64,000 nucleotides of DNA from Tubulanus polymorphus (taxonomy: Eukaryota > Nemertea > Palaeonemertea > Tubulaniformes > Tubulanidae): contig NW_027437448.1 of the NCBI RefSeq assembly GCF_964204645.1, forward strand, positions 1 through 64,000. The letters run 5' to 3'. The notes beneath the pieces were generated by a model, which saw only the letters and a list, made by a program, of their open reading frames with translations, was not told where the DNA came from and did no database searches. A program made the position numbers and the translations under genes. Below, one piece after another: positions 1 to 64,000 of the stretch. Position 1 is the first letter of the stretch, and every line of letters begins with the position of its first letter.

Positions 1-1315
1 ACAGTTTACTGCGCGTTTAACGTCAATGTTGGCATGGCAATATGTATGACCAGTACTGCGAACTGGTGTGTATATATGGAGTCTATAAACAAAAGATGAA
101 GCCATGCGAGCGTGCGCCAGTGCGTGCGTGTGCTGGTCATCAACAAAGACACATTTTGTTATTCATAATGAATTAAATCAGTAAACAATCAATGAAGTAA
201 TCATATATTTATTCTATAGTTTGAATGCACTGTTCCAGGTCACATGAACTCTCGACGATGAGACCGATATAGGATTAGCGTGAATGCCGTCTTCTCTATA
301 ACTAATACGTATCAGTCAAAACTTGCTCAGTTGATACATGCATAACTCGAGTCGTTCTGCGTCAACAAGTGTAGTCATCATTTGGATTTGCCTATTTTGA
401 TACCACGAGGCTTCCACGGGTAGGTGGTCGGGTTAGAGAGACTCCAAGGGCTCGCCTGTTTGCTCCTAGTTATCGGATAATCTCGCTGTCTATTACCGTA
501 AAAGTACACGTGACCTCACGATACAAATAACAACTGATTATTACATATAAACAAGTTGTCGGGATTAGAGCGGTTTAAACTAAAGCTCCCCAGCGGTTCC
601 TATTGCATAATAGGCCTAGATCCAATTATACTAACAGGTTTAACTGAACTGAGGGTGGAGGAGGGTCTAGTCCAGTTACGTGTGTCAGTGGTATATCGGT
701 GTGGGTTCGCCATTCGGGTTCTTCTACCTACAGAGAAACGAACCATCTTCCTCGATGAACCACCCATTACACGAATATTCTATCGATTTTCTTACAAAAG
801 GTTCATATGTTTTCACGGAAATTATTGTCAGAGGCCGCAAATACTAGACGTCTTATAGAAAACCTCACTGAAACCATCCGGGATGAAGGAAAAAATGTGT
901 TTAAAACACCCACAAATTCAAAACATATTCAAATTACTCGTAATTAAGTTAATTACTCGTAAATTAATTAATTAGGCAACATTAATTATTTCTCTAAAGT
1001 CGTTCAACTTATTTAGAAACGACTGTATTCGTTTCTTCAAATGCGTGGAAGGACAGCAGTGTCTGATGTAACCGCTAGATGGCGAATAGGTCGTTCGTGC
1101 TCACCTGGCGCCTGACCTAGATATTTAGATGATGGATTAGACTTGTATTTACTCACTGCGCGCGTTCATATTTACATTTTAATCGACACAGGACGACGAT
1201 ACCGCTGATATTAGGAACTATGCCGCCGTGTATAAGATAACGCGAGGTGTTTTGTTATCTAAACTCAGTGTGCGCAGTTAGAATCAGAGCGATACGAGCG
1301 AGATACGATTTTAAC
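1..1315. other. 5' flank, no gene recognised
   Basis: I see no convincing exon here. An open frame at 556–858 has no recognisable domain and no splice context. The last 100 bp are probably the promoter and 5' UTR of the CUB–LDLa gene: there is a TATA-like TATAAGATAA near 1229 and a start codon at 1316. Confidence 0.4.
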
Positions 1316-3503
1316 ATGGATTCACTGATTCCTATCGTACTAGTCTTACTGAGTCTAACTTGTACTCATGCTAATAATTACCAGAATGTAGGTGAGTATA
1401 ATGTGGGGGGAGAGGGACGGAGAGGGGCGGTTATAAAGGGCAAGTCGGAGACCCAGTTACAGGTATCGATTGAATGGTTGCCAGCACAGCAGAGTTCAGC
1501 GCAGTATCCGGCAGTACACTGCGTCTACTCGTGATGACGTCACAGCTGTGCGCGGCACTAAGTGGCGGGTTTGAATTCAAACGCTGAAAAAGATTTGCAT
1601 ATTCCTTATTTATTCATAATAAAAAGATATATTTCAACGGTTAAACAAGTGCAAGTTTAATGTATCGAATTTTGAGATAAGTTTTATGACCACAGTTTTA
1701 CAATAAGCTTCTTATACTGAGTTTTAAAAACCCGGAAGCAAAGTGCAATATAAACCGGCTTCCTCCTCAGTGTCTGTATAATAAATGTACTGATGTTACT
1801 GTATATTGTAGTGTATATGGATCAGTCATGTGGACAGACGATTAGAACTGATCAATATCCGGTTAGAGCGGGAATATTGAAATTGACATCGAAAGCTGCC
1901 TATGATAGAAACATGGATTGTAACGTGACGTTACAAGCTCCGGCGAATTCACACGTGTCTATTTACATCACAGATATTTCCGTAACTCCTGGTCCGGCAT
2001 TCACATCCCCGCCCTGTCTAACTGATAAATTAGATGTCCTCGAAAACAACGTCAAGAAACCGCTTTTACGTGAGTTTAAATTGTAGCAATCTCTGCAGCC
2101 TGTAAAACCACCTGTTACCTCTCAAACAGTCGTTCACACAGCACTGAGACATTTTTATAAAAAATGAACTACAAACACCAGACATAACACATTTTAATCA
2201 GCACACTTTCAAAAACGGATCATCCAACGTGTCCAAGACTTTGCCTGACACATTTTTTATTGAAAATGAACTACTAACACCAGATATTAGATATTTTATC
2301 AGCACACTTACAAAATCTGATCGTCCACACTTCACCACGCCAGAACGTTAAATGTCTGAAGGGTTTCAGGTTCCAGGAAGGGCTGCAGGTTTCAGGCTGC
2401 AGATTGTCTGAAGGTGTGCAGGTTACAGGCTGCAGATTGTCTAAAGGGGTACAGGTTACAGGCTGCAGATTGTCTGAAGGTGTGCAGGTTCCAGGCTGCA
2501 GATTGTCTGAAGGGGTACAGGTTACAGGCTGCAGATTGTCTGAAGGGGTACAGGTTACAGTCTGCAGATTGTCTGAAGGGTTGCAGGTTCCAGGCTGTAA
2601 ATTGATACCTGGTGGAATCCGAACCCTGGACACATCAGTTCTAGTTTTAATTCTATTTTTTAGCGAATGGTATTTGTGGCTCGACTGCGACAGCGTTAGA
2701 TACTAATCACAGATTCGTCAGATCAGATTTGAATAATTTACAGTTAAAGTTTACGAGTTCAGCAGCTGGAACTAGTGGAACAGGGTTTACTATTGTATTC
2801 ACACAGTTCGCAATACGAACAGGTCAGTAACCCCTTCCCCCCTAAATCTCCAACCTGTCCCCCCTCATCCAGTCTCTCCCTCCAGGTCTGTGATCTGAGG
2901 TATACTGCAAAACTAAATGTAAATCCAGGATGAATTTAACTGATCATTATTATTGCAGTGCATGTGGTCAGGCCCTGTACCTGGCTCTTGGGATCTCTCA
3001 GTTCCTAATGAATCTCACACAGCCCACCCCCCACGCCCCCCCCCCCACGCCCCCCAGATGAGTTCAACTGTTTGTTTATTCTATACAGGTGACTGTTTAA
3101 CCAGTGAATTCCAGTGCGGAATTGGTGCTGATTTAGCTTGCATTAATAAACTGCTGAAATGTGACGGAGAAATTAATTGTAAAGACGGAACTGATGAATT
3201 CATTAATGGCAAAAAATGTGCAGGTAATAAAACTACGAACCGTCTAATTAATTATCAGACTAATTAATTAATTAATTAATAAACTAATTAAGTTTTTATG
3301 TAATTTTCCATCCTAGGAGTTTGTCACCTCGGAAGTATCCTCCTTATTATTGTCGCCTGTATCCTAGCAACGATCGTTAACTGATGGACGTCTGATGAAA
3401 TTGTATCGAGTTTTAATCAGAAAAGAAGGGGTTAATTTCAAATACAGACATAAATATATAGAAATGATTGGACAATATTTACATAAACTCATTGTTGATT
3501 GAT

Positions 3504-3561
<58 letters not shown>

Positions 3562-4946
3562 ATCCGTATATATTTGATCTAGATAAAATCAACTTTTTTG
3601 ATTCCCTATTTAATAAACTATGCAAATAATGTCTGGCAGTATTTATTGATTATACTGTGTATTGATTAGTGAATAAATTATGCTTTGCTTCCTTAGAGAA
3701 CCTTGAGTCCTGTTCATGATATTTCGTTGGTACCACAATTCGTCAGTGGTGTAGTCGCTCTCGGGGGCGGATCCAGCATTTTGTAGGGGGGGGCATGCCA
3801 CGTACGCCCCCATTCGGATATCCGCCACTGGCTCCCCAAAACCTGGGCTGGTTCCGCAGTCTCAGCTAAGATCTACCAGTCTAAGACCCTATTCTAAGCC
3901 AAACTTACAGCTTAACGCTATAGTTAAGATTTAAGACCACTTTTATTGGAAGTCGTTCTACAAAGCGTAACGCAACGATCTAATCTTAACCGAGGTTGTA
4001 GATCAGGGTTTAAGAAAGCAGTTCTGTAGAATCTACATCCATCTGGCTGCAGTCGAGCCTATCTAGGACAGATATCTAGTTCGGCGTTCTAGAAATCTAC
4101 ATCCATCTGGCTGCAGTCGAGCCTCAGATATCTAGTTCGGCGTTCTAGAAATCTACATCCATCTGGCTGCAGTCGAGCCTATCTAGGACAGATATCTAGT
4201 TCGGCGTTCTAGAAATCTACATCCATCTGGCTGCAGTCGAGCCTCAGATATCTAGTTCGGCGTTCTAGAAATCTACATCCATCTGGCTGCAGTCGAGCCT
4301 ATCTAGGACAGATATCTAGGCACACATCGGTGTTCGGCTAATGTAGAGTAAAACCATGGTAAAATGCTGGAAAAGTCACAAGAATCATTCATTGTGAAAT
4401 CTTCATCCAGCCAGGCTTATTGTATCGATTGTTTGTTGTAATTACAGAAATGTTGCCATGCGAGACAGCCGCGGCAGGCGAGGACAATGGAGGAGGGCAG
4501 TGTAAAGCGCCCCCTACCACCACGTGTTATGAAGCTATGATTGGTTTCGGTGTTGCTGTCGGTTTAGATATTTTACTGTTGATATTAGTGTTTGTATTTT
4601 GTGCTAAATGGAGACAAGCAGTTTATTCTTATCAATTAGAACACGACCAAAGATTAAATGTAAGTATAGACATGACGTGACTTCCTACACAGTCCTGATC
4701 CGAGGTTTGAGCAAATAACAGCCGGTTTTCTGCTGGGGAAGTACCGTGTTTGTATCAGGACGATTCCTTTCCTTTCAAGTAGTTGTCGGGGGACTGTCTG
4801 ATACCGGCGCACCGAGTTGTAGAGCACCCGGGGTGCACGATACGATATATAGATAAAAAGATGGTCACTTGTATTATTTGTAGGAAGAAGGAAAGCGATG
4901 GCAGTGGTCAGGTGATGCACCTACATTAGAATCATTAGTTTACTGA
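1316..4946 (+). CDS. CUB–LDLa single-pass membrane protein
   Basis: Predicted type I surface protein of 300 aa. Exons: 1316–1391, 1812–2069, 2664–2822, 3089–3223, 4448–4659, 4884–4946; all junctions are GT–AG and phases agree. Residues 1–19 are a signal peptide (hydrophobic IPIVLVLLSL). Residues about 32–160 form a CUB domain with paired cysteines and the late strand GTGFTIVFTQF. Residues 165–208 form an LDL-receptor class A module ending in CDGEINCKDGTDE, the calcium-binding acidic signature. A Thr/Pro/Cys linker precedes a membrane helix at about 238–260 (LLLILVFVF), then a 40-residue cytoplasmic tail ending ESLVY. CUB and LDLa modules bind proteins; the ligand is unknown. One CUB rather than two separates it from NETO proteins, so I give no symbol. 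An alternative last exon lies at 3317–3384. Confidence 0.85.
2392..2600. repeat. 33 bp tandem repeat, ~6 copies
   Basis: Units of about 33 bp share the core CTGCAGATTGTCTGAAGG and lie in intron 2 of the CUB–LDLa gene. Open frames on both strands here are repeat artefacts. Confidence 0.9.
3317..3384 (+). CDS. alternative terminal exon of the CUB–LDLa gene
   Basis: The sequence after the acceptor CATCCTAG (AG at 3315–3316) enters in the same phase (1) as exon 5 at 4448. It encodes a 22-residue hydrophobic end (SILLIIVACILATIV) followed at once by TGA. Splicing exon 4 here gives a 231-aa isoform with no cytoplasmic tail, either tail-less membrane-anchored or GPI-processed. This is inference from phase, acceptor quality and hydrophobicity; no transcript is available. 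Confidence 0.6.
3508..3558. repeat. (AT)n microsatellite
   Basis: Uninterrupted AT dinucleotide run of about 50 bp in an intron of the CUB–LDLa gene. Confidence 0.95.
4024..4322. repeat. ~62/52 bp tandem repeat
   Basis: Five units share CATCCATCTGGCTGCAGTCG and alternate between a longer form with ATCTAGGACAG and a shorter form lacking it. This is a higher-order pattern, just upstream of the TM exon of the CUB–LDLa gene. Confidence 0.9.
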
Positions 4947-5325
4947 AACCTGTTCAACCGCGCTGCGCCGAGTACAATTTATACCGTACAGTGCTGCCAC
5001 CCCACTGTAGTTTGTTTCCCACCCTGGCACGCGAATACCTAAAAACGAGAGCTATCCGTACGGTGCTGCCATCATTTCACAAACTGACTACACTTACCAG
5101 AGCAGGAATCAAACTCCTCGATTCTTCAGTACTAATAAACACGACTTGTATAATAAATTATTTTAATAAAATATTTTACAAATAATACGATATTAATCTG
5201 ATTGTTTTCTGGTAGTCGCCCGCAGGGTATCTACAGGTATCTACAGGTCACTCATGCACTAACATGCTACTAAACTCACAACTATAAACTCCAGTCTCTA
5301 GTCTTTTAGTCTCTAGTCTATTCCG
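4947..5325. other. convergent intergenic gap
   Basis: Separates the 3' ends of the CUB–LDLa gene (+) and NDUFAF6 (-). It holds an AATAAA-like AATAAAATATTT near 5166 and nothing else I recognise. Confidence 0.5.
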
Positions 5326-8300
5326 TTAAAAGATCTCACGTAATTTCTGTATCCATAGCGATATCGGTAACCAATGGTAACGTTGTTGTAATTGCGGATG
5401 GAATAAATCGAAATCGGCTTTTTGTAATCTGGTTAAATACGCCTCTAATCCCGCCTGAAAACAGACAACACAATCAAACAATCCACAAGTGAAATATCAG
5501 GTAGAAAGAAATAGAAATAAACTTACTGTTGATAAAAATGCTTTATACGCATTTGGAGGAAGATCAGCTTTCAGAGACCTGGCCTACAATAACAATAGTT
5601 ACACACAGAGTCAATCAGAGTCAGAGTCAGTGTGAATCACCGGTGTGATGTATGTGAATCACCGGTGTGATGTATGTGAATCACCGGTGTGATGTATGTG
5701 AATCACCGGTGTGATGTATGTGAATCACTGGTGTGATGTATGTGAATCACCTAACAAACCTTAGTTAAATGTTGATGCGCGATGCTCGCGATATCATAAA
5801 CTAAATCTTTCACTTTCTGCTCTTTTATTCCCCGAATTAAATCTTGTTGAGATACATTGTACTGAAAAAATAAATTAACTCATGATATATCAAAAAATAT
5901 CGAGATACACGTGTAAAATATCGATATATTTACAAACCTGTATCATTAGATCGAGTGGTAGATAAACATGTTGACGACTCGAGTGAAATAAAGTAGATCT
6001 CAATAATGTAACAATACCATGTGTTTTACCAATATGACTAGCAACATGATCAGCATTTATATCCTTTATACCTGAAGTTTTAATAAACAAACAATTTATT
6101 AAACGCACAGTTTTAACCCTTTCACTGCTGAATAATTAATACCTGCAGGAGATAATTTGAAATTTAAAAAGAATTCCCACCCACTGTGTTGAATAACAGG
6201 CATATATCGCTATAGTGCATCTACACCGCGGTGCAGTGTATTACAGGCATATATCGCTATAGTGCATCTACACCGCGGTGCAGTGTATTACAGGCATATA
6301 TCGCTATAGTGCATCTACACCGCGGTGCAATGTATTACAGGCATATATCGCTATAGTGCATCTACACCGCGGTGCAGTGTATTACAGGCATATATCGCTA
6401 TAGTGCATCTACACCGCGGTGCAGTGTATTACAGGCATATATCGCTATAGTGCATCTACACCGCGGTGCAGTGTATTGTTAGTTACCACTATGTTTGACA
6501 GGTGCTGCCATCTTTCAATAGATATAAAAACTAATAACATCAATACACCGCACTGTGGTGTAGATGCACTGAAAAGGTTCATCTGTGTTGAGATTCAGAT
6601 ACAAACCTAAACTTTCTAGAATCAAATAATAAATCGGAGTCACTGAATTATCACTGTATTCTTCAACTTCATCCATATTCTTAAACTGTTGATTATTCAT
6701 CCGCGATTCCTTTAAAAATGAGTAAATGATTGATTACTCACACGTATAGATGAACAGTAGGAATGAGTAATTGAATATATACTCACTCTAGCTATGAGTA
6801 ATCTCATTAACCATTGTTTAGATATGTTGTGTCTTTTGACAGCCTGAAATATATGAATATTGATCTGTGGCTGGCTTCAAATCGAAAATCTTACAAAGAT
6901 TCGTGAGAAACAAAATATCGAAAGAAGAAAAAAAGTTTTAATTCTTTATGTACAAAAAAATTTGTTGCTAGTTTATTTTCAGTTTTTTTCGACTATGATA
7001 TTCACGTATTAGACATCAGATTTAAGACATCAGATATAAGGAATAAGAAATAAGTGTTTAGTCATCTTCACTTTCATCGTGTTGATTTTGAATCTGTTTT
7101 ACTGGAACAATTGAATCGATTAAAATAATTTCTCGTAATAATTCCACTAAATTCTGCAATAAAAGTAATTTGCCGTAAACCGATTCTGTGAAATCATTTT
7201 CTGAGACGTCGTTCAAATTTCCAGTTCGACAGTTGATCATTTTAACACAATCCACGTCTAAATATTCATTTATTTGTTGTGAAAGTTTTATAAACGATGA
7301 ATTATTGTAAGAATTCTCACAAATAATTTGCGGAACGATTAAAACAGCATCGCTTAACATTCTACACAATAAACTAACATCGGACGGTAACCGTGACAAC
7401 TTGCGTAAACTACGACTGATTAGATATTCAAATACGCCACCAGGGGGCAGTGCAGTCGTCGTTGCCCTGTAATTTGTAGTACTACATGCGCCACTAGGGG
7501 GCGGATCAGTGTTACTAATCAGATATTCGGGAAGTTTAAAAGTTTTCAAATATTTTAAACAGTTTCTGAGTGAATTACAGATAGTTTTATATTGACAATG
7601 ATCAGGAGCGCAGATACTCAGTGAATGAACTGAATAATTACATTTATTCTCCTCAATATTAAACGAATTGTTGAATATAAAATATAATCCATGATTCATT
7701 GGTTTAACGGAGTCAATGACACCGATATTTAAATCATCTGAGATGAGCTCGGTAAAACTGGTGACTGGTAAAACACGGATCAATCTCTGTAATAATCTCA
7801 AATCATCGACATCTATCGATTCTAAAACTGATATTTCATATCGTCGATATTGAGATCTCTGAGATTGCGTTAAACTGCTCGTAATCAATATCAGATCAAC
7901 TCCTAAATCTTTAATACGTTTAAACCATCGATCAGCAGCTGATTGTCTCCATAGCAACGACTCTACGATATCGCTTTCATTGTTGATTTCAATTGTTGCC
8001 GTTTCATTTTTATCGCATTCATCAACAATGATGAATTTAATATCGGTTGCTAATAACGATGGAAATTGAGTCAGTTTATTCCCAGGAATAAATAAACCTG
8101 GATTAACTCGTGATATCGATATATCACTATCAATTGATACAGCGGTGAGATTATCAAAATACTCAATTATAAACTCAATAACTGGATAATTGAGATGATC
8201 AGCAGCAGCAGCAGCAGCAGCAGCAGGTGTGCTGCTGCTGCTGCTGCTGGAATCAATGATAAACTGTGATAATAAATCTGATAATAATTCACTGATGCAT

Positions 8301-9809
8301 GAATTGTATTTTCCTGTTAAACTAGTTTTAAATATTTCTGTTAATTTATCTTTATGTAAATTAATCCTGGAACAATGCGATAAAATCTCATCGAGTAAAC
8401 GTCTCTGTATATCAACAGATCGATACATCGTGCATTGACGCGCTAGCGCCACCATACTGCAACCACTCGTACTAATTATATTCACTAACTCTCCGAGAAT
8501 CAAAATAAACGTTTTAATTCCGTCACCGACGCCTTTATGATGACGCAGCGCCCCCTGGATTATCAGTTTATCAACGGGATGATTATAATTTAAACTAGAG
8601 AGTATGAGATATCCATCAGCGGTGATTAAACTCCGTCCCGATGATGTTGTAATCAGAGTGTACGTCGAACATGGTCCAAATGAACGTTTCAATAAATGTT
8701 TTAATGTTGAACAGACTCTAATTAATTCCTTTAATCCTACTAGTTGCTCATTCTCTTCACAGGTGGCGCTCATCTTAAACCTATATCAAATAAACCAATT
8801 TACCTATAAAAGCCTTAATACCTCTACTACCAAAACCACAATTGGAAGAGAGGGAGGGAATGGGAGAGATGGAGGGAATGGGAGAGAGGGAGGGAATGGG
8901 AGAGAGGGAGGGAATGGGAGGGGGACGATGGGAAATAGAAGGAAATGGGCTAGGGGGAATGAGAGAGGGAGAAAGAGAAGTGACTGAGAGCAGGGGATGA
9001 GAGCAGGGGAGAGGGGGATGAGGGGAAAGAGAAGGGACTGGGAGAGGGGGATGAGGGGAAAGAGAAGGGACTGGGAGAGGGGGATGAGGGGAGAGAAAGA
9101 GGAGGGACTTGTAAGTTATAACTACATGTATAAGTAATGAAATAGTGAACTTACTTTAGTTAATTCCAAAGCGATCGGAGTGTGTGGTGGTTTACCCTAA
9201 AACAAGTCAATAATGAGTGATATAATAATGAGAGAACTGAGTCCGACCCCCACAAATAGTTTATAGATTATACAAACCTTGTATATATTATTGATTGAAT
9301 CTTTCCAGAATTGAATCCTCATTAAACCAATGTTTGAATCACTAACAGTATCATGAATCTAGTATCCAATAAAACAAAAAATATTAATAGATTATTTAAC
9401 ACAGAGGGCGGAATAGGAAGCAGGCACTGGCAGGTGGGGGACACCAAACTGACCTGAGATATTTCCACATTTGCAGCTCTTATTGCGAACACCGTTGATC
9501 TTGTAAGTCGAGGTAGAAGAAGAGTGGCTAAAAAATTCTCATAATCTGATTTACTACAAAAAAAAACAAGTCAAAAGAAGACACATTATTATTTGATTAG
9601 AACCGTCGAAGAACCCTAGTCCCTAGCCCTGGGCCTCTCGTATGGATTCTACTGTTTGTTTAAGGAGATAAAACTAACCGCACTAGATCCATACAGTATT
9701 CACTATGAGTTTTATATACGCTTTCTGAATAATGTTTCACATGGCGCCCGATATTTTGCAAAACATTCGAAATTTTATTTTTCGGCAAAAAAATCATGGG
9801 CGCCGCCAT
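5326..9809 (-). CDS. NDUFAF6: NADH dehydrogenase (complex I) assembly factor 6
   Basis: Mitochondrial complex I assembly factor with a squalene/phytoene-synthase-like fold; 311 aa against about 333 in human. Ten exons, 5' to 3' on the minus strand: 9809–9679, 9553–9454, 9358–9278, 9196–9155, 6843–6787, 6709–6607, 6071–5938, 5861–5760, 5583–5527, 5454–5326. Every junction is GT–AG and phases close. Recognisable blocks are KSDYENFLATLLLPRLTRS, SDSNIGLMRIQFWKD, KPPHTPIALELTK, HVASHIGKTHGIVTLLRS, KVKDLVYDIASIAHQHL and the C-terminal FDLFHPQLQQRYHWLP. The N-terminus (MAAPMIFLPKNKISNVLQ) is basic and aliphatic, fitting a mitochondrial presequence. The start ATG sits in AATATGGCGGC. The gene is divergent from TMEM208, and its intron 4 (6844–9154) contains BBS10. 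Confidence 0.95.
5632..5752. repeat. 22 bp tandem repeat, ~5 copies
   Basis: Unit TGTGAATCACCGGTGTGATG plus TA, in NDUFAF6 intron 8, ending within about 10 bp of the exon 8 donor. The core is itself near-palindromic (ATCACCGGTGTGAT). Confidence 0.9.
6197..6477. repeat. 47 bp tandem repeat, ~6 copies
   Basis: Nearly identical 47 bp units with the cores GGCATATATCGCTATAGTGC and CTACACCGCGGTGCAGTG, in NDUFAF6 intron 6. CACCGCGGTG is a perfect palindrome in every copy. Confidence 0.95.
7058..8773 (-). CDS. BBS10: Bardet-Biedl syndrome 10 protein, chaperonin-like
   Basis: Group II chaperonin-like protein. In vertebrates it works with MKKS, BBS12 and CCT to assemble the BBSome for ciliary trafficking. 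Single uninterrupted frame of 571 aa (human about 723). The N-terminal block HPVDKLIIQGALRHHKGVGD then GIKTF matches the chaperonin equatorial GDG(A/T)KT loop as BBS10 has it. LPPGGVFEYLISRSLRKL corresponds to the BBS10 PxGGxFE segment, and the acidic tail QNQHDESEDD matches the human end NQDSEDEL. A Ser8–Thr–Pro–Ala8 low-complexity run lies near residues 174–194. It sits whole within NDUFAF6 intron 4 on the same strand, so it needs its own promoter or a processed origin. MKKS was considered; the C-terminal tail favours BBS10. Confidence 0.88.
   Translation of the reverse strand: MSATCEENEQLVGLKELIRVCSTLKHLLKRSFGPCSTYTLITTSSGRSLITADGYLILSSLNYNHPVDKLIIQGALRHHKGVGDGIKTFILILGELVNIISTSGCSMVALARQCTMYRSVDIQRRLLDEILSHCSRINLHKDKLTEIFKTSLTGKYNSCISELLSDLLSQFIIDSSSSSSSTPAAAAAAAADHLNYPVIEFIIEYFDNLTAVSIDSDISISRVNPGLFIPGNKLTQFPSLLATDIKFIIVDECDKNETATIEINNESDIVESLLWRQSAADRWFKRIKDLGVDLILITSSLTQSQRSQYRRYEISVLESIDVDDLRLLQRLIRVLPVTSFTELISDDLNIGVIDSVKPMNHGLYFIFNNSFNIEENKCNYSVHSLSICAPDHCQYKTICNSLRNCLKYLKTFKLPEYLISNTDPPPSGACSTTNYRATTTALPPGGVFEYLISRSLRKLSRLPSDVSLLCRMLSDAVLIVPQIICENSYNNSSFIKLSQQINEYLDVDCVKMINCRTGNLNDVSENDFTESVYGKLLLLQNLVELLREIILIDSIVPVKQIQNQHDESEDD
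8192..8250. repeat. inverted CAG/CTG trinucleotide tracts in the BBS10 CDS
   Basis: On the plus strand about eight CAG units are followed by GTGT and about seven CTG units, making a hairpin-capable inverted repeat. On the coding strand it reads Ser tract, Thr-Pro, Ala tract. Confidence 0.9.
8846..9112. repeat. purine-rich GA/GGGA repeats
   Basis: Imperfect GGGAGAGAGGGAGGGAATGG units and then longer GAGAGGGGGATGAGGGGAAA units, immediately upstream of BBS10 in NDUFAF6 intron 4. A purine tract like this could act as a promoter element for the nested gene; that is inference. Confidence 0.85.
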
Positions 9810-10225
9810 ATTTGTATTAATCCGCATCCGTTTTGGAACGATTTGTTATCTCAATAATTGATGAAAACCATCTATAAATAAACTGAATTCTAAGAAATTA
9901 TTTGATGTAAATTGAGATGAGATTTTCAAATTGCTTAAGTTGGCTTCAAGCAGCTGATTAATTTCATGGCGAATGAAGACGCCTTTTACTCGTACGGAAT
10001 ATCGGACACCGTCGCGGACTCATACGGACACTGGTTCGGATACTGCGGAACATTAATCGGAACTAGGGTTAGGGTTAGACTGGTTGACGTTCTAATGTAG
10101 ATGGCGCAAAATTCAACCGAGAACCAGTCTAGGGTTAGGGTTAGGAGGGCGCCACATGACGGTATAAAGTTGACGCGTGTATCTGGATCAGTACTGAACC
10201 CGCTGCTGCTGCAGATGTTGTTAAA
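9810..10225. promoter_or_regulatory. bidirectional promoter NDUFAF6/TMEM208
   Basis: The two start codons are divergent and 416 bp apart. The interval holds two telomere-like blocks, TAGGGTTAGGGTTAG at about 10064 and 10132, flanking inverted ACTGGTT/AACCAGT heptamers at about 10079 and 10125. There is also a GATGGCGC element near 10099. Neither side has a TATA box. Confidence 0.6.
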
Positions 10226-11305
10226 ATGCCTGTAAGTTTTCAACCCAGCGCTTGTTAAATAGCAAGAGTTTTATATCGTATTTGAAACTGAATTTTATCA
10301 CAACAAGATAAACCGTAAAAACTCTTCGAGACCGAAATTCAACCAAAATACAACAGAAATCAGAATTCACAAATCAATCAATTAAAAACATTTTATTTAT
10401 TGTTTTTTTTAAGCCTAAAGGAAAACAAGCGACAAAAGGTCAAAAACAGATCGTGGAGGAAAATAAATCAACATTGAATTATTATTTATATATAATCACA
10501 GCAGTTAATGTAAGTATTACCGGAATACCCGCCTGCCGCAGCCACCTGTCGGGGTGACGCTCGCTAATCAAAGTAATCTGGACTGATTTGTATTTGTATT
10601 TTAGGCTGTCTATATTTTACTACAAGTTTTACTATTCTGGGATTCATTCACTTTATTTTATTGGGTAAGATTTCGAAGAAGTTATAAGCTGATTCGTAGT
10701 TATAACTATACTATAGATGGCGTTGTTGTTGTATTTATTACAGTTTTTATACGGGCTAGCTCTAACAGTATCTATAGGATGCTATCAGTTCATGGCGTAT
10801 ATGGCAAAAGCTAAATATGGAGCGTCTGGAAACCTCATTGATGGAGGCATTGATTTAAATATGGAATCAGGAATGGCTGAGTATGTAATTACAATGAGTT
10901 CTCTCCGGGTTTAAATCTGGCCCTGGGTTATAGTTTAAACCAGGTGTAAGACTTTAAACTCGGTCTGTGGTTCGCTGGTAAAGATATAATTTTGATATTT
11001 TTCAGACACACAAAGGATATGATTATATTAACTGCTGTATCTCAGAGTTTGTCTCTTATATCTGGATATTTCTGGTTGTTACTGCTTCTCGTAAGTGCCT
11101 CCCCCTCTCCCCCTTCCCTCGTCCCAATAGCTCCCTCTAGTGGTTTATCGTGTAATCGTTGTATTTTCAGGGTCCAATTCGAGGGTTCTATTTATTATGG
11201 GTGAATATTTTATCTCCGTGGTTCTTCGCGGAACCGCCTCCAGAAATGGACGAGAAAAAAAAGAAAAAATTAGAGAGAAAACAACAGAAAATTCGCTATA
11301 GATGA
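10226..11305 (+). CDS. TMEM208: transmembrane protein 208 (ER, SND pathway)
   Basis: Small multi-pass ER membrane protein, the animal counterpart of yeast Snd2, used for SRP-independent ER targeting. Six exons: 10226–10231, 10414–10509, 10605–10664, 10744–10880, 11006–11090, 11171–11305; 172 aa, against 173 in human. Exon 1 codes only for Met-Pro before GTAAGT. Conserved blocks are PKGKQATKGQKQIVEEN, LIDGGIDLNMESGMAE, HTKDMIILTAVSQ and FYLLWVNILSPWF, with a lysine-rich tail (KKKKKLERKQQKIRYR) on the cytosolic side. Hydrophobic segments fall in exons 2–3, 4 and 5. AATAAA at 11456–11461 is the likely poly(A) signal. Confidence 0.97.
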
Positions 11306-11309
11306 TTTA

Positions 11310-11430
11310 GAGATTGATCCATCAGCACCAGTAACAGCAGCAGCTTTAATCATCACCACCAGCAACAGCAGCAACTTTAATCATCACCACTAGCAACAGC
11401 AGCAGCTTTAATCATCATCATCATCACAGC
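11310..11430. repeat. ~33 bp repeat in the TMEM208 3' UTR
   Basis: Three copies of a CAGCAGCAGCTTTAATCATC-type unit between the TMEM208 stop and its poly(A) signal. Confidence 0.8.
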
Positions 11431-11529
11431 TGCTGCTTTTAACAATTAGTTTTGAAATAAATTCCATTTTATTTATTAAATTTGTAGTTATTTAGTTGTC
11501 AATGAGTAGTTGCTGTGTGATTCTCTACT

Positions 11530-12178
11530 CTATCCACTCGAGGATTCCCCTTGGAATCTTGATATGGTTGGGGATTCCCCTTGATTCGAGATGATTCCCC
11601 CTCTAGTTGGGGATTCGAGATGATTCCCCCTCTAGTCGGGGATTCGAGATGATTCCCCCTCTAGTTGGGGATTCGAGATGATTCCCCTCTAGTTGGGGAT
11701 TCGAGATGATTCCCCTCTAGTTGGGGATTCGAGATGATTCCCCCTCTAGTTGGGGATTCGAGATGATTCCCCTCTAGTCGGGGATTCGAGATGATTCCCC
11801 CTCTAGTTGGGGATTCGAGATGATTCCCCTCTAGTTGGGGATTCGAGATGATTCCCCTCTAGTTGGGGATTCGAGATGATTCCCCCTCTAGTTGGGGATT
11901 CGAGAGGATTCCCCTCTAGTTGGGGATTCGAGATGATTCCCCCTCTAGTTGGGGATTCGAGATGATTCCCCCTCTAGTTGGGGATTCGAGATGATTCCCC
12001 TCTAGTTGGGGATTCGAGATGATTCCCCCTCTAGTTGGGGATTCGAGATGATTCCCCCTCTAGTTGGGGATTCGAGAGGATTCCCCCTCTAGTTGGGGAT
12101 TCGAGAGGATTCCCCCTCTAGTTGGGGATTCGAGAGGATTCCCCCTCTAGTTGGGGATTCGAGAGGATTCCCCGCTGC
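11530..12178. repeat. 28/29 bp minisatellite, ~22 copies
   Basis: Unit GGGGATTCGAGATGATTCCC plus CCTCTAGTT. One-base length variants (28 or 29 bp) alternate, and the last copies carry GAGAGGAT in place of GAGATGAT. The units abut directly, with no spacers. Confidence 0.97.
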
Positions 12179-12289
12179 GAGTCACAGTAATTGAAAAACT
12201 CATAACAACTGAATTCAATTATTAACGTGGATTTTATATGTTTTTATTTTTCCAGTGAAAACATGATTATAATAACACAAGAGGAACAG

Positions 12290-12990
12290 ACAGTAAGACT
12301 GTCCGTCAAATAGACAGAAGACTGTCTGACCGAGCAGGCTGTATACTGGCTGCCAAACAGACAGTAGACTGGCTGTCAGCCGAGAGGAGACAGACTGTCC
12401 GCCGAGACGGACTGGCTGTCAGCCGAGACAGGAGACAGACTGTCCGCTGAGACAGAGACTGGCTGTCAAACAGACAGGAGACAGACTGTCCGACCGAGCA
12501 GGCAGTATACTGGCTGCCAAACAGACAGTAGACTGGCTGTCCGACCGAGCAGGCAGTATACTGGCTGCCAAACAGACAGTAGACTGGCTGTCAGCTGAGA
12601 CAGGAGACAGACTGTCCGCCGAGACAGACTGGCTGTCAGCCGAGACAGGAGACAGACTGTCCGCCGAGACAGAGACTGGCTGTCAAACAGACAGGAGACA
12701 GACTGTCCGACCGAGCAGGCAGTATACTGGCTGCCAAACAGACAGTAGACTGGCTGTCCGACCGAGCAGGCAGTATACTGGCTGCCAAACAGACAGTAGA
12801 CTGGCTGTCAGCTGAGACAGGAGACAGACTGTCCGCCGAGACAGAGACTGGCTGTCAGCCGAGACAGGAGACAGACTGTCCGCCGAGACAGAGACTGGCT
12901 GCCAAACAGACAGTAGACTGGCTATCAGCCGAGACAGGAGACAGACTGTCCGCCGAGACAGAGACTTGCTGCCAAACAGACAGGAGACAG
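12290..12990. repeat. higher-order minisatellite (CAGACAGTAGACTGGCTGTC family)
   Basis: Degenerate units of ACAGACAGTAGACTGGCTGT, GGAGACAGACTGTCCGCCGA and CCGAGCAGGCAGTATACTGG recur in a larger cycle of roughly 190–230 bp. Many units are internally self-complementary (GACAG…CTGTC). Confidence 0.9.
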
Positions 12991-13159
12991 ATCATATTCT
13001 AATTAATTCTACACATCTATAAACATTAGTTATCGAATTTGAGACAGTAACCATGACAACTGATTGAATAATTGAGAATTATCTAGAGTAACTAAACAGA
13101 ATGATTACAAGCAGCGCCATCTATGAACATACGTCGTCTTTATTTCAGCATCATCAGTA

Positions 13160-13235
13160 GACTGCTCGCTTGCACTTGCCTCACTGGACCAATCAAATTC
13201 TCTCTGTGACGAGGCAAGTGAATTCCCGAGCAGTC
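13160..13235. other. imperfect hairpin
   Basis: The arms GACTGCTCGCTTGCACTTGC and its near reverse complement (13211–13235) flank a ~28 bp loop, just beyond the 3' end of the minus-strand UBE2V gene. It could be a structured RNA or a small foldback element. Confidence 0.6.
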
Positions 13236-13260
13236 GGTTATGTTAATTTCACGTAACGAG

Positions 13261-15432
13261 TCAATAAGTCGAGCCCTCGGGAGGTTGCGGTAACTTGACG
13301 TTTTCTTTAAGAGTCATTGTTTTTCTGAAATCTGCCAATAATGTTTTTATACGCGATTTTTCCGACCAACGATTTAAAAATGGAAATTTCTTCACTTCGA
13401 TCTGTGAAAAATAAAACATGGTAATTTTCAGTTATAAATCCTCAATATTTCAGGTGAACGCACGCGATGACTGAGGTTAGACTGAGGTTAGACTGAGGTT
13501 AGACTTACGTTGCCGTTGCTACCAACTCCATTCATATTTATTCTAGTTATAAATCTCACTGTCGGAGCCTCTTTCGGATATTTAGGTCCACATATAATTC
13601 GTAATGAATAAATTCTATTTTCACAAGTCGTCTGAAATTCGAAGAGAAGAAACTGTTATAATTGTTGATACTACGGAGCTGGATCTGATTGAACACGTCG
13701 TTCTGATCAGGTACAACTTCAGCCCGCCGGCTTGACCACATACAACCCCTACAGCCCATGGGCTGGGTTATATGCGGCCAAGCCCACGGGCTGAAGGGAT
13801 TTATGTGGTCAAGCCCTCAGGCTGAAGCGGTTGAGTGTTGTAGAGCCCGCGATGGTTGTAACTATGGTCGAGGCCACAGACCGGATACTAACCCTCACAG
13901 GTCCGACTATTGTCGCAGACCGGATACTAACCCTCGTAGGTCCGACTATTGTCCCAGACCGGATACTAACCCTCACAGGTCCGACTATTGTCGCAGACCG
14001 GATACTAACCCTCGTAGGTCCGACTAATGTCCCAAACCGGATACTAACCCTCGCAGGTCCGACTATTGTCCCAGACCGGATACTAACCCTCACAGGTCCG
14101 ACTATTGTCCCAGACCGGATACTAACCCTCACAGCTCCGACTATTGTCCCAGACCGGATACTAACCCTCACAGGTCCGACTATTGTCCCAGACCGGATAC
14201 TAACCCTCACAGGTCCGACTATTGTCCCAGACCGGATACTAACCCTCACAGGTCCGACTATTGTCCCAGACCGGATACTAACCCTCGTAGGTCCGACTAA
14301 TGTCCCAGACCGGATACTAACCCTCACAGGTCCGACTATTGTCCCAGACCGGATACTAACCCTCACAGGTCCGATTATTGTCCCAGACCGGATACTAACC
14401 CTCACAGGTCCGACTATTGTCCCAGACCGGATACTAACCCTCACAGGTCCGACTATTGTCCCAGACTGGATACTAACCCTCGCAGGTCTGACTATTGTCC
14501 CAGACCGGATACTAACCCTCGCAGGTCCGACTATTGTCCCAGACCGGATACTAACCCTCGCAGGTCCGACTATTGTCCCAGACCGGATACTAACCCTCAC
14601 AGCTCCGACTATTGTCGCAGACCGGATACTAACCCTCGTAGGTCCGACTAATGTCCCAGACCGGATACTAACCCTCACAGGTCCGACTATTGTCCCAGAC
14701 CGGATACTAACCCTCACAGGTCCGACTATTGTCCCAGACCGGATACTAACCCTCACAGGTCCGACTATTGTCCCAGACCGGATACTAACCCTCGCAGCTC
14801 CGACTATTGTCGCAGACCGGATACTAACCCTCGCAGGTCCGACTATTGTCCCAGACCGGATACTAACCCTCGCAGGTCTGACTATTGTCCCAGACCGGAT
14901 ACTAACCCTCGCAGGTCCGACTATTGTCCCAGACCGGATACTAACCCTCGCAGGTCCGACTATTGTCCCAGACCGGATACTAACCCTCACAGCTCCGACT
15001 ATTGTCGCAGACCGGATACTAACCCTCGCAGGTCCGACTATTGTCCCAGACCGGATACTAACCCTCACAGGTCCGACTATTGTCCCAGTCCATGTTGATA
15101 AAGTTATATCATGATCATCTTCTAAACCCCAACTTATATTTCCATCTCCTCCTTTTTCTCCTTGTTCTAATTCTTCAAGAAGGACGAAATTGCGAGGAGT
15201 TACAATCCCTCCTGATCCTAATAAAACAAAACAATCAATCAATCAATTACAGTTCCAGGACTAAGGGCTGGGGACTGGCGAGTGGCCCAGTGGAAGATTT
15301 ATGTCAAGGCTCTACTGGTGGTTGTGGGCGTGGCCCAGGGCACACTGATGATCGGGTAGCAGGCTGTGTAGAGGTTTTATATAATCAGGAGATATTTTTA
15401 CCTTGTTTCGAGCTCGGATCTGAGGTCGCCAT
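13261..15432 (-). CDS. UBE2V: ubiquitin-conjugating enzyme E2 variant (UEV), copy 1
   Basis: Catalytically dead E2 that pairs with UBC13 to build K63-linked ubiquitin chains in DNA-damage tolerance and signalling. Four exons: 15432–15402, 15217–15063, 13631–13509, 13401–13261; 149 aa, the usual length. Blocks: [57 protein letters not shown] and [11 protein letters not shown]. No active-site cysteine follows the INMNG region, as expected of a UEV. Intron 2 (13632–15062) is about 85% a 39 bp tandem array whose unit includes the end of exon 2 and its GTTAGT donor; the UEV frame stays open through the array. I cannot say whether it corresponds to V1 or V2. Confidence 0.95.
13472..13506. repeat. 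12 bp direct repeat, 3 copies
   Basis: Three units of GACTGAGGTTA end at the exon 3 donor of UBE2V copy 1. The last GACTTAC overlaps the splice site. Confidence 0.7.
13880..15092. repeat. 39 bp minisatellite containing a 5' splice site, ~31 copies
   Basis: On the coding (minus) strand each unit reads ACAATAGTCGGACCTGTGAG and then G|GTTAGTATCCGGTCTGGG. That is the last 21–22 nt of UBE2V exon 2 plus the first ~17 nt of its intron. The unit is 13 codons, and stop-free frames run across it on both strands (13809–15242 minus, 13831–15114 plus). Only the copy at 15063 is contiguous with the rest of exon 2. Variants (CCTGCGAG, CCTACGAG, AGCTGTGAG) leave GTTAGT intact in nearly all copies. Confidence 0.95.
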
Positions 15433-16260
15433 CAGTGAAGAGCGCCGAATACCCCGACTCTACTAGGAAAAAAACACGCCTTTCCGCGTATGTCCTATGA
15501 AAAACATACCGGACCGAGACCTATTAAACTTGGCCTTGGAAAAATAAGATCAATTTTAAAACAGAAGTTCTTAGTTAGAGTTAATAATTTTATCAATATG
15601 AAATTGATTTGGTTTGTTTCAATTGTAAATATGATGAAAATCATTTTTAGGAAGTAAATTGTGTAACATAGTGAATTGAATTGATTGGTCAGAGAGCTCG
15701 CTGTGAAACCCGCCGGTAAATATTATAGCAATAAACATCTGAAATTCGCATAAAATACTTTCAATTTATACCTAATTGGGTGTTTACTGTTTGGTGAAAG
15801 TGCAGATCTGCACCTCTCTGCGTTAACGGTTCAATCAATTACATTAAATATAATTGTTTCAGATTCAAAATGTCATCAGACATCAGCAATTCATACATTG
15901 CCATAAATAGTAGTTAGTTACCTAATCGTTGGTGGTAGCTTTTTATAATCGGATGGGCTTATACCTGACTGTGGTTTGTGAAAGTATCCGATCGTGAAAC
16001 TAAACCACAGACAGGTTACTATATCTAACATTGCCATTGGTTAATTTTAAGATATCTTCACTGACACTGGAAAGATTTTAGCCTGGATTCTATCATTCAG
16101 TAGATTGCGTCAATCACGAGAGGCGCTGATCTGCACTTTAACCCCCTGTTTTATAAGTTAATTATCAGCTATTCTTTTATAATCGACTTTCGCATTTTTT
16201 AACTCCAGAATCACGAGAAGGAACAAACCTGAAACGGGCACCTGCCGCTTCTTACATTAT
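15433..16260. other. spacer between the divergent UEV genes
   Basis: No exon seen. One hairpin at 15963–16016 has arms ACCTGACTGTGGTTT and AAACCACAGACAGGT with one mismatch over 15 bp. Otherwise unremarkable AT-rich sequence. Confidence 0.5.
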
Positions 16261-16261
16261 C

Positions 16262-16560
16262 CATAGTAGTCATACTGTCTGGCTCTTAACCCTGGCCCTG
16301 GGCCCCCTCGTCATACTGTTGGGCTCATAACCCTGGCCCTGGGCTCCGTCGTCATACTGTCTGGCTCTTAACCCAGGCCCTGGGCCCCGTCGTCATACTG
16401 TCTGGCTCTTAACCCTGGCCCTGGGCCCCGTGGTCATACTGTCTGGCTCTTAACCCAGGCCCTGGGCCCCGTGGTCATACTGTCTGGCTCTTAACCCTGG
16501 CCCTGGGCCCCATCGTCATGCTGTCTGGCTCTTAACCCTGGCCCTGGGCCCCGTCGTCAT
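16262..16560. repeat. 41 bp tandem repeat, ~7 copies
   Basis: Unit TCATACTGTCTGGCTCTTAA plus CCCTGGCCCTGGGCCCCGTCG. A single divergent relative (CCTAGCCCTGGGCCTCTCG) occurs at 9622–9640 in NDUFAF6 intron 1. Confidence 0.9.
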
Positions 16561-16844
16561 ACATGGTTATGCTCTTCCTGACCCTAGGCCCATTCAGCCG
16601 GGCTTTACCCGGGCTAATGAGGCCCGAGAAGCTCTTACACTATGTGAAACTCGGTTAGAGAAATTGTTTAGAGTATGAGTTATTTATTAGACTGGTTGTG
16701 GGTATTGTTCACAGTTCTCTTCAGAACTCTGTTTGTTAAACATAATACAGTCTGATCAATCTGGTGTCTTATAATTCACCCTGGAATATTTATTCATTCG
16801 GTTTATTTATTGACCTTCCACATTCTTGTAGGCTTTTACCTCTA

Positions 16845-18478
16845 GGAGCAGAGCACGCTACTGTTCTCATGGTGGCTCGGAGCGCGCTACTGTTCTCAGG
16901 GAGGCTCGGAGCACGCTACTGTTCTCAGGGTGGCTCGGAGCACACCGCTGTTCTCAGGGTGGCTCGGAGCAAGCCGCTGTTCTCAGGGTGGCTCGGAGCA
17001 CACTGCTGTTCTCAGGGTGGCTCGGAGCACACCGCTGTTCTCAGGGTGGCTCGGAGCAAGCCGCTGTTCTCAGGGAGGCTCGGAGCACGCTGCTGTTCTC
17101 AGGGTGGCTCGGAGCAAGCCGCTGTTCTCAGGGAGGCTCGGAGCATGCCGCTGTTCTCAGGGTGGCTCGGAGCACGCTACTGTTCTCAGGGTGGCTCGGA
17201 GCACGCTACTGTTCTCAGGGTGGCTCGGAGCACGCTACTGTTCTCAGGGTGGCTCGGAGCACACCGCTGTTCTCAGGGTGGCTCGGAGCAAGCCGCTGTT
17301 CTCAGGGTGGCTCGGAGCACACTGCTGTTCTCAGGGTGGCTCGGAGCACGCTGCTGTTCTCAGGGTGGCTCGGAGCACGCCGCTGTTCTCAGGGTGGCTC
17401 GGAGCAAGCCGCTGTTCTCAGGGTGGCTCGGAGCACGCAACTGTTCTCAGGGTGGCTCGGAGCACACCGCTGTTCTCAGGGTGGCTCGGAGCAAGCCGCT
17501 GTTCTCAGGGTGGCTCGGAGCAAGCCGCTGTTCTCAGGGTGGCTCGGAGCACACTGCTGTTCTCAGGGTGGCTCGGAGCACGCCGCTGTTCTCAGGGAGG
17601 CTCGGAGCATGCCGCTGTTCTCAGGGTGGCTTGGAGCACACCGCTGTTCTCAGGGAGGCTCGGAGCAAGCCGCTGTTCTCAGGGTGGCTCGGAGCACGCC
17701 GCTGTTCTCAGGGTGGCTCGGAGCAAGCCGCTGTTCTCAGGGTGGCTCGGAGCAAGCCGCTGTTCTCAGGGTGGCTCGGAGCAAGCCGCTGTTCTCAGGG
17801 AGGCTCGGAGCACACCGCTGTTCTCAGGGTGGCTCGGAGCAAGCCGCTGTTCTCAGGGTGGCTCGGAGCACACTGCTGTTCTCAGGGTGGCTCGGAGCAA
17901 GCCGCTGTTCTCAGGGAGGCTCGGAGCAAGCTGCTGTTCTCAGGGAGGCTCGGAGCAAGCTGCTGTTCTCAGGGAGGCTCGGAGCAAGCCGCTGTTCTCA
18001 GGGTGGCTCGGAGCAAGCTGCTGTTCTCAGGGTGGCTCGGAGCAAGCTGCTGTTCTCAGGGTGGCTCGGAGCAAGCTGCTGTTCTCAGGGTGGCTCGGAG
18101 CACGCCGCTGTTCTCAGGGTGGCTCGGAGCAAGCCGCTGTTCTCAGGGAGGCTGTTCTCAGGGTGGCTCGGAGCACGCCGCTGTTCTCAGGGTGGCTCGG
18201 AGCAAGCTGCTGTTCTCAGGGAGGCTGTTCTCAGGGTGGCTCGGAGCAAGCTGCTGTTCTCAGGGAGGCTCGGAGCATGCTGCTGTTCTCAGGGAGGCTG
18301 TTCTCAGGGTGGCTCGGAGCAAGCTGCTGTTCTCAGGGAGGCTGTTCTCAGGGTGGCTCGGAGCAAGCTGCTGTTCTCAGGGAGGCTCGGAGCAAGCCGC
18401 TGTTCTCAGGGTGGCTCGGAGCATGCCGCTGTTCTCATGGTGGCTCGGAGCATGCTGCTGTTCTCAGGGTGGCTCAGT
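16845..18478. repeat. 29 bp minisatellite, ~55 copies
   Basis: Unit GGCTCGGAGCAAGCCGCTGT plus TCTCAGGGT, with CACGCC, CACACT and CATGCC variants, and towards the 3' end several truncated double units (GGGAGGCTGTTCTCAGGG). All three plus frames are open, so the 500–580 aa frames here are repeat artefacts. Confidence 0.97.
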
Positions 18479-18662
18479 TTGGTTATATTTTGTACCAATT
18501 GACTCAATTTTCTAGGTTTTTTTGTTACTCAATTTGTTTCGCTTTTATAATAATGTACTATGGTTAGATTTTTGTCCCAGGTTAAACTCCTAATTGCAGT
18601 AGCTTTAGTCACTGAATACAACGTTATCACTTTGGAATCTGATTTGTTCTGTTGCAGATAAA

Positions 18663-19267
18663 ATGACGGTTGTACCTCGTAATTTCCTATTACTTGAAGA
18701 GTTAGAGGAAGGACAGAAAGGAGGTGATGGAAATATCAGCTGGGGTTTAGAAAAAGACGATGATATGACTTTAACAACTTGGACTGGAATGATTCTAGGA
18801 TTGCCTCGGGTAAGTATCATACCTCCTCACCTCCTCATTATACCTCCTCACCTCTCTCATTATACCTCACCTCCTCATCTCTTGATTGTTTCAATATTTT
18901 CAGACGACTTGTGAAAATAGGATCTATAATTTACGAATTATATGCGGACCTAAATATCCTAAAGAGCCCCCTATTGTCAGCTTTACTACTAGAATCAATA
19001 TGGTGGGAGTAGATGGATATGGCAATGTAAGTTCTGAATCTAGTTCCACAGTTGTGGACTCATTTCCACAGTAATGTGGACAGAATGGAAGTGGTTAATG
19101 ATGCTGATATATTTGTATGATTTCAGATTGATATGAAACGTTTCTCATTTTTCAACCAATGGTCTAAAGATTCTAGTATCAAAACAGTTCTGACTGAAAT
19201 ACGAAAAGCAATGGGTCATAAAGAGAATGCTAAATTGCCTCAACCTCCGGAGAATTCAACTTATTGA
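18663..19267 (+). CDS. UBE2V: ubiquitin-conjugating enzyme E2 variant (UEV), copy 2
   Basis: Second UEV paralogue, opposite in orientation to copy 1. Coding exons: 18663–18809, 18904–19026, 19127–19267; 136 aa if the ATG at 18663 is the start. The exon itself begins at 18658, five bases before that ATG, and its phase would also accept a 31-nt first coding exon like that of copy 1, which I could not find upstream. Blocks: [71 protein letters not shown]. Exon boundaries and phases match copy 1 exactly. No active-site Cys. A small CCTCCTCA repeat follows the GTAAGT donor of the first exon. Confidence 0.93.
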
Positions 19268-19497
19268 TTCTATATCTACAAACAACAATCCTACACAACA
19301 ACTCACATTGAACTGAGATACTGAAACATTTATTTAATGTCATTATGTTACACTAGATGTCGCTAGTGTATGATTTATTTATAAAGAATTACGTACCCCA
19401 AATACATTGTATATAAAATGTAGATAAGTTTTAAAAAGTAGGAAATAAAAAATATACTTTGTAATAATATTAGCAGTTAACTTTGTTAGCATTGGTG

Positions 19498-21238
19498 GTT
19501 AACACTATGATTAGAGTTAACTGATGCAACTGCTGGGTTCGAAACCGGGACACCCCTGTACATCCTCTATTCAGCATCAGGACAACTCTGAATCAGTGTC
19601 AGTAATTACTGGGTCTGAACCCGGGACACCCCTGTACATCCTCTATCCAGCATCAGGACCACTCTGAATCAGTATCGGTAATAACTGGGTTCGAACCCGG
19701 GACACCCCTGTACATCCTCTATTCAGCATCAGGACTGCTCTGAATCAGTGTCAGTAATTACTGGGTCTGAACCCGGGACACCCCTGTACATCCTCTATCC
19801 AGCATCAGGACAACTCTGAATCAGTATCAGTAATTACTGGGTCTGAACCCGGGACACACCTGTACACCCTCTATCCAGCATCAGGACTGCTCTGAATCGG
19901 TGTCAGTAATTACTGGGTCTGAACCCGGGACACACCTGTACACCCTCTATCCAGCATCAGGACTGCTCTGAATCGGTGTCAGTAATTACTGGGTCTGAAC
20001 CCGGGACACCCCTGTACATCCTCCATTCAGCATCAGGACTGCTCTGAATCGGTGTCAGTAATTACTGGGTCTGAACCCGGGACACCCCTGTACATCCTCC
20101 ATTCAGCATCAGGACTGCTCTGAATCGGTGTCAGTAATTACTGGGTCTGAACCCGGGACACCCCTGTACATCCTCTATCCAGCATCAGGACAACTCTGAA
20201 TCAGTATCAGTAATTACTGGGTCTGAACCCGGGACACACCTGTACACCCTCTATCCAGCATCAGGACTGCTCTGAATCGGTGTCAGTAATTACTGGGTCT
20301 GAACCCGGGACACACCTGTACACCCTCTATCCAGCATCAGGACTGCTCTGAATCGGTGTCAGTAATTACTGGGTCTGAACCCGGGACACCCCTGTACATC
20401 CTCCATTCAGCATCAGGACTGCTCTGAATCGGTGTCAGTAATTACTGGGTCTGAACCCGGGACACCCCTGTACATCCTCCATTCAGCATCAGGACTGCTC
20501 TGAATCGGTGTCAGTAATTACTGGGTCTGAACCCGGGACACCCCTGTACATCCTCTATCCAGCATCAGGACAATTCTGAATCAGTGTCAGTAATTACTGG
20601 GTCTGAACCCGGGACACCTGTACACCCTCTATCCAGCATCAGGACTGCTCTGAATCAATGTCGGTAATTACTGGGTCTGAACCCGGGACACCCCTGTACA
20701 CCCTCTATCCAGCATCAGGACTGCTCTGAATCAGTGTCAGTAATTACTGGGTCTGAACCCTGGACACCCCTGTACACCCTCTATCCAGCATCAGGACTGC
20801 TCTGAATCAGTGTCAGTAATTACTGGGTCTGAACCCGGGACACCTGTACACCCTCTATCCAGCATCAGGACTGCTCTGAATCAATGTCGGTAATTACTGG
20901 GTCTGAACCCGGGACACCCCTGTACATCCTCTATCCAGCATCAGGACAACTCTGAATCAGTATCGGTAATTACTGGGTCTGAACCCAGAACACCCCTGTA
21001 CACCCTCTATCCAGCATCAGGACTGCTCTGAATCAGTGTCAGTAATTACTGGGTTCGAACCTGGGACACCCCTATACATCCTCTATCCAGCATCAGGACT
21101 GCTCTGAATCAGTGTCAGTAATTACTGGGTTCGAACCTGGGACACCCCTGTACATCCTCCATTCAGCATCAGGACAACTCTGAATCAGTGTCAGTAATTA
21201 CTGGGTTCGAACCTGGGACACCCCTGTACATTCATTCT
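19498..21238. repeat. 76 bp satellite, ~23 copies
   Basis: Units of 76 bp with the cores TCAGTAATTACTGGGTCTGA, ACCCGGGACACCCCTGTACA and TCCAGCATCAGGACTGCTCT. Blocks of several units are themselves duplicated: the stretch from about 19800 recurs near 20170. Each unit holds GGGTYYGAACC, like a tRNA B box, but no A box at the right distance. Confidence 0.95.
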
Positions 21239-21289
21239 CAAAACAATAAAGACATAAAAAGAATGGTTAATGTGTAAAATACAGAATCA

Positions 21290-21295
21290 TTTTAT
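21290..21295 (-). terminator. AMT poly(A) signal candidate
   Basis: AATAAA on the minus strand, beyond the stop-codon array. If used, the AMT 3' UTR contains the whole 34 bp array. Confidence 0.55.
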
Positions 21296-21363
21296 TAAGT
21301 CTCAAAAATAGTGAAAAACTTAACCATACACAATCAACAAGATGAGCAGCTTATTGGGGAAGA

Positions 21364-21898
21364 GGCTATTAGCAATACGAGGATTGATTAGTTTTTCGGG
21401 GGCTTATAGTACTAGGATTGATTAGTTTTTCGGGGGCTGATAGTACGAGGATTGATTAGTTTTTCGGGGGCTTATAGTACTAGGATTGATTAGTTTTTCG
21501 GGGGCTGATAGTACGAGGATTGATTAGTTTTTCGGGGGCTGATAGTACGAGGATTGATTAGTTTTTCGGGGGCTGATAGTACTAAGATTGATTAGTTTTT
21601 CGGGGGCTGATAGTACTAGGATTGATTAGTTTTTCGGGGGCTGATAGTACGAGGATTGATTAGTTTTTCGGGGGCTGATAGTACTAGGATTGATTAGTTT
21701 TTCGGGGGCTGATAGTACTAGGATTGATTAGTTTTTCGGGGGCTGATAGTACGAGGATTGATTAGTTTTTTGGGGGCTGATAGTACGAGGATTGATTAGT
21801 TTTTCGGGGGCTGATAGTACGAGGATTGATTAGTTTTTCGGGGGCTTATAGTACTAGGATTGATTAGTTTTTCGGGGGCTGATAGTACGATGCAGCTA
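21364..21898. repeat. 34 bp minisatellite carrying the AMT stop codon, ~15 copies
   Basis: On the minus strand each unit reads TCGTACTATCAGCCCCCGAA and then AAACTAATCAATCC. The copy at 21864–21898 is the real end of AMT (codons for SYYQPPKN and stop). The others lie downstream in the presumed 3' UTR, and alternate CAG with TAAG and TCG with TAG. Confidence 0.95.
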
Positions 21899-24800
21899 CA
21901 AACGGCATTTTACTAACTGTCGCCTGTACGAGTTTATTTCGCACTTTTATTTGAACTTTCGTATTATTTTTACTGAACGGTGTTTCTATGTAACCCATAG
22001 AGATGTTTGTTTTCAGTGTTGGTGACGGCGAACCGCTCGTTATTTTACCAATTTCTTTTTCACCAGATTCATCAAAGATTACAGCGCCACCTACAATAAA
22101 CAATACATTACAGAAATCAGAATCAATTCTTGGTGAACATATGGATACACCTGGGCCTGGATGCTTACCCTGAGCAGGAGCCCTGGATATCCGCCTGCCG
22201 GATACCCACCCACCAGAACCCGGATACTTACCCCGGGTTGGAGCCCCGGATACCCGCCCACCAGACCCCGGATACTTACCCCGGGTTGGAGCCCCGGATA
22301 CCCACCCACCAGAACCCGGATACTTACCCCGGGCTGGAGCCCCGGATACCCGCCCACCAGAACCCGGATACTTACCCCGGGCTGGAGTCCCGGATACCCG
22401 CCCACCAGAGCCCGGATACTTACCCCGGGCTGGAGCCCCGGATACCCGCCCACCAGAACCCGGATACTTACCCCGAGCTGGAGCCCCGGATGTTGAAACA
22501 AATCCAACTCTTTTCTTTGTCGGTTTATTCTTTAATTGTTCCAATATGATTTGAGCCCCGGGAAAGTCCGCAGTTTTCCTCCTACGTTTACCTGTATCCA
22601 AATCAATAAAACAAACACAAAACTGAGTAAATAAGGAATAAGCTTTGGTTAGTTGGATGTGGTCCGGACTGGTCGGGACCGGTGTGTACCTATAGTCCAC
22701 GCGAGAGTGCCCTCTATTGGTGTAGTATTCTCATCTATATCGTTTCCGTATAAACACAATCCAGCCTCTAATCTCAGTGAATCACGTGGTCCAAGTCCGG
22801 CTAATTTCACATCCATTGTTTTACTAGACAGTAATATCTCACAGATTTCAGCAGCTTTATCTTCAGGTACCGATAACTAGAAATAGATCGCACATACACA
22901 TAGACAGATACCTGAGATAGACAGATACCTGAGATAGACAGATACCTGAGATAGACAGCTATCTGAGATAGACAGTTATCTGAGATAGACAGATACCTGA
23001 GATAGACAGATACCTGAGATAGACAGCTATCTGAGATAGACAGATACCTGAGATAGACAGATACCTGAGATAGACAGATACCTGAGATAGACAGCTATCT
23101 GAGATAGACAGCTATCTGAGATAGACAGATACCTGAGATAGACAGTTATCTGAGATAGACAGCTATCTGAGATAGACAGCTATCTGAGATAGACAGCTAT
23201 CTGAGATAGACAGATACCTGAGATAGACAGATACCTGAGATAGACAGATACCTGAGATAGACAGATACCTGAGATAGACAGATACCTGAGATAGACAGTT
23301 ATCTGAGATAGACAGCTATCTGAGATAGACAGCTATCTGAGATAGACAGCTATCTGAGATAGACAGCTATCTGAGATAGACAGCTATCTGAGATAGACAG
23401 TTATCAGATAGACAGTAATTGAGACAGCCACCAGATAGACAGACAGCTGTCAGATATTTACCTCTACCCCGTCCTCACCAGTATAACCACATCTCGTCAC
23501 ACGACAGTTTTTAATTCCACATAAAGTTGTTATGACACTCGTCATAAAATATAATTTACTGAGATCGGTTTCAACGAGTGGCTGTAACGCTTTTACCATT
23601 CCGGGACCTACAATACACAATACATACACAATACACAATACGTCGTCACAAAGGAGACCCTTTAATCAGCTGCAGCCCATGATAAACTGGTCAACTCTTA
23701 ATCAGCTGCAGCCCCTGATAAACTGGTCAACTCTTAATCAGCTGCAGCCCCTGATAAACTGGTAAACTCTTAATCAGCTGCAGCCCATGATAAACTGGTC
23801 AACTCTTAATCAGCTACAGGCCTCGATAACTATTTTACCTTGAAGAGCTAATAAAGCCATATTGATTTTTTCTACATTCACATCTAAACCTTTACCGATC
23901 ATTTCACTTTCTTTTGCCTGGAAATAGAAAATAAACAATTGAATGAATCATTTCTATCGCCATGAATCACTCATTATTCAAACAATCGTCATAGTTACCT
24001 TCATATTATTGAAATCTTTATCAGCGCAGGCAGCATTAGAAACTACGTATAAATAATCTTCATTAGTTTTAGTGATAATTAAATCATCGTTAATTCCGCC
24101 ATTATCGCGAGTAAATAACGATAGAGTTCCCTGATTATCCTTCAATCCTTCGACATCGGCCACTGTTAAACTCTCCATAAATTCAATTCTATTTTTACCG
24201 GTGACTTTAGTTTGAAGCATGTGAGACACGTCAAATATCACTGCTTTATTACGGCAATGTTCATGAGATATAATCAACGAATCTTTATATTGAACTGGCA
24301 TCAAATATCCGGCGAACGGAACCATTTTACCACCTTGACTGACATGAAAATCATATAAACATGTCTTCTTCAAATCAGCCTAAAATATATTCAATGAAAA
24401 TCAACAATGTATTAAAATAGCCTACAGGACTCTACCACCAACGATGGAGCCATCCTCCGTGCTCCACTCCTCTTCCCACAGTGGAGCCATCCTCCGTGCT
24501 CCAGACTCCTCTTCCCACAGCGGAGCCATCCTCTGTGCTCCAGAATGCACCACCCACCATGATGGAGCCATCCTCGGTGCTCCAGACTCAACCAACCACC
24601 ATGATGGAGCCATCATCCGTGCCCCAGACTCGACCACCCACCAACGATGGAGCCATCCTCGGTGCTCCAGACTCCACCACCCACCATGATGGAGCCATCC
24701 TCTGTGCCCCAGACTCCACTACCCACGTTGGAGCCATCCTCCATGCCGGCCCAGACAGTGATTTGGATTATCTGGTGCCAGAATATTCTAAATTGGCCCC

Positions 24801-25203
24801 CAATACTGTCTACGCCTGGTTCAGAGACTCCACTCAACCGACCCATATATTCACGACACAGAATTCACAAGCCGCGTTCGCATTGCGGAAAATAATCAAT
24901 TCGGCCCCTTGTTGAACATAGGCCTAGAACCAAGAAATTCTTGGGTCTATTTCAATTTTCAAGACAATCAGAATCAGTCCAGGAGTGCGCCCCTCCAGAG
25001 GGGTCCAAAGTTCAACAAGTTTAGTAGTCATTCATGGTGTGGTGTGCAATGCAAGCCGAGAGTAGGCCGAGTACTAGAAACAAAAACATGTTTTCAATTC
25101 TTACCTTTGAAGCAAAATAACGACATGACGTAATGACGTCACTGGTGAGGGCTGTTCGTGATGTCACCGCCTGCTGTAACAGTGATAAAACATTCCTCTG
25201 CAT
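21864..25203 (-). CDS. AMT: aminomethyltransferase, glycine cleavage T-protein
   Basis: Mitochondrial T-protein: takes the aminomethyl group from lipoylated H-protein, giving methylene-THF and ammonia. Exons on the minus strand: 25203–25105, 24379–23999, 23917–23839, 23607–23462, 22876–22690, 22591–22472, 22090–21864; 412 aa, human 403. Blocks: [39 protein letters not shown]…[56 protein letters not shown] and [12 protein letters not shown]. The N-terminus [19 protein letters not shown] is Arg-rich and suits a presequence. In-frame ATGs at 25218 and 25257 are alternatives. Two tandem arrays have captured this gene's signals: the exon 6 donor (22190–22490) and the stop codon (21364–21898). Confidence 0.97.
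22190..22495. repeat. 48 bp minisatellite containing a 5' splice site, ~6 copies
   Basis: On the minus strand each unit holds GGGGCTCCAGCCCGGG|GTAAGT, which is the last 16 nt of AMT exon 6 and its donor, followed by ATCCGGGTTCTGGTGGGCGG. The unit is 16 codons, so the AMT frame stays open ([16 protein letters not shown] per unit). The exon-contiguous copy ends at 22472. Confidence 0.95.
22905..23445. repeat. 17 bp minisatellite, ~31 copies
   Basis: Unit GAGATAGACAGATACCT, with an interspersed GCTATCT variant, in AMT intron 4 next to the exon 5 acceptor. Confidence 0.95.
23660..23832. repeat. 36 bp tandem repeat, ~4.5 copies
   Basis: Unit CTCTTAATCAGCTGCAGCCC plus CTGATAAACTGGTCAA, in AMT intron 3. 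Confidence 0.9.
24430..24745. repeat. ~42 bp tandem repeat, ~7 copies
   Basis: Unit GATGGAGCCATCCTCGGTGC plus TCCAGACTCCACCACCCACC, in AMT intron 1. Open frames on both strands here are artefacts. Confidence 0.9.
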
Positions 25204-25257
25204 CTTCAACAAATACATCTCATCAACAACAACCGAAACTGAACTCTGAACTGTCAA

Positions 25258-27195
25258 ACCGGCTGGATATCTGGAGAGTTTGCGGAACTGTCAACTCGGG
25301 TCCTAGATTCCGGTTCAGAACTTCACCGTCAAGTGCTGTCTCTATATAAAGCATTGGCGGCGAATGAGCGAACTAACTTTGTACTCGCGCGCCGCAGTAA
25401 GAATATTGTCATGTCGAGTTAGTTCACACGTTCGCCGCTTATGCTTAATATAAAGGCAGGACTTAACGGTTGTTACGGTATGAACATCAGAAGTGCCGTG
25501 CGCGGCGGTCACGGATGAGTACCCGGTGCCTAATTCTGGCTAAACCCACTCAACGGTTGAAAATTCTCACAGTTCTTGAACACCGAAGTTGTGAGAAATA
25601 TTTTCCGAAGTAAGTTTAGAAAGTGGAGAACCCCCGGGTTGCGGGAGCTGCCGGGTCCAGACCGGCCGCTCACCGAATTAACTTAGTACTCATTCAATAG
25701 AACGCGGAAAGATTGACGAAGCGACCGAAGGTGCAAAGCCATCCCGGGATGTTTGGAGTTCTCCCCAGGATTTTTTTCATTCATTTGGAAGCCCGGCTGC
25801 GGCTCGAGGCATCAACCAAATCACACTGGGAATAATGAAAGACGGACTAGTTTTTATATACATAAGGTCTACTGAGTCACTGCTGAGATTTCGTAAGTGA
25901 CCCCCGAAACTGATCGCCTGTAATCTCACTAATTTGGATGAGAAAATTCTGTGGATTTTCGAATGGAGTGAAATTCAACTTCAGAATCACAAAACAATTA
26001 AAAGAAACTGCAATGCCGGTACAATTCTTAATCTACAGCAGATGAAAGAAATTTCGGAAAATAATTCTGCTGCCTAGGGTTGGTGCCCTTGGTGCTAGTT
26101 TACGCAATTTGAACGTGCCCTGAAGTACTTGACACAAGCCGTAGAATGCCTGTCACTGTTTAGAATGTTTTTAGTAATGAGATTGGAACTTTTGGAAATT
26201 AGCCCTCAAACAATTTTCAGTGACCAAGCCGTTGTGCCCTTTAAACTTTTTGGCAACTTGACCCAGTGACCCTGAAAGTGACATCTCTTGTGCGGCCTGC
26301 AGGGTTGGTGCCCTTATTTGCGCAATTTCGAACGTGCCCTGAAGTACTTGGCACTTAAAGCCGTGGAGTGGTCACTTTTTACAATGTTTTTTGGTAATGA
26401 GATTGTAAGTTTTGGAAATTAATTCTGCCCTTAAACACTAGGCTGCCAATTTTCACTGAGTGTCCTAGCTTAAACTTTCTTTTCGGAAGTGCAACTTGAA
26501 CGTGCCTGAAAGTGCACCTGCCCTTTTGGTTCCGCATCGGACGGTATCTTGCGAACAAAAATTCGTTGAAAATGGCCTTGACAAAGAAATCTGGCCTGTG
26601 TGTCCCCGGGCCGCTCGGTGGTCAGGGCGGAGGTCGGCCCCCTAATCCGGTCCCTGCATTTCCTATAATCTCAGATGGAGCAAATAACGACGAGTTCAAG
26701 TTCATACGTAGAAATCTTTAGTATTATATGAATTTAATTTGGTATTTATGTGTTACAATCTGTAATCACTCAAGGTGCCGCCTTTATTCATATGTTAGCA
26801 CTTTAGCATATCGACTAAACAGCTGCAGGTTTGAACCCGAGGTGACAGGTGTCTGTGAACTCTACAGAATCATCTAAACATGGCGGCGCCCATACCGCAT
26901 AACACATATATAACAACGCCTCTGATTGGCTACAATACGCACTAGCTCTTAGACGCCTAATTACAGTTTTTTAACTGAAATTCCTAATCTAAAATCTAAA
27001 AAATAAGATAAACTCATTAACAATCAATAATCAAATCGTAAAATAATAGATTTCAACGAATTAAACCTATTAATTCGTAGAAAACATCGATAGTAGTTCG
27101 AATCTCAGAAACATATCCACCAATCAGAGAAAGCGTTACATCGTTAAGTTACATCGATATTATTTAGAAGGAAGTAAAATAAAGAAAACAGAAAG
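25258..27195. other. AMT/ING3 divergent intergenic region
   Basis: No coding gene recognised. It holds a long imperfect hairpin (25345–25447), a TATA-like TCTATATAAAG at 25341, and a direct duplication of about 225 bp. The duplication's first copy starts near 26072 and its second near 26296 (shared GGGTTGGTGCCCTT and AACGTGCCCTGAAGTACTTG). The 69-aa frame at 26512–26721 shows no domain. A structured noncoding RNA or an unclassified mobile element would both fit. Confidence 0.45.
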
Positions 27196-30100
27196 ATGTT
27201 GTATTTAGAAGATTACGTTGAAAGTGAGTTGATTTAACTTTGTATTTATTCAATTAGGGCAATGTCTGCGTGTCGGCCTCATAGTTTGAATATTTGTAGA
27301 AAGTGAATTCTGATAAATCGCCCTCACTGTTTCCTGCACCTTGTTTTACCACTTAAATTGTTTATTTAGTGATAGAGAATTTGCCTATGGAGATGAGGGA
27401 ACGATTTACTGAAATGAGAGAAATGGATTTAACAGTTCAAAGTATGTACATTGCATATAATTGCACATTTGTAGTTTTTATTTCCACCAGTTGGTGGCAG
27501 CACCTGCTGGTCGTACATCACTGCTATACCGTTGAATGTCCTTATATACATTGTATCTCTAGATGCTATGGATTACTTGGATGGTCAAGTATCTGGATTT
27601 TTCAAGAAATGTCAACAGCCAAATTTCGACGATAATTGGAAGAACGAGCAATTTGAAAAAATAAAAGAGGTAAAAAACTTTATTGTGCGAAGCTCCGCTC
27701 CTGGGAGGCATCTCAGCAGGAACAGGAGCAGGGGTGGGAGACTCGTAAAAAGTCCATCAAATTTTTTGTTTTCGGGTGCCATTTTCATTTTGTCACTAAA
27801 GAAAGTTGGTGCATTTCAATGCAAGATTGTGCCTTGTATTGCCTGGAGATCAAAATTCCCAGTAATAAGTTTGTGGATCCAGGGAGACTTTTTTTTTTTG
27901 AGTGAAACTTTGTGCATTTGAATACAGGAGTGAGGGTGCCTTATATTGCCTATTTGGAGATCAAAGTTCCCTGTAATAAGTTCCTCAAAATTGGACTGTG
28001 AATCTACCCCTGAGCTGGGTAAACAGTCTTACTTGTCTATGTCTAGGATGTTAGATAACTCTTGATAGGTCGTAATTTCTTAATGATGTTTTTTTAGGGT
28101 TATTCAAAAGCGGTAGAAAATGCGGATGAAAAAGTTCAGATGGCGAATCAAATTTATGAAATGGTAAATATTGAGATGAATCTCAGTTTGTTTTTTTCTC
28201 TCAGAGTTTGGTTTGTTTGAAATAGATTTAATTATTTTTAGGTCGATCGACATCTCAGAAAATTGGATCAAGAATTATCTAAATTTAAGATGGAATTAGA
28301 GGCTGATAATGCGGGAATCACGGAAGTTTTAGAGAAACGTAAGGCGTTCGTATCTAACCCGAGTTTTCACCGGATCGGTCGAGACGTTTCACAGGATCGG
28401 TCGAGGGGTTTCACCGGATCGGCCGAGGGGTTTCACCGGATCGGCCGAGGGGTTTCTCCGGATCGGTCGAGGGGTTTCACCGGATCGGCCGAGGGGTTTC
28501 ACCGGATCGGCCGAGGGGTTTCACCGGATCGGTCGAGGGGTTTCACCGGATCGGTCGAGGGGTTTCACCGGATCGGTCGAGGGGTTTCACCGGATCGGTC
28601 GAGGGGTTTAACCGGATCGGTCGAGGGGTTTCACCGGATCGGCCGAGGGGTTTCACCGGATCGGTCGAGGGGTTTCACCGGATCGGTCGAGGGGTTTCAC
28701 CGGATCGGTCGAGGGGTTTCACCGGATCGGTCGAGGGGTTTCACCGGATCGGCCGAGACGTTTCACAGGATCGGTCGAGGGGTTTCACCGGATCGGCCGA
28801 GACGTTTCACAGGATCGGTCGAGGGGTTTCACCGGATCGGTCGAGGGGTTTCACCGGATCGGCCGAGGGGTTTCACCGGATCGGCCGAGGGGTTTCACCG
28901 GATAGGTCGAGACGTTTCGCCGGATCGGTCGAGGGGTTTCACCGGATCGGTCGAGGGGTTTCACCGGATCGGCCGAGGGGTTTCACCGGATCGGTCGAGG
29001 GGTTTCACCGGATCGGTCGAGACGTTTCGCCGGATCGGTCGAGGGGTTTCACCGGATCGGTCGAGACGTTTATTTATAATCTAATCATATATTTATTAAT
29101 TATAGGATCATTAGAAATGGATAATCCACAACCGGGACAAAACCATCGAGATCGTGAGTAGTATTTACTGCACTCCGAGTTACACCACAGTTATCAGTAA
29201 CTCCCAGCTGTAGATCTGTGTCCGGCATGATTAAAACTTTCAGGGTGGTGCCACTTACCGGTACCTGGAAATCGGGGAAATTTCTGTTGAAAGTCAGGGA
29301 ATTTAAAGTAAAAGAAGTAAAGAAGCCTAAAATCTGCGAAACATGTTGAGATTTTGTCAGAGGATATGTTGAGATTGCTAGAGTGCGCGTAAAATCAAAC
29401 AGTTTCTGTCTTTTGTTACATTTTTGACTGCGTTAATTGATTGGATTCTTAGCAGATCAAGTGTGGGATAACATAATTCATGTCAGGGAATAGTCACGGA
29501 AATAAGCAATTCAAATAAACGTGGCTCCCCCTGTTGGGACTTAGCTTTGACAAAAGTGGCTCCCCCTAGACTTTGGGTTCAACTTTTAATTATTTTCAGG
29601 AAAACGACATCACATTTCATCATCATCTAATAACGTCGAGAAGAAACTAATGACGGAGAAAGTTTTATCATCGATAGCGAGTGAAGTGGCGACAGGTGGC
29701 GCTGGTTTAGCGGCAGTCGGAGTGAGAGAATCAAATATACAAACACAGTCTACAACTAATAATACATCATCAACATCTAATACTACTACATCTAACTTCA
29801 ATTATAACTATGGTTTAGGTATGTATATCCCCTCTCCCTTCCCTCCTCTCCCTCCCCTCTCCCTTCCCTCAACATGTGAGTTTAATAAATCTATTTTCAG
29901 GCGATTATTTACAAGGTCAAAGTCGTAAAGTTGAAAAACCGAAGCATAAATTCAACAAAAATAAAGGTAAATTTTATTGTATTGTACAGTAGACTTCGCC
30001 AAATCAAATCCCATCAACTTTGATAAAAATCGCAACTGGTTGAAATATTTTTAAACATCAAACTCAGTATCACTGAAGGCGGACACATTTTTACGGCTCA

Positions 30101-31064
30101 AAAAGATCCGACTTAAACAGGGTCTACTCACCGTCCAGGCTCCCCGGAGTCCAGGCTCCCCGGAGTCCAGGCTCCCCGGAGTCGAATTCATCAGGTACCG
30201 ATATTAGAATTGTGTTTGTTAACAGGTACGAGTAGCAGTGCTGCATTAGCAGCTGCAGCGTCACAAGCGATCGCAGCTACACAGAATATGCAACAAGGTC
30301 GCCGAACCGCCAGTTTAAAGGCGAGTTACGAAGTTTTAGCTAAAGGAGGGACGTTGACGGACTTTACAGTAAAACAAGAACCTGGATTACAAACATCGTC
30401 TATAGAACCAGTAACGCCACCTACACCGGTTATAGTATCATCATCTTCATCTTCGCGCAGGAATAAAAAGTAAGTCTATCTCAATGTTAGTCCGGGATTA
30501 ACACTGCTAGTCCAATCGATGTTAGTCCGGGATTAACACTGCTAGTCCAATCGATGTTATTCTCGGAACAACTTTTTCACCTTGTAAAACGATTGATCTC
30601 ATATAACAGGAGTTCAAAGAAACAACTTTTGTTACAACAACAACAACAAGCAGCTGCAGCAGCGGCGGCAGCAGCAGCTGCAGCAGCTGAACAGACCGAT
30701 CCACAACAACAAACAACTGATTCTACGACGCAACAACAATCGACCGATGAAGTAATGGTCGATGAAAATGGTCAACAAGTCGACTGGCAATACGACCCTT
30801 CAGAACCGAGATATTGTTTATGTAATCAAGTTTCTTATGGTGAAATGGTTGGTTGTGATAATGAAGATGTAAGTAGCAATATTTGTCTCTATTTCTGATA
30901 ATACGCATTGTTTTCGGGCTGAGCCTAAAATTCTAATTGTATATTTATTTCAGTGTCCTATAGAGTGGTTTCATTATGGTTGTGTTAATCTAACTCATGC
31001 TCCTAAAGGTAAATGGTATTGTCCGCAATGTTTAGCTGCCATGAAACGTAGAGGACGAAGATAA
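27196..31064 (+). CDS. ING3: inhibitor of growth protein 3
   Basis: Subunit of the TIP60/NuA4 histone acetyltransferase complex; its PHD finger reads H3K4me3. Eleven exons: 27196–27223, 27370–27441, 27563–27669, 28098–28163, 28242–28338, 29106–29153, 29600–29818, 29901–29966, 30226–30469, 30610–30868, 30954–31064; 438 aa, human 418. The N-terminal ING domain starts [20 protein letters not shown] and includes [33 protein letters not shown] is the conserved central block. A Gln5–Ala12 run lies in exon 10. The C-terminal C4HC3 PHD finger (about 382–430) has [20 protein letters not shown] then [10 protein letters not shown] and WYCPQC. Intron 5 contains a 21 bp array that stays open in the ING3 frame. 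AATAAA signals lie just after the stop. Confidence 0.97.
28368..29072. repeat. 21 bp minisatellite, ~33 copies
   Basis: Unit GGTTTCACCGGATCGGTCGA plus G, with GGCC and GAGACG variants, filling ING3 intron 5. Because 21 is a multiple of three, reading through the exon 5 donor adds a long stop-free tail (frame open 28263–29084). Confidence 0.95.
29987..30127. mobile_element. MITE-like insertion in ING3 intron 8
   Basis: Ends CAGTAGACTTCGCC and GGGTCTACT are inverted relative to each other, in the style of pogo/Tigger-type terminal repeats. A 17 bp triplicate (CCAGGCTCCCCGGAGT) follows at 30135–30182. Confidence 0.4.
30474..30560. repeat. ~39 bp direct duplication
   Basis: ATGTTAGTCCGGGATTAACA and CTGCTAGTCCAATCG occur twice in a row directly behind the ING3 exon 9 donor. 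Confidence 0.8.
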
Positions 31065-32700
31065 ATGACCACGAAAAATAAATACCCGCGAAATTAACAA
31101 ATATAAGTGTCTGTTGTAAATAAATGATTATCGATGTAAATAAATGAATTTAAGTTACACGTAATTCGTTTCTTGTTGATTCTTCTTTAAGGTTAGTTAT
31201 GTATTTTTCTCAGGGATTTTAAGCATTGTACAACTACCAAAATTACTTACAAATCAAAAATGTGCAAAATTTAGCACAGAAAAAACATTGATTTATTCTG
31301 TTAAATTGATGAGCTTGAAGTGGGTTTTGCTAAAAACACAATACAATATACAGTTTACTTAAAAAGAAATATGGAAATATCGTTTGAAAGGACAAGAAGA
31401 TTCATAGTTTATTGATGATAGGTGCCACAGTGATCCGTATTGTGCTTAATGAGGAAATATCTTTTACATACTATCTAAATAATGCGAAACTTTATTAGTT
31501 CACAAAAATTCCGCTATGGTTATTCATAGGGGCAGCACTGAACGGTTGATATTTGATACAGCCTCGCTAGTCTACTGTGGCATGCAAGGAAAACATACAT
31601 TCAAAAGTCACTTTTTGCGGCCAGAACTCGAAAGCGTAAAGCATCGGTGCCAGGCACGCCGGTGGGCCCAATCCGCAGAGTGATCTATCATATTTCTGAA
31701 TAGACTTAATACGCATTGAATCATCGGATTTCACGATCTAATCAGATCACGGCTGTTGGAGTAGTATTCAGGGAACCGCTTGAATCGAGGAACCGGTAGA
31801 TGGCGGGTCAATCGCTCATTCAATAGATGGCGTTCCTTTCATCAGTAGGAGCAATGGCTGCCAATCGAACTGTAAATATCGAAAAAATGCACTCAAAAAA
31901 TGATGATAGGATGAGCTTAGGCCTTAATTTCAAGCTAGATTTTTATGCTTCCACCGTGCTCGAATTTAGGGGATCCAGAAGGGAGGTTTTACCTGGATCA
32001 AAGTTCCGTGACGAATGAGGTTGTGTAACAACGCGCAAAATCATGCGGAAATCTTTGCTGCATGAATTGAATGTACCGTACTAATTACACTTACAGCGCC
32101 CTAGGCTACAAGCCATGGATGAATCAAATTGTCTTAATTTGGACAAAATTCTATATTCGGCCTATCCCAGTTGGTTTTAGCAAGGTTCCACTGATTGATT
32201 TATTCTCTTGAACTTTGAAACATGCCATAGGAGCCCTAAATCAATTTGGTCTTAATTTGATAGTACCGATACCAAAGTCGTCATTGAATCAATTTCTTTC
32301 AATCTGAATCAGAGCAGAGAATACTTAATGAACTATGCCTAAATCAATTTTAACAATTTGTTCACGTGCCCAACGTTTTAGATTAATCTCAAATCATCAA
32401 AAATATGGTTTATAAGCATGGAAACAGGAAACATCTCAAGAATTTCAAACCTTTTCTCTTCAACATGAGAAAATGAAGACTTTTTGATAATCCTTCAATG
32501 CCATGTGAAAAATCAATGGATATAAAATGATGGTAGGCCTATATTGAGACTGCACAGTTTCACGGGTGGTATTTAATTAAGACCAAATTTGAGGTATGTG
32601 TTGAAAAGATTAAGCAAAATATCCCCAAAAAATTGGGTGCTGATCAGGCCAAATATGAAGGCACTTTGGGTCTTTGAGGGGGTCCCTGGACTCGGGGCCA
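31065..32700. other. ING3 – satellite interval
   Basis: Holds the ING3 3' UTR (AATAAA near 31078 and 31120), a small inverted-repeat element (31423–31582) and no recognised exon. A possible first exon for the downstream USP gene is ATG at 31827 to 31871 before GTAAAT (15 codons, phase 0, as the next exon needs). This is weak: no domain supports it. Confidence 0.4.
31423..31582. mobile_element. MITE-like element with TGCCACAGT ends, copy 1
   Basis: 160 bp bounded by TGCCACAGT and ACTGTGGCA. The interior (AAATTCCGCTATGGTTATTC, GGCAGCACTGAACGGTTGA, CCTCGCTAGTCTACTGTGGC) matches the reverse complement of 62110–62225. Confidence 0.7.
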
Positions 32701-32725
32701 AGAATAGTCCCCAGGGTTGTATTGT

Positions 32726-35700
32726 AAAGCCACCAGGAGTCCATTTACCTGTTAGGGGGGCCGGGGCCAAGACTCATCGGGCAAATGTGATGAGGGTTTG
32801 GTTAATCGTTAAGGGGTACACCCTGCAGGTGCTTGTTAAATTTAGCACTAATCAAACCACAGGTAAAGCCACCAGGAGTCCATTTACCTGTTAGGGGGGT
32901 CCCTGGGCCCAGGGCCAAGACTCATCGGGTAAATGTGATGAGGGTTTGGTTAATCGTTAAGGGGTGCACCGTGCAGGTGCCTGTTGAATGTAGCACCAAT
33001 CGGACCACAGGTAAAGCCACCAGGAGTCCATTTACCTGTTAGGGCGGTCCCTGGGCCCAGGGCCAAGACTCATCGGGCAAATGTGATGAGGGTTTGGTTA
33101 ATCGTTAAGGGGTACACCCTGCAGGTGCTTGTTAAATATAGCACTAATCGGACCACAGGTAAAGCCACCAGGAGTCCATTTACCTGTTAGGGGGGGTCCC
33201 TGGGCCCGGGGCCAAGACTCATCGGGCAAATGTGATGAGGGTTTGGTTAATCGTTAAGGGGTACACCCTGCAGGTGCTTGTTAAATTTAGCACTAATCGG
33301 ACCACAGGTAAAGCCACCAGGAGTCCATTTACCTGTTAGGGGGGTCCCTTGGCCCGGGGCCAAGACTCATCGGGCAAATGTGATGAGAGTTTGGTTAATC
33401 GTTAAGGGGTACACCCTGCAGGTGCTTGTTAAATTTAATCGGACCACAGGTAAAGCCACCAGGAGTCCATTTACCTGTTAGGGGGGTCCCTTGGCCCGGG
33501 GCCAAGGCTCATCGGGCAAATGTGATGAGGGTTTGGTTAATCGTTAAGGGGTACACCCTGCAGGTGCTTGTTAAATTTAGCACTAATCGGACCACAGGTA
33601 AAGCCACCAGGAGTCCATTTACCTGTTAGGGGGGTCCCTGGGCCCGGGGCCAAGACTCATCGGGCAAATGTGATGAGGGTTTGGTGAATCGTTAAGGGGT
33701 ACACCCTGCAGGTGCTTGTTAAATTAAGCACTAATCGGACCACAGGTAAAGCCACCAGGAGTCCATTTACCTGTTAGGGGGGTCCCTTGGCCCGGGGCCA
33801 AGGCTCATCGGGCAAAAGTGATGAGGGTTTGGTTAATCGTTAAGGGGTACACCCTGCAGGTGCTTGTTAAATTTAGCACCAATCGGACCACAGGTAAAGC
33901 CACCAGGAGTCCATTTACCTGTTAGGGGGGGTCCCTTGGCCCGGGGCCAAGGCTCATCGGGCAAATGTGATGAGGGTTTGGTTAATCGTTAAGGGGTACA
34001 CCCTGCAGGTGCTTGTTAAATTTAGCACTAATCGGACCACAGGTAAAGCCACCAGGAGTCCATTTACCTGTTAGGGGGGTCCCTGGGCCCGGGGCCAAGA
34101 CTCATCGGGCAAATGTGATGAGGGTTTGGTTAATCGTTAAGGGGTACACCCTGCAGGTGCTTGTTAAATAAAGCACTAATCGGACCACAGGTCAAGCCAC
34201 CAGGAGTCCATTTACCTGTTAGGGGTCCCTTGGCCCAGGGCCAAGGCTCATCGGGCAAATGTGATGAGGGTTTGGTTAATCGTTAAGGGGTACACCCTGC
34301 AGGTGCTTGTTAAATTTAGCACTAATCGGACCACAGGTAAAGCCACCAGGAGTCCATTTACCTGTTAGGGGGGGTCCCTTGGCCCGGGGCAAAGACTCAT
34401 CGGGCAAATGTGATGAGGGTTTGGTTAATCGTTAAGGGGTACACCCTGCAGGTGCTTGTTAAATTAAGCACTAATCGGACCACAGGTAAAGCCACCAGGA
34501 GTCCATTTACCTGTTAGGGGGGTCCCTTGGCCCGGGGCCAAGGCTCATCGGGCAAATGTGATGAGGGTTTGGTTAATCGTTAAGGGGTACACCCTGCAGG
34601 TGCTTGTTAAATTTAGCACTAATCGGACCACAGGTAAAGCCACCAGGAGTCCATTTACCTGTTAGGGGGGTCCCTGGGCCCGGGGCCAAGACTCATCGGG
34701 CAAATGTGATGAGGGTTTGGTTAATCGTTAAGGGGTACACCCTGCAGGTGCTTGTTAAATTTAGCACTAATCGGACCACAGGTAAAGCCACCAGGAGTCC
34801 ATTTACCTGTTAGGAGGGTCCCTTGGCCCGGGGCCAAGGCTCATCGGGCAAATGTGATGAGGGTTTGGTTAATCGTTAAGGGGTACACCCTGCAGGTGCT
34901 TGTTAAATTTAGCACTAATCGGACCACAGGTAAAGCCACCAGGAGTCCATTTACCTGTTAGGGGGGTCCCTGGGCCCGGGGCCAAGACTCATCGGGCAAA
35001 TGTGATGAGGGTTTGGTTAATCGTTAAGGGGTACACCCTGCAGGTGCTTGTTAAATTTAGCACTAATCGGACCACAGGTAAAGCCACCAGGAGTCCATTT
35101 ACCTGTTAGGGGGGTCCCTTGGCCCGGGGCCAAGGCTCATCGGGCAAATGTGATGAGGGTTTGGTTAATCGTTAAGGGGTACACCCTGCAGGTGCTTGTT
35201 AAATTTAGCACTAATCGGACCACAGGTAAAGCCACCAGGAGTCCATTTACCTGTTAGGGGGGTCCCTTGGCCTGGGGCCAAGGCTCATCGGGCAAATGTG
35301 ATGAGGGTTTGGTTAATCGTTAAGGGGTACACCCTGCAGGTGCTTGTTAAATTTAGCACTAATCGGACCACAGGTAAAGCCACCAGGAGTCCATTTACCT
35401 GTTAGGGGGGTCCCTGGGCCCGGGGCCAAGACTCATCGGGCAAATGTGATGAGGGTTTGGTTAATCGTTAAGGGGTACACCCTGCAGGTGCTTGTTAAAT
35501 TTAGCACTAATCGGACCACAGGTAAAGCCACTAGGAGTCCATTTACTTGTTAGGGGGGGTCCCTGGGCCAAGACTCATCGGGCAAATGTGATGAGGGTTT
35601 GGTTAATCGTTAAAAGGTACACCGTGCAGGTGCCTGTTGAATTTAGCACCAGTCGGACCACAGGTAAAGCCACTAGGAGTCCATTTACTTGGTAGGGGCC

Positions 35701-35775
35701 AAGACTCATCGGGCAAATGTGATGAGGGTTTGGTTAATCGTTAAAAGGTACACCCTGCAGGTGCTTGTTGAATTT
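32726..35775. repeat. 148 bp satellite, ~21 copies
   Basis: Units of about 148 bp, mostly >95% alike, with cores GTAAAGCCACCAGGAGTCCA, TGTGATGAGGGTTTGGTTAA and TACACCCTGCAGGTGCTTGT. A 4 bp deletion near 33430 and several G-run length changes mark individual copies. It lies directly upstream of the first recognised USP exon. Open frames of 67–69 aa repeat with the unit and are artefacts. An inverted partial array recurs at 39535–39781. Confidence 0.97.
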
Positions 35776-35822
35776 TGTGCCGATACAAGGTAGTTAATCT
35801 GTAATTGATTGTTTCATTGTAG

Positions 35823-38800
35823 GTGCTTCCTCCAGGTCTTAGAAACCCTGGTAATGTCTGTTTCCTCAATTCTGTCGTGCAATGTCTTCGGGCCACCCGA
35901 GGCTTTTTACATCGCTTTTTTAAGAAAGCATGTTCGCAGCCCTGTAGGCCTACCTGCAATGCATGTAACATTCAGCAATCGTTACTTGGCAACACTGAGC
36001 CACTTATTGATAACATAAAAGGTATGTATAATTTTCATTGCAGTTTTTAAATGACAGACTTGTATGATAGATGAAACAACAATTTTTGATTGAAATGGTT
36101 TTAACTTGCAGCGTTGATATTTGACAATTGTTGTTTCACTGTCGAGTTAGAATATCTACTTAATTCACAGTGGATAAGTACATGCCTATTGTCAGACAGA
36201 CCATCAAATTTGTGTCTGAATGAAAGGTCAAGGCAACGTGGGCTCCAAAAGCACAAGATAAATCCATGGGCACAAGATTATCAGTAGGTGAAGGAACTAC
36301 ATTACAGAGCCGCAGCTTTCGATGTTCCTGAGATCGTACATAGTCTCTATGGGCATAGAAAATCTCATAGTGTTCATACGATTATTCTTGATGAAAAGAA
36401 ACGTGGGTTTTTTGCTAGCATTGAAGTGCATGTAGCAATTTTGCGATCTTTATCAGAAAGCATTGTTATTGAATATGACTCCCTATGTACTTTTGTAATT
36501 ATATTTTCCAGACTTCGTGGTCGATGCAGAAAAGCACCAACAGCAAGATGTGATGGAATTTTTTCATGGCGTGTGTTTGAAAGTCAAAGAAAAGTAATTA
36601 TTTTGTTCTCATCTTTTTAGCCAACTTGGTACCCACTTGGTACCATCCCCCCTGGTAGGGCTTGAAATCTGATGGCATTGATTGAGACTTGCCACTTCAT
36701 GAAACCTTACCATACTAGACAGAGAATGCAGCTTAGAAGATGCAATTATAAGCCAATCATAAATCCTGATTAATTTAAGCCCAGGTTTTTCCATTGATAG
36801 TTTATCTGTGAAATTAGTCTCGGTGATTATTCAATCAATCTGATTGGTGCCGCAAGTTTTCAAACCTGCATCTAGTGTGGCAGAGTTTCGTGCCGCTGCT
36901 AAGTCTAGCAATGCCATCAAGTTCTTATCCCTGCCAGGGGGATAACTTAGGATTTACATCCCACTTCTTTCATCATCTGTAGACAGAATCTAGTTTTCAA
37001 TACGCTTTGATTATGACCTTTCCAAGTCATAGGTTTGTGCATATATGTTCACCAGAGGGCATTGAATTTTGAAATTGTCAGATTGTTGACCAGTTCAGAT
37101 GGCGCGGTGTCCTTGGACCTCAGACCGGCCTGGTCAGAATCAAGATGGCCGACTGGTGCTGGCACTGTATCGTGGTTCAGTTCATTTTTCTAATCAAGAC
37201 AAAATCTACTCCTACCTTTAATTGCATTCCTGTTTCGTTATCTGATATAAGCATTTCATAAGGCTGTGGTAAACCTCTTGGCGCATTATTATTATTATTT
37301 CAAACCACCTTCCAAGTGGGCATGGTATCCCTATGGACCCCTAGTCAACTTTTTACCCTAAGAGGTATGGGTATGATTTCCATATTTTACTTTTTCATAC
37401 TGGTATATTTTGTGATCAATCTATTCTGTATTTGCTGTCACCTAGCGTACTATATTTTCAGTTTTCACTTTTGTTCTCTCTAGCTTCACTTGTGTATTTA
37501 TTTGCAGAATGCCGCTTTGTTTTGAATTTGTGCTGAAAACAACAGGTAGGTCGATGTGACTTTTCACAGAAAATTGCTGATATTTTCCTAATCAATTTTT
37601 GTAATGATGTAGCTATCCATTTGCAGACACTTGCCTGGAATGTGGAAAAGAGAGCATACGTCAGTCGGAACATTTGAATATGTCTTGTGCCATCGAGGTG
37701 AATATTAAGAATGTATTATATGCTAGTATTAGAAATTGCTCCACTGTTGTTTGATTGTATACAACCATGGAAGATGAACCGTGTCGACCCCTGATAGATT
37801 CAAACAGCTCATATCAGTGACTTGGAATTAATTTTGACCAGTTCCAAGATATACGGATATTCTGATTATGTGAAAAATTGGCCTTTAGTGGGTGTGGCAG
37901 GAGGTGGTATATCGCGGGTTTGGTTCACTGCAAGTTTTTTTAGTAAAATAACAATAATTACGCAGAAGCTCATCTGCAATTTGACTTATAATAGTGGTAG
38001 GGCTACAAGATCTGTTAATGCAAATATGCTTATGGTACCTAGAACACTCATTAGGTCTGGTGATCATGTCTTTAAATCTTATGGACCTCGTTTATGGAAT
38101 ACACTTCCTGTGGATATGAGAACAATTGTTACATTGAGACATATAAAAACTTATTTAAGAATTGTCTGTTTAAAAGGGCCTTCCTCGACCAAGAGATAGC
38201 ACAGTTAGCAAGTTTTTCAGTATAGTGCTTTACAAATTACTTGTGCTATGTCAATGACAAACCTATAATTAGATTCATCTTTGAATTCATTTTGTAGTCA
38301 GAAGAACGGAAAGCATTCCAGACCATTCAGGAATGCGTAACTAATTTCTTCAGTCTAGAGGAGGTGACGGTTCGGTGTTCAGAGTAAGATATCAAAGATT
38401 AAGTACCAGTATACTCTCTTTCAGTCCACTTCTAATACAAATGATGTAACCTTGTTATTCTTATAGTATTAACAACTATAAGTTTGGTTGTGTGCACTGT
38501 ATATGTATAACCTACCGGTAAATATCATCAGATATAATACATGTCCCCACTTAATCCATCAACAGGTGTCCGTGTGAACAAGCTTTTCGCTTTCAAGAAC
38601 TTGTGAATGCACCTGATTTCATTGTCATTGATTTGAAAAGGTTAGCCATGTTATTTGTATTTTTTGAGCTGTTTCACATCGTAAATTTGATAATATCTAT
38701 AATGGAAATATAATGATAATATATATAATATATGAACTTTCTAATTGAAATACTTCTAATGGATTTCATATAGATATCGTTGGTTCGGCAATGCAGGGAA

Positions 38801-41800
38801 ACTCATGCACCACGTAAACATTGGAAAGAATTTAGATATTCTTGTTGGAAATGATCAGGTAATCTTCTACTATTTCACTTGGAAGTTGTTTAAAACAATG
38901 TAAAACGCTTGCATGACATTGTGGCATGCTCTAGGGGAAATTTTTTCCCAGTTACGTTTTAACTCCTGACACTATTAATCATTATAATCAGTATTACTCA
39001 ATAGCGTATTTTATTATCATGATCATTTGAAGTGCTTTGATCAAAGTAAATCTTGAGTGTCAAGAATCAGTCATCATGTTTTTTGTATGTGTGATTTCAG
39101 TATGTTTATGAGTTATATGCTGTCATTACTCATCGAGGTGTCGAGGTAACCAGTGGGCACTATGTTGCATATCTGAAAGTTATGAATGGTTGGGCTCTTG
39201 CCGATGATGATAATGTAAGTTTAGCAAATCAATAATGAAATGAAAGCTAATTTATGATCAAAGTATGATTTGGGTCGTTGAATTCTAATGCAGTTCATGT
39301 TAATACAAATGTATTCCAAAACCTGTCATCAATTAAATCTATTGATATATAATGAGATTAGGCTATACATTATTTTTTCATCTGTCAGGTTTCCAGTATG
39401 AGAGCTCCAATCTTTCAAGGAGGCGAGCCGTATGTTTGCTTTTATGAAAAGAAAATTCACTCTGTAAGTACAATTTGCTTATTCATATTGATACACGGAT
39501 ATATGTATCAATAACCACAATCAATTGCAAAATTGTAACTCCTGGTGGCTTTACCTGTGGTCCGATTAGTGCTAAATTTAACAAGCACCTGCAGGGTGTA
39601 CCCCTTAACAATTAACCAAGCCCTCATCACATTTGCCCGATGAGTCTTGGCCTTGGGCCCAGGGACCCCCCTAACAGGTAAATGGACTCCTGGTGGCTTT
39701 ACCTGGGGTCCGATTAGTGCTAAATTTAACAAGCACCTGCAGGGTGTACCCCTCAACGATTAACCAAACCCTCATCACATTTGATTAGTTTTTAGTATAT
39801 GGTCACCAGGGGACATTGAATATTGGAGTATTCTGATTGTTGAGCAGCATTTCAAACCACATCCCATGGTGTCCCTGGATAGTTTAATATTGACAAGTTC
39901 GATCCCTACGTTATCTTGACTTAAGCACGTACAGAAGATTCCTATCAGTTTAATCAATCACATCAGTTTAATCAAAAGACCTTGCCTACAAGGCTGTCAA
40001 ATTAGTATTATCATGTATAGTATATATTTAGCCCACATTTGATTTTTGAAGTGTTAGAAATTTTCTTATCATTATTACTATAAGATATATCATTTATTAT
40101 AGAGGTTTTGATTCGCAATTATTGTGCAAAGCTTGGAGCACAGGTTGACATGACCACAGTTTTTTATGTATTGCTCAGCCTTTTTTTAAATGTCTTTCAA
40201 TTCATATATTGCAGGTTAATACATCAGAAATGCCTCAAACTGTAAGTAGAAATAATTTATTTCTTATTCCTGAATTGTACCTCATTGGGTTTTGAACCAA
40301 CTTTTGACGTATGTGGTCCTGAGCTTAATTTCTATATATAAACGTCTGAATCAGACAGTGATTATGTATATTTGTGACAATTTGCTGAAATCTAATTTAC
40401 CGGTAGTTAACTCAACCTATGTTCAACGGAGGAATGATAAATTGCTGATCTTAGTTAAGATTCAAATAGATGATTTGGGGAATTAATACACTTATCATAT
40501 CGAAATTTGTATGGGAAAATTTAGAGGTTTAACAAGTTTTGAACCTATGAGTTTTAGAAGTTTTGTAGAAAAAGATTTTTAATTAATCATTGTTTAAAGT
40601 TTGGCCCATCACCATAAGAAAAATTTGGTCGATCGGACTCAAGTTGGCAGTCCTATGACCTTTTTAGTGCCCAAAAAGGTCAATTTTGGCACAAATTCTG
40701 AGTCCTGTAGCTTCTTACTGGTTTGCCATTTCTCATTGCAATTTGTGATGGGTATTCTTTGGACCCCTAGTTTGTGTGGCGAAAATGGACCGTGTTTAAC
40801 ATCTCCGGTTCGTTTTCGTTACAACATCTCATCATCCTTTCCTCCGATATCTCCAGGTGGAGCGATTTCATATATATAAATATGTTTTGTATTGTGTAAA
40901 TTTGTATCTGTGTACTACTGTCAATTTTTCGGGCGTCTCGTTACGGTCTATCGCGTTCGGGTTGGGGGTTTTGGTCGGTTTTTGTCGGGAAATAGCACGA
41001 TCACATCTTTTTATTCGGCTTTTATCATAAATTCGCGCTATGACATTCTGGTTACTTACCGGCAGTCTATTCCTTTGTATTCGCTTTTCAATTTTGAACT
41101 GCCGTTTTGTGATGTCATAATCCCACTTTCATCATATTTCCGTAGTTTGATTTGTTCTCATCGGTTTCTCGCTCGCGAGTTGAGCATTGTCGCACTGCTA
41201 GGCGGCTCACTATTATTGCGCGCGGATATCAAACTCGGGTTTGATTTTCAAATTCCGCTTTTAACCTTTCAAACTTATTCTTTTGGCATTTTTATCGCGT
41301 ATATCGTGATATCACTAATGGCCAATGAGCGCCCCCGGATTTCTATAAAAGGCGGGTCGTTCGAGCACAGTCATTCTGATTTTCGAATCACTCGCACGTA
41401 CTTATAGTATCAGCGAACAACTTACAGCAATTAAATTCTTAATCAAATATAACTATTAAAATGTAAGCGATAAGAGACGCACCCTCTCTATCCCGCCTTC
41501 GGGTTGGATAGGGTCATCTTGTCCAACCCGAAGGATGAGATATATTCACTTTTAGATCGTCCGGCCAAGTTAGATGCTGACCGAGTTTGATTTTGGCCAA
41601 GTTTGATTCCGGCCCACTTTGATTTCAACCAAGTTTGATTTTTTCGGTCTCCTAGTCTAGCAAAATCTACCGACCGAGAGCGTCACTATGATGGACAGTC
41701 ATGATCAATTTTGTTTAGTTTAGTCGAGCCGACTTTTGTTCATACGTAGAATTATTTTCCGGGCGTATTGATCGTCACATCATTTTCAACTACGACTGTA

Positions 41801-44800
41801 TTGATCCACTCTCGGTCGAGCGATTTTGCTCCGATTGTATATAAAATATATATGTTTCTACATTTGAGCGCGATTGAATAATGATTTGAGATCGTCGCTA
41901 TAATTTTCAAATCATCTCTCACCGTACGCCCGAATAAGGTGACTCTAACGTAATTTCGTGACTTCGTATAATTTGACGTTCCTGACGCGAGACCGTACGG
42001 AGATGCACCCGAGGTGTAAACTTTATGAACTGGAGAAATGATTAAATTCAGGAGTTCAACTCTTGACATGATTAATCTTATACAAGTCTTACATTTTCGT
42101 CTTTTCTGAACAAGGAGAGGAGTTCCACCGCTATTTTCTGTCTCAGTGCCAATTATTATTATTCGTCTTAATGAGAGGACCAGTTCGATCGGGGACGTAT
42201 CGGCAGTAGTTACATGAAGACCATCAATCGAGGATTCGAACCCCCAATCTTTGTATCGACTGACGGCCTTTATCCAGGGGAAGTCATGACAAAGTGTCAT
42301 ACGGAGCGAAGGTAGATGTTGGGAGAACTAGGTTCGATCGCGTGCGAAATCCTGGCCAGGTAGTCGCCTACGAGGATGCTGAGCCCTGATCATGGAATGA
42401 GAAGACTGAATATTTTTATTTGATTATAATTTCGACAAGAACTGATATCTTTTCCCTGAGGAGGAATTACTTCCCCCAATATTTTCGCATAACCCGATTA
42501 TATTGTCTCAGGGCGAACCCTAGTAGCAAACGCCTATTGCATCTATTATATACGTAAACATATAAAGACCCGCTACCCAGGAGAGATACGCTACATTTGC
42601 TATTCTACCAGTTTGGATGGATTACCGAATAGACTAGTACCGTTATAGGCCGACTCTACTGTATATCACTTGGGGCGAGACCGCCACCTCTACTGTATAT
42701 CACTTTGGGGTGAGAGGACGTTACCAGAATTATCCAACTCAAAACAGAACAAACTATATTTTGAAGAAGAATTCACGATTGATTTTTATTAATTATCTTA
42801 TGTTGCGATACATCATAGGACGATTCACACTGTAGAGCATCAAACATTCGCTTTAACAACTTAAATATCGGTATAAACGGAAGATGCTACATATTCACAT
42901 AGTTTCAAGCTGCATATTTACAATTTCATATTATAATATTCATTGGCCCTGTTACTTATTTGATTGGTATTTTTTTTTCATTTGGTATAACAATCTCATC
43001 ACACCTTCTGGAGACAAAACAGGGGCTTTGATTTTGAAATCAAAGATTCACATATAGTTGTGTGATTGGTGGTCAAATAAACAGAGTTTTCTTGTGGAAA
43101 TTTTATGTTTTGGTAGTTTTCCCTGTATGAATAGTTGTTTTTAAACCCAACTTCGTACAATACCATTATAGTTTATCAATGTTAGCTATGCATTTTGTTA
43201 TTTTAGATAAATACATCTCGGGGACCATCAGCTCTCAGCGACGATGTGTATGAGATCATGCTTTCTGTGCTAAGTGGAAAGAAGATGCTCTCATCATATC
43301 AAGTTACTTCCGGTGACAAAAAATATGATGCTGTGCGCAAAAATGCTGCAAATAAGTTATCTTCAAAAGCTTACATATGTCAAAAAGTTAACAACAAAAA
43401 TGAAATTATATTCCTAAAAACGAGAAAAATTATTCCAAAATCATCAGCCATTGCCTCAATTATTGATCAGTACCACACGAGCATGGCTGGATCAGGTTCG
43501 TCCAAATTAGTAGGAGCAATCAGCAGCAGTTTCCATGGTATATCAAAGCAAACTATCCAAGATCATCTTAATTCGAAGCCAACGCACACGATACGGAATC
43601 CATTATTTACGAACAAGCCACCTATTAAGAATATAACAGCATCTGCTCCGATGAGCCGGGTACAAATAGATTTAGTACTAATGGAAGAAGTTGAGAACGA
43701 AGGATCTACGTACAGATATGTGTGCAGTGTGATTGACGTATTTAGTAGGTTCCTTTGGTTACGCCCAATTCAGAACAAAACATCGAAAACGGTGGCCGAA
43801 GTGACAAAAAATATATTCTGTGAGTTCGGCAACCCGCAATACGTACAGACCGATAATGGAACGGAATTCAAAGGAGAGTTTGATTCATTTTTGAAGACTG
43901 CAAAAATAAAGCATATATTTGGTTCGCCTAGGCATCCCCAATCACAAGGAAAAGTAATGATTATATTTTGATTGAAAAAATTGGGAAGTAGTTTTTGTAT
44001 TACAAATTTAACAATGTTTTTACCGTTCTTTACAGTCCGAAAGATCACATGGGAGCTGGAAGAAGATGCTTCGGTACCTACTCGGGAGAGATGATGAGAC
44101 AAATTGGGTTGCGCACATTCCTGAGCTCCAGAGAATTATGAATCAACGATCACATAAAGCATTTTGTATGTAATTAGGGTATTCTGCCTACCTTTGTTAG
44201 AAACCTTATTGTTATCCTAGGTATCATAATGATAGCCCTACTCCTCTTTTTCAGCCGATAAGATGACTCCTTTCGAAGTATTTTTTGCCAGGAAGCACAA
44301 TCAAGGTGAAGGCCTTCAAAATGGTCAAATGACGAAAGCAGACTCCGTAGATGAAGAAAATACTTCAGATGTGGCTTCTTCAAATGTGAATACAGTAAAA
44401 CCCCTTGCATGAATACCTCCCTATAGTGAATACTTCCTATAATGAACACCCTATGTGCGGTCCCAAAACCTAAAATACATCCCATGTCACATCATTACCT
44501 AACCCTCCCCATAGTGAACACTTTGCTTGGTCCCGATGGCGTTCACTATACAGAGGCTTTACTCTACTTCAGATGTGACTAGTAATAATACATGTTGATG
44601 ATGTGTTATATAACACATGAAACTTTTGTACTTTAAAATTTCAAGCTCACTGCCTGGGAGAATGAATCCGCTTCAAAGCGAAAAGCAGCTGAAGCACTTT
44701 CAACTGTATATAATGCTGCAATGGTCAAGGGACATAAGAATAGATACCCTTGTTCCCAGTATGAACCTGGACACCGTGTTTTGGTGAATGTAAGTACTTG

Positions 44801-45731
44801 TTAAATCTGCATTCTTTCATCCAGTGTGGAAATAAAGCTTGAAATGCTTTTATCTTCCATTTATACACATTGTGTATTCAATAAACATTACTGGCTTAGG
44901 GGTATTGCCATCTGTCAGGAAGAGAATGCTCCTGCTCTAAAGTCTACTTCTGTTTTGAACCAATTTTCTGATTACATGGTAGGTGAATAATGGATGGAAG
45001 ATGTGCTGTATTGTTTTTACTCGTGTAGATTATCCAAGATAGCCGCCACAGCTATATTTATAGAGCCTTCATAGTGTAGCTCTAGTTACATTTTATGTAC
45101 AATTATTAAAGAATTTACCAATTTTCAACCCCCTCCTTATATTTTACAAACTTCCAAAAAATCTGCTTCCCCTAGTACGTGCAATGAGTTCTAAATCAGT
45201 TTATCATTATCAGGCAACAGCAATGAAAAAGACGAAACTTTATAGTAAGACTGGGCCAAAGTGCCATAAAGGAGTCATCCTAAAGGTCGGTAAAATGGGA
45301 AGAAAGTACCAAGTCCTGGTCAAAGATTCTCTGTTGTGGGTGGATATTAGTATGCTGACATCCCTGACAAGGATGAAGCAAAAGAAGCTTTTAGGAACTA
45401 AATGTAAGTACTAACGGAATTAACTGTTTCCAAAAGTGCACTGATTCATTAGAATTATTCACACTTGCATAAAAGAGGTTTTACTGTAATTACTGATGAA
45501 TGATGTTGTTTTATTCTTATTCTATGACAGCTCCTCTAAATAGATATTGTATGTGTGTTTCCAAGTGCAAGAAGACAAGGGCACCGAAGTGTGAAAACTA
45601 TATGCACAGAGACTGCTGCAAGAGTGCAGGAAAAAAGTGTGCTCTTCACAATATCCTGTAAGTAATCATCCGATTGGTTGATTTGTAGATAGATGAAATT
45701 TATCTGAAATTTATCTCAAGTGAGTGGTGAG

Positions 45732-45775
<44 letters not shown>

Positions 45776-48621
45776 TGTATCTGCACATATTCGTACACAT
45801 AGATTTTATGATGGCTTATATGATGGATTTAATGGTATATACAACTATGAAAGTGTATTTAATTGAGAATGGTTTTCCATTTTAGGGGTGATGAAACCAT
45901 TTCTACTGAAACCAGGCACATTATGGATCGCGTTGTTGGTGAGGTAGAGCATTTTTTTGTGAATTCTGTCAAATCAATCCTATCGGATCTTTTCATTTGA
46001 AATCTTCATTTAGAGTACCAGATCTATTTAAGGACTTGAGTTGTTGTGTTAATGAATATACATAATAGGAGGCTAAACTTTGCCATAATTTTTCAGTTTA
46101 AGATAGTTGCTAATTCGTAAGTATTTTTTGGCTCACACCAAATCATGTGTATACAAGTGACGCATGCACATGGTTTCTGTTTTCACACCTTTTAATTTAA
46201 TGTGAGTGGTTTAAATTAATTCGAAAATAACAGTTGGTATTATTTGTCAAAGGGTATATATATATATATTTACATCTTGGTGTATGTGCACATATTCTGC
46301 CTTTTATAACACGCTATCAATGTGAAACACATGTATTTACTTTAATCTCTGCAGGTGCTTTAGCGTATGTGTCTGTGTGTCTGGAAGACACATGGACCAA
46401 TACACTATTGATATCTTAACAAATCATATATCATATTCTTTGATTATCCCGTGATCAGTTTACGGTCTAGGTATTGTGTCATTGCTTTTTAGCCAACTAG
46501 TCCCAGCGGGCTATGAAGGTTCAGTTTGTCGGTCCGTAGACAGAATCCAGTTATTTAAGGAAGTTTTACAGATGCTGCGGTAGACAGTTGATAGTTAAGC
46601 ACTTCAAACCAGCTCCCAAGTGGGCAAAATGGGCCTGCACCCCTAGTCTTAGTGTATTTTTCTAATTCTGCTACACTATGCTTTTACGCTATGTATGTAG
46701 TGAAATAATCATGTAATATCCATAAAACCCCTGTGTGATCACATTAATTGTATCGTTTTTCTTTAACATTCCAGTTGAATGCAGACACTCATCATATTGA
46801 TCAATGTGCGCAACAAATATCTGATAAGATTAAAGCTAGTAACAGGTAAGCCATACTATAAACTATAACTGTTATGGTTTGCAATTTCCACACGTTAATT
46901 CATACCAATATCTCATTCCTGAATATTTCAGCTCTGATCAGGGTGACAGCAACGCTCACAAGCAGGGCGTGGAAGGAATGATGACTCTTATTAAGACAGT
47001 GAAGTGAGTAGTCATGATGAATGTACAGTCCACCCCGATATCCCGCCCTCCCCGCCTACTGCCAGGTTTTCTCCATGTACATCTCAAAACACCTCCGATA
47101 TACCGCCATACTCTCTATAGTGTCATACTCTCTATACCGCCAAAATCGTTCTGCACTGATGTGGGCGCAGTATACCAGGGGTTGACATTAGTGGTAAAGC
47201 AAAATCATTTTGATATTAGACACTGGTATCAAACTGCCTCAAGCTTTATTGTATTTAATCCGAATGGTCTAAGAGCAGTCAATGCTAAAGTATGAATCAT
47301 TTTTACTTACAGAGATGTTTCGCAGCTAGAAGATAAGCAATTAACTTATTTGGTTATGCAGAATGAGTGCTATTTGAGGAATATTTTCCAGGGAAAGGTA
47401 GTGTACTTAAAATAATCATATATACCAGTCATTAGCGATTAATTTTGTGTTCAGGTGTCGTACAAAACTATCTCTCTAAGGTATTATATTAGTCTTCCAT
47501 GACTGATATGTATCACAGTATTCATTACTTGTAGTCAACAGTAATGCTCATTTAATATATATATACTTTTAGACTAAATGTCGACGCCATGAAGACTACA
47601 AGAATGGCGGAAAGAGCAGGCGTAAGTTGAAAATTAAGTACAATAACCAGTAGCTAATACCCTGGTAACCAAGTGTTTATGTGCCTTGCTTACTGTATTT
47701 CAGGTAACTTGACCTTGCAAGTACCAATCACTTTGTACAGTGATGCGCAATGTGATGTAATAATAAAGGGATTAATGGACATGTTTTGCCCAACTGATAC
47801 GAAGGTTTGTATATACCGGTAAAGCTTTAAGTAATTTACCCTAGTATATCAAGTATTGCGTATGTAACCCACTTAAGTGAGCCATTTCGGTGTAGACGAA
47901 ATATTTTGGGTTGTTTTAAATATGCTTCAATGCTTGTCTCGCTATGTTCACCAGGGGTTGTTTAATAGTAGATGTTCTATCCTCCCCTGGCAGGGTTCGT
48001 ACCCGATGGCATTGGCACAAAACCCTGCCACATTAGACCGAGTGCGCAGCTACCAGGCAGCTTAGATGATGACATTATCATTATTAGCAAATCAGATATC
48101 CCGGGTTTTCCCATTCTTTGTTGTTCCGTGAAATTTACCTCCGCGATTCTACAGCAAGCAATCTGATTGGTGCCGTAAGTTTTCGCGTGGCAAAGCTGCA
48201 CACCCGGTCAAGTGTGGCAGGGGTTTGTGCCGTGTGGCTGAGTGAAGCGATGCCATCGGGTTCGATTCCCTGCTGTGGGAGGATGTAGATGTACCTGCAT
48301 ATATTGTTATATTTTGTATGTACTGCATTTTTAATGTCATTGATTCCTTAATTTGTTCACAGGGGGCATTGAATATTGAAATTGTCTGATTGCTAAGCAT
48401 TTCAGCAAATGTGCATGTTGTCTCTTAACACTTTGTTAGCCCGACCTCACCAAACTTTTGAATTATATTTTCAGTACATGGATTATGTGTTTCGAGTTTT
48501 GTTGCCAGAAACACTGATAAAGATCTATATGGAGGTCCATCAAACATCACATGTACTAGCAGAAGAACGCTTGGCCGATGCTCTTTTGGGAAGTGAAAGT
48601 GATGAAGACACTGAAAGCTGA
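35823..48621 (+). CDS. ubiquitin-specific protease fused to Ginger/KRBA2-type integrase
   Basis: 23 exons in one continuous frame, 970 codons plus stop, 5' end not found. Exons: 35823–36021, 36512–36593, 37508–37545, 37627–37697, 38298–38383, 38566–38640, 38774–38858, 39101–39214, 39389–39463, 40215–40241, 43207–43953, 44036–44165, 44255–44394, 44646–44789, 45214–45403, 45531–45657, 45886–45943, 46775–46845, 46932–47003, 47313–47397, 47573–47621, 47704–47804, 48475–48621. The first nine encode a C19 USP: Cys box GLRNPGNVCFLNSVVQCL, QQQDVMEFF, two Cys pairs (CLEC, CSECPC), FIVIDLKR, His box TSGHYVAYLK and ALADDDN. Exon 11 encodes an rve integrase: QIDLV, 60 residues, QTDNGTEF, 34 residues, SERSH (D,D,E intact). 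Then come an SH3/chromo-like segment, a Cys-rich segment in exon 16 and an acidic C-terminus. Two separate genes remain possible. Confidence 0.82.
36835..36960 (+). mobile_element. tRNA-derived SINE-like repeat, copy 1
   Basis: Shares TGATTGGTGCCGCAAGTTTT, GTGTGGCAG…TTTCGTGCCG and AATGCCATC…CCCTGCC with the copy at 48160–48295. The B-box region is decayed here. Confidence 0.65.
37985..38200 (+). pseudogene. non-LTR retrotransposon fragment (RT C-terminus)
   Basis: Reads SVNANMLMVPRTLIRSGDHV then FKSYGPRLWNTLPVDMRTI and IKTYL. This is the typical C-terminal end of CR1/RTE-type reverse transcriptases (VPRT…GDxxFxxxGPxLWNSLPxxxR…FKxxL). Only this tail remains, in a USP-gene intron between the exons ending at 37697 and starting at 38298. 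Confidence 0.75.
39535..39781 (-). repeat. 148 bp satellite, inverted, ~1.7 copies
   Basis: Reverse-complement copies of the 32726–35775 unit (TGGACTCCTGGTGGCTTTAC, GGGTGTACCCCTTAACAATT) in the intron between the USP exons at 39389 and 40215. They abut a SINE-like tail beginning TCACCAGGGGACATTGAATA. Confidence 0.9.
41340..41463 (+). promoter_or_regulatory. candidate internal promoter and 5' UTR exon
   Basis: TATAAAAGGCGGG (TATA at about 41345) is followed some 30 bp later by TCATTCT, an initiator-like site. After that comes an AT-rich leader ending in AAAAT|GTAAGC at about 41463, a good donor. Spliced to the acceptor at 43206, the first in-frame ATG would be 43258, before the integrase. It could equally be the promoter of an inserted LTR. 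Confidence 0.4.
41496..41534. other. perfect 13 bp hairpin
   Basis: Arms CCTTCGGGTTGGA and TCCAACCCGAAGG with a 13 nt loop, 30 bp beyond the candidate donor of the internal promoter exon. Confidence 0.6.
44393..44573. mobile_element. pogo/Tigger-style MITE
   Basis: Left end CAGTAAAACCCCTT, right end GAGGCTTTACTCTA; internal direct copies of ATAGTGAAYACTT. The left end supplies the GTAAAA donor used in the model for the exon ending at 44394. Confidence 0.55.
46485..46650 (+). mobile_element. SINE-like fragment
   Basis: Holds CAGCGGGCTATGAAGGTTCA and CTTCAAACCAGCTCCCAAGT then GGGCAAAATGGGCCTGCACC and CCTAGTC. These match tails at 37290–37345 (CCTTCCAAGTGGGCATGGTA, GGACCCCTAGTC) and 40742–40770. 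Related pieces with CACCAGGGGGCATTGAATAT occur at about 37045, 39798 and 48357. Confidence 0.55.
47960..48065 (-). mobile_element. tRNA-derived SINE-like repeat, inverted copy
   Basis: Reverse complement reads CTGCCAGGGGA-flanked tRNA-like sequence with AATGCCATCGGGTACGAACC and GTGGCAGGGTTTTGTGCC. It faces the direct copy 100 bp away, making a potential foldback in the last intron of the USP–integrase gene. Confidence 0.65.
48160..48295 (+). mobile_element. tRNA-derived SINE-like repeat
   Basis: TGTGGCTGAGTGAAGCGATG (A-box-like) is followed by GCCATCGGGTTCGATTCCCT (B box), a typical RNA polymerase III internal promoter of a tRNA-derived SINE. Body similar to 36835–36960. Confidence 0.75.
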
Positions 48622-50726
48622 TCAATTGCCATATCTATAGTCGTTATTACGAGGTTCCACTGTTACATGATTGAAGTGTATGTTCCATCCATGCTTTTCG
48701 TAATTGACTTTGTGTTTTACATAGAGCAAAATATTTTTCATATACGTGGCAATGTACGTTGTATATTATAATTCATTGATACTGAAACAAAGTAATTTTG
48801 TATTGGTATATTAAGTATGTTGAACTGTTCTGACAATCACATATCACTGATGTTTTTCATATTCTTTTTTATTGTTTGGTGAAAACGAAAACATTCAAAT
48901 AATGTATGTAGAGTAGGTATTGGGTTAAGAAAATTTTATCAACAAAACAAACGTCCGTTGTGTTTTGTCTTTTATAAGCTTCGAGAGAACTAAGTATCAG
49001 TGGATAGAAAGAGGTACATGTATATAATATTCCTGTGTATATATTTTTTAATGTCAACGCAGAGGGATGTAAAATTAGAATCTTGTAAAATTGACATGTT
49101 CATTTTAAAAGAGATTATACATATGGTTATTATATTAATTTGGTCCTTTAGATGTAATATGCATTTGTATGTTTACTGATATATTTTATATGATAATAGA
49201 GCATAATTCAATCTTTTATCCTATTTTTATCAAATGTCAAAATGCTCAATAACATATTAAATCAGTTCATACTTATAACTACATATCTAGCTCTGTTTTC
49301 GAATAGATCTGAAGTTAACTAGTCTACATATCATATAACTCAATAAAAAGTCTAATTCATTTAGGCTTAGATGCATGAAATCAAAATATTTGATATGCGT
49401 AGTATGAAAACTTGGGCCTAGTCAAATGTTTACACTAAATTTGGCTAAATGAAATAGATTAAAATACTTACCTGTAAATATCAGCGAATAGAAAGAGTAA
49501 GATATATAAAATTAATGTGTATATGTATCGAGAGTTTTAAAATCTGAATAACTTTCTGAGTCACTGCGACTATATATCTACCCTTGGGCTAGCTGGTGTC
49601 AGATGGCCTAATATTTAATTAAATACAAACTATTCGTGCAATCGATCGCTATTACTCGTCGATTACTGCACGCTATTACTACCTTGTTTGAGTGTATCGT
49701 CAAACCGCCAGATTGTATAATATTGATAATTGATAAGTTTGTTTAATGATATGATAAATATCAATTGAGCAAGATGGTAGACACACAGGTGCTCACAGTA
49801 ATTCACAGTTTTAATTCGACTGATTTTCCTGAAAATTGAGACAAAACAACGTGTTTGCCGATAAATAATCAAAGTAAATTAAAGTCTGCCTTTCCGTCTG
49901 CCATCTAAACTTCGCATCAATGAAAAACTGATATTATCAGATTGACACATGCATTTACACTAAAGAATATATGTGAAATTAAGTGTTGCTAAATATTTGT
50001 AATATGCTCACACTATACATGCTACGTTTCACAAGTACGATCGTCTTTCCAGTATGCATAGCAATTTAGTTATTTTTTGAATTACACTACTTATATTTTC
50101 TAGACATATCATTTGTAGTGCATTTATGAATGACATAAATAAAGGTATTTTGTATTAATTAAGTTTGGTTTCAATTGTTTTTATGCCATTCTTTGTAACA
50201 AGGCTACGTACGTTGCTGACGAGCAAAGAAGATTGCATACAGATCGTTGCAATTCCTAGATACGATTCCTGTCAATTAAGTTCTCTCTATGTTTGTTGTA
50301 AAAAATACGTTCTGGATCTGGAACTTGGCAATAAGCAAATGAAACATGGTGTATAGACTGCCAAAAGAACTATCGTTTCAAGAGCATCGCCATTATGAAT
50401 AATCATCTAGAAATTCGAGGAAAAGCTGTGCGATTTGTTAGGGATAAGTGAATAACTTAAATTTCACAATTTTCAAAGATTGCCCTAGCTACGCTTATAG
50501 GGGTAGGAGATAGAAAATATCTATGCACGTTGTATGTATATTCGAAAGAATACCCACAATGAGCTAGTTTTTTTGTAATTTATACATGAAATATCAAATT
50601 AACATATAACTGAATAGTGCATGGAGATTTGATACACTAGTTTGTTAGTTATTCGAATCAAATGTTTCGTTGAAAGCACTGGCTTAAAATTATGTTTTTG
50701 TTGTTATAATTTTGAATATGAATAAA
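48622..50726. other. 3' flank of the USP–integrase gene
   Basis: AT-rich sequence with no exon, tandem repeat or recognisable element that I can support. Confidence 0.5.
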
Positions 50727-53150
50727 CGGTTGTAGGTAAAAATCCCCTGGGTAAAAATCCCCCAGGTAAAAATCCCCCAGGTAAAAATCCCCTAGGTAAA
50801 AATCCCCAATTATTCAAAGTAGGTAAAAGTCCCCCACCTTTTGAATGTAGTCCAAATTAGATACAATTTTAAGGTCAATTTATTCGTATTAATATATTCT
50901 ATTTATTATTTACCTTATAATTGCGTTACATAGAAATATCATGTATAGAAGTTATCGCATTTCAATGAAAAATACAAAATTAGAAGTTAATTAATTCACA
51001 AAATCGCATCACATTAAAAATTACAAATTGGTTGTTCATTAATACTGTATCGCACAAAATATAAGTTAAAAAGAAAACAATCGCACAGTTCAAACATATT
51101 ATGATTTTAATTTTCAAAAAGCACTCTAAATTAAAAGTTTATTTATAACGCACAGCTTAAATAATATATCACAAGTTTAAAAAGGCTCATCAAATAGGTA
51201 AAAGATATTACATTTTGAAGTTTAAAAAGTATTACAAATTAGAAGTTATTAATTAATGTACAAAATCGCATCACATTGTAAATCACATCGCACAGTACTG
51301 CATCGCGCAAAATATAAGTTAAAAAGAGGTCATCGCACAGTTCAGTTTTATTTTCAAAAAGTACTCCAAGTTAAAAGTTACTTTAGTTAACGTTTATCAA
51401 TTCTAATTTCCAAGCGGAATGTTATGACCCACACCACGCAGGAAATCGGCCATATTCAAATGTCCATCATTGTATTGTCGACACAGTATTTGTAATCGTT
51501 CGTGTAACGGACGATGGATGTTGCTAACCCGTCGTTGTGGAACTCCACCGATGGCGTTTTCCATTATCTTGGTGCTTGTGACACTCTGTTCCATTTGAAT
51601 GGGACGGATGGCGCGCCATATAGAAGGGTGTTTTGTGCCCAATCAAATTGCGGAATCTGTTGTTCCATTCTTCTGAAACATTATTAGTTTTTGGGTCAGA
51701 GTTTAAAGTTGCTCGATTTACGTTCCATCTCTCGGGTGCAAATCTCGGAGCAATTCTCCGTATTATGTGTCGATTCTCTTCTCCGATTCTTCTTTCCCTA
51801 TATGTTCCATTAACATATGTCGCATCGAAGTAGTTAATAAGAGGATCACAACCATCTGAGGCAACATCTCGTAGATGTTGCATTCCCGCCACAACATCCG
51901 CAGTGGGAAGAAATGCCAAACCATCAAGCCCACAGAATAACTTGAAATCGTCCTCATTCTGATACCTGAATACATAAGAGTAAATGAGTCAACAACAATT
52001 TGTACAAAATCATTCAATTATTTTAAAAATTAAAAAAAGGTCATTTTCTTACCGATTTGCCATCCCGAGCTCTTGTATCTTGCGCCAGGTTGATTGTCTT
52101 AGGTGATAAAAACAACCCTGAATCTGCAGTGCATCGCCGAAGACAGCTCTTAACGCGTGATGAACATCTCAAAGTCCACTATAACTGTATCGGGATCAAT
52201 ACCATCGACATTTTCACTGATGGCATTGAACAAATCCTCGTATGTACCTTCTGACTTCCGCTGTAAGAATGTGTACACTAAAGGAACTGTTATATTGTCA
52301 ACCAAAGGAGCATGGATGACATACACCTGAGAAAAAAGTGGTGGTGCCATCGAAAAAGTTCACAAAGGATATTGGTGAGGAATTAAAACTTGAAAGCAGC
52401 AAGCGGAAAACAGTTCGATTTAAATTTGTCGTAATTCAAAGTAAGCATAGGCAAAGAGCTAACGGTTGTAGTTAAAAGCCCCCTCTGTAAAAATCCTCTA
52501 GGTAAAAATCCCCAAATATTCAAAGTAGGTAAAATTCCCCACTTTTCAATGATGTTCAAGAACATTTCAAAGCAAAATGTTTCTGAAATTTTATTCATTT
52601 GCAATGAGATTGAAATATGTTTGAACTGCGCAATGAAATCTTTCGTTGGGGTGAATTAGTTAACTCTTAGAATAAGATAAATTGTTAGAATTAATAAGAA
52701 TAATGAACTTATTATTCTTTATATCGAAAAATTCGAACTGAAATGGTATATTTTTGAAATGTGAAATCGTGTTAACTTGTATTTCAGCTGTGCGATGCCA
52801 TGAGTTAATAGAAATAATGAACGTTTAATTTGAAATACTTTAGATTCAAGCTAGTGCGATAAATTTTAAATGTGCGATGAACCCTTTCATTAACTGCTAT
52901 AACTTAAAGTACTAATTTGGTATTAATGAACTGTTAATTTGTTGTAAGTTTTAATGCAATTAGTGTATACTATAGTTTGTACGCTCGTGATATCCTATGG
53001 TTTTCCACGGTAAAATATAAATAAATTGGATATGTGTATCTGAATTAATTTACCTCAAATTGTATCACTTCATTCAAAAGGAGGGGGATTTTTACCTACT
53101 CTGAAGAATTGGGGATTTTTACCTAGGGGATTTTTACCGCTAACCAGAGC
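50727..53150. mobile_element. MULE (Mutator-like) DNA transposon
   Basis: Left end: five tandem GGTAAAAATCCCC units (50731–50810), then TATTCAAAGTAGGTAAAAGT. Right end (53075–53150): the same motif inverted, GGGGATTTTTACC. A further left-end copy lies inside at 52463–52545, and another left end at 53358–53530 belongs to a second, truncated element. The transposase remnant is on the minus strand at 51403–52350. Confidence 0.8.
51403..52350 (-). pseudogene. MULE transposase, frameshifted
   Basis: Reads VYVIHAPLVDNITVPLVYTF…EGTYEDLFNAISENV…DTVIVDFEM, then a one-base loss near 52163 shifts the frame to GCFYHLRQSTWRKIQELGM. An intron (52052–51966, GTAAGA…TTCAG) joins this to YQNEDDFKLFCGLDGLAFLP, then YFDATYVNGTYR, RWNVNRATLN, TNNVSEEWNNRF. 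A one-base gain near 51640 shifts it again to KHPSIWRAI. The order is that of the MULE transposase domain and its C-terminal extension. With two frameshifts and a truncated 5' end it is not functional. Confidence 0.85.
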
Positions 53151-53357
53151 TTACAAGCCATTATACATTGAACCTTATTAAATCTAGATGACCCCGTAAT
53201 TCCTTCAATTACGTACGTACACAATATGATCACGGAAAGCGTACCAGGTGATAACGAATAATTACTCGGCCACTATATATTGATATTACGAATCGATGTA
53301 TTTAATTCGGTTATCTAAACTCAGTCTACAATTCTTTAAATCACTAGTTAATTAAAA

Positions 53358-53530
53358 GGGTTAGGGGTAAAAAAAATCACCTAGTTAAAGATCCCCTATA
53401 GGTAATGTCCCCTCGGTGAAAAACCCCAATTCTCCAAAGTAGGTAACCCCCTACATTTTGATTTGGAGTGCAAGTAGATACACATTTTAAGGTCAATTTA
53501 TTCATATTATTCACGTACTTCTACGAATCT
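53358..53530 (+). mobile_element. second MULE left end, truncated
   Basis: TTCTCCAAAGTAGGTAACCC and TTTTAAGGTCAATTTATTCA match 50810–50890 of the neighbouring element. The copy breaks off just before the palindrome at 53569. Confidence 0.7.
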
Positions 53531-53568
53531 ACGAGCAATTATCTGAAATTCAAACCATAGAACCACAG

Positions 53569-53732
53569 GGGCTCGTATCAGAGTTGTAGATTATGTAAAA
53601 ACGATAATCTGTTAATGCAATGTATATAGTATATATAAAATAACTTTATATATTATATTATTTTATATATACTATATACATTGGATTAACAGATTATCGT
53701 TTTTACATTACCTACAACTCTGATACGAGCCC
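53569..53732. mobile_element. near-perfect 164 bp palindrome
   Basis: Arms of about 75 bp begin GGGCTCGTATCAGAGTTGTA and close with TACAACTCTGATACGAGCCC around an AT-rich centre. Probably a foldback MITE. Confidence 0.75.
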
Positions 53733-53739
53733 GTGTGCA

Positions 53740-55375
53740 TAGCACAGGTGGATCCGTTTCATCTATGATTGTGCACTAAAAAGAACAAATTGCTGCTTCT
53801 AGAAATGTCTTCACATTGCTAAAGATCATAAAAACACCTTTTAGCAACAATTCTACTTGACCTCCCTACCATGTCGCCAGGATCGAGGTTCCCAGCGCCT
53901 AGTTTTGCCTGTGCACAATTCGAAAGAGCGCTTTGAAAAGGGTACTCCCAAAAACTTGGTGATCTTTCATTGTATTTCCAAGTGACCATTTCATTTGAAT
54001 AACCAACACTCTCGTAAAACCATCAAAATTGTCAATTTGTTTATGTTCAATATGCTGCAAATGCAATATCTTTTTATTATCTCCAAAAACAACTTGTCAT
54101 TTCTTCAAGTCGATCACGGAGTGGGGTTTATCACGATCTAGGCGCTTTTTTCAGATTAATTTAAAAGACGCATGAATCTTTTCTGCCATGTTTACAGTGA
54201 TAACCCTTATGGCCTTATTCCCAGTGATCCTGACAAGTAAGTGTTGGTAAACGTTGCATTTTACGGTACTTGATGGGCCAGCCAAAGATTTCTTTGAACT
54301 TTTTGGTTGAGTAAATTCTCTACAATTTTTATCTTTTCGAAATTTCAAACCTGAACTCAGTTCACAAAAATTCCCCTGACGTCAATAATCATAATTAGAT
54401 AAAAATTACACAATATGTTTTTGACAAATATTTATTAATATATGTAATAAAAATGTGCATTTTTTATTAAAATTGTTAGATGGAAGATGGGAAGATTGTT
54501 AGATGGGAAATTCAATGATTTTAAAGCAGGGCCACATTCAGGCATCGGCTACTGGCAGCTCTAGTACCTGCATTGATTAAAGTAGGTCTGTAAACGAATT
54601 AATACGGTATGGGAGAAAATGGCCTCTATATCCTGCAAGTCTGGTCTGGATTTTTCGCCGATGAGTCAACAGCCGATACTTCGTAGTTTGATTTTGATAA
54701 ATTCCGTCGTATAAAATTGTTATGTGAGATCAAATGTAATAAATATAGAATGTGTGAAGGGCTGGGATCACCTGCAATCTCCATTTCCTTAGAAACAAAA
54801 TCCACATTGGAATCAGATAGATAAAACGAAAATTTCCATACAAAGACTTTATTATTATTCAAGCTTTATTTTCATTTTTCAATCACATATTCAATCTATA
54901 CATGCCACTTCTAAAAAAAAATAGAAATAAGGCAGTTGGATGATACATGCTGTATACTGCTATATACACATCTACCAGCTACATAACCTCATATTTTAAC
55001 GTTAACCAGATACTAATTAAAAGTTCATCATTATCATACCAGTCCCCAAATTAATCAGCCATTATAAAGCATCAACCAAGATTACAGTTTGATAATCATT
55101 ATGTTTATAACTCCAGAGATGTACAAGGAAGTCAATCCAAAGTCAAATTTGGTTAAGTGCTCATAATGATAAGTCAAAGTGATGTTTGAAACATAAATAC
55201 TCAAGTCACAATCTGTATTTCTAATATGTATTTATAATCAAATCTGCCAAATGTAAGTGATCATCTGGATAAGTCGTCACTTTTATCACAATCCCCAAAG
55301 TGTCGAGTTAACCGTGGTTAACTGTTTTAGTTGAATCAACACATCAAAAGGGAGTCCCACCCTACGGTCTTATAA
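53740..55375. other. intergenic, no gene recognised
   Basis: I see no exon or repeat structure that I can support here. Confidence 0.4.
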
Positions 55376-55602
55376 TCACTCGATACGGTTCAGATACAGT
55401 TCAGAAGAAGAGTTAACAGCGTGATAAGTCTTATTGGTTCCCACTCTGTTTCTCTGTTTGTAGTTTTCTGTCAGTATGCTGCAAGTAGATAAAAAAATGT
55501 ATGTCAATTATCAAAATTTTATGTGATTTTGTATAAATATGTAATAATGAATACTCACAACTGTTCACAGCATTTCTTCTTTATGCTCGCCAGTTCAGCC
55601 AT
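55376..55602 (-). CDS. possible small two-exon protein (48 aa)
   Basis: Exons 55602–55559 and 55478–55376 join in phase across GTGAGT…TTGCAG and read MAELASIKKKCCEQF… to …SSELYLNRIE. The splice signals are good but I do not recognise the family. It could instead be a 3' UTR exon of a minus-strand gene whose frame ends in DNMLPGYDDSWLNWRA at 55585–55640. Confidence 0.3.
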
Positions 55603-55741
55603 GAATCATCATAACCTGGTAACATATTATCTGCCAATCCATTTACTTATAACCCTAGGAGGCACTGGTGGTCGACTCAATACAAAAACAGCAATCTTCC
55701 CTGCTAATAAAAACGTGGACAATACATAAATGTCTATTATG

Positions 55742-56022
55742 ATGGGCGTCACCAGGATTTTTTTGGAGTTCATTTTTAGGAATAGAGGGGGTCTGGGTGT
55801 CCTCCCCAGAAAATTTTGTGCAAGCAGGCGTGTTCTGGTGCAATCTGAGGACGATAGGTAGACTGGTTCCCGTTTATAGGTAGACTGTTTCCCGTTTACT
55901 TTGTCTTTGCATGTATTCATTTTATTTTGCTAATTTAGCAAATGCAAACCATGAGCCGACGTTTGAAAATTCAAAAAAGGGGGTTCGTTTTAACTACCGA
56001 ATCCCCCTAGCGACGCCCATGA
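55742..56022. mobile_element. MITE-like element with ATGGGCGTC ends
   Basis: ATGGGCGTCACCAGGATTTT at the left and CCCCCTAGCGACGCCCAT at the right are inverted relative to each other (ATGGGCGTCGC type). No coding capacity. Confidence 0.55.
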
Positions 56023-56789
56023 TTACTGATACACACACAGGCCCAGACTGTGGTATTAACTTTAACCCGGGGGCCAACTCAATTAAGAAAAAAATTAATG
56101 TGCATGATCACCCAGATAGCATATTTCCCAATAACAGATGTACACACTCTCACGAGCAGTTTCCAGCAAAAAATAAATATCTCCTATCTGTCCAGCAAGT
56201 AAGTAAGAAATGCTTGTGAAAACCAAGCAATGTGACATGTGACTATATAAGCATCCCAGGGGCAGATCCAGGCTGGGAAAATGGGGTGGGGGTTCACTTT
56301 ATATGACAAGGGCATTTTATCGTTGTGAAAAGTGTCCAATCGCATTGAGTGGGGCAGGCGCGACACACCACTAAGCTGCAGACTTTTGTCATATGCTGAG
56401 ATCATTTGTAGGGTGGAATCTTTTGTAGTGAGATTTTCAAAAGGGCTGGGCAGAAAAGGGGTTGAAACCCTGGATCTGAGCATCCCTCAAAACAAGTTAG
56501 ACAATCCCGTCCGAAAAACTCCCAGTAATTTACTCTACATACCATACCGGGGCAAGTTGGTAGGCTCCAAAAGTTACCAAAACCATTGGCATTGCCATTG
56601 GGCCAGTGTCTATTTCTCAAAGACGTTGGACTGGTTCAACGTCCCTTTGGTTTTGGAGATGATATCGATGATTTTGAATGATAGGACCTAAACATGCAGT
56701 AAATTAGGACATGCAAAAAATTTGCCAGTTTTGTTGAATAAGACAAGTGTCAAAGTGACGTGAAAAACATGACAGAGCAGATCTTTACA

Positions 56790-56888
56790 CGGACTTGACA
56801 CAAAACGATTTTGACCTCAGTATCCTAGGTACTGTCTTTTTATATATAGTACCTAGGATACTGGGGTCAAAATCCTTTTTTCAAGTCC
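56790..56888. other. ~100 bp hairpin
   Basis: Inner arms ATTTTGACCTCAGTATCCTA and its partner (56848–56873) pair over about 25 bp with one mismatch around a 14 nt loop. Outer arms GGACTTGA and TCAAGTCC extend it. Size and shape resemble a pre-miRNA or a small foldback element. Confidence 0.6.
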
Positions 56889-56952
56889 CTGTGGATCTTT
56901 TAGTTAAATGTTTAAATTCCGCAGCGGAACCAGGAAGTGACAGCGTAGCGCA

Positions 56953-56991
56953 GCGCACCTAGAGCGGCGCGCAGCGCCGCTCTAGGTGCGC
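56953..56991. other. perfect 17 bp GC-rich palindrome
   Basis: GCGCACCTAGAGCGGCG, a 5 nt loop, then CGCCGCTCTAGGTGCGC. It lies about 640 bp upstream of the SEPHS2 start in a GC-rich island. Confidence 0.8.
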
Positions 56992-56999
56992 GGCCGCCG

Positions 57000-57627
57000 C
57001 CGTGAAGGTTGAAAATGACACCCTCTAGCGGTTCCTTGTTTGATGTGGTTCCTCGAATGCTACCCCGACACACGGCGTCTTTAATTTAATCAAAAATCGC
57101 GGGCATTTGCATTAAAAAACACGTTATAGTAGAATTTACTTTTATGGTTACAATTTAGCTTTCTTGTATTTTCTTTTTAATTGTACGAGTTAAACAAATT
57201 GTTAAATTGATCGGCCGATCCAGAAAATAAAACCAGTGAGAGTAACCGCGCGGATGAGCGGCACTAGGTTTGTCACGTTAATGCTTTTTCCGGACTCTTT
57301 CACTTTATCATTCCATGGTCGCAAGAATTTGAAGAGCCCAGTACTACACCCTTTCGGGTGCATTTTGGTTTTAACTAATTAATTTTCGCGCCAATTCTGC
57401 CGTCAACGCACGCTATTTACAAACTGCTCCCTCGCAGGGAGCCTCTCATAACAAATCAATCGCGCCTCATTGTAAATGAACGCGGACATCCGGGTATTTC
57501 ACCAGCGACTAGACAAAGAGGGAGTTGGTGATAATTTTGAGCCCCGGAGGAGCCGCGCTCAAAACATTGAATTTATTCTGTAAATACGAATCGACAGCGA
57601 AATTGATCGATTTACAGAGATTCAGCG
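57000..57627 (+). promoter_or_regulatory. SEPHS2 promoter region / 5' UTR
   Basis: GC-richer than the surroundings, with several GCGC and CGCG clusters and no clear TATA. No splice acceptor is needed before the ATG at 57628; the 5' UTR boundary cannot be set. Confidence 0.4.
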
Positions 57628-60600
57628 ATGGATAGTGTGGAAGCCGTAGCTGTAGAACAGACCGCTGAACTCACTAATAAACCGGTAATTCGTAGATTCG
57701 TTCCAACCGATCATGATTTGGAAGCCTCTTTCCGACTCACTAAATTTGCCGACCTGAAAGGATGAGGGTGTAAAGTCCCCCAAGAAGTTCTGCTCAAACT
57801 TCTGGAGGGACTTCAAGAACAGGAAAGCAATGAAAGTGTAGTCGCAGGAGATGGTGGAGATGGAACCTATGGATACGGTGCCGGCGGTGCTGCTGCACAG
57901 TTACCTAGAATCGGTAAGTTGTTCATTGCTGGTCCCGAGCCCGAGGAGCCACGTTCAACTTCACGCACATTTTTCATTTCCGAATAAACTTCAAATTCTT
58001 ATAATTTATCGCCATCTGATTCGATAAAAATGATTATTTATTATATTTGAAACATTTGAACAAGAATCAGTTTTATTTAGCGGTCTATTTATGGTTAAAA
58101 TGGTGATCTAATTTCATCGATTCATCTCCCGTTCGTTTCTCTTATTTTCAACATGGCGGATCAAGTCGAGTCACATGATCTGTATATTTGTAAACACGAG
58201 CACGTGTTCAACTACTGGTTCGTCGACTGTCACATGTTTACGACGAGTGGGTTCGAATCCTGAATTAATGGTGTTTGTATTTGTTATTTCAGGTATAGGA
58301 ATGGATTCGTGCGTGGTACCTCTGAGGCAACCTAATTTATCATTGGTGCAAACAACTGATTTTTTCTACCCATTGGTTGATGATCCGTACATGATGGTAT
58401 CTTTTTAGATTTTTTGTGACGTTTTTTTATCCTGGCAGCTTGAGGTGGCCCGGATTGAGGGAGGTGCTGAGACAGGCTGGGTCACTCAGCAGCTGATATA
58501 TTATATAACTGATTTTGGTATATGTATTTTAGGGTAAGATAGCGTGTGCTAATGTATTGAGTGATCTGTATGCTATGGGTGCAATGGATTGCGATAATAT
58601 GTTAATGCTGTTAGGAGTCAGTCAGAAGATGAGTGATAAAGAGAGAGATGTCGTCGTTCCTTTAATCATGAGAGGATTCAAGGTAAAAATCTCCTAAATC
58701 ATTATTTATAAGTCCGTACTTCAATTCATGGTAAAATACTAAACTTCTGTTAAGATGTCTATTTGTGACGTAGTTTTTTGAGTAACACAAGTTGAGGCTT
58801 TACTTCAGACACCTGCACCTGTAGTTGTGGTTATATATTGTAGGATACAGCTGAAGAGGCAGGTACCGCTGTCACTGGAGGTCAAACTGTTCTCAATCCA
58901 TGGTTAACTATTGGGGGCGTGGCTACATCAGTCTGTCAATCAAATGAGTTTATCATGTAAGTTTTTTGTTCGAAGTCTTTTTCGTTAAATTGAGATTCCG
59001 TATTTTAGTGTTTGTGTATTTACGCTAGGCCCGATGATGCGGTAGCCGGGGATGTTTTAGTGTTAACCAAACCGTTAGGAACGCAAGTAGCGGTAAACGC
59101 TCATCAGTGGTTGGACGTTCCTGAAAAATGGAACCGTTTAAAATTAGTCGTCAGCGAAGAAGACGTAAGAAAAGCTTATCACAGAGCGATGACTAGTATG
59201 GCTAGACTGAATAGAACAGGTTCGTACACCTCCCCTCATCCCCCTCCCTATCCTCTCTCCCTTCCTCTCCCCTTCCCTCATCCCTCTAGACTGAATAGAA
59301 CAGGTTCGTACACCTCCCCTCATCCCCCTCCCTATCCTCTCTCCCCCTCCCCTATCCTCTCCCCTTCCCTCATACCTCTAGACTGAATAGAACAGGTTCG
59401 TACACCTCCCCTCATCCCCCTCCCTATCCTCTCTCCCCCTCCCCTATCCTCTCCCCTTCCCTCATCCCTCATACCTCTAGACTGAATAGAACAGGTTCGT
59501 ACACCTCCCCTCACCCCCCTCCCCTATCCTCTCTCCTATCCTCTCCCCCTCCCCTATCCTCTCCCCTTCCCTCATCCCTCCCCCTCTAGACTGAATAGGA
59601 CAGGTTCGTACACTTCCCCTCATCCCCCTCCCTATCCTCTCTCCTATCCTCTCCCCCTCCCCTATCCTCTCCCCTTCCCTCATCCCTCCCCCTCTAGACT
59701 GAAAAGGACAGGTTCGTACACTTCCCCTCATCCCCCTCCCTATCCTCTCTCCTATCCTCTCCCCCTCCCCCTCTAGACTGAATAGAACAGGTTCGTACAC
59801 CTCCCCTCATCCCCCTCCCTATCCTCTCTCCTATCCTCTCCCCCTCCCCTATCCTCTCCCCTTCCCTCATACCTCTCCCTTTAGACTGAATAGAACAGGT
59901 TCGTACACCTCCCCTCATCCCCTTCACCCCCCTCCCCTTTTGTCCCTCCCCTCTTCATCCCCCTTCTTTCTCTAGACTAAATAGAACAGGTTCGTATACC
60001 CTCTTCCCTCCTCATCTCCCCAAACCCCCTCCTCCCCTTCACATCCCCTCCCTCTCCTCCATCCTCTTCATTAGACTGAATCAAACAGGTTCATCTCTCC
60101 TCATCCCCTCTCCCTCCACCCTCTCCCCTCCCCTGTCTCCTCTCCCCTCCCTTCCCTCATCCATCTTCCTCTAGACTGAATAGAACAGGTTCGTACACCC
60201 CTTACCTCCTCTCCCTCTATCCTCCCTCTGATCTTCATCCCCTCCCTCTCCCCTTTCCTCCCTCTTCTCATCCCCCACCCCTTCCATCTCCTCTTTTCCT
60301 CTACCTACCACCCTCTCCTCCATCCTCTCCTCCATCCTCTCTCCCTGTACCTACCACCCTCTCCTTAATCCTCTCTCCCTCCATCCTCTCTCCCTCCACC
60401 CTCTCCTTAATCCTCTCTCCCTCCCTGTGGTGTATATAATAATTAATTGTTTATATTTGTAGCTGCGAAATTAATGCATAAATACAGCGCTCACGGTGCA
60501 ACAGATGTCACTGGTTTCGGGTTGCTAGGACACGCTAATAATTTGGCTCGTATTCAAAAACGTGAAGTCAGTTTCGTTATTCATAATTTACCGGTTATCG

Positions 60601-60993
60601 CTAAGATGGCCGCCGTTAGTAAAGCATGCGGAACTACGTTCGGTTTATATCAGGGGATGTCAGCTGAAACATCAGGTTCGTTCATTTCTCTGTCTATGTG
60701 GCTGTCTGTCCGTGTGGCTGTCTGTCTGTCTGTGGCTGTCTGTTTGTCTGCCTGTTTTACTGTAATCTCAGTATTTATTTATTGATCTGTTTTGTTTATA
60801 ATTGATAGGTGGATTATTAATCGCGTTGCCACGGGAACAAGCCGCTGCGTTCTGTAAAGATATCGAGAGACAGGAAGGATATCAGGCGTGGATTATCGGA
60901 ATCGTCGAGAGGGGTAACCATACAGCACGGATCATCGAGAAACCTCGAGTGATTGAGGTCCCGGCCAAAGAGAAAGACAATGAATCGTGGTAG
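57628..60993 (+). CDS. SEPHS2: selenophosphate synthetase 2 (selenoprotein)
   Basis: Makes monoselenophosphate from selenide and ATP, the selenium donor for Sec-tRNA. Seven exons: 57628–57913, 58293–58396, 58533–58682, 58844–58956, 59029–59219, 60463–60675, 60809–60993; 413 aa. Codon 46 is TGA within LKGUGCKVPQE, the exact position of the catalytic Sec/Cys, and the conserved Lys sits three residues on (K49). The frame resumes with full conservation: [111 protein letters not shown] Gly-rich loop lies at about 78–90. Intron 5 holds copies of the end of exon 5. A SECIS candidate lies at 61290–61370. Confidence 0.97.
57763..57765 (+). other. in-frame UGA read as selenocysteine
   Basis: TGA as codon 46 of SEPHS2, between Gly and Gly-Cys-Lys. 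The flanking conservation and the intact downstream gene rule out a real stop. Confidence 0.95.
59206..60195 (+). repeat. ~100 bp tandem repeat carrying the exon 5 end and donor, ~11 copies
   Basis: Each unit has a C/T-rich tract, CTCTAG, then ACTGAATAGAACAG|GTTCGT ACACC. The first copy is the true 3' end of SEPHS2 exon 5. Others begin near 59288, 59382, 59479, 59588, 59697, 59778, 59885, 59975, 60074 and 60175, with small changes. Each copy therefore has a polypyrimidine tract, an AG and a GT around 14 exon-like bases. Confidence 0.93.
60200..60430. repeat. CT-rich tract
   Basis: CCCTCCMTCCTCTC-type low complexity continuing the intron 5 array without the exon-like core. Confidence 0.85.
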
Positions 60994-61289
60994 AGCCCCC
61001 TGGTGGTGGACTCGAGAAACAGCCCAGTAGCGTAATTCCACAACACTTGGTTATAATAATCATTTAAATCCATTCGTCTCGGGTTCGAAAATAATCATCA
61101 CATTTCATTGCATTTAAAATTTGATGAATTGTATAAAAATCATGAAAATTATCGTCCATATTTTTGATTGTTTTATGAAGAATTTTGAATCCAATAATAG
61201 AGTCGGTTAGTTACTGTTGGCATGAGCAACCACTGTACTATAAACTCCGATGAAATACCGATTTATCTAAACCATATCGAGATATTCTG

Positions 61290-61370
61290 CAACTTTCTTG
61301 ATGAAATTATTTAGAGAAATTAAACTCATGGTTGATTCTAAATAATGGATGTTTTTATGAATGAAAGTTG
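61290..61370 (+). promoter_or_regulatory. SECIS element of SEPHS2
   Basis: Helix I: CAACTTTC (61290–61297) pairs with GAAAGTTG (61363–61370). The 5' quartet is ATGA at 61301–61304, with GA at 61348–61349 opposite. Helix II: ATTATTTAGA (61306–61315) pairs perfectly with TCTAAATAAT (61337–61346). Unpaired AAA at 61317–61319 begins 12 nt after the ATGA, the eukaryotic SECIS spacing, and a small AAC/GTT helix in the apical loop fits form 2. It lies about 300 nt after the stop codon and before AATAAA near 61415. Confidence 0.85.
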
Positions 61371-61439
61371 TGGAATTTGGTTTTTATGTCGGTTTTAAAC
61401 TAAACTATGATTCAATAAACTAATTTTATAAGATAGAAA

Positions 61440-62105
61440 TTTGCTTTTTATGTCGTTGGTTTTAATTCCTGCTGCCTGGGGTCTGGTGTCTGTAGATCGA
61501 TAGGGTCCATTGAAGTATCCCAGTGATCCAACATTATCAGCTATCTATAGTCAATCTCTGACTGGTTTAGGGTGTAAGTCTATACAATGTACCGTTATTA
61601 TCTCGATGAGAGTATATGACAGTGTATTTGGGGATGTTTTGTGCCTACTTTTCATAAAAATGCTGAAAATGCTACTACGCTGAAGTCTAATAAGTAACTT
61701 AAAAGTTTCTGAAAAATACTTGTAAAATGGATATACATGTAATGCGTAGAGCAAAAAATTAAAAGCCAAGCACACATCACTTAATGTGCCCTATTTGGTC
61801 CCGTGAGATACGAGGAAAATGCAAACTAGTCGAGTTTTAGTCAAATATTGACTGAATTCTATTCCTGGGAAATAAAATAATATTTGCTTCAAATTCTTCC
61901 TGTGGCATGTGAATCTGCCGCTTTACCGCTTGCAACTACATCCGCTGAGTAACGAGTTCTATTAAACGTGGCTTGAAAATTTATTTCAAAGTCAGATTCA
62001 TAATGATAAAGCTTTAATCCCAATAAAATGATGCATTTAAAACAAACTTATGTTAAGTGATGAATGAAATTTGACTTGGTTGAAAATATCTGCAATCTTA
62101 TTCTT
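61440..62105. other. SEPHS2 3' flank
   Basis: No exon, repeat array or RNA gene recognised. Confidence 0.4.
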
Positions 62106-62109
62106 CGCA

Positions 62110-62225
62110 TGCCACAGTAGACAAGCGAGGATGTATTAAATCTCATCCGTTCAGTGCTGCCTCTACGAACAACGATAGCGGAATTTCATTGAACTAATGT
62201 ATTTACACTATGGACCACTGTGGCA
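62110..62225. mobile_element. MITE-like element with TGCCACAGT ends, copy 2 (inverted)
   Basis: 116 bp bounded by TGCCACAGT and ACTGTGGCA. It matches the reverse complement of 31423–31582 with an internal deletion of about 40 bp. Confidence 0.7.
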
Positions 62226-62983
62226 CCTAATTCTAATATTGTTGTAATCATTTGAATAGGAACTATGGTATTATGAATCATGAATTGTGATTTATATATT
62301 TTTAGATAACTTATTCTCAATTAGCAAAAAACTATTTTGCTTATCAATTACTGATCAGAATAAGTCATCATCATTTTTGAATGATCAATTATCCAAATCA
62401 TTGACAAAACCGCCATTATTTCCTGAGAAAATCGTCATTTGGAATACGGAACAAATCCCGAAATAAATTCGGGATTCGAACTTACAAACATTGCATTGTG
62501 GGATAAGCTACCCTAGCGGTGATGGAACAAACTACAGTAAATATAATGAGATAATTTGTGAAAAATGACAGGTTAATAAACGATGTTCACAGGTAAATAT
62601 TGAACTAATCTCAGTATTATAAACACAGTATCAAACATATAAATCAGTTGCATATACTGTATCGCTGAGGAATGGGGCCTGGCTGCATGCAGCAGCAGCA
62701 GCATCAGCATCCTCTGCAGCATCCTCTCTATCCAGCAGTCTCCATCTTCCTACCCTCAATCACTGTGGTGTATCCTGCATCACAGCCTCTCTTGCTGCTT
62801 CTTACACACAGTGTTGTTGCGTTAAACTGATAAATGCTGGATGCAGCAGCACTAACCGGGTCACTAGTCGGTGTCAGCTGCTGGCGGCCGTTACAGAAAG
62901 CTGACAGGAGCGTGGAGGAGGTAGCTACCCTACCCCTAGTATACTACTGACACTGACACTGCCTACACTGCTGCTGATACCAT

Positions 62984-63278
62984 ACCTCTCCCTTACCCTC
63001 CCCATCTCCCTCCCTGTCCCCTCCTCTCTCCCCTCCCTCCCACTCCCCCTCTCCCCTCCTCTCTCCCCTTCTCTCCCTCCCCTCCTCCCTCTCCTCCCAC
63101 TCCCCCTCTCCGCTCCTCTCTCCCCTCCATCCCCCTCTCCCCTCCTCCCTCCCCTCTCCCCTCCCTCCCCCTCTCCCCTCCTCCCTCCTATCTCCCCTCC
63201 ATCCCCCTCTCCCCTCCTCCCTCCCCTCTCCCCTCCCTCCCCCTCTCCTCCCTCTCCTCCCACTCCCTCCCTGATTAT
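62984..63278. repeat. CT-rich microsatellite/minisatellite
   Basis: CCCCTCCCTCCCCCTCTCCC-type repeats just upstream of the last exon. Minus-strand Gly/Glu-rich frames here are artefacts. Confidence 0.9.
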
Positions 63279-63367
63279 TATTTCATTTGTTTAATTTTTA
63301 TATTTTTCATTTCAGGATTTTGTGATTAATTCAACTACAACAATGTAAGACAGTTGAACTCTGAGCC

Positions 63368-64000
63368 ATGAGACGTAAACTATCAGAGGAAGAGCCGCGA
63401 TCAGTGGCGGATAAAACCACCAATAGATGGCGTACTAATCGACAATCTAAACACGACGAATCGGACAACAATGCGAAACCGATAGTAACCGGGCGAAGGT
63501 CGAGGTCAAATTCGCCGAGGATTCGTAAATCTCCGAAAGAAGAGAAAAAGAAAACTTTAAAACGAAAAAAAGAGGAGGAAAGTAAAGATGAAGATAAGAG
63601 TGAAGAGGTTGATAGTACAGCGGTGACACCTAGTGTGAAAAAACGAAAACTCACGGACACCGGTCAAGCTAAACCTAAACCTAAACCTAAACCTAAACTT
63701 AAAACTAATCCTAAACCTAAAAGGATCAGTAAAAAACTTGTCAAAAATGACAATCAAAATACGAAAACTGCAGCGCCCTCTAGTGGTGAAACCAGTATAG
63801 CAGCACCCTCTAGTGGTGAAACCAACCAAACAGTGACCTCTAGTGGTGAAACCAGTACAGAACAAGCGCCACCTAGTGGTGAATCCGGTACAACAATAGT
63901 GACATCTAGTGGCGAAACCAATCAAACAGCGACCTCAAGTGGTGAATCCAGTAAAACGCTAGTTACCTCTAGTGGCGAAACTAATGCCGCGGCGACCTCT
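63368..64000 (+). CDS. basic, repeat-rich nuclear-like protein, N-terminal part
   Basis: Open from ATG at 63368 to the window edge (211 codons, no stop). An acceptor (TTTCATTTCAG) at about 63315 precedes it, so there is an upstream 5' UTR exon. The sequence is Arg/Lys/Ser-rich (GRRSRSNSPRIRKSPKEEKK, VKKRKL), with a KPKPKPKPK run. From about residue 138 there are eight or more imperfect (S/P)SSGE(T/S) repeats with Thr/Ala/Gln spacers. No enzymatic domain is visible; it looks like the disordered N-terminus of a chromatin or splicing protein. The repeat codons contain GCGCCCTCTAGTGG-like DNA. Confidence 0.65.
   Translation, partial: MRRKLSEEEPRSVADKTTNRWRTNRQSKHDESDNNAKPIVTGRRSRSNSPRIRKSPKEEKKKTLKRKKEEESKDEDKSEEVDSTAVTPSVKKRKLTDTGQAKPKPKPKPKLKTNPKPKRISKKLVKNDNQNTKTAAPSSGETSIAAPSSGETNQTVTSSGETSTEQAPPSGESGTTIVTSSGETNQTATSSGESSKTLVTSSGETNAAATS

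What the first reader, a model, noticed from the sequence alone, without database searches (positions are those of the whole stretch)
35823..48621. One continuous frame joins a complete ubiquitin-specific protease to a complete DDE integrase
Seen: 23 exons with GT–AG junctions add up to 971 codons without a phase break. The C19 peptidase motifs (Cys box NVCFLN, His box SGHYVAYL, Asp in ADDD) and the integrase D-60-D-34-E are both intact. Known: Ginger1 DNA transposons and the domesticated KRBA2/GIN genes carry this integrase, and some Ginger elements carry other cysteine proteases. Inference: here a USP-class deubiquitinase has been joined to the integrase, either as an active intron-bearing transposon that deubiquitinates its own factors or as a domesticated host gene. 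A USP partner is, as far as I know, undescribed.
Basis: partly seen in the sequence, partly recalled or inferred. Interest (0 to 1): 0.87.

Follow-up and report, generated by a model that had tools for sequence, protein, structure and literature searches.

The report
Jumping gene carrying a ubiquitin-removing enzyme
A 25-kilobase animal DNA transposon encodes, in one 23-exon reading frame, an intact ubiquitin-removing protease followed by the integrase-type enzyme that would move it, and a second diverged element family in the same genome carries the same pair, so deubiquitination looks like part of the transposon's equipment rather than an accident.

Summary
Twenty-three exons (35823–48621) give 970 codons plus a stop without a phase break. 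Pfam finds UCH (E 2.7e-29) and rve (2.9e-17), with catalytic boxes and D-60-D-34-E intact. It is a DNA transposon, not a host gene: window 31754–57070 (25,317 bp), ~57-bp imperfect terminal inverted repeats (TGTYGG…), 6-bp target duplication CACGGC. Four more copies lie elsewhere: three have different perfect 6-bp duplications, one an imperfect pair. Two of the four carry the USP (one ~99% identical and nearly intact, one decayed). dN/dS window–C3 is 0.39 (p=0.002). A second, diverged family (at least 5 near-identical copies) has a USP with intact Cys box upstream of an integrase with an intact H2C2 finger, so the pairing is not a one-off. A MULE-like transposase in the same genome also sits behind an intact USP. 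Ginger1 membership fails: 6-bp not 4-bp duplications, no H2C2 match, protease N-terminal. The 'promoter' at 41340 lies in a dispersed repeat inside an intron. No RNA could be tested. Verdict: new variant of a known kind (integrase-type transposon plus deubiquitinase); USP partner not found in the literature held.

The parts
31754..57070 (+). The whole transposon (25,317 bp) between its terminal inverted repeats
   Evidence: Both ends found together at five genomic places; collinear copies
31748..31753 (.). Left target-site duplication CACGGC
   Evidence: Identical 6-mer on both sides
57071..57076 (.). Right target-site duplication CACGGC
   Evidence: other copies CACGTC, GACCTG, TACACT, and the imperfect pair GATGGA/GATGTC
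31754..31810 (+). Left terminal inverted repeat, TGTTGGAGTAG...
   Evidence: Aligns with the reverse complement of the right end, score 26 against at most 16 in 2000 shuffles
57016..57070 (-). Right terminal inverted repeat, ...CTACCCCGACA
31827..31871 (+). Candidate first coding exon, MAFLSSVGAMAANRT then donor GTAAAT, phase 0 (inferred)
   Evidence: This peptide start (one or two substitutions) is present in all five copies; no RNA
32757..35698 (+). 148-bp tandem array (20 copies) found only inside the element
35823..39463 (+). Exons 1-9: USP deubiquitinase catalytic domain (residues 1-275), 35823-36021, 36512-36593, 37508-37545, 37627-37697, 38298-38383, 38566-38640, 38774-38858, 39101-39214, 39389-39463
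40215..40241 (+). Exon 10, 27-nt linker exon (VNTSEMPQT)
   Evidence: Phase 0 on both sides
41320..42596 (+). Dispersed repeat inserted in intron 10, with a TATA-like promoter at about 41346; not a part of the coding unit
   Evidence: Many matches elsewhere in the genome, several ending at the same base
43207..44394 (+). Exons 11-13 (43207-43953, 44036-44165, 44255-44394): degenerate zinc-finger region and DDE integrase core, D439-D500-E535
44646..45657 (+). Exons 14-16 (44646-44789, 45214-45403, 45531-45657): region after the core resembling an integrase C-terminal domain (by eye) and a Cys/His cluster
   Evidence: Sequence; no significant Pfam match
45886..48621 (+). Exons 17-23 (45886-45943, 46775-46845, 46932-47003, 47313-47397, 47573-47621, 47704-47804, 48475-48621): C-terminal region and stop
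   Evidence: weak PWP3A-B_C match below cut-off
50730..52361 (.). Stretch missing from the C3 copy, holding an ORF (51524-51919, -) that looks by eye like a MULE transposase fragment; probably a nested insertion
   Evidence: Gap in the window-C3 alignment; ORF without a Pfam match

Best explanation
It is a low-copy DNA transposon bounded by terminal inverted repeats, whose large spliced gene encodes a USP deubiquitinase fused to an integrase-type DDE transposase. Shown by sequence: the mobile unit, its ends and target duplications, the open frame with both catalytic sites intact, several copies, and a second diverged family with the same USP-integrase order. Inferred: the integrase half binds the inverted repeats and performs strand transfer with a 6-bp stagger; the USP half works in the same complex and removes ubiquitin from the transposase and its partners, so that the complex escapes degradation long enough to transpose. 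My estimates: transposon 0.95, one fused protein 0.8, active deubiquitinase 0.75, protection of the transposition complex as the main role 0.45.
For: Open 23-exon frame; UCH and rve over cut-off; five copies sharing both ends, four with perfect and different 6-bp target duplications; catalytic residues kept in the window, C5 and C3 copies and dN/dS 0.39, p=0.0024 for window-C3; all splice sites kept in C5; second USP-integrase family with at least five ~99% identical copies, intact Cys box and intact H2C2; internal promoter explained by a dispersed repeat. Transposon-borne ubiquitin-pathway proteases with similar proposed roles: PMC2836005, PMC9741609.
Against: No RNA or protein evidence; first exon only a candidate; dN/dS of the USP part alone is not significant (0.45, p=0.12); no substrate is shown; ancestry of families A and B not resolved (18% of bootstrap trees).
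Confidence: 0.75

Rival explanations
1. One transposon, two genes: a USP passenger gene and a separate integrase gene lie within the same inverted repeats and act in trans.
For: A 3-kb intron with a TATA-like promoter separates exons 10 and 11; exon 10 is only 27 nt; an in-frame Met lies 17 codons into exon 11.
Against: The frame and phases run on through exons 9-10-11; no stop or clear terminal exon of the USP was found; the promoter lies in a dispersed repeat.
Confidence: 0.18
2. Same fused protein, but the main targets of the USP are chromatin or DNA-repair proteins at the insertion site (histone H2A/H2B, repair factors), helping target access or gap repair.
For: Bao et al. propose action on ubiquitin-regulated repair factors (PMC2836005); the C-terminus has a weak match to the C-terminal domain of PWWP3A/B repair factors (E 1.7e-4, below cut-off).
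Against: No substrate evidence; the PWWP3 match is below the family cut-off.
Confidence: 0.3
3. Domesticated host gene of the GIN1/KRBA2 kind.
For: Many introns and an intact frame, as in GIN genes (PMC2836005).
Against: Terminal inverted repeats, different target duplications and several copies.
Confidence: 0.03
4. Chance composite: a USP gene fragment carried along by the transposon without function.
For: Low copy number; the constraint on the USP part alone is not significant.
Against: Complete USP domain with all catalytic boxes and all splice sites kept in C5; the same pairing in a second diverged family.
Confidence: 0.08

Closest known systems
Ginger1 DNA transposons (Bao et al. 2010, PMC2836005)
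   Same: Integrase-type transposase in one protein with a ubiquitin/SUMO-pathway cysteine protease; inverted repeats with TGTNR ends; introns
   Different: Ginger1: 4-bp CCGG/CCGT duplications, H2C2 finger, OTU or Ulp1 at the C-terminus, 0-4 introns, 2.6-7.1 kb. Here: 6-bp duplications, no H2C2 match, USP at the N-terminus, 22 introns, 25 kb
Ginger2/Tdd
   Same: Integrase-type transposase, TGT ends, inverted repeats of similar length
   Different: 4-5 bp duplications, AT-rich targets, H2C2 present, no protease reported in PMC2836005
IS3EU/GingerRoot (PMC10045372)
   Same: 6-bp duplications, no HHCC motif, present in animals
   Different: Termini TA..TA, only occasionally TG..CA; no USP mentioned; sequences not available to test kinship
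Polinton/Maverick
   Same: 6-bp duplications, integrase without HHCC, large size
   Different: Only rve, UCH and a weak C-terminal match in the gene; no other long ORF outside it, so no sign of a viral gene set; integrase only 26% identical to the Polinton-like ones of this genome
Trichomonas vaginalis XP_001314237.1 (cited in PMC2836005)
   Same: Transposase joined to a C19 (USP-class) peptidase
   Different: Unrelated transposase family (Transposase_11), protist, mentioned there only as a protein
Helitrons with VTD or OTU deubiquitinase domains (PMC9741609)
   Same: Transposon-encoded deubiquitinase, with a proposed role in protecting transposition proteins
   Different: Rolling-circle element and a different deubiquitinase fold family

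Membership tests
TIR DNA transposon | Terminal inverted repeats | tested here: met
   About 57/55 bp imperfect, score 26 against at most 16 in 2000 shuffles
TIR DNA transposon | Target-site duplications of constant length at several insertions | tested here: met
   6/6 bp at four insertions with four different sequences; the fifth is imperfect
USP (peptidase C19, PF00443) | UCH domain over cut-off with Cys, His and Asp boxes | tested here: met
   103 bits against a cut-off of 23.9; boxes intact in three copies
USP (peptidase C19, PF00443) | Cleaves ubiquitin | not testable with these tools
   Needs an assay
rve integrase core (PF00665) | Domain over cut-off and DDE triad | tested here: met
   63.2 bits against 32.6; D439, D500, E535
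Ginger1 | 4-bp CCGG/CCGT target duplication | tested here: not met
   6-bp, not CCGG-type (definition PMC2836005)
Ginger1 | H2C2 zinc finger before the core | tested here: not met
   No Pfam match, while a Gypsy integrase of the same genome gives 54.8 bits; two of four ligand positions replaced by eye against family B
Ginger1 | GPY/F and YPYY motifs | tested here: inconclusive
   Not seen by eye; no model run for them
Ginger1 | C-terminal OTU or Ulp1 protease | tested here: not met
   Pfam finds only an N-terminal UCH
Ginger2/Tdd | 4-5 bp target duplication and H2C2 | tested here: not met
   6 bp; no H2C2
IS3EU/GingerRoot | 6-bp target duplication, no HHCC | tested here: met
   definition PMC10045372
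IS3EU/GingerRoot | TA..TA termini (GingerRoot occasionally TG..CA) | tested here: inconclusive
   TG..CA here
IS3EU/GingerRoot | Transposase clusters with IS3EU/GingerRoot | not testable with these tools
   No reference sequences held
IS481 family | NCBIfam IS481 model over cut-off | tested here: not met
   118 bits against 224, though best of the IS models and above Gypsy (84-94) and Polinton-like (62) controls
Polinton | Other Polinton genes (PolB, ATPase, capsid) in the element | tested here: inconclusive
   No long ORF outside the gene in the element except one short MULE-like fragment; no profile search of all frames was run
GIN1/KRBA2-type domesticated gene | No flanking inverted repeats, unique conserved locus | tested here: not met
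   Inverted repeats and several copies

The most novel reading that the evidence does not exclude
A previously undescribed group of integrase-type DNA transposons armed with USP deubiquitinases, with 6-bp target duplications and heavily intron-split genes, represented by at least two diverged families in one animal genome and paralleled there by a USP next to a MULE-like transposase: USP capture as a recurrent strategy of DNA transposons.
Probability: 0.45. Interest if true: 0.72.

Novelty: new variant of a known kind. Interest (0 to 1): 0.6.

Why it matters
OTU, Ulp1 and VTD proteases are known from several transposon groups, which led to the untested idea that transposons need to manipulate the ubiquitin pathway. 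A USP, the largest deubiquitinase class with many assays and inhibitors, joined to a transposase with both active sites intact makes that idea directly testable by one cysteine mutation. The same pairing in a second diverged family, and a USP next to a MULE-like transposase in the same genome, suggest convergence on deubiquitination. A transposase gene with 22 introns in a 25-kb element is also unusual.

Tried and rejected
Domesticated gene: rejected by inverted repeats, target duplications and copies. Assembly artefact of the small contig C31: rejected, since the same unit lies on large scaffolds C5 and C3 with other flanks and other target duplications. Separate integrase promoter at 41340: lies in a dispersed repeat. 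IS481-derived integrase: the IS481 model fits best (118 bits against 84-94 for Gypsy and 62 for Polinton-like integrases of the same genome) but far below its cut-off (224); the small trees put the integrase weakly beside Gypsy (82/82) or left it unplaced; family B with an intact H2C2 speaks rather for a Ginger/Gypsy-like origin with a later decayed finger. Sister relation of families A and B: nearest by path but in only 18% of bootstrap trees, so one old fusion or two captures is open. Viral contigs: no relative. C8:990-997k first looked like a contiguous exon 10-11 copy, but is a satellite of rearranged exon-11 and exon-9 pieces. Structure prediction was not run: the protein is spliced and no deep alignment of its own was available.

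Full report
What was claimed and whether it is there. Rebuilding the exons gives AG/GT at every junction and 970 codons plus a stop. Pfam assigns residues 5-269 to UCH/USP (E 2.7e-29, profile 2-254 of 254) and 430-528 to the rve integrase core (2.9e-17), both over the curated cut-offs. The closest solved structures by sequence are USP30, USP8 and USP2 for the first part and foamy-virus, MMTV-type and Ty3 integrases for the second (the naming of MMTV is from my own knowledge of those entries). Cys, His and Asp boxes and D439-60-D500-34-E535 are intact. A candidate (MAFLSSVGAMAANRT, 31827-31871, donor GTAAAT, phase 0) sits just inside the left end of the element, and this peptide start is present, with one or two substitutions, in all five copies; without RNA it stays a candidate.

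It is a transposon. The integrase exon has two close matches elsewhere in the 268-Mb genome of the window. Fetching them showed that window and C5 are collinear from 31.75 to 57.07 kb at about 98-99% identity, and that C3 shares the interior at roughly 89-98% with large insertions. Both end sequences occur together at five places: the window (C31), C5:12.46 Mb, C3:14.42-14.48 Mb, C1:7.63-7.65 Mb and C2:21.88 Mb. The ends are imperfect inverted repeats of about 57 bp beginning TGTYGG (alignment score 26; best of 2000 shuffles 16). The flanking 6-mers match perfectly at four sites and differ between them: CACGGC, CACGTC, GACCTG, TACACT. At C2 they are GATGGA/GATGTC. Element lengths are 25.3 (31754-57070), 26.2, 66.6, 19.0 and 2.0 kb; the coding part of C1 starts inside exon 11, and C2 keeps little but ends and array units. 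The unit is therefore a mobile family with one intact copy (window), one nearly intact (C5, with a stop near the very end), one decayed (C3) and two deletion derivatives.

The reading frame is under constraint. Comparing codons, window-C3 has dN/dS 0.39 (20.5 synonymous and 30.5 replacement differences, p=0.0024) and C5-C3 0.46 (p=0.0096). The USP part alone gives 0.45 for window-C3 but is not significant (p=0.12). In C5 all splice sites are kept. C3 carries frameshifting indels and lost splice sites, so part of its differences are neutral and the ratio is conservative.

One protein or two genes? Exons 9, 10 and 11 join in phase 0 through a 27-nt exon, with a ~3-kb intron before exon 11. That intron holds a TATA-like promoter at about 41346, but the region 41320-42596 is a dispersed repeat found at many other places, several matches ending at the same base. 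It looks like an LTR or another insertion and not like the integrase's own promoter. I favour one fused protein (about 0.8) and cannot exclude two transcripts.

The pairing is not a one-off. Among the UCH matches of the genome was a set of nearly identical, clearly repeated exons. Sequence around one of them (C7:8.537-8.545 Mb) shows a USP exon (GGHYISF...) and, about 5 kb downstream, an rve integrase core with an intact H2C2 finger (rve 38.7 bits and H2C2 30.5 bits, both over cut-off). The integrase core is 39-40% identical to the window's, and the window family gives its best matches outside its own family and close relics. Five places (C7, C1, C5, C4, C11) carry both the USP and the integrase matches, at about 99% DNA identity. 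Its Cys box, read at C4, is GLANYGQSCYMNSVIQS. A small tree of integrases could not decide whether families A (window) and B are sisters (18% of bootstrap trees), so one old fusion or two captures both remain possible. In addition, at C8:9.164-9.180 Mb a USP with intact boxes (NNCSCYMNAVIQSL, VEQQDAEEFF, SGHYTS, SYIVFYEQ) precedes an 846-aa ORF with MULE (22.4 bits) and SWIM (18.6 bits) matches, each just below its cut-off.

Which family is it? Ginger1 is the closest in design (integrase plus ubiquitin/SUMO-pathway protease), but its 4-bp CCGG/CCGT duplication, H2C2 finger and C-terminal OTU/Ulp1 (PMC2836005) are not met here. Ginger2 (4-5 bp, H2C2) fails as well. IS3EU/GingerRoot shares 6-bp duplications and the lack of HHCC (PMC10045372), but termini mostly differ and no sequence was available to test kinship. 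The IS481 profile fits the window integrase better (118 bits) than it fits Gypsy (84-94) or Polinton-like (62) integrases of the same genome, while family B scores 77 and keeps the finger. I leave it as an unplaced integrase-type TIR transposon that works like a Ginger1 but is not one by the tests made.

How it most likely works. Shown: the mobile unit, both active sites, constraint on the frame. From knowledge of the families: integrase-type DDE enzymes cut at TG/CA ends and join them with a fixed stagger, here 6 bp; USPs cleave ubiquitin from proteins. Inferred: fused to the transposase, the USP removes ubiquitin from the transposase and from proteins at the insertion site. Bao et al. proposed that protease domains of transposases act on ubiquitin-regulated repair (PMC2836005), and the VTD study proposed that Helitron deubiquitinases prevent proteasomal degradation of transposition proteins (PMC9741609). 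Which substrate matters most is open; I put 0.45 on stabilising the transposition complex and 0.3 on chromatin or repair targets.

Novelty. Literature searches found OTU, Ulp1 and VTD proteases in transposons, and one mention of a Trichomonas Transposase_11 plus C19 protein, but no USP with an rve integrase. The library lacks most subscription papers and Repbase Reports, so absence there is weak evidence. I rate it a new variant of a known kind, with interest 0.6.

Noticed in passing
L068-L071; G000:C7:8537000-8548399 and copies on C1, C4, C5, C11: Second USP-integrase repeat family (B), at least five ~99% identical copies, with intact USP Cys box and intact H2C2 integrase; its ends were not reached.
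   Followed up: partly
L054/L055 (G000:C8:9164000-9179999, reverse strand): A USP with all boxes intact lies just upstream of an 846-aa MULE/SWIM-like transposase ORF; a similar USP exon is at C9:4388470. A second kind of transposon may carry a USP.
   Followed up: partly
window 32757-35698 and 39538-39783: The 148-bp tandem array was found only inside the five copies of this element (81 matches, none elsewhere), with a piece inverted in intron 9: an element-specific subterminal satellite.
   Followed up: partly
G000:C8:990133-997550 (L050-L052): A satellite with ~1-kb units built from rearranged exon-11 and exon-9 pieces of a relative about 9% diverged from this element.
   Followed up: partly
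window 41320-42596: Dispersed 1.3-kb repeat with a TATA-like promoter inside intron 10, possibly a solo LTR.
   Followed up: partly
window, protein residues 854-955 (exons 19-23): Weak match to the C-terminal domain of the PWWP3A/B DNA-repair factors (E 1.7e-4, 22 bits, below the cut-off of 27).
   Followed up: no
window 44250 and 44480: The window copy lacks about 380 and 308 bp of sequence that C1, C3 and C5 share, the first lying in intron 12 and the second in intron 13, so it carries intron deletions of its own.
   Followed up: partly
window 1-31000 and 58000-64000: Unusually dense minisatellites (57 rows), some inside long ORFs; host-gene remains include an intronless TCP-1/cpn60-type chaperonin at 7058-8773 (-) and an aminomethyltransferase exon at 23978-24373 (-).
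   Followed up: no
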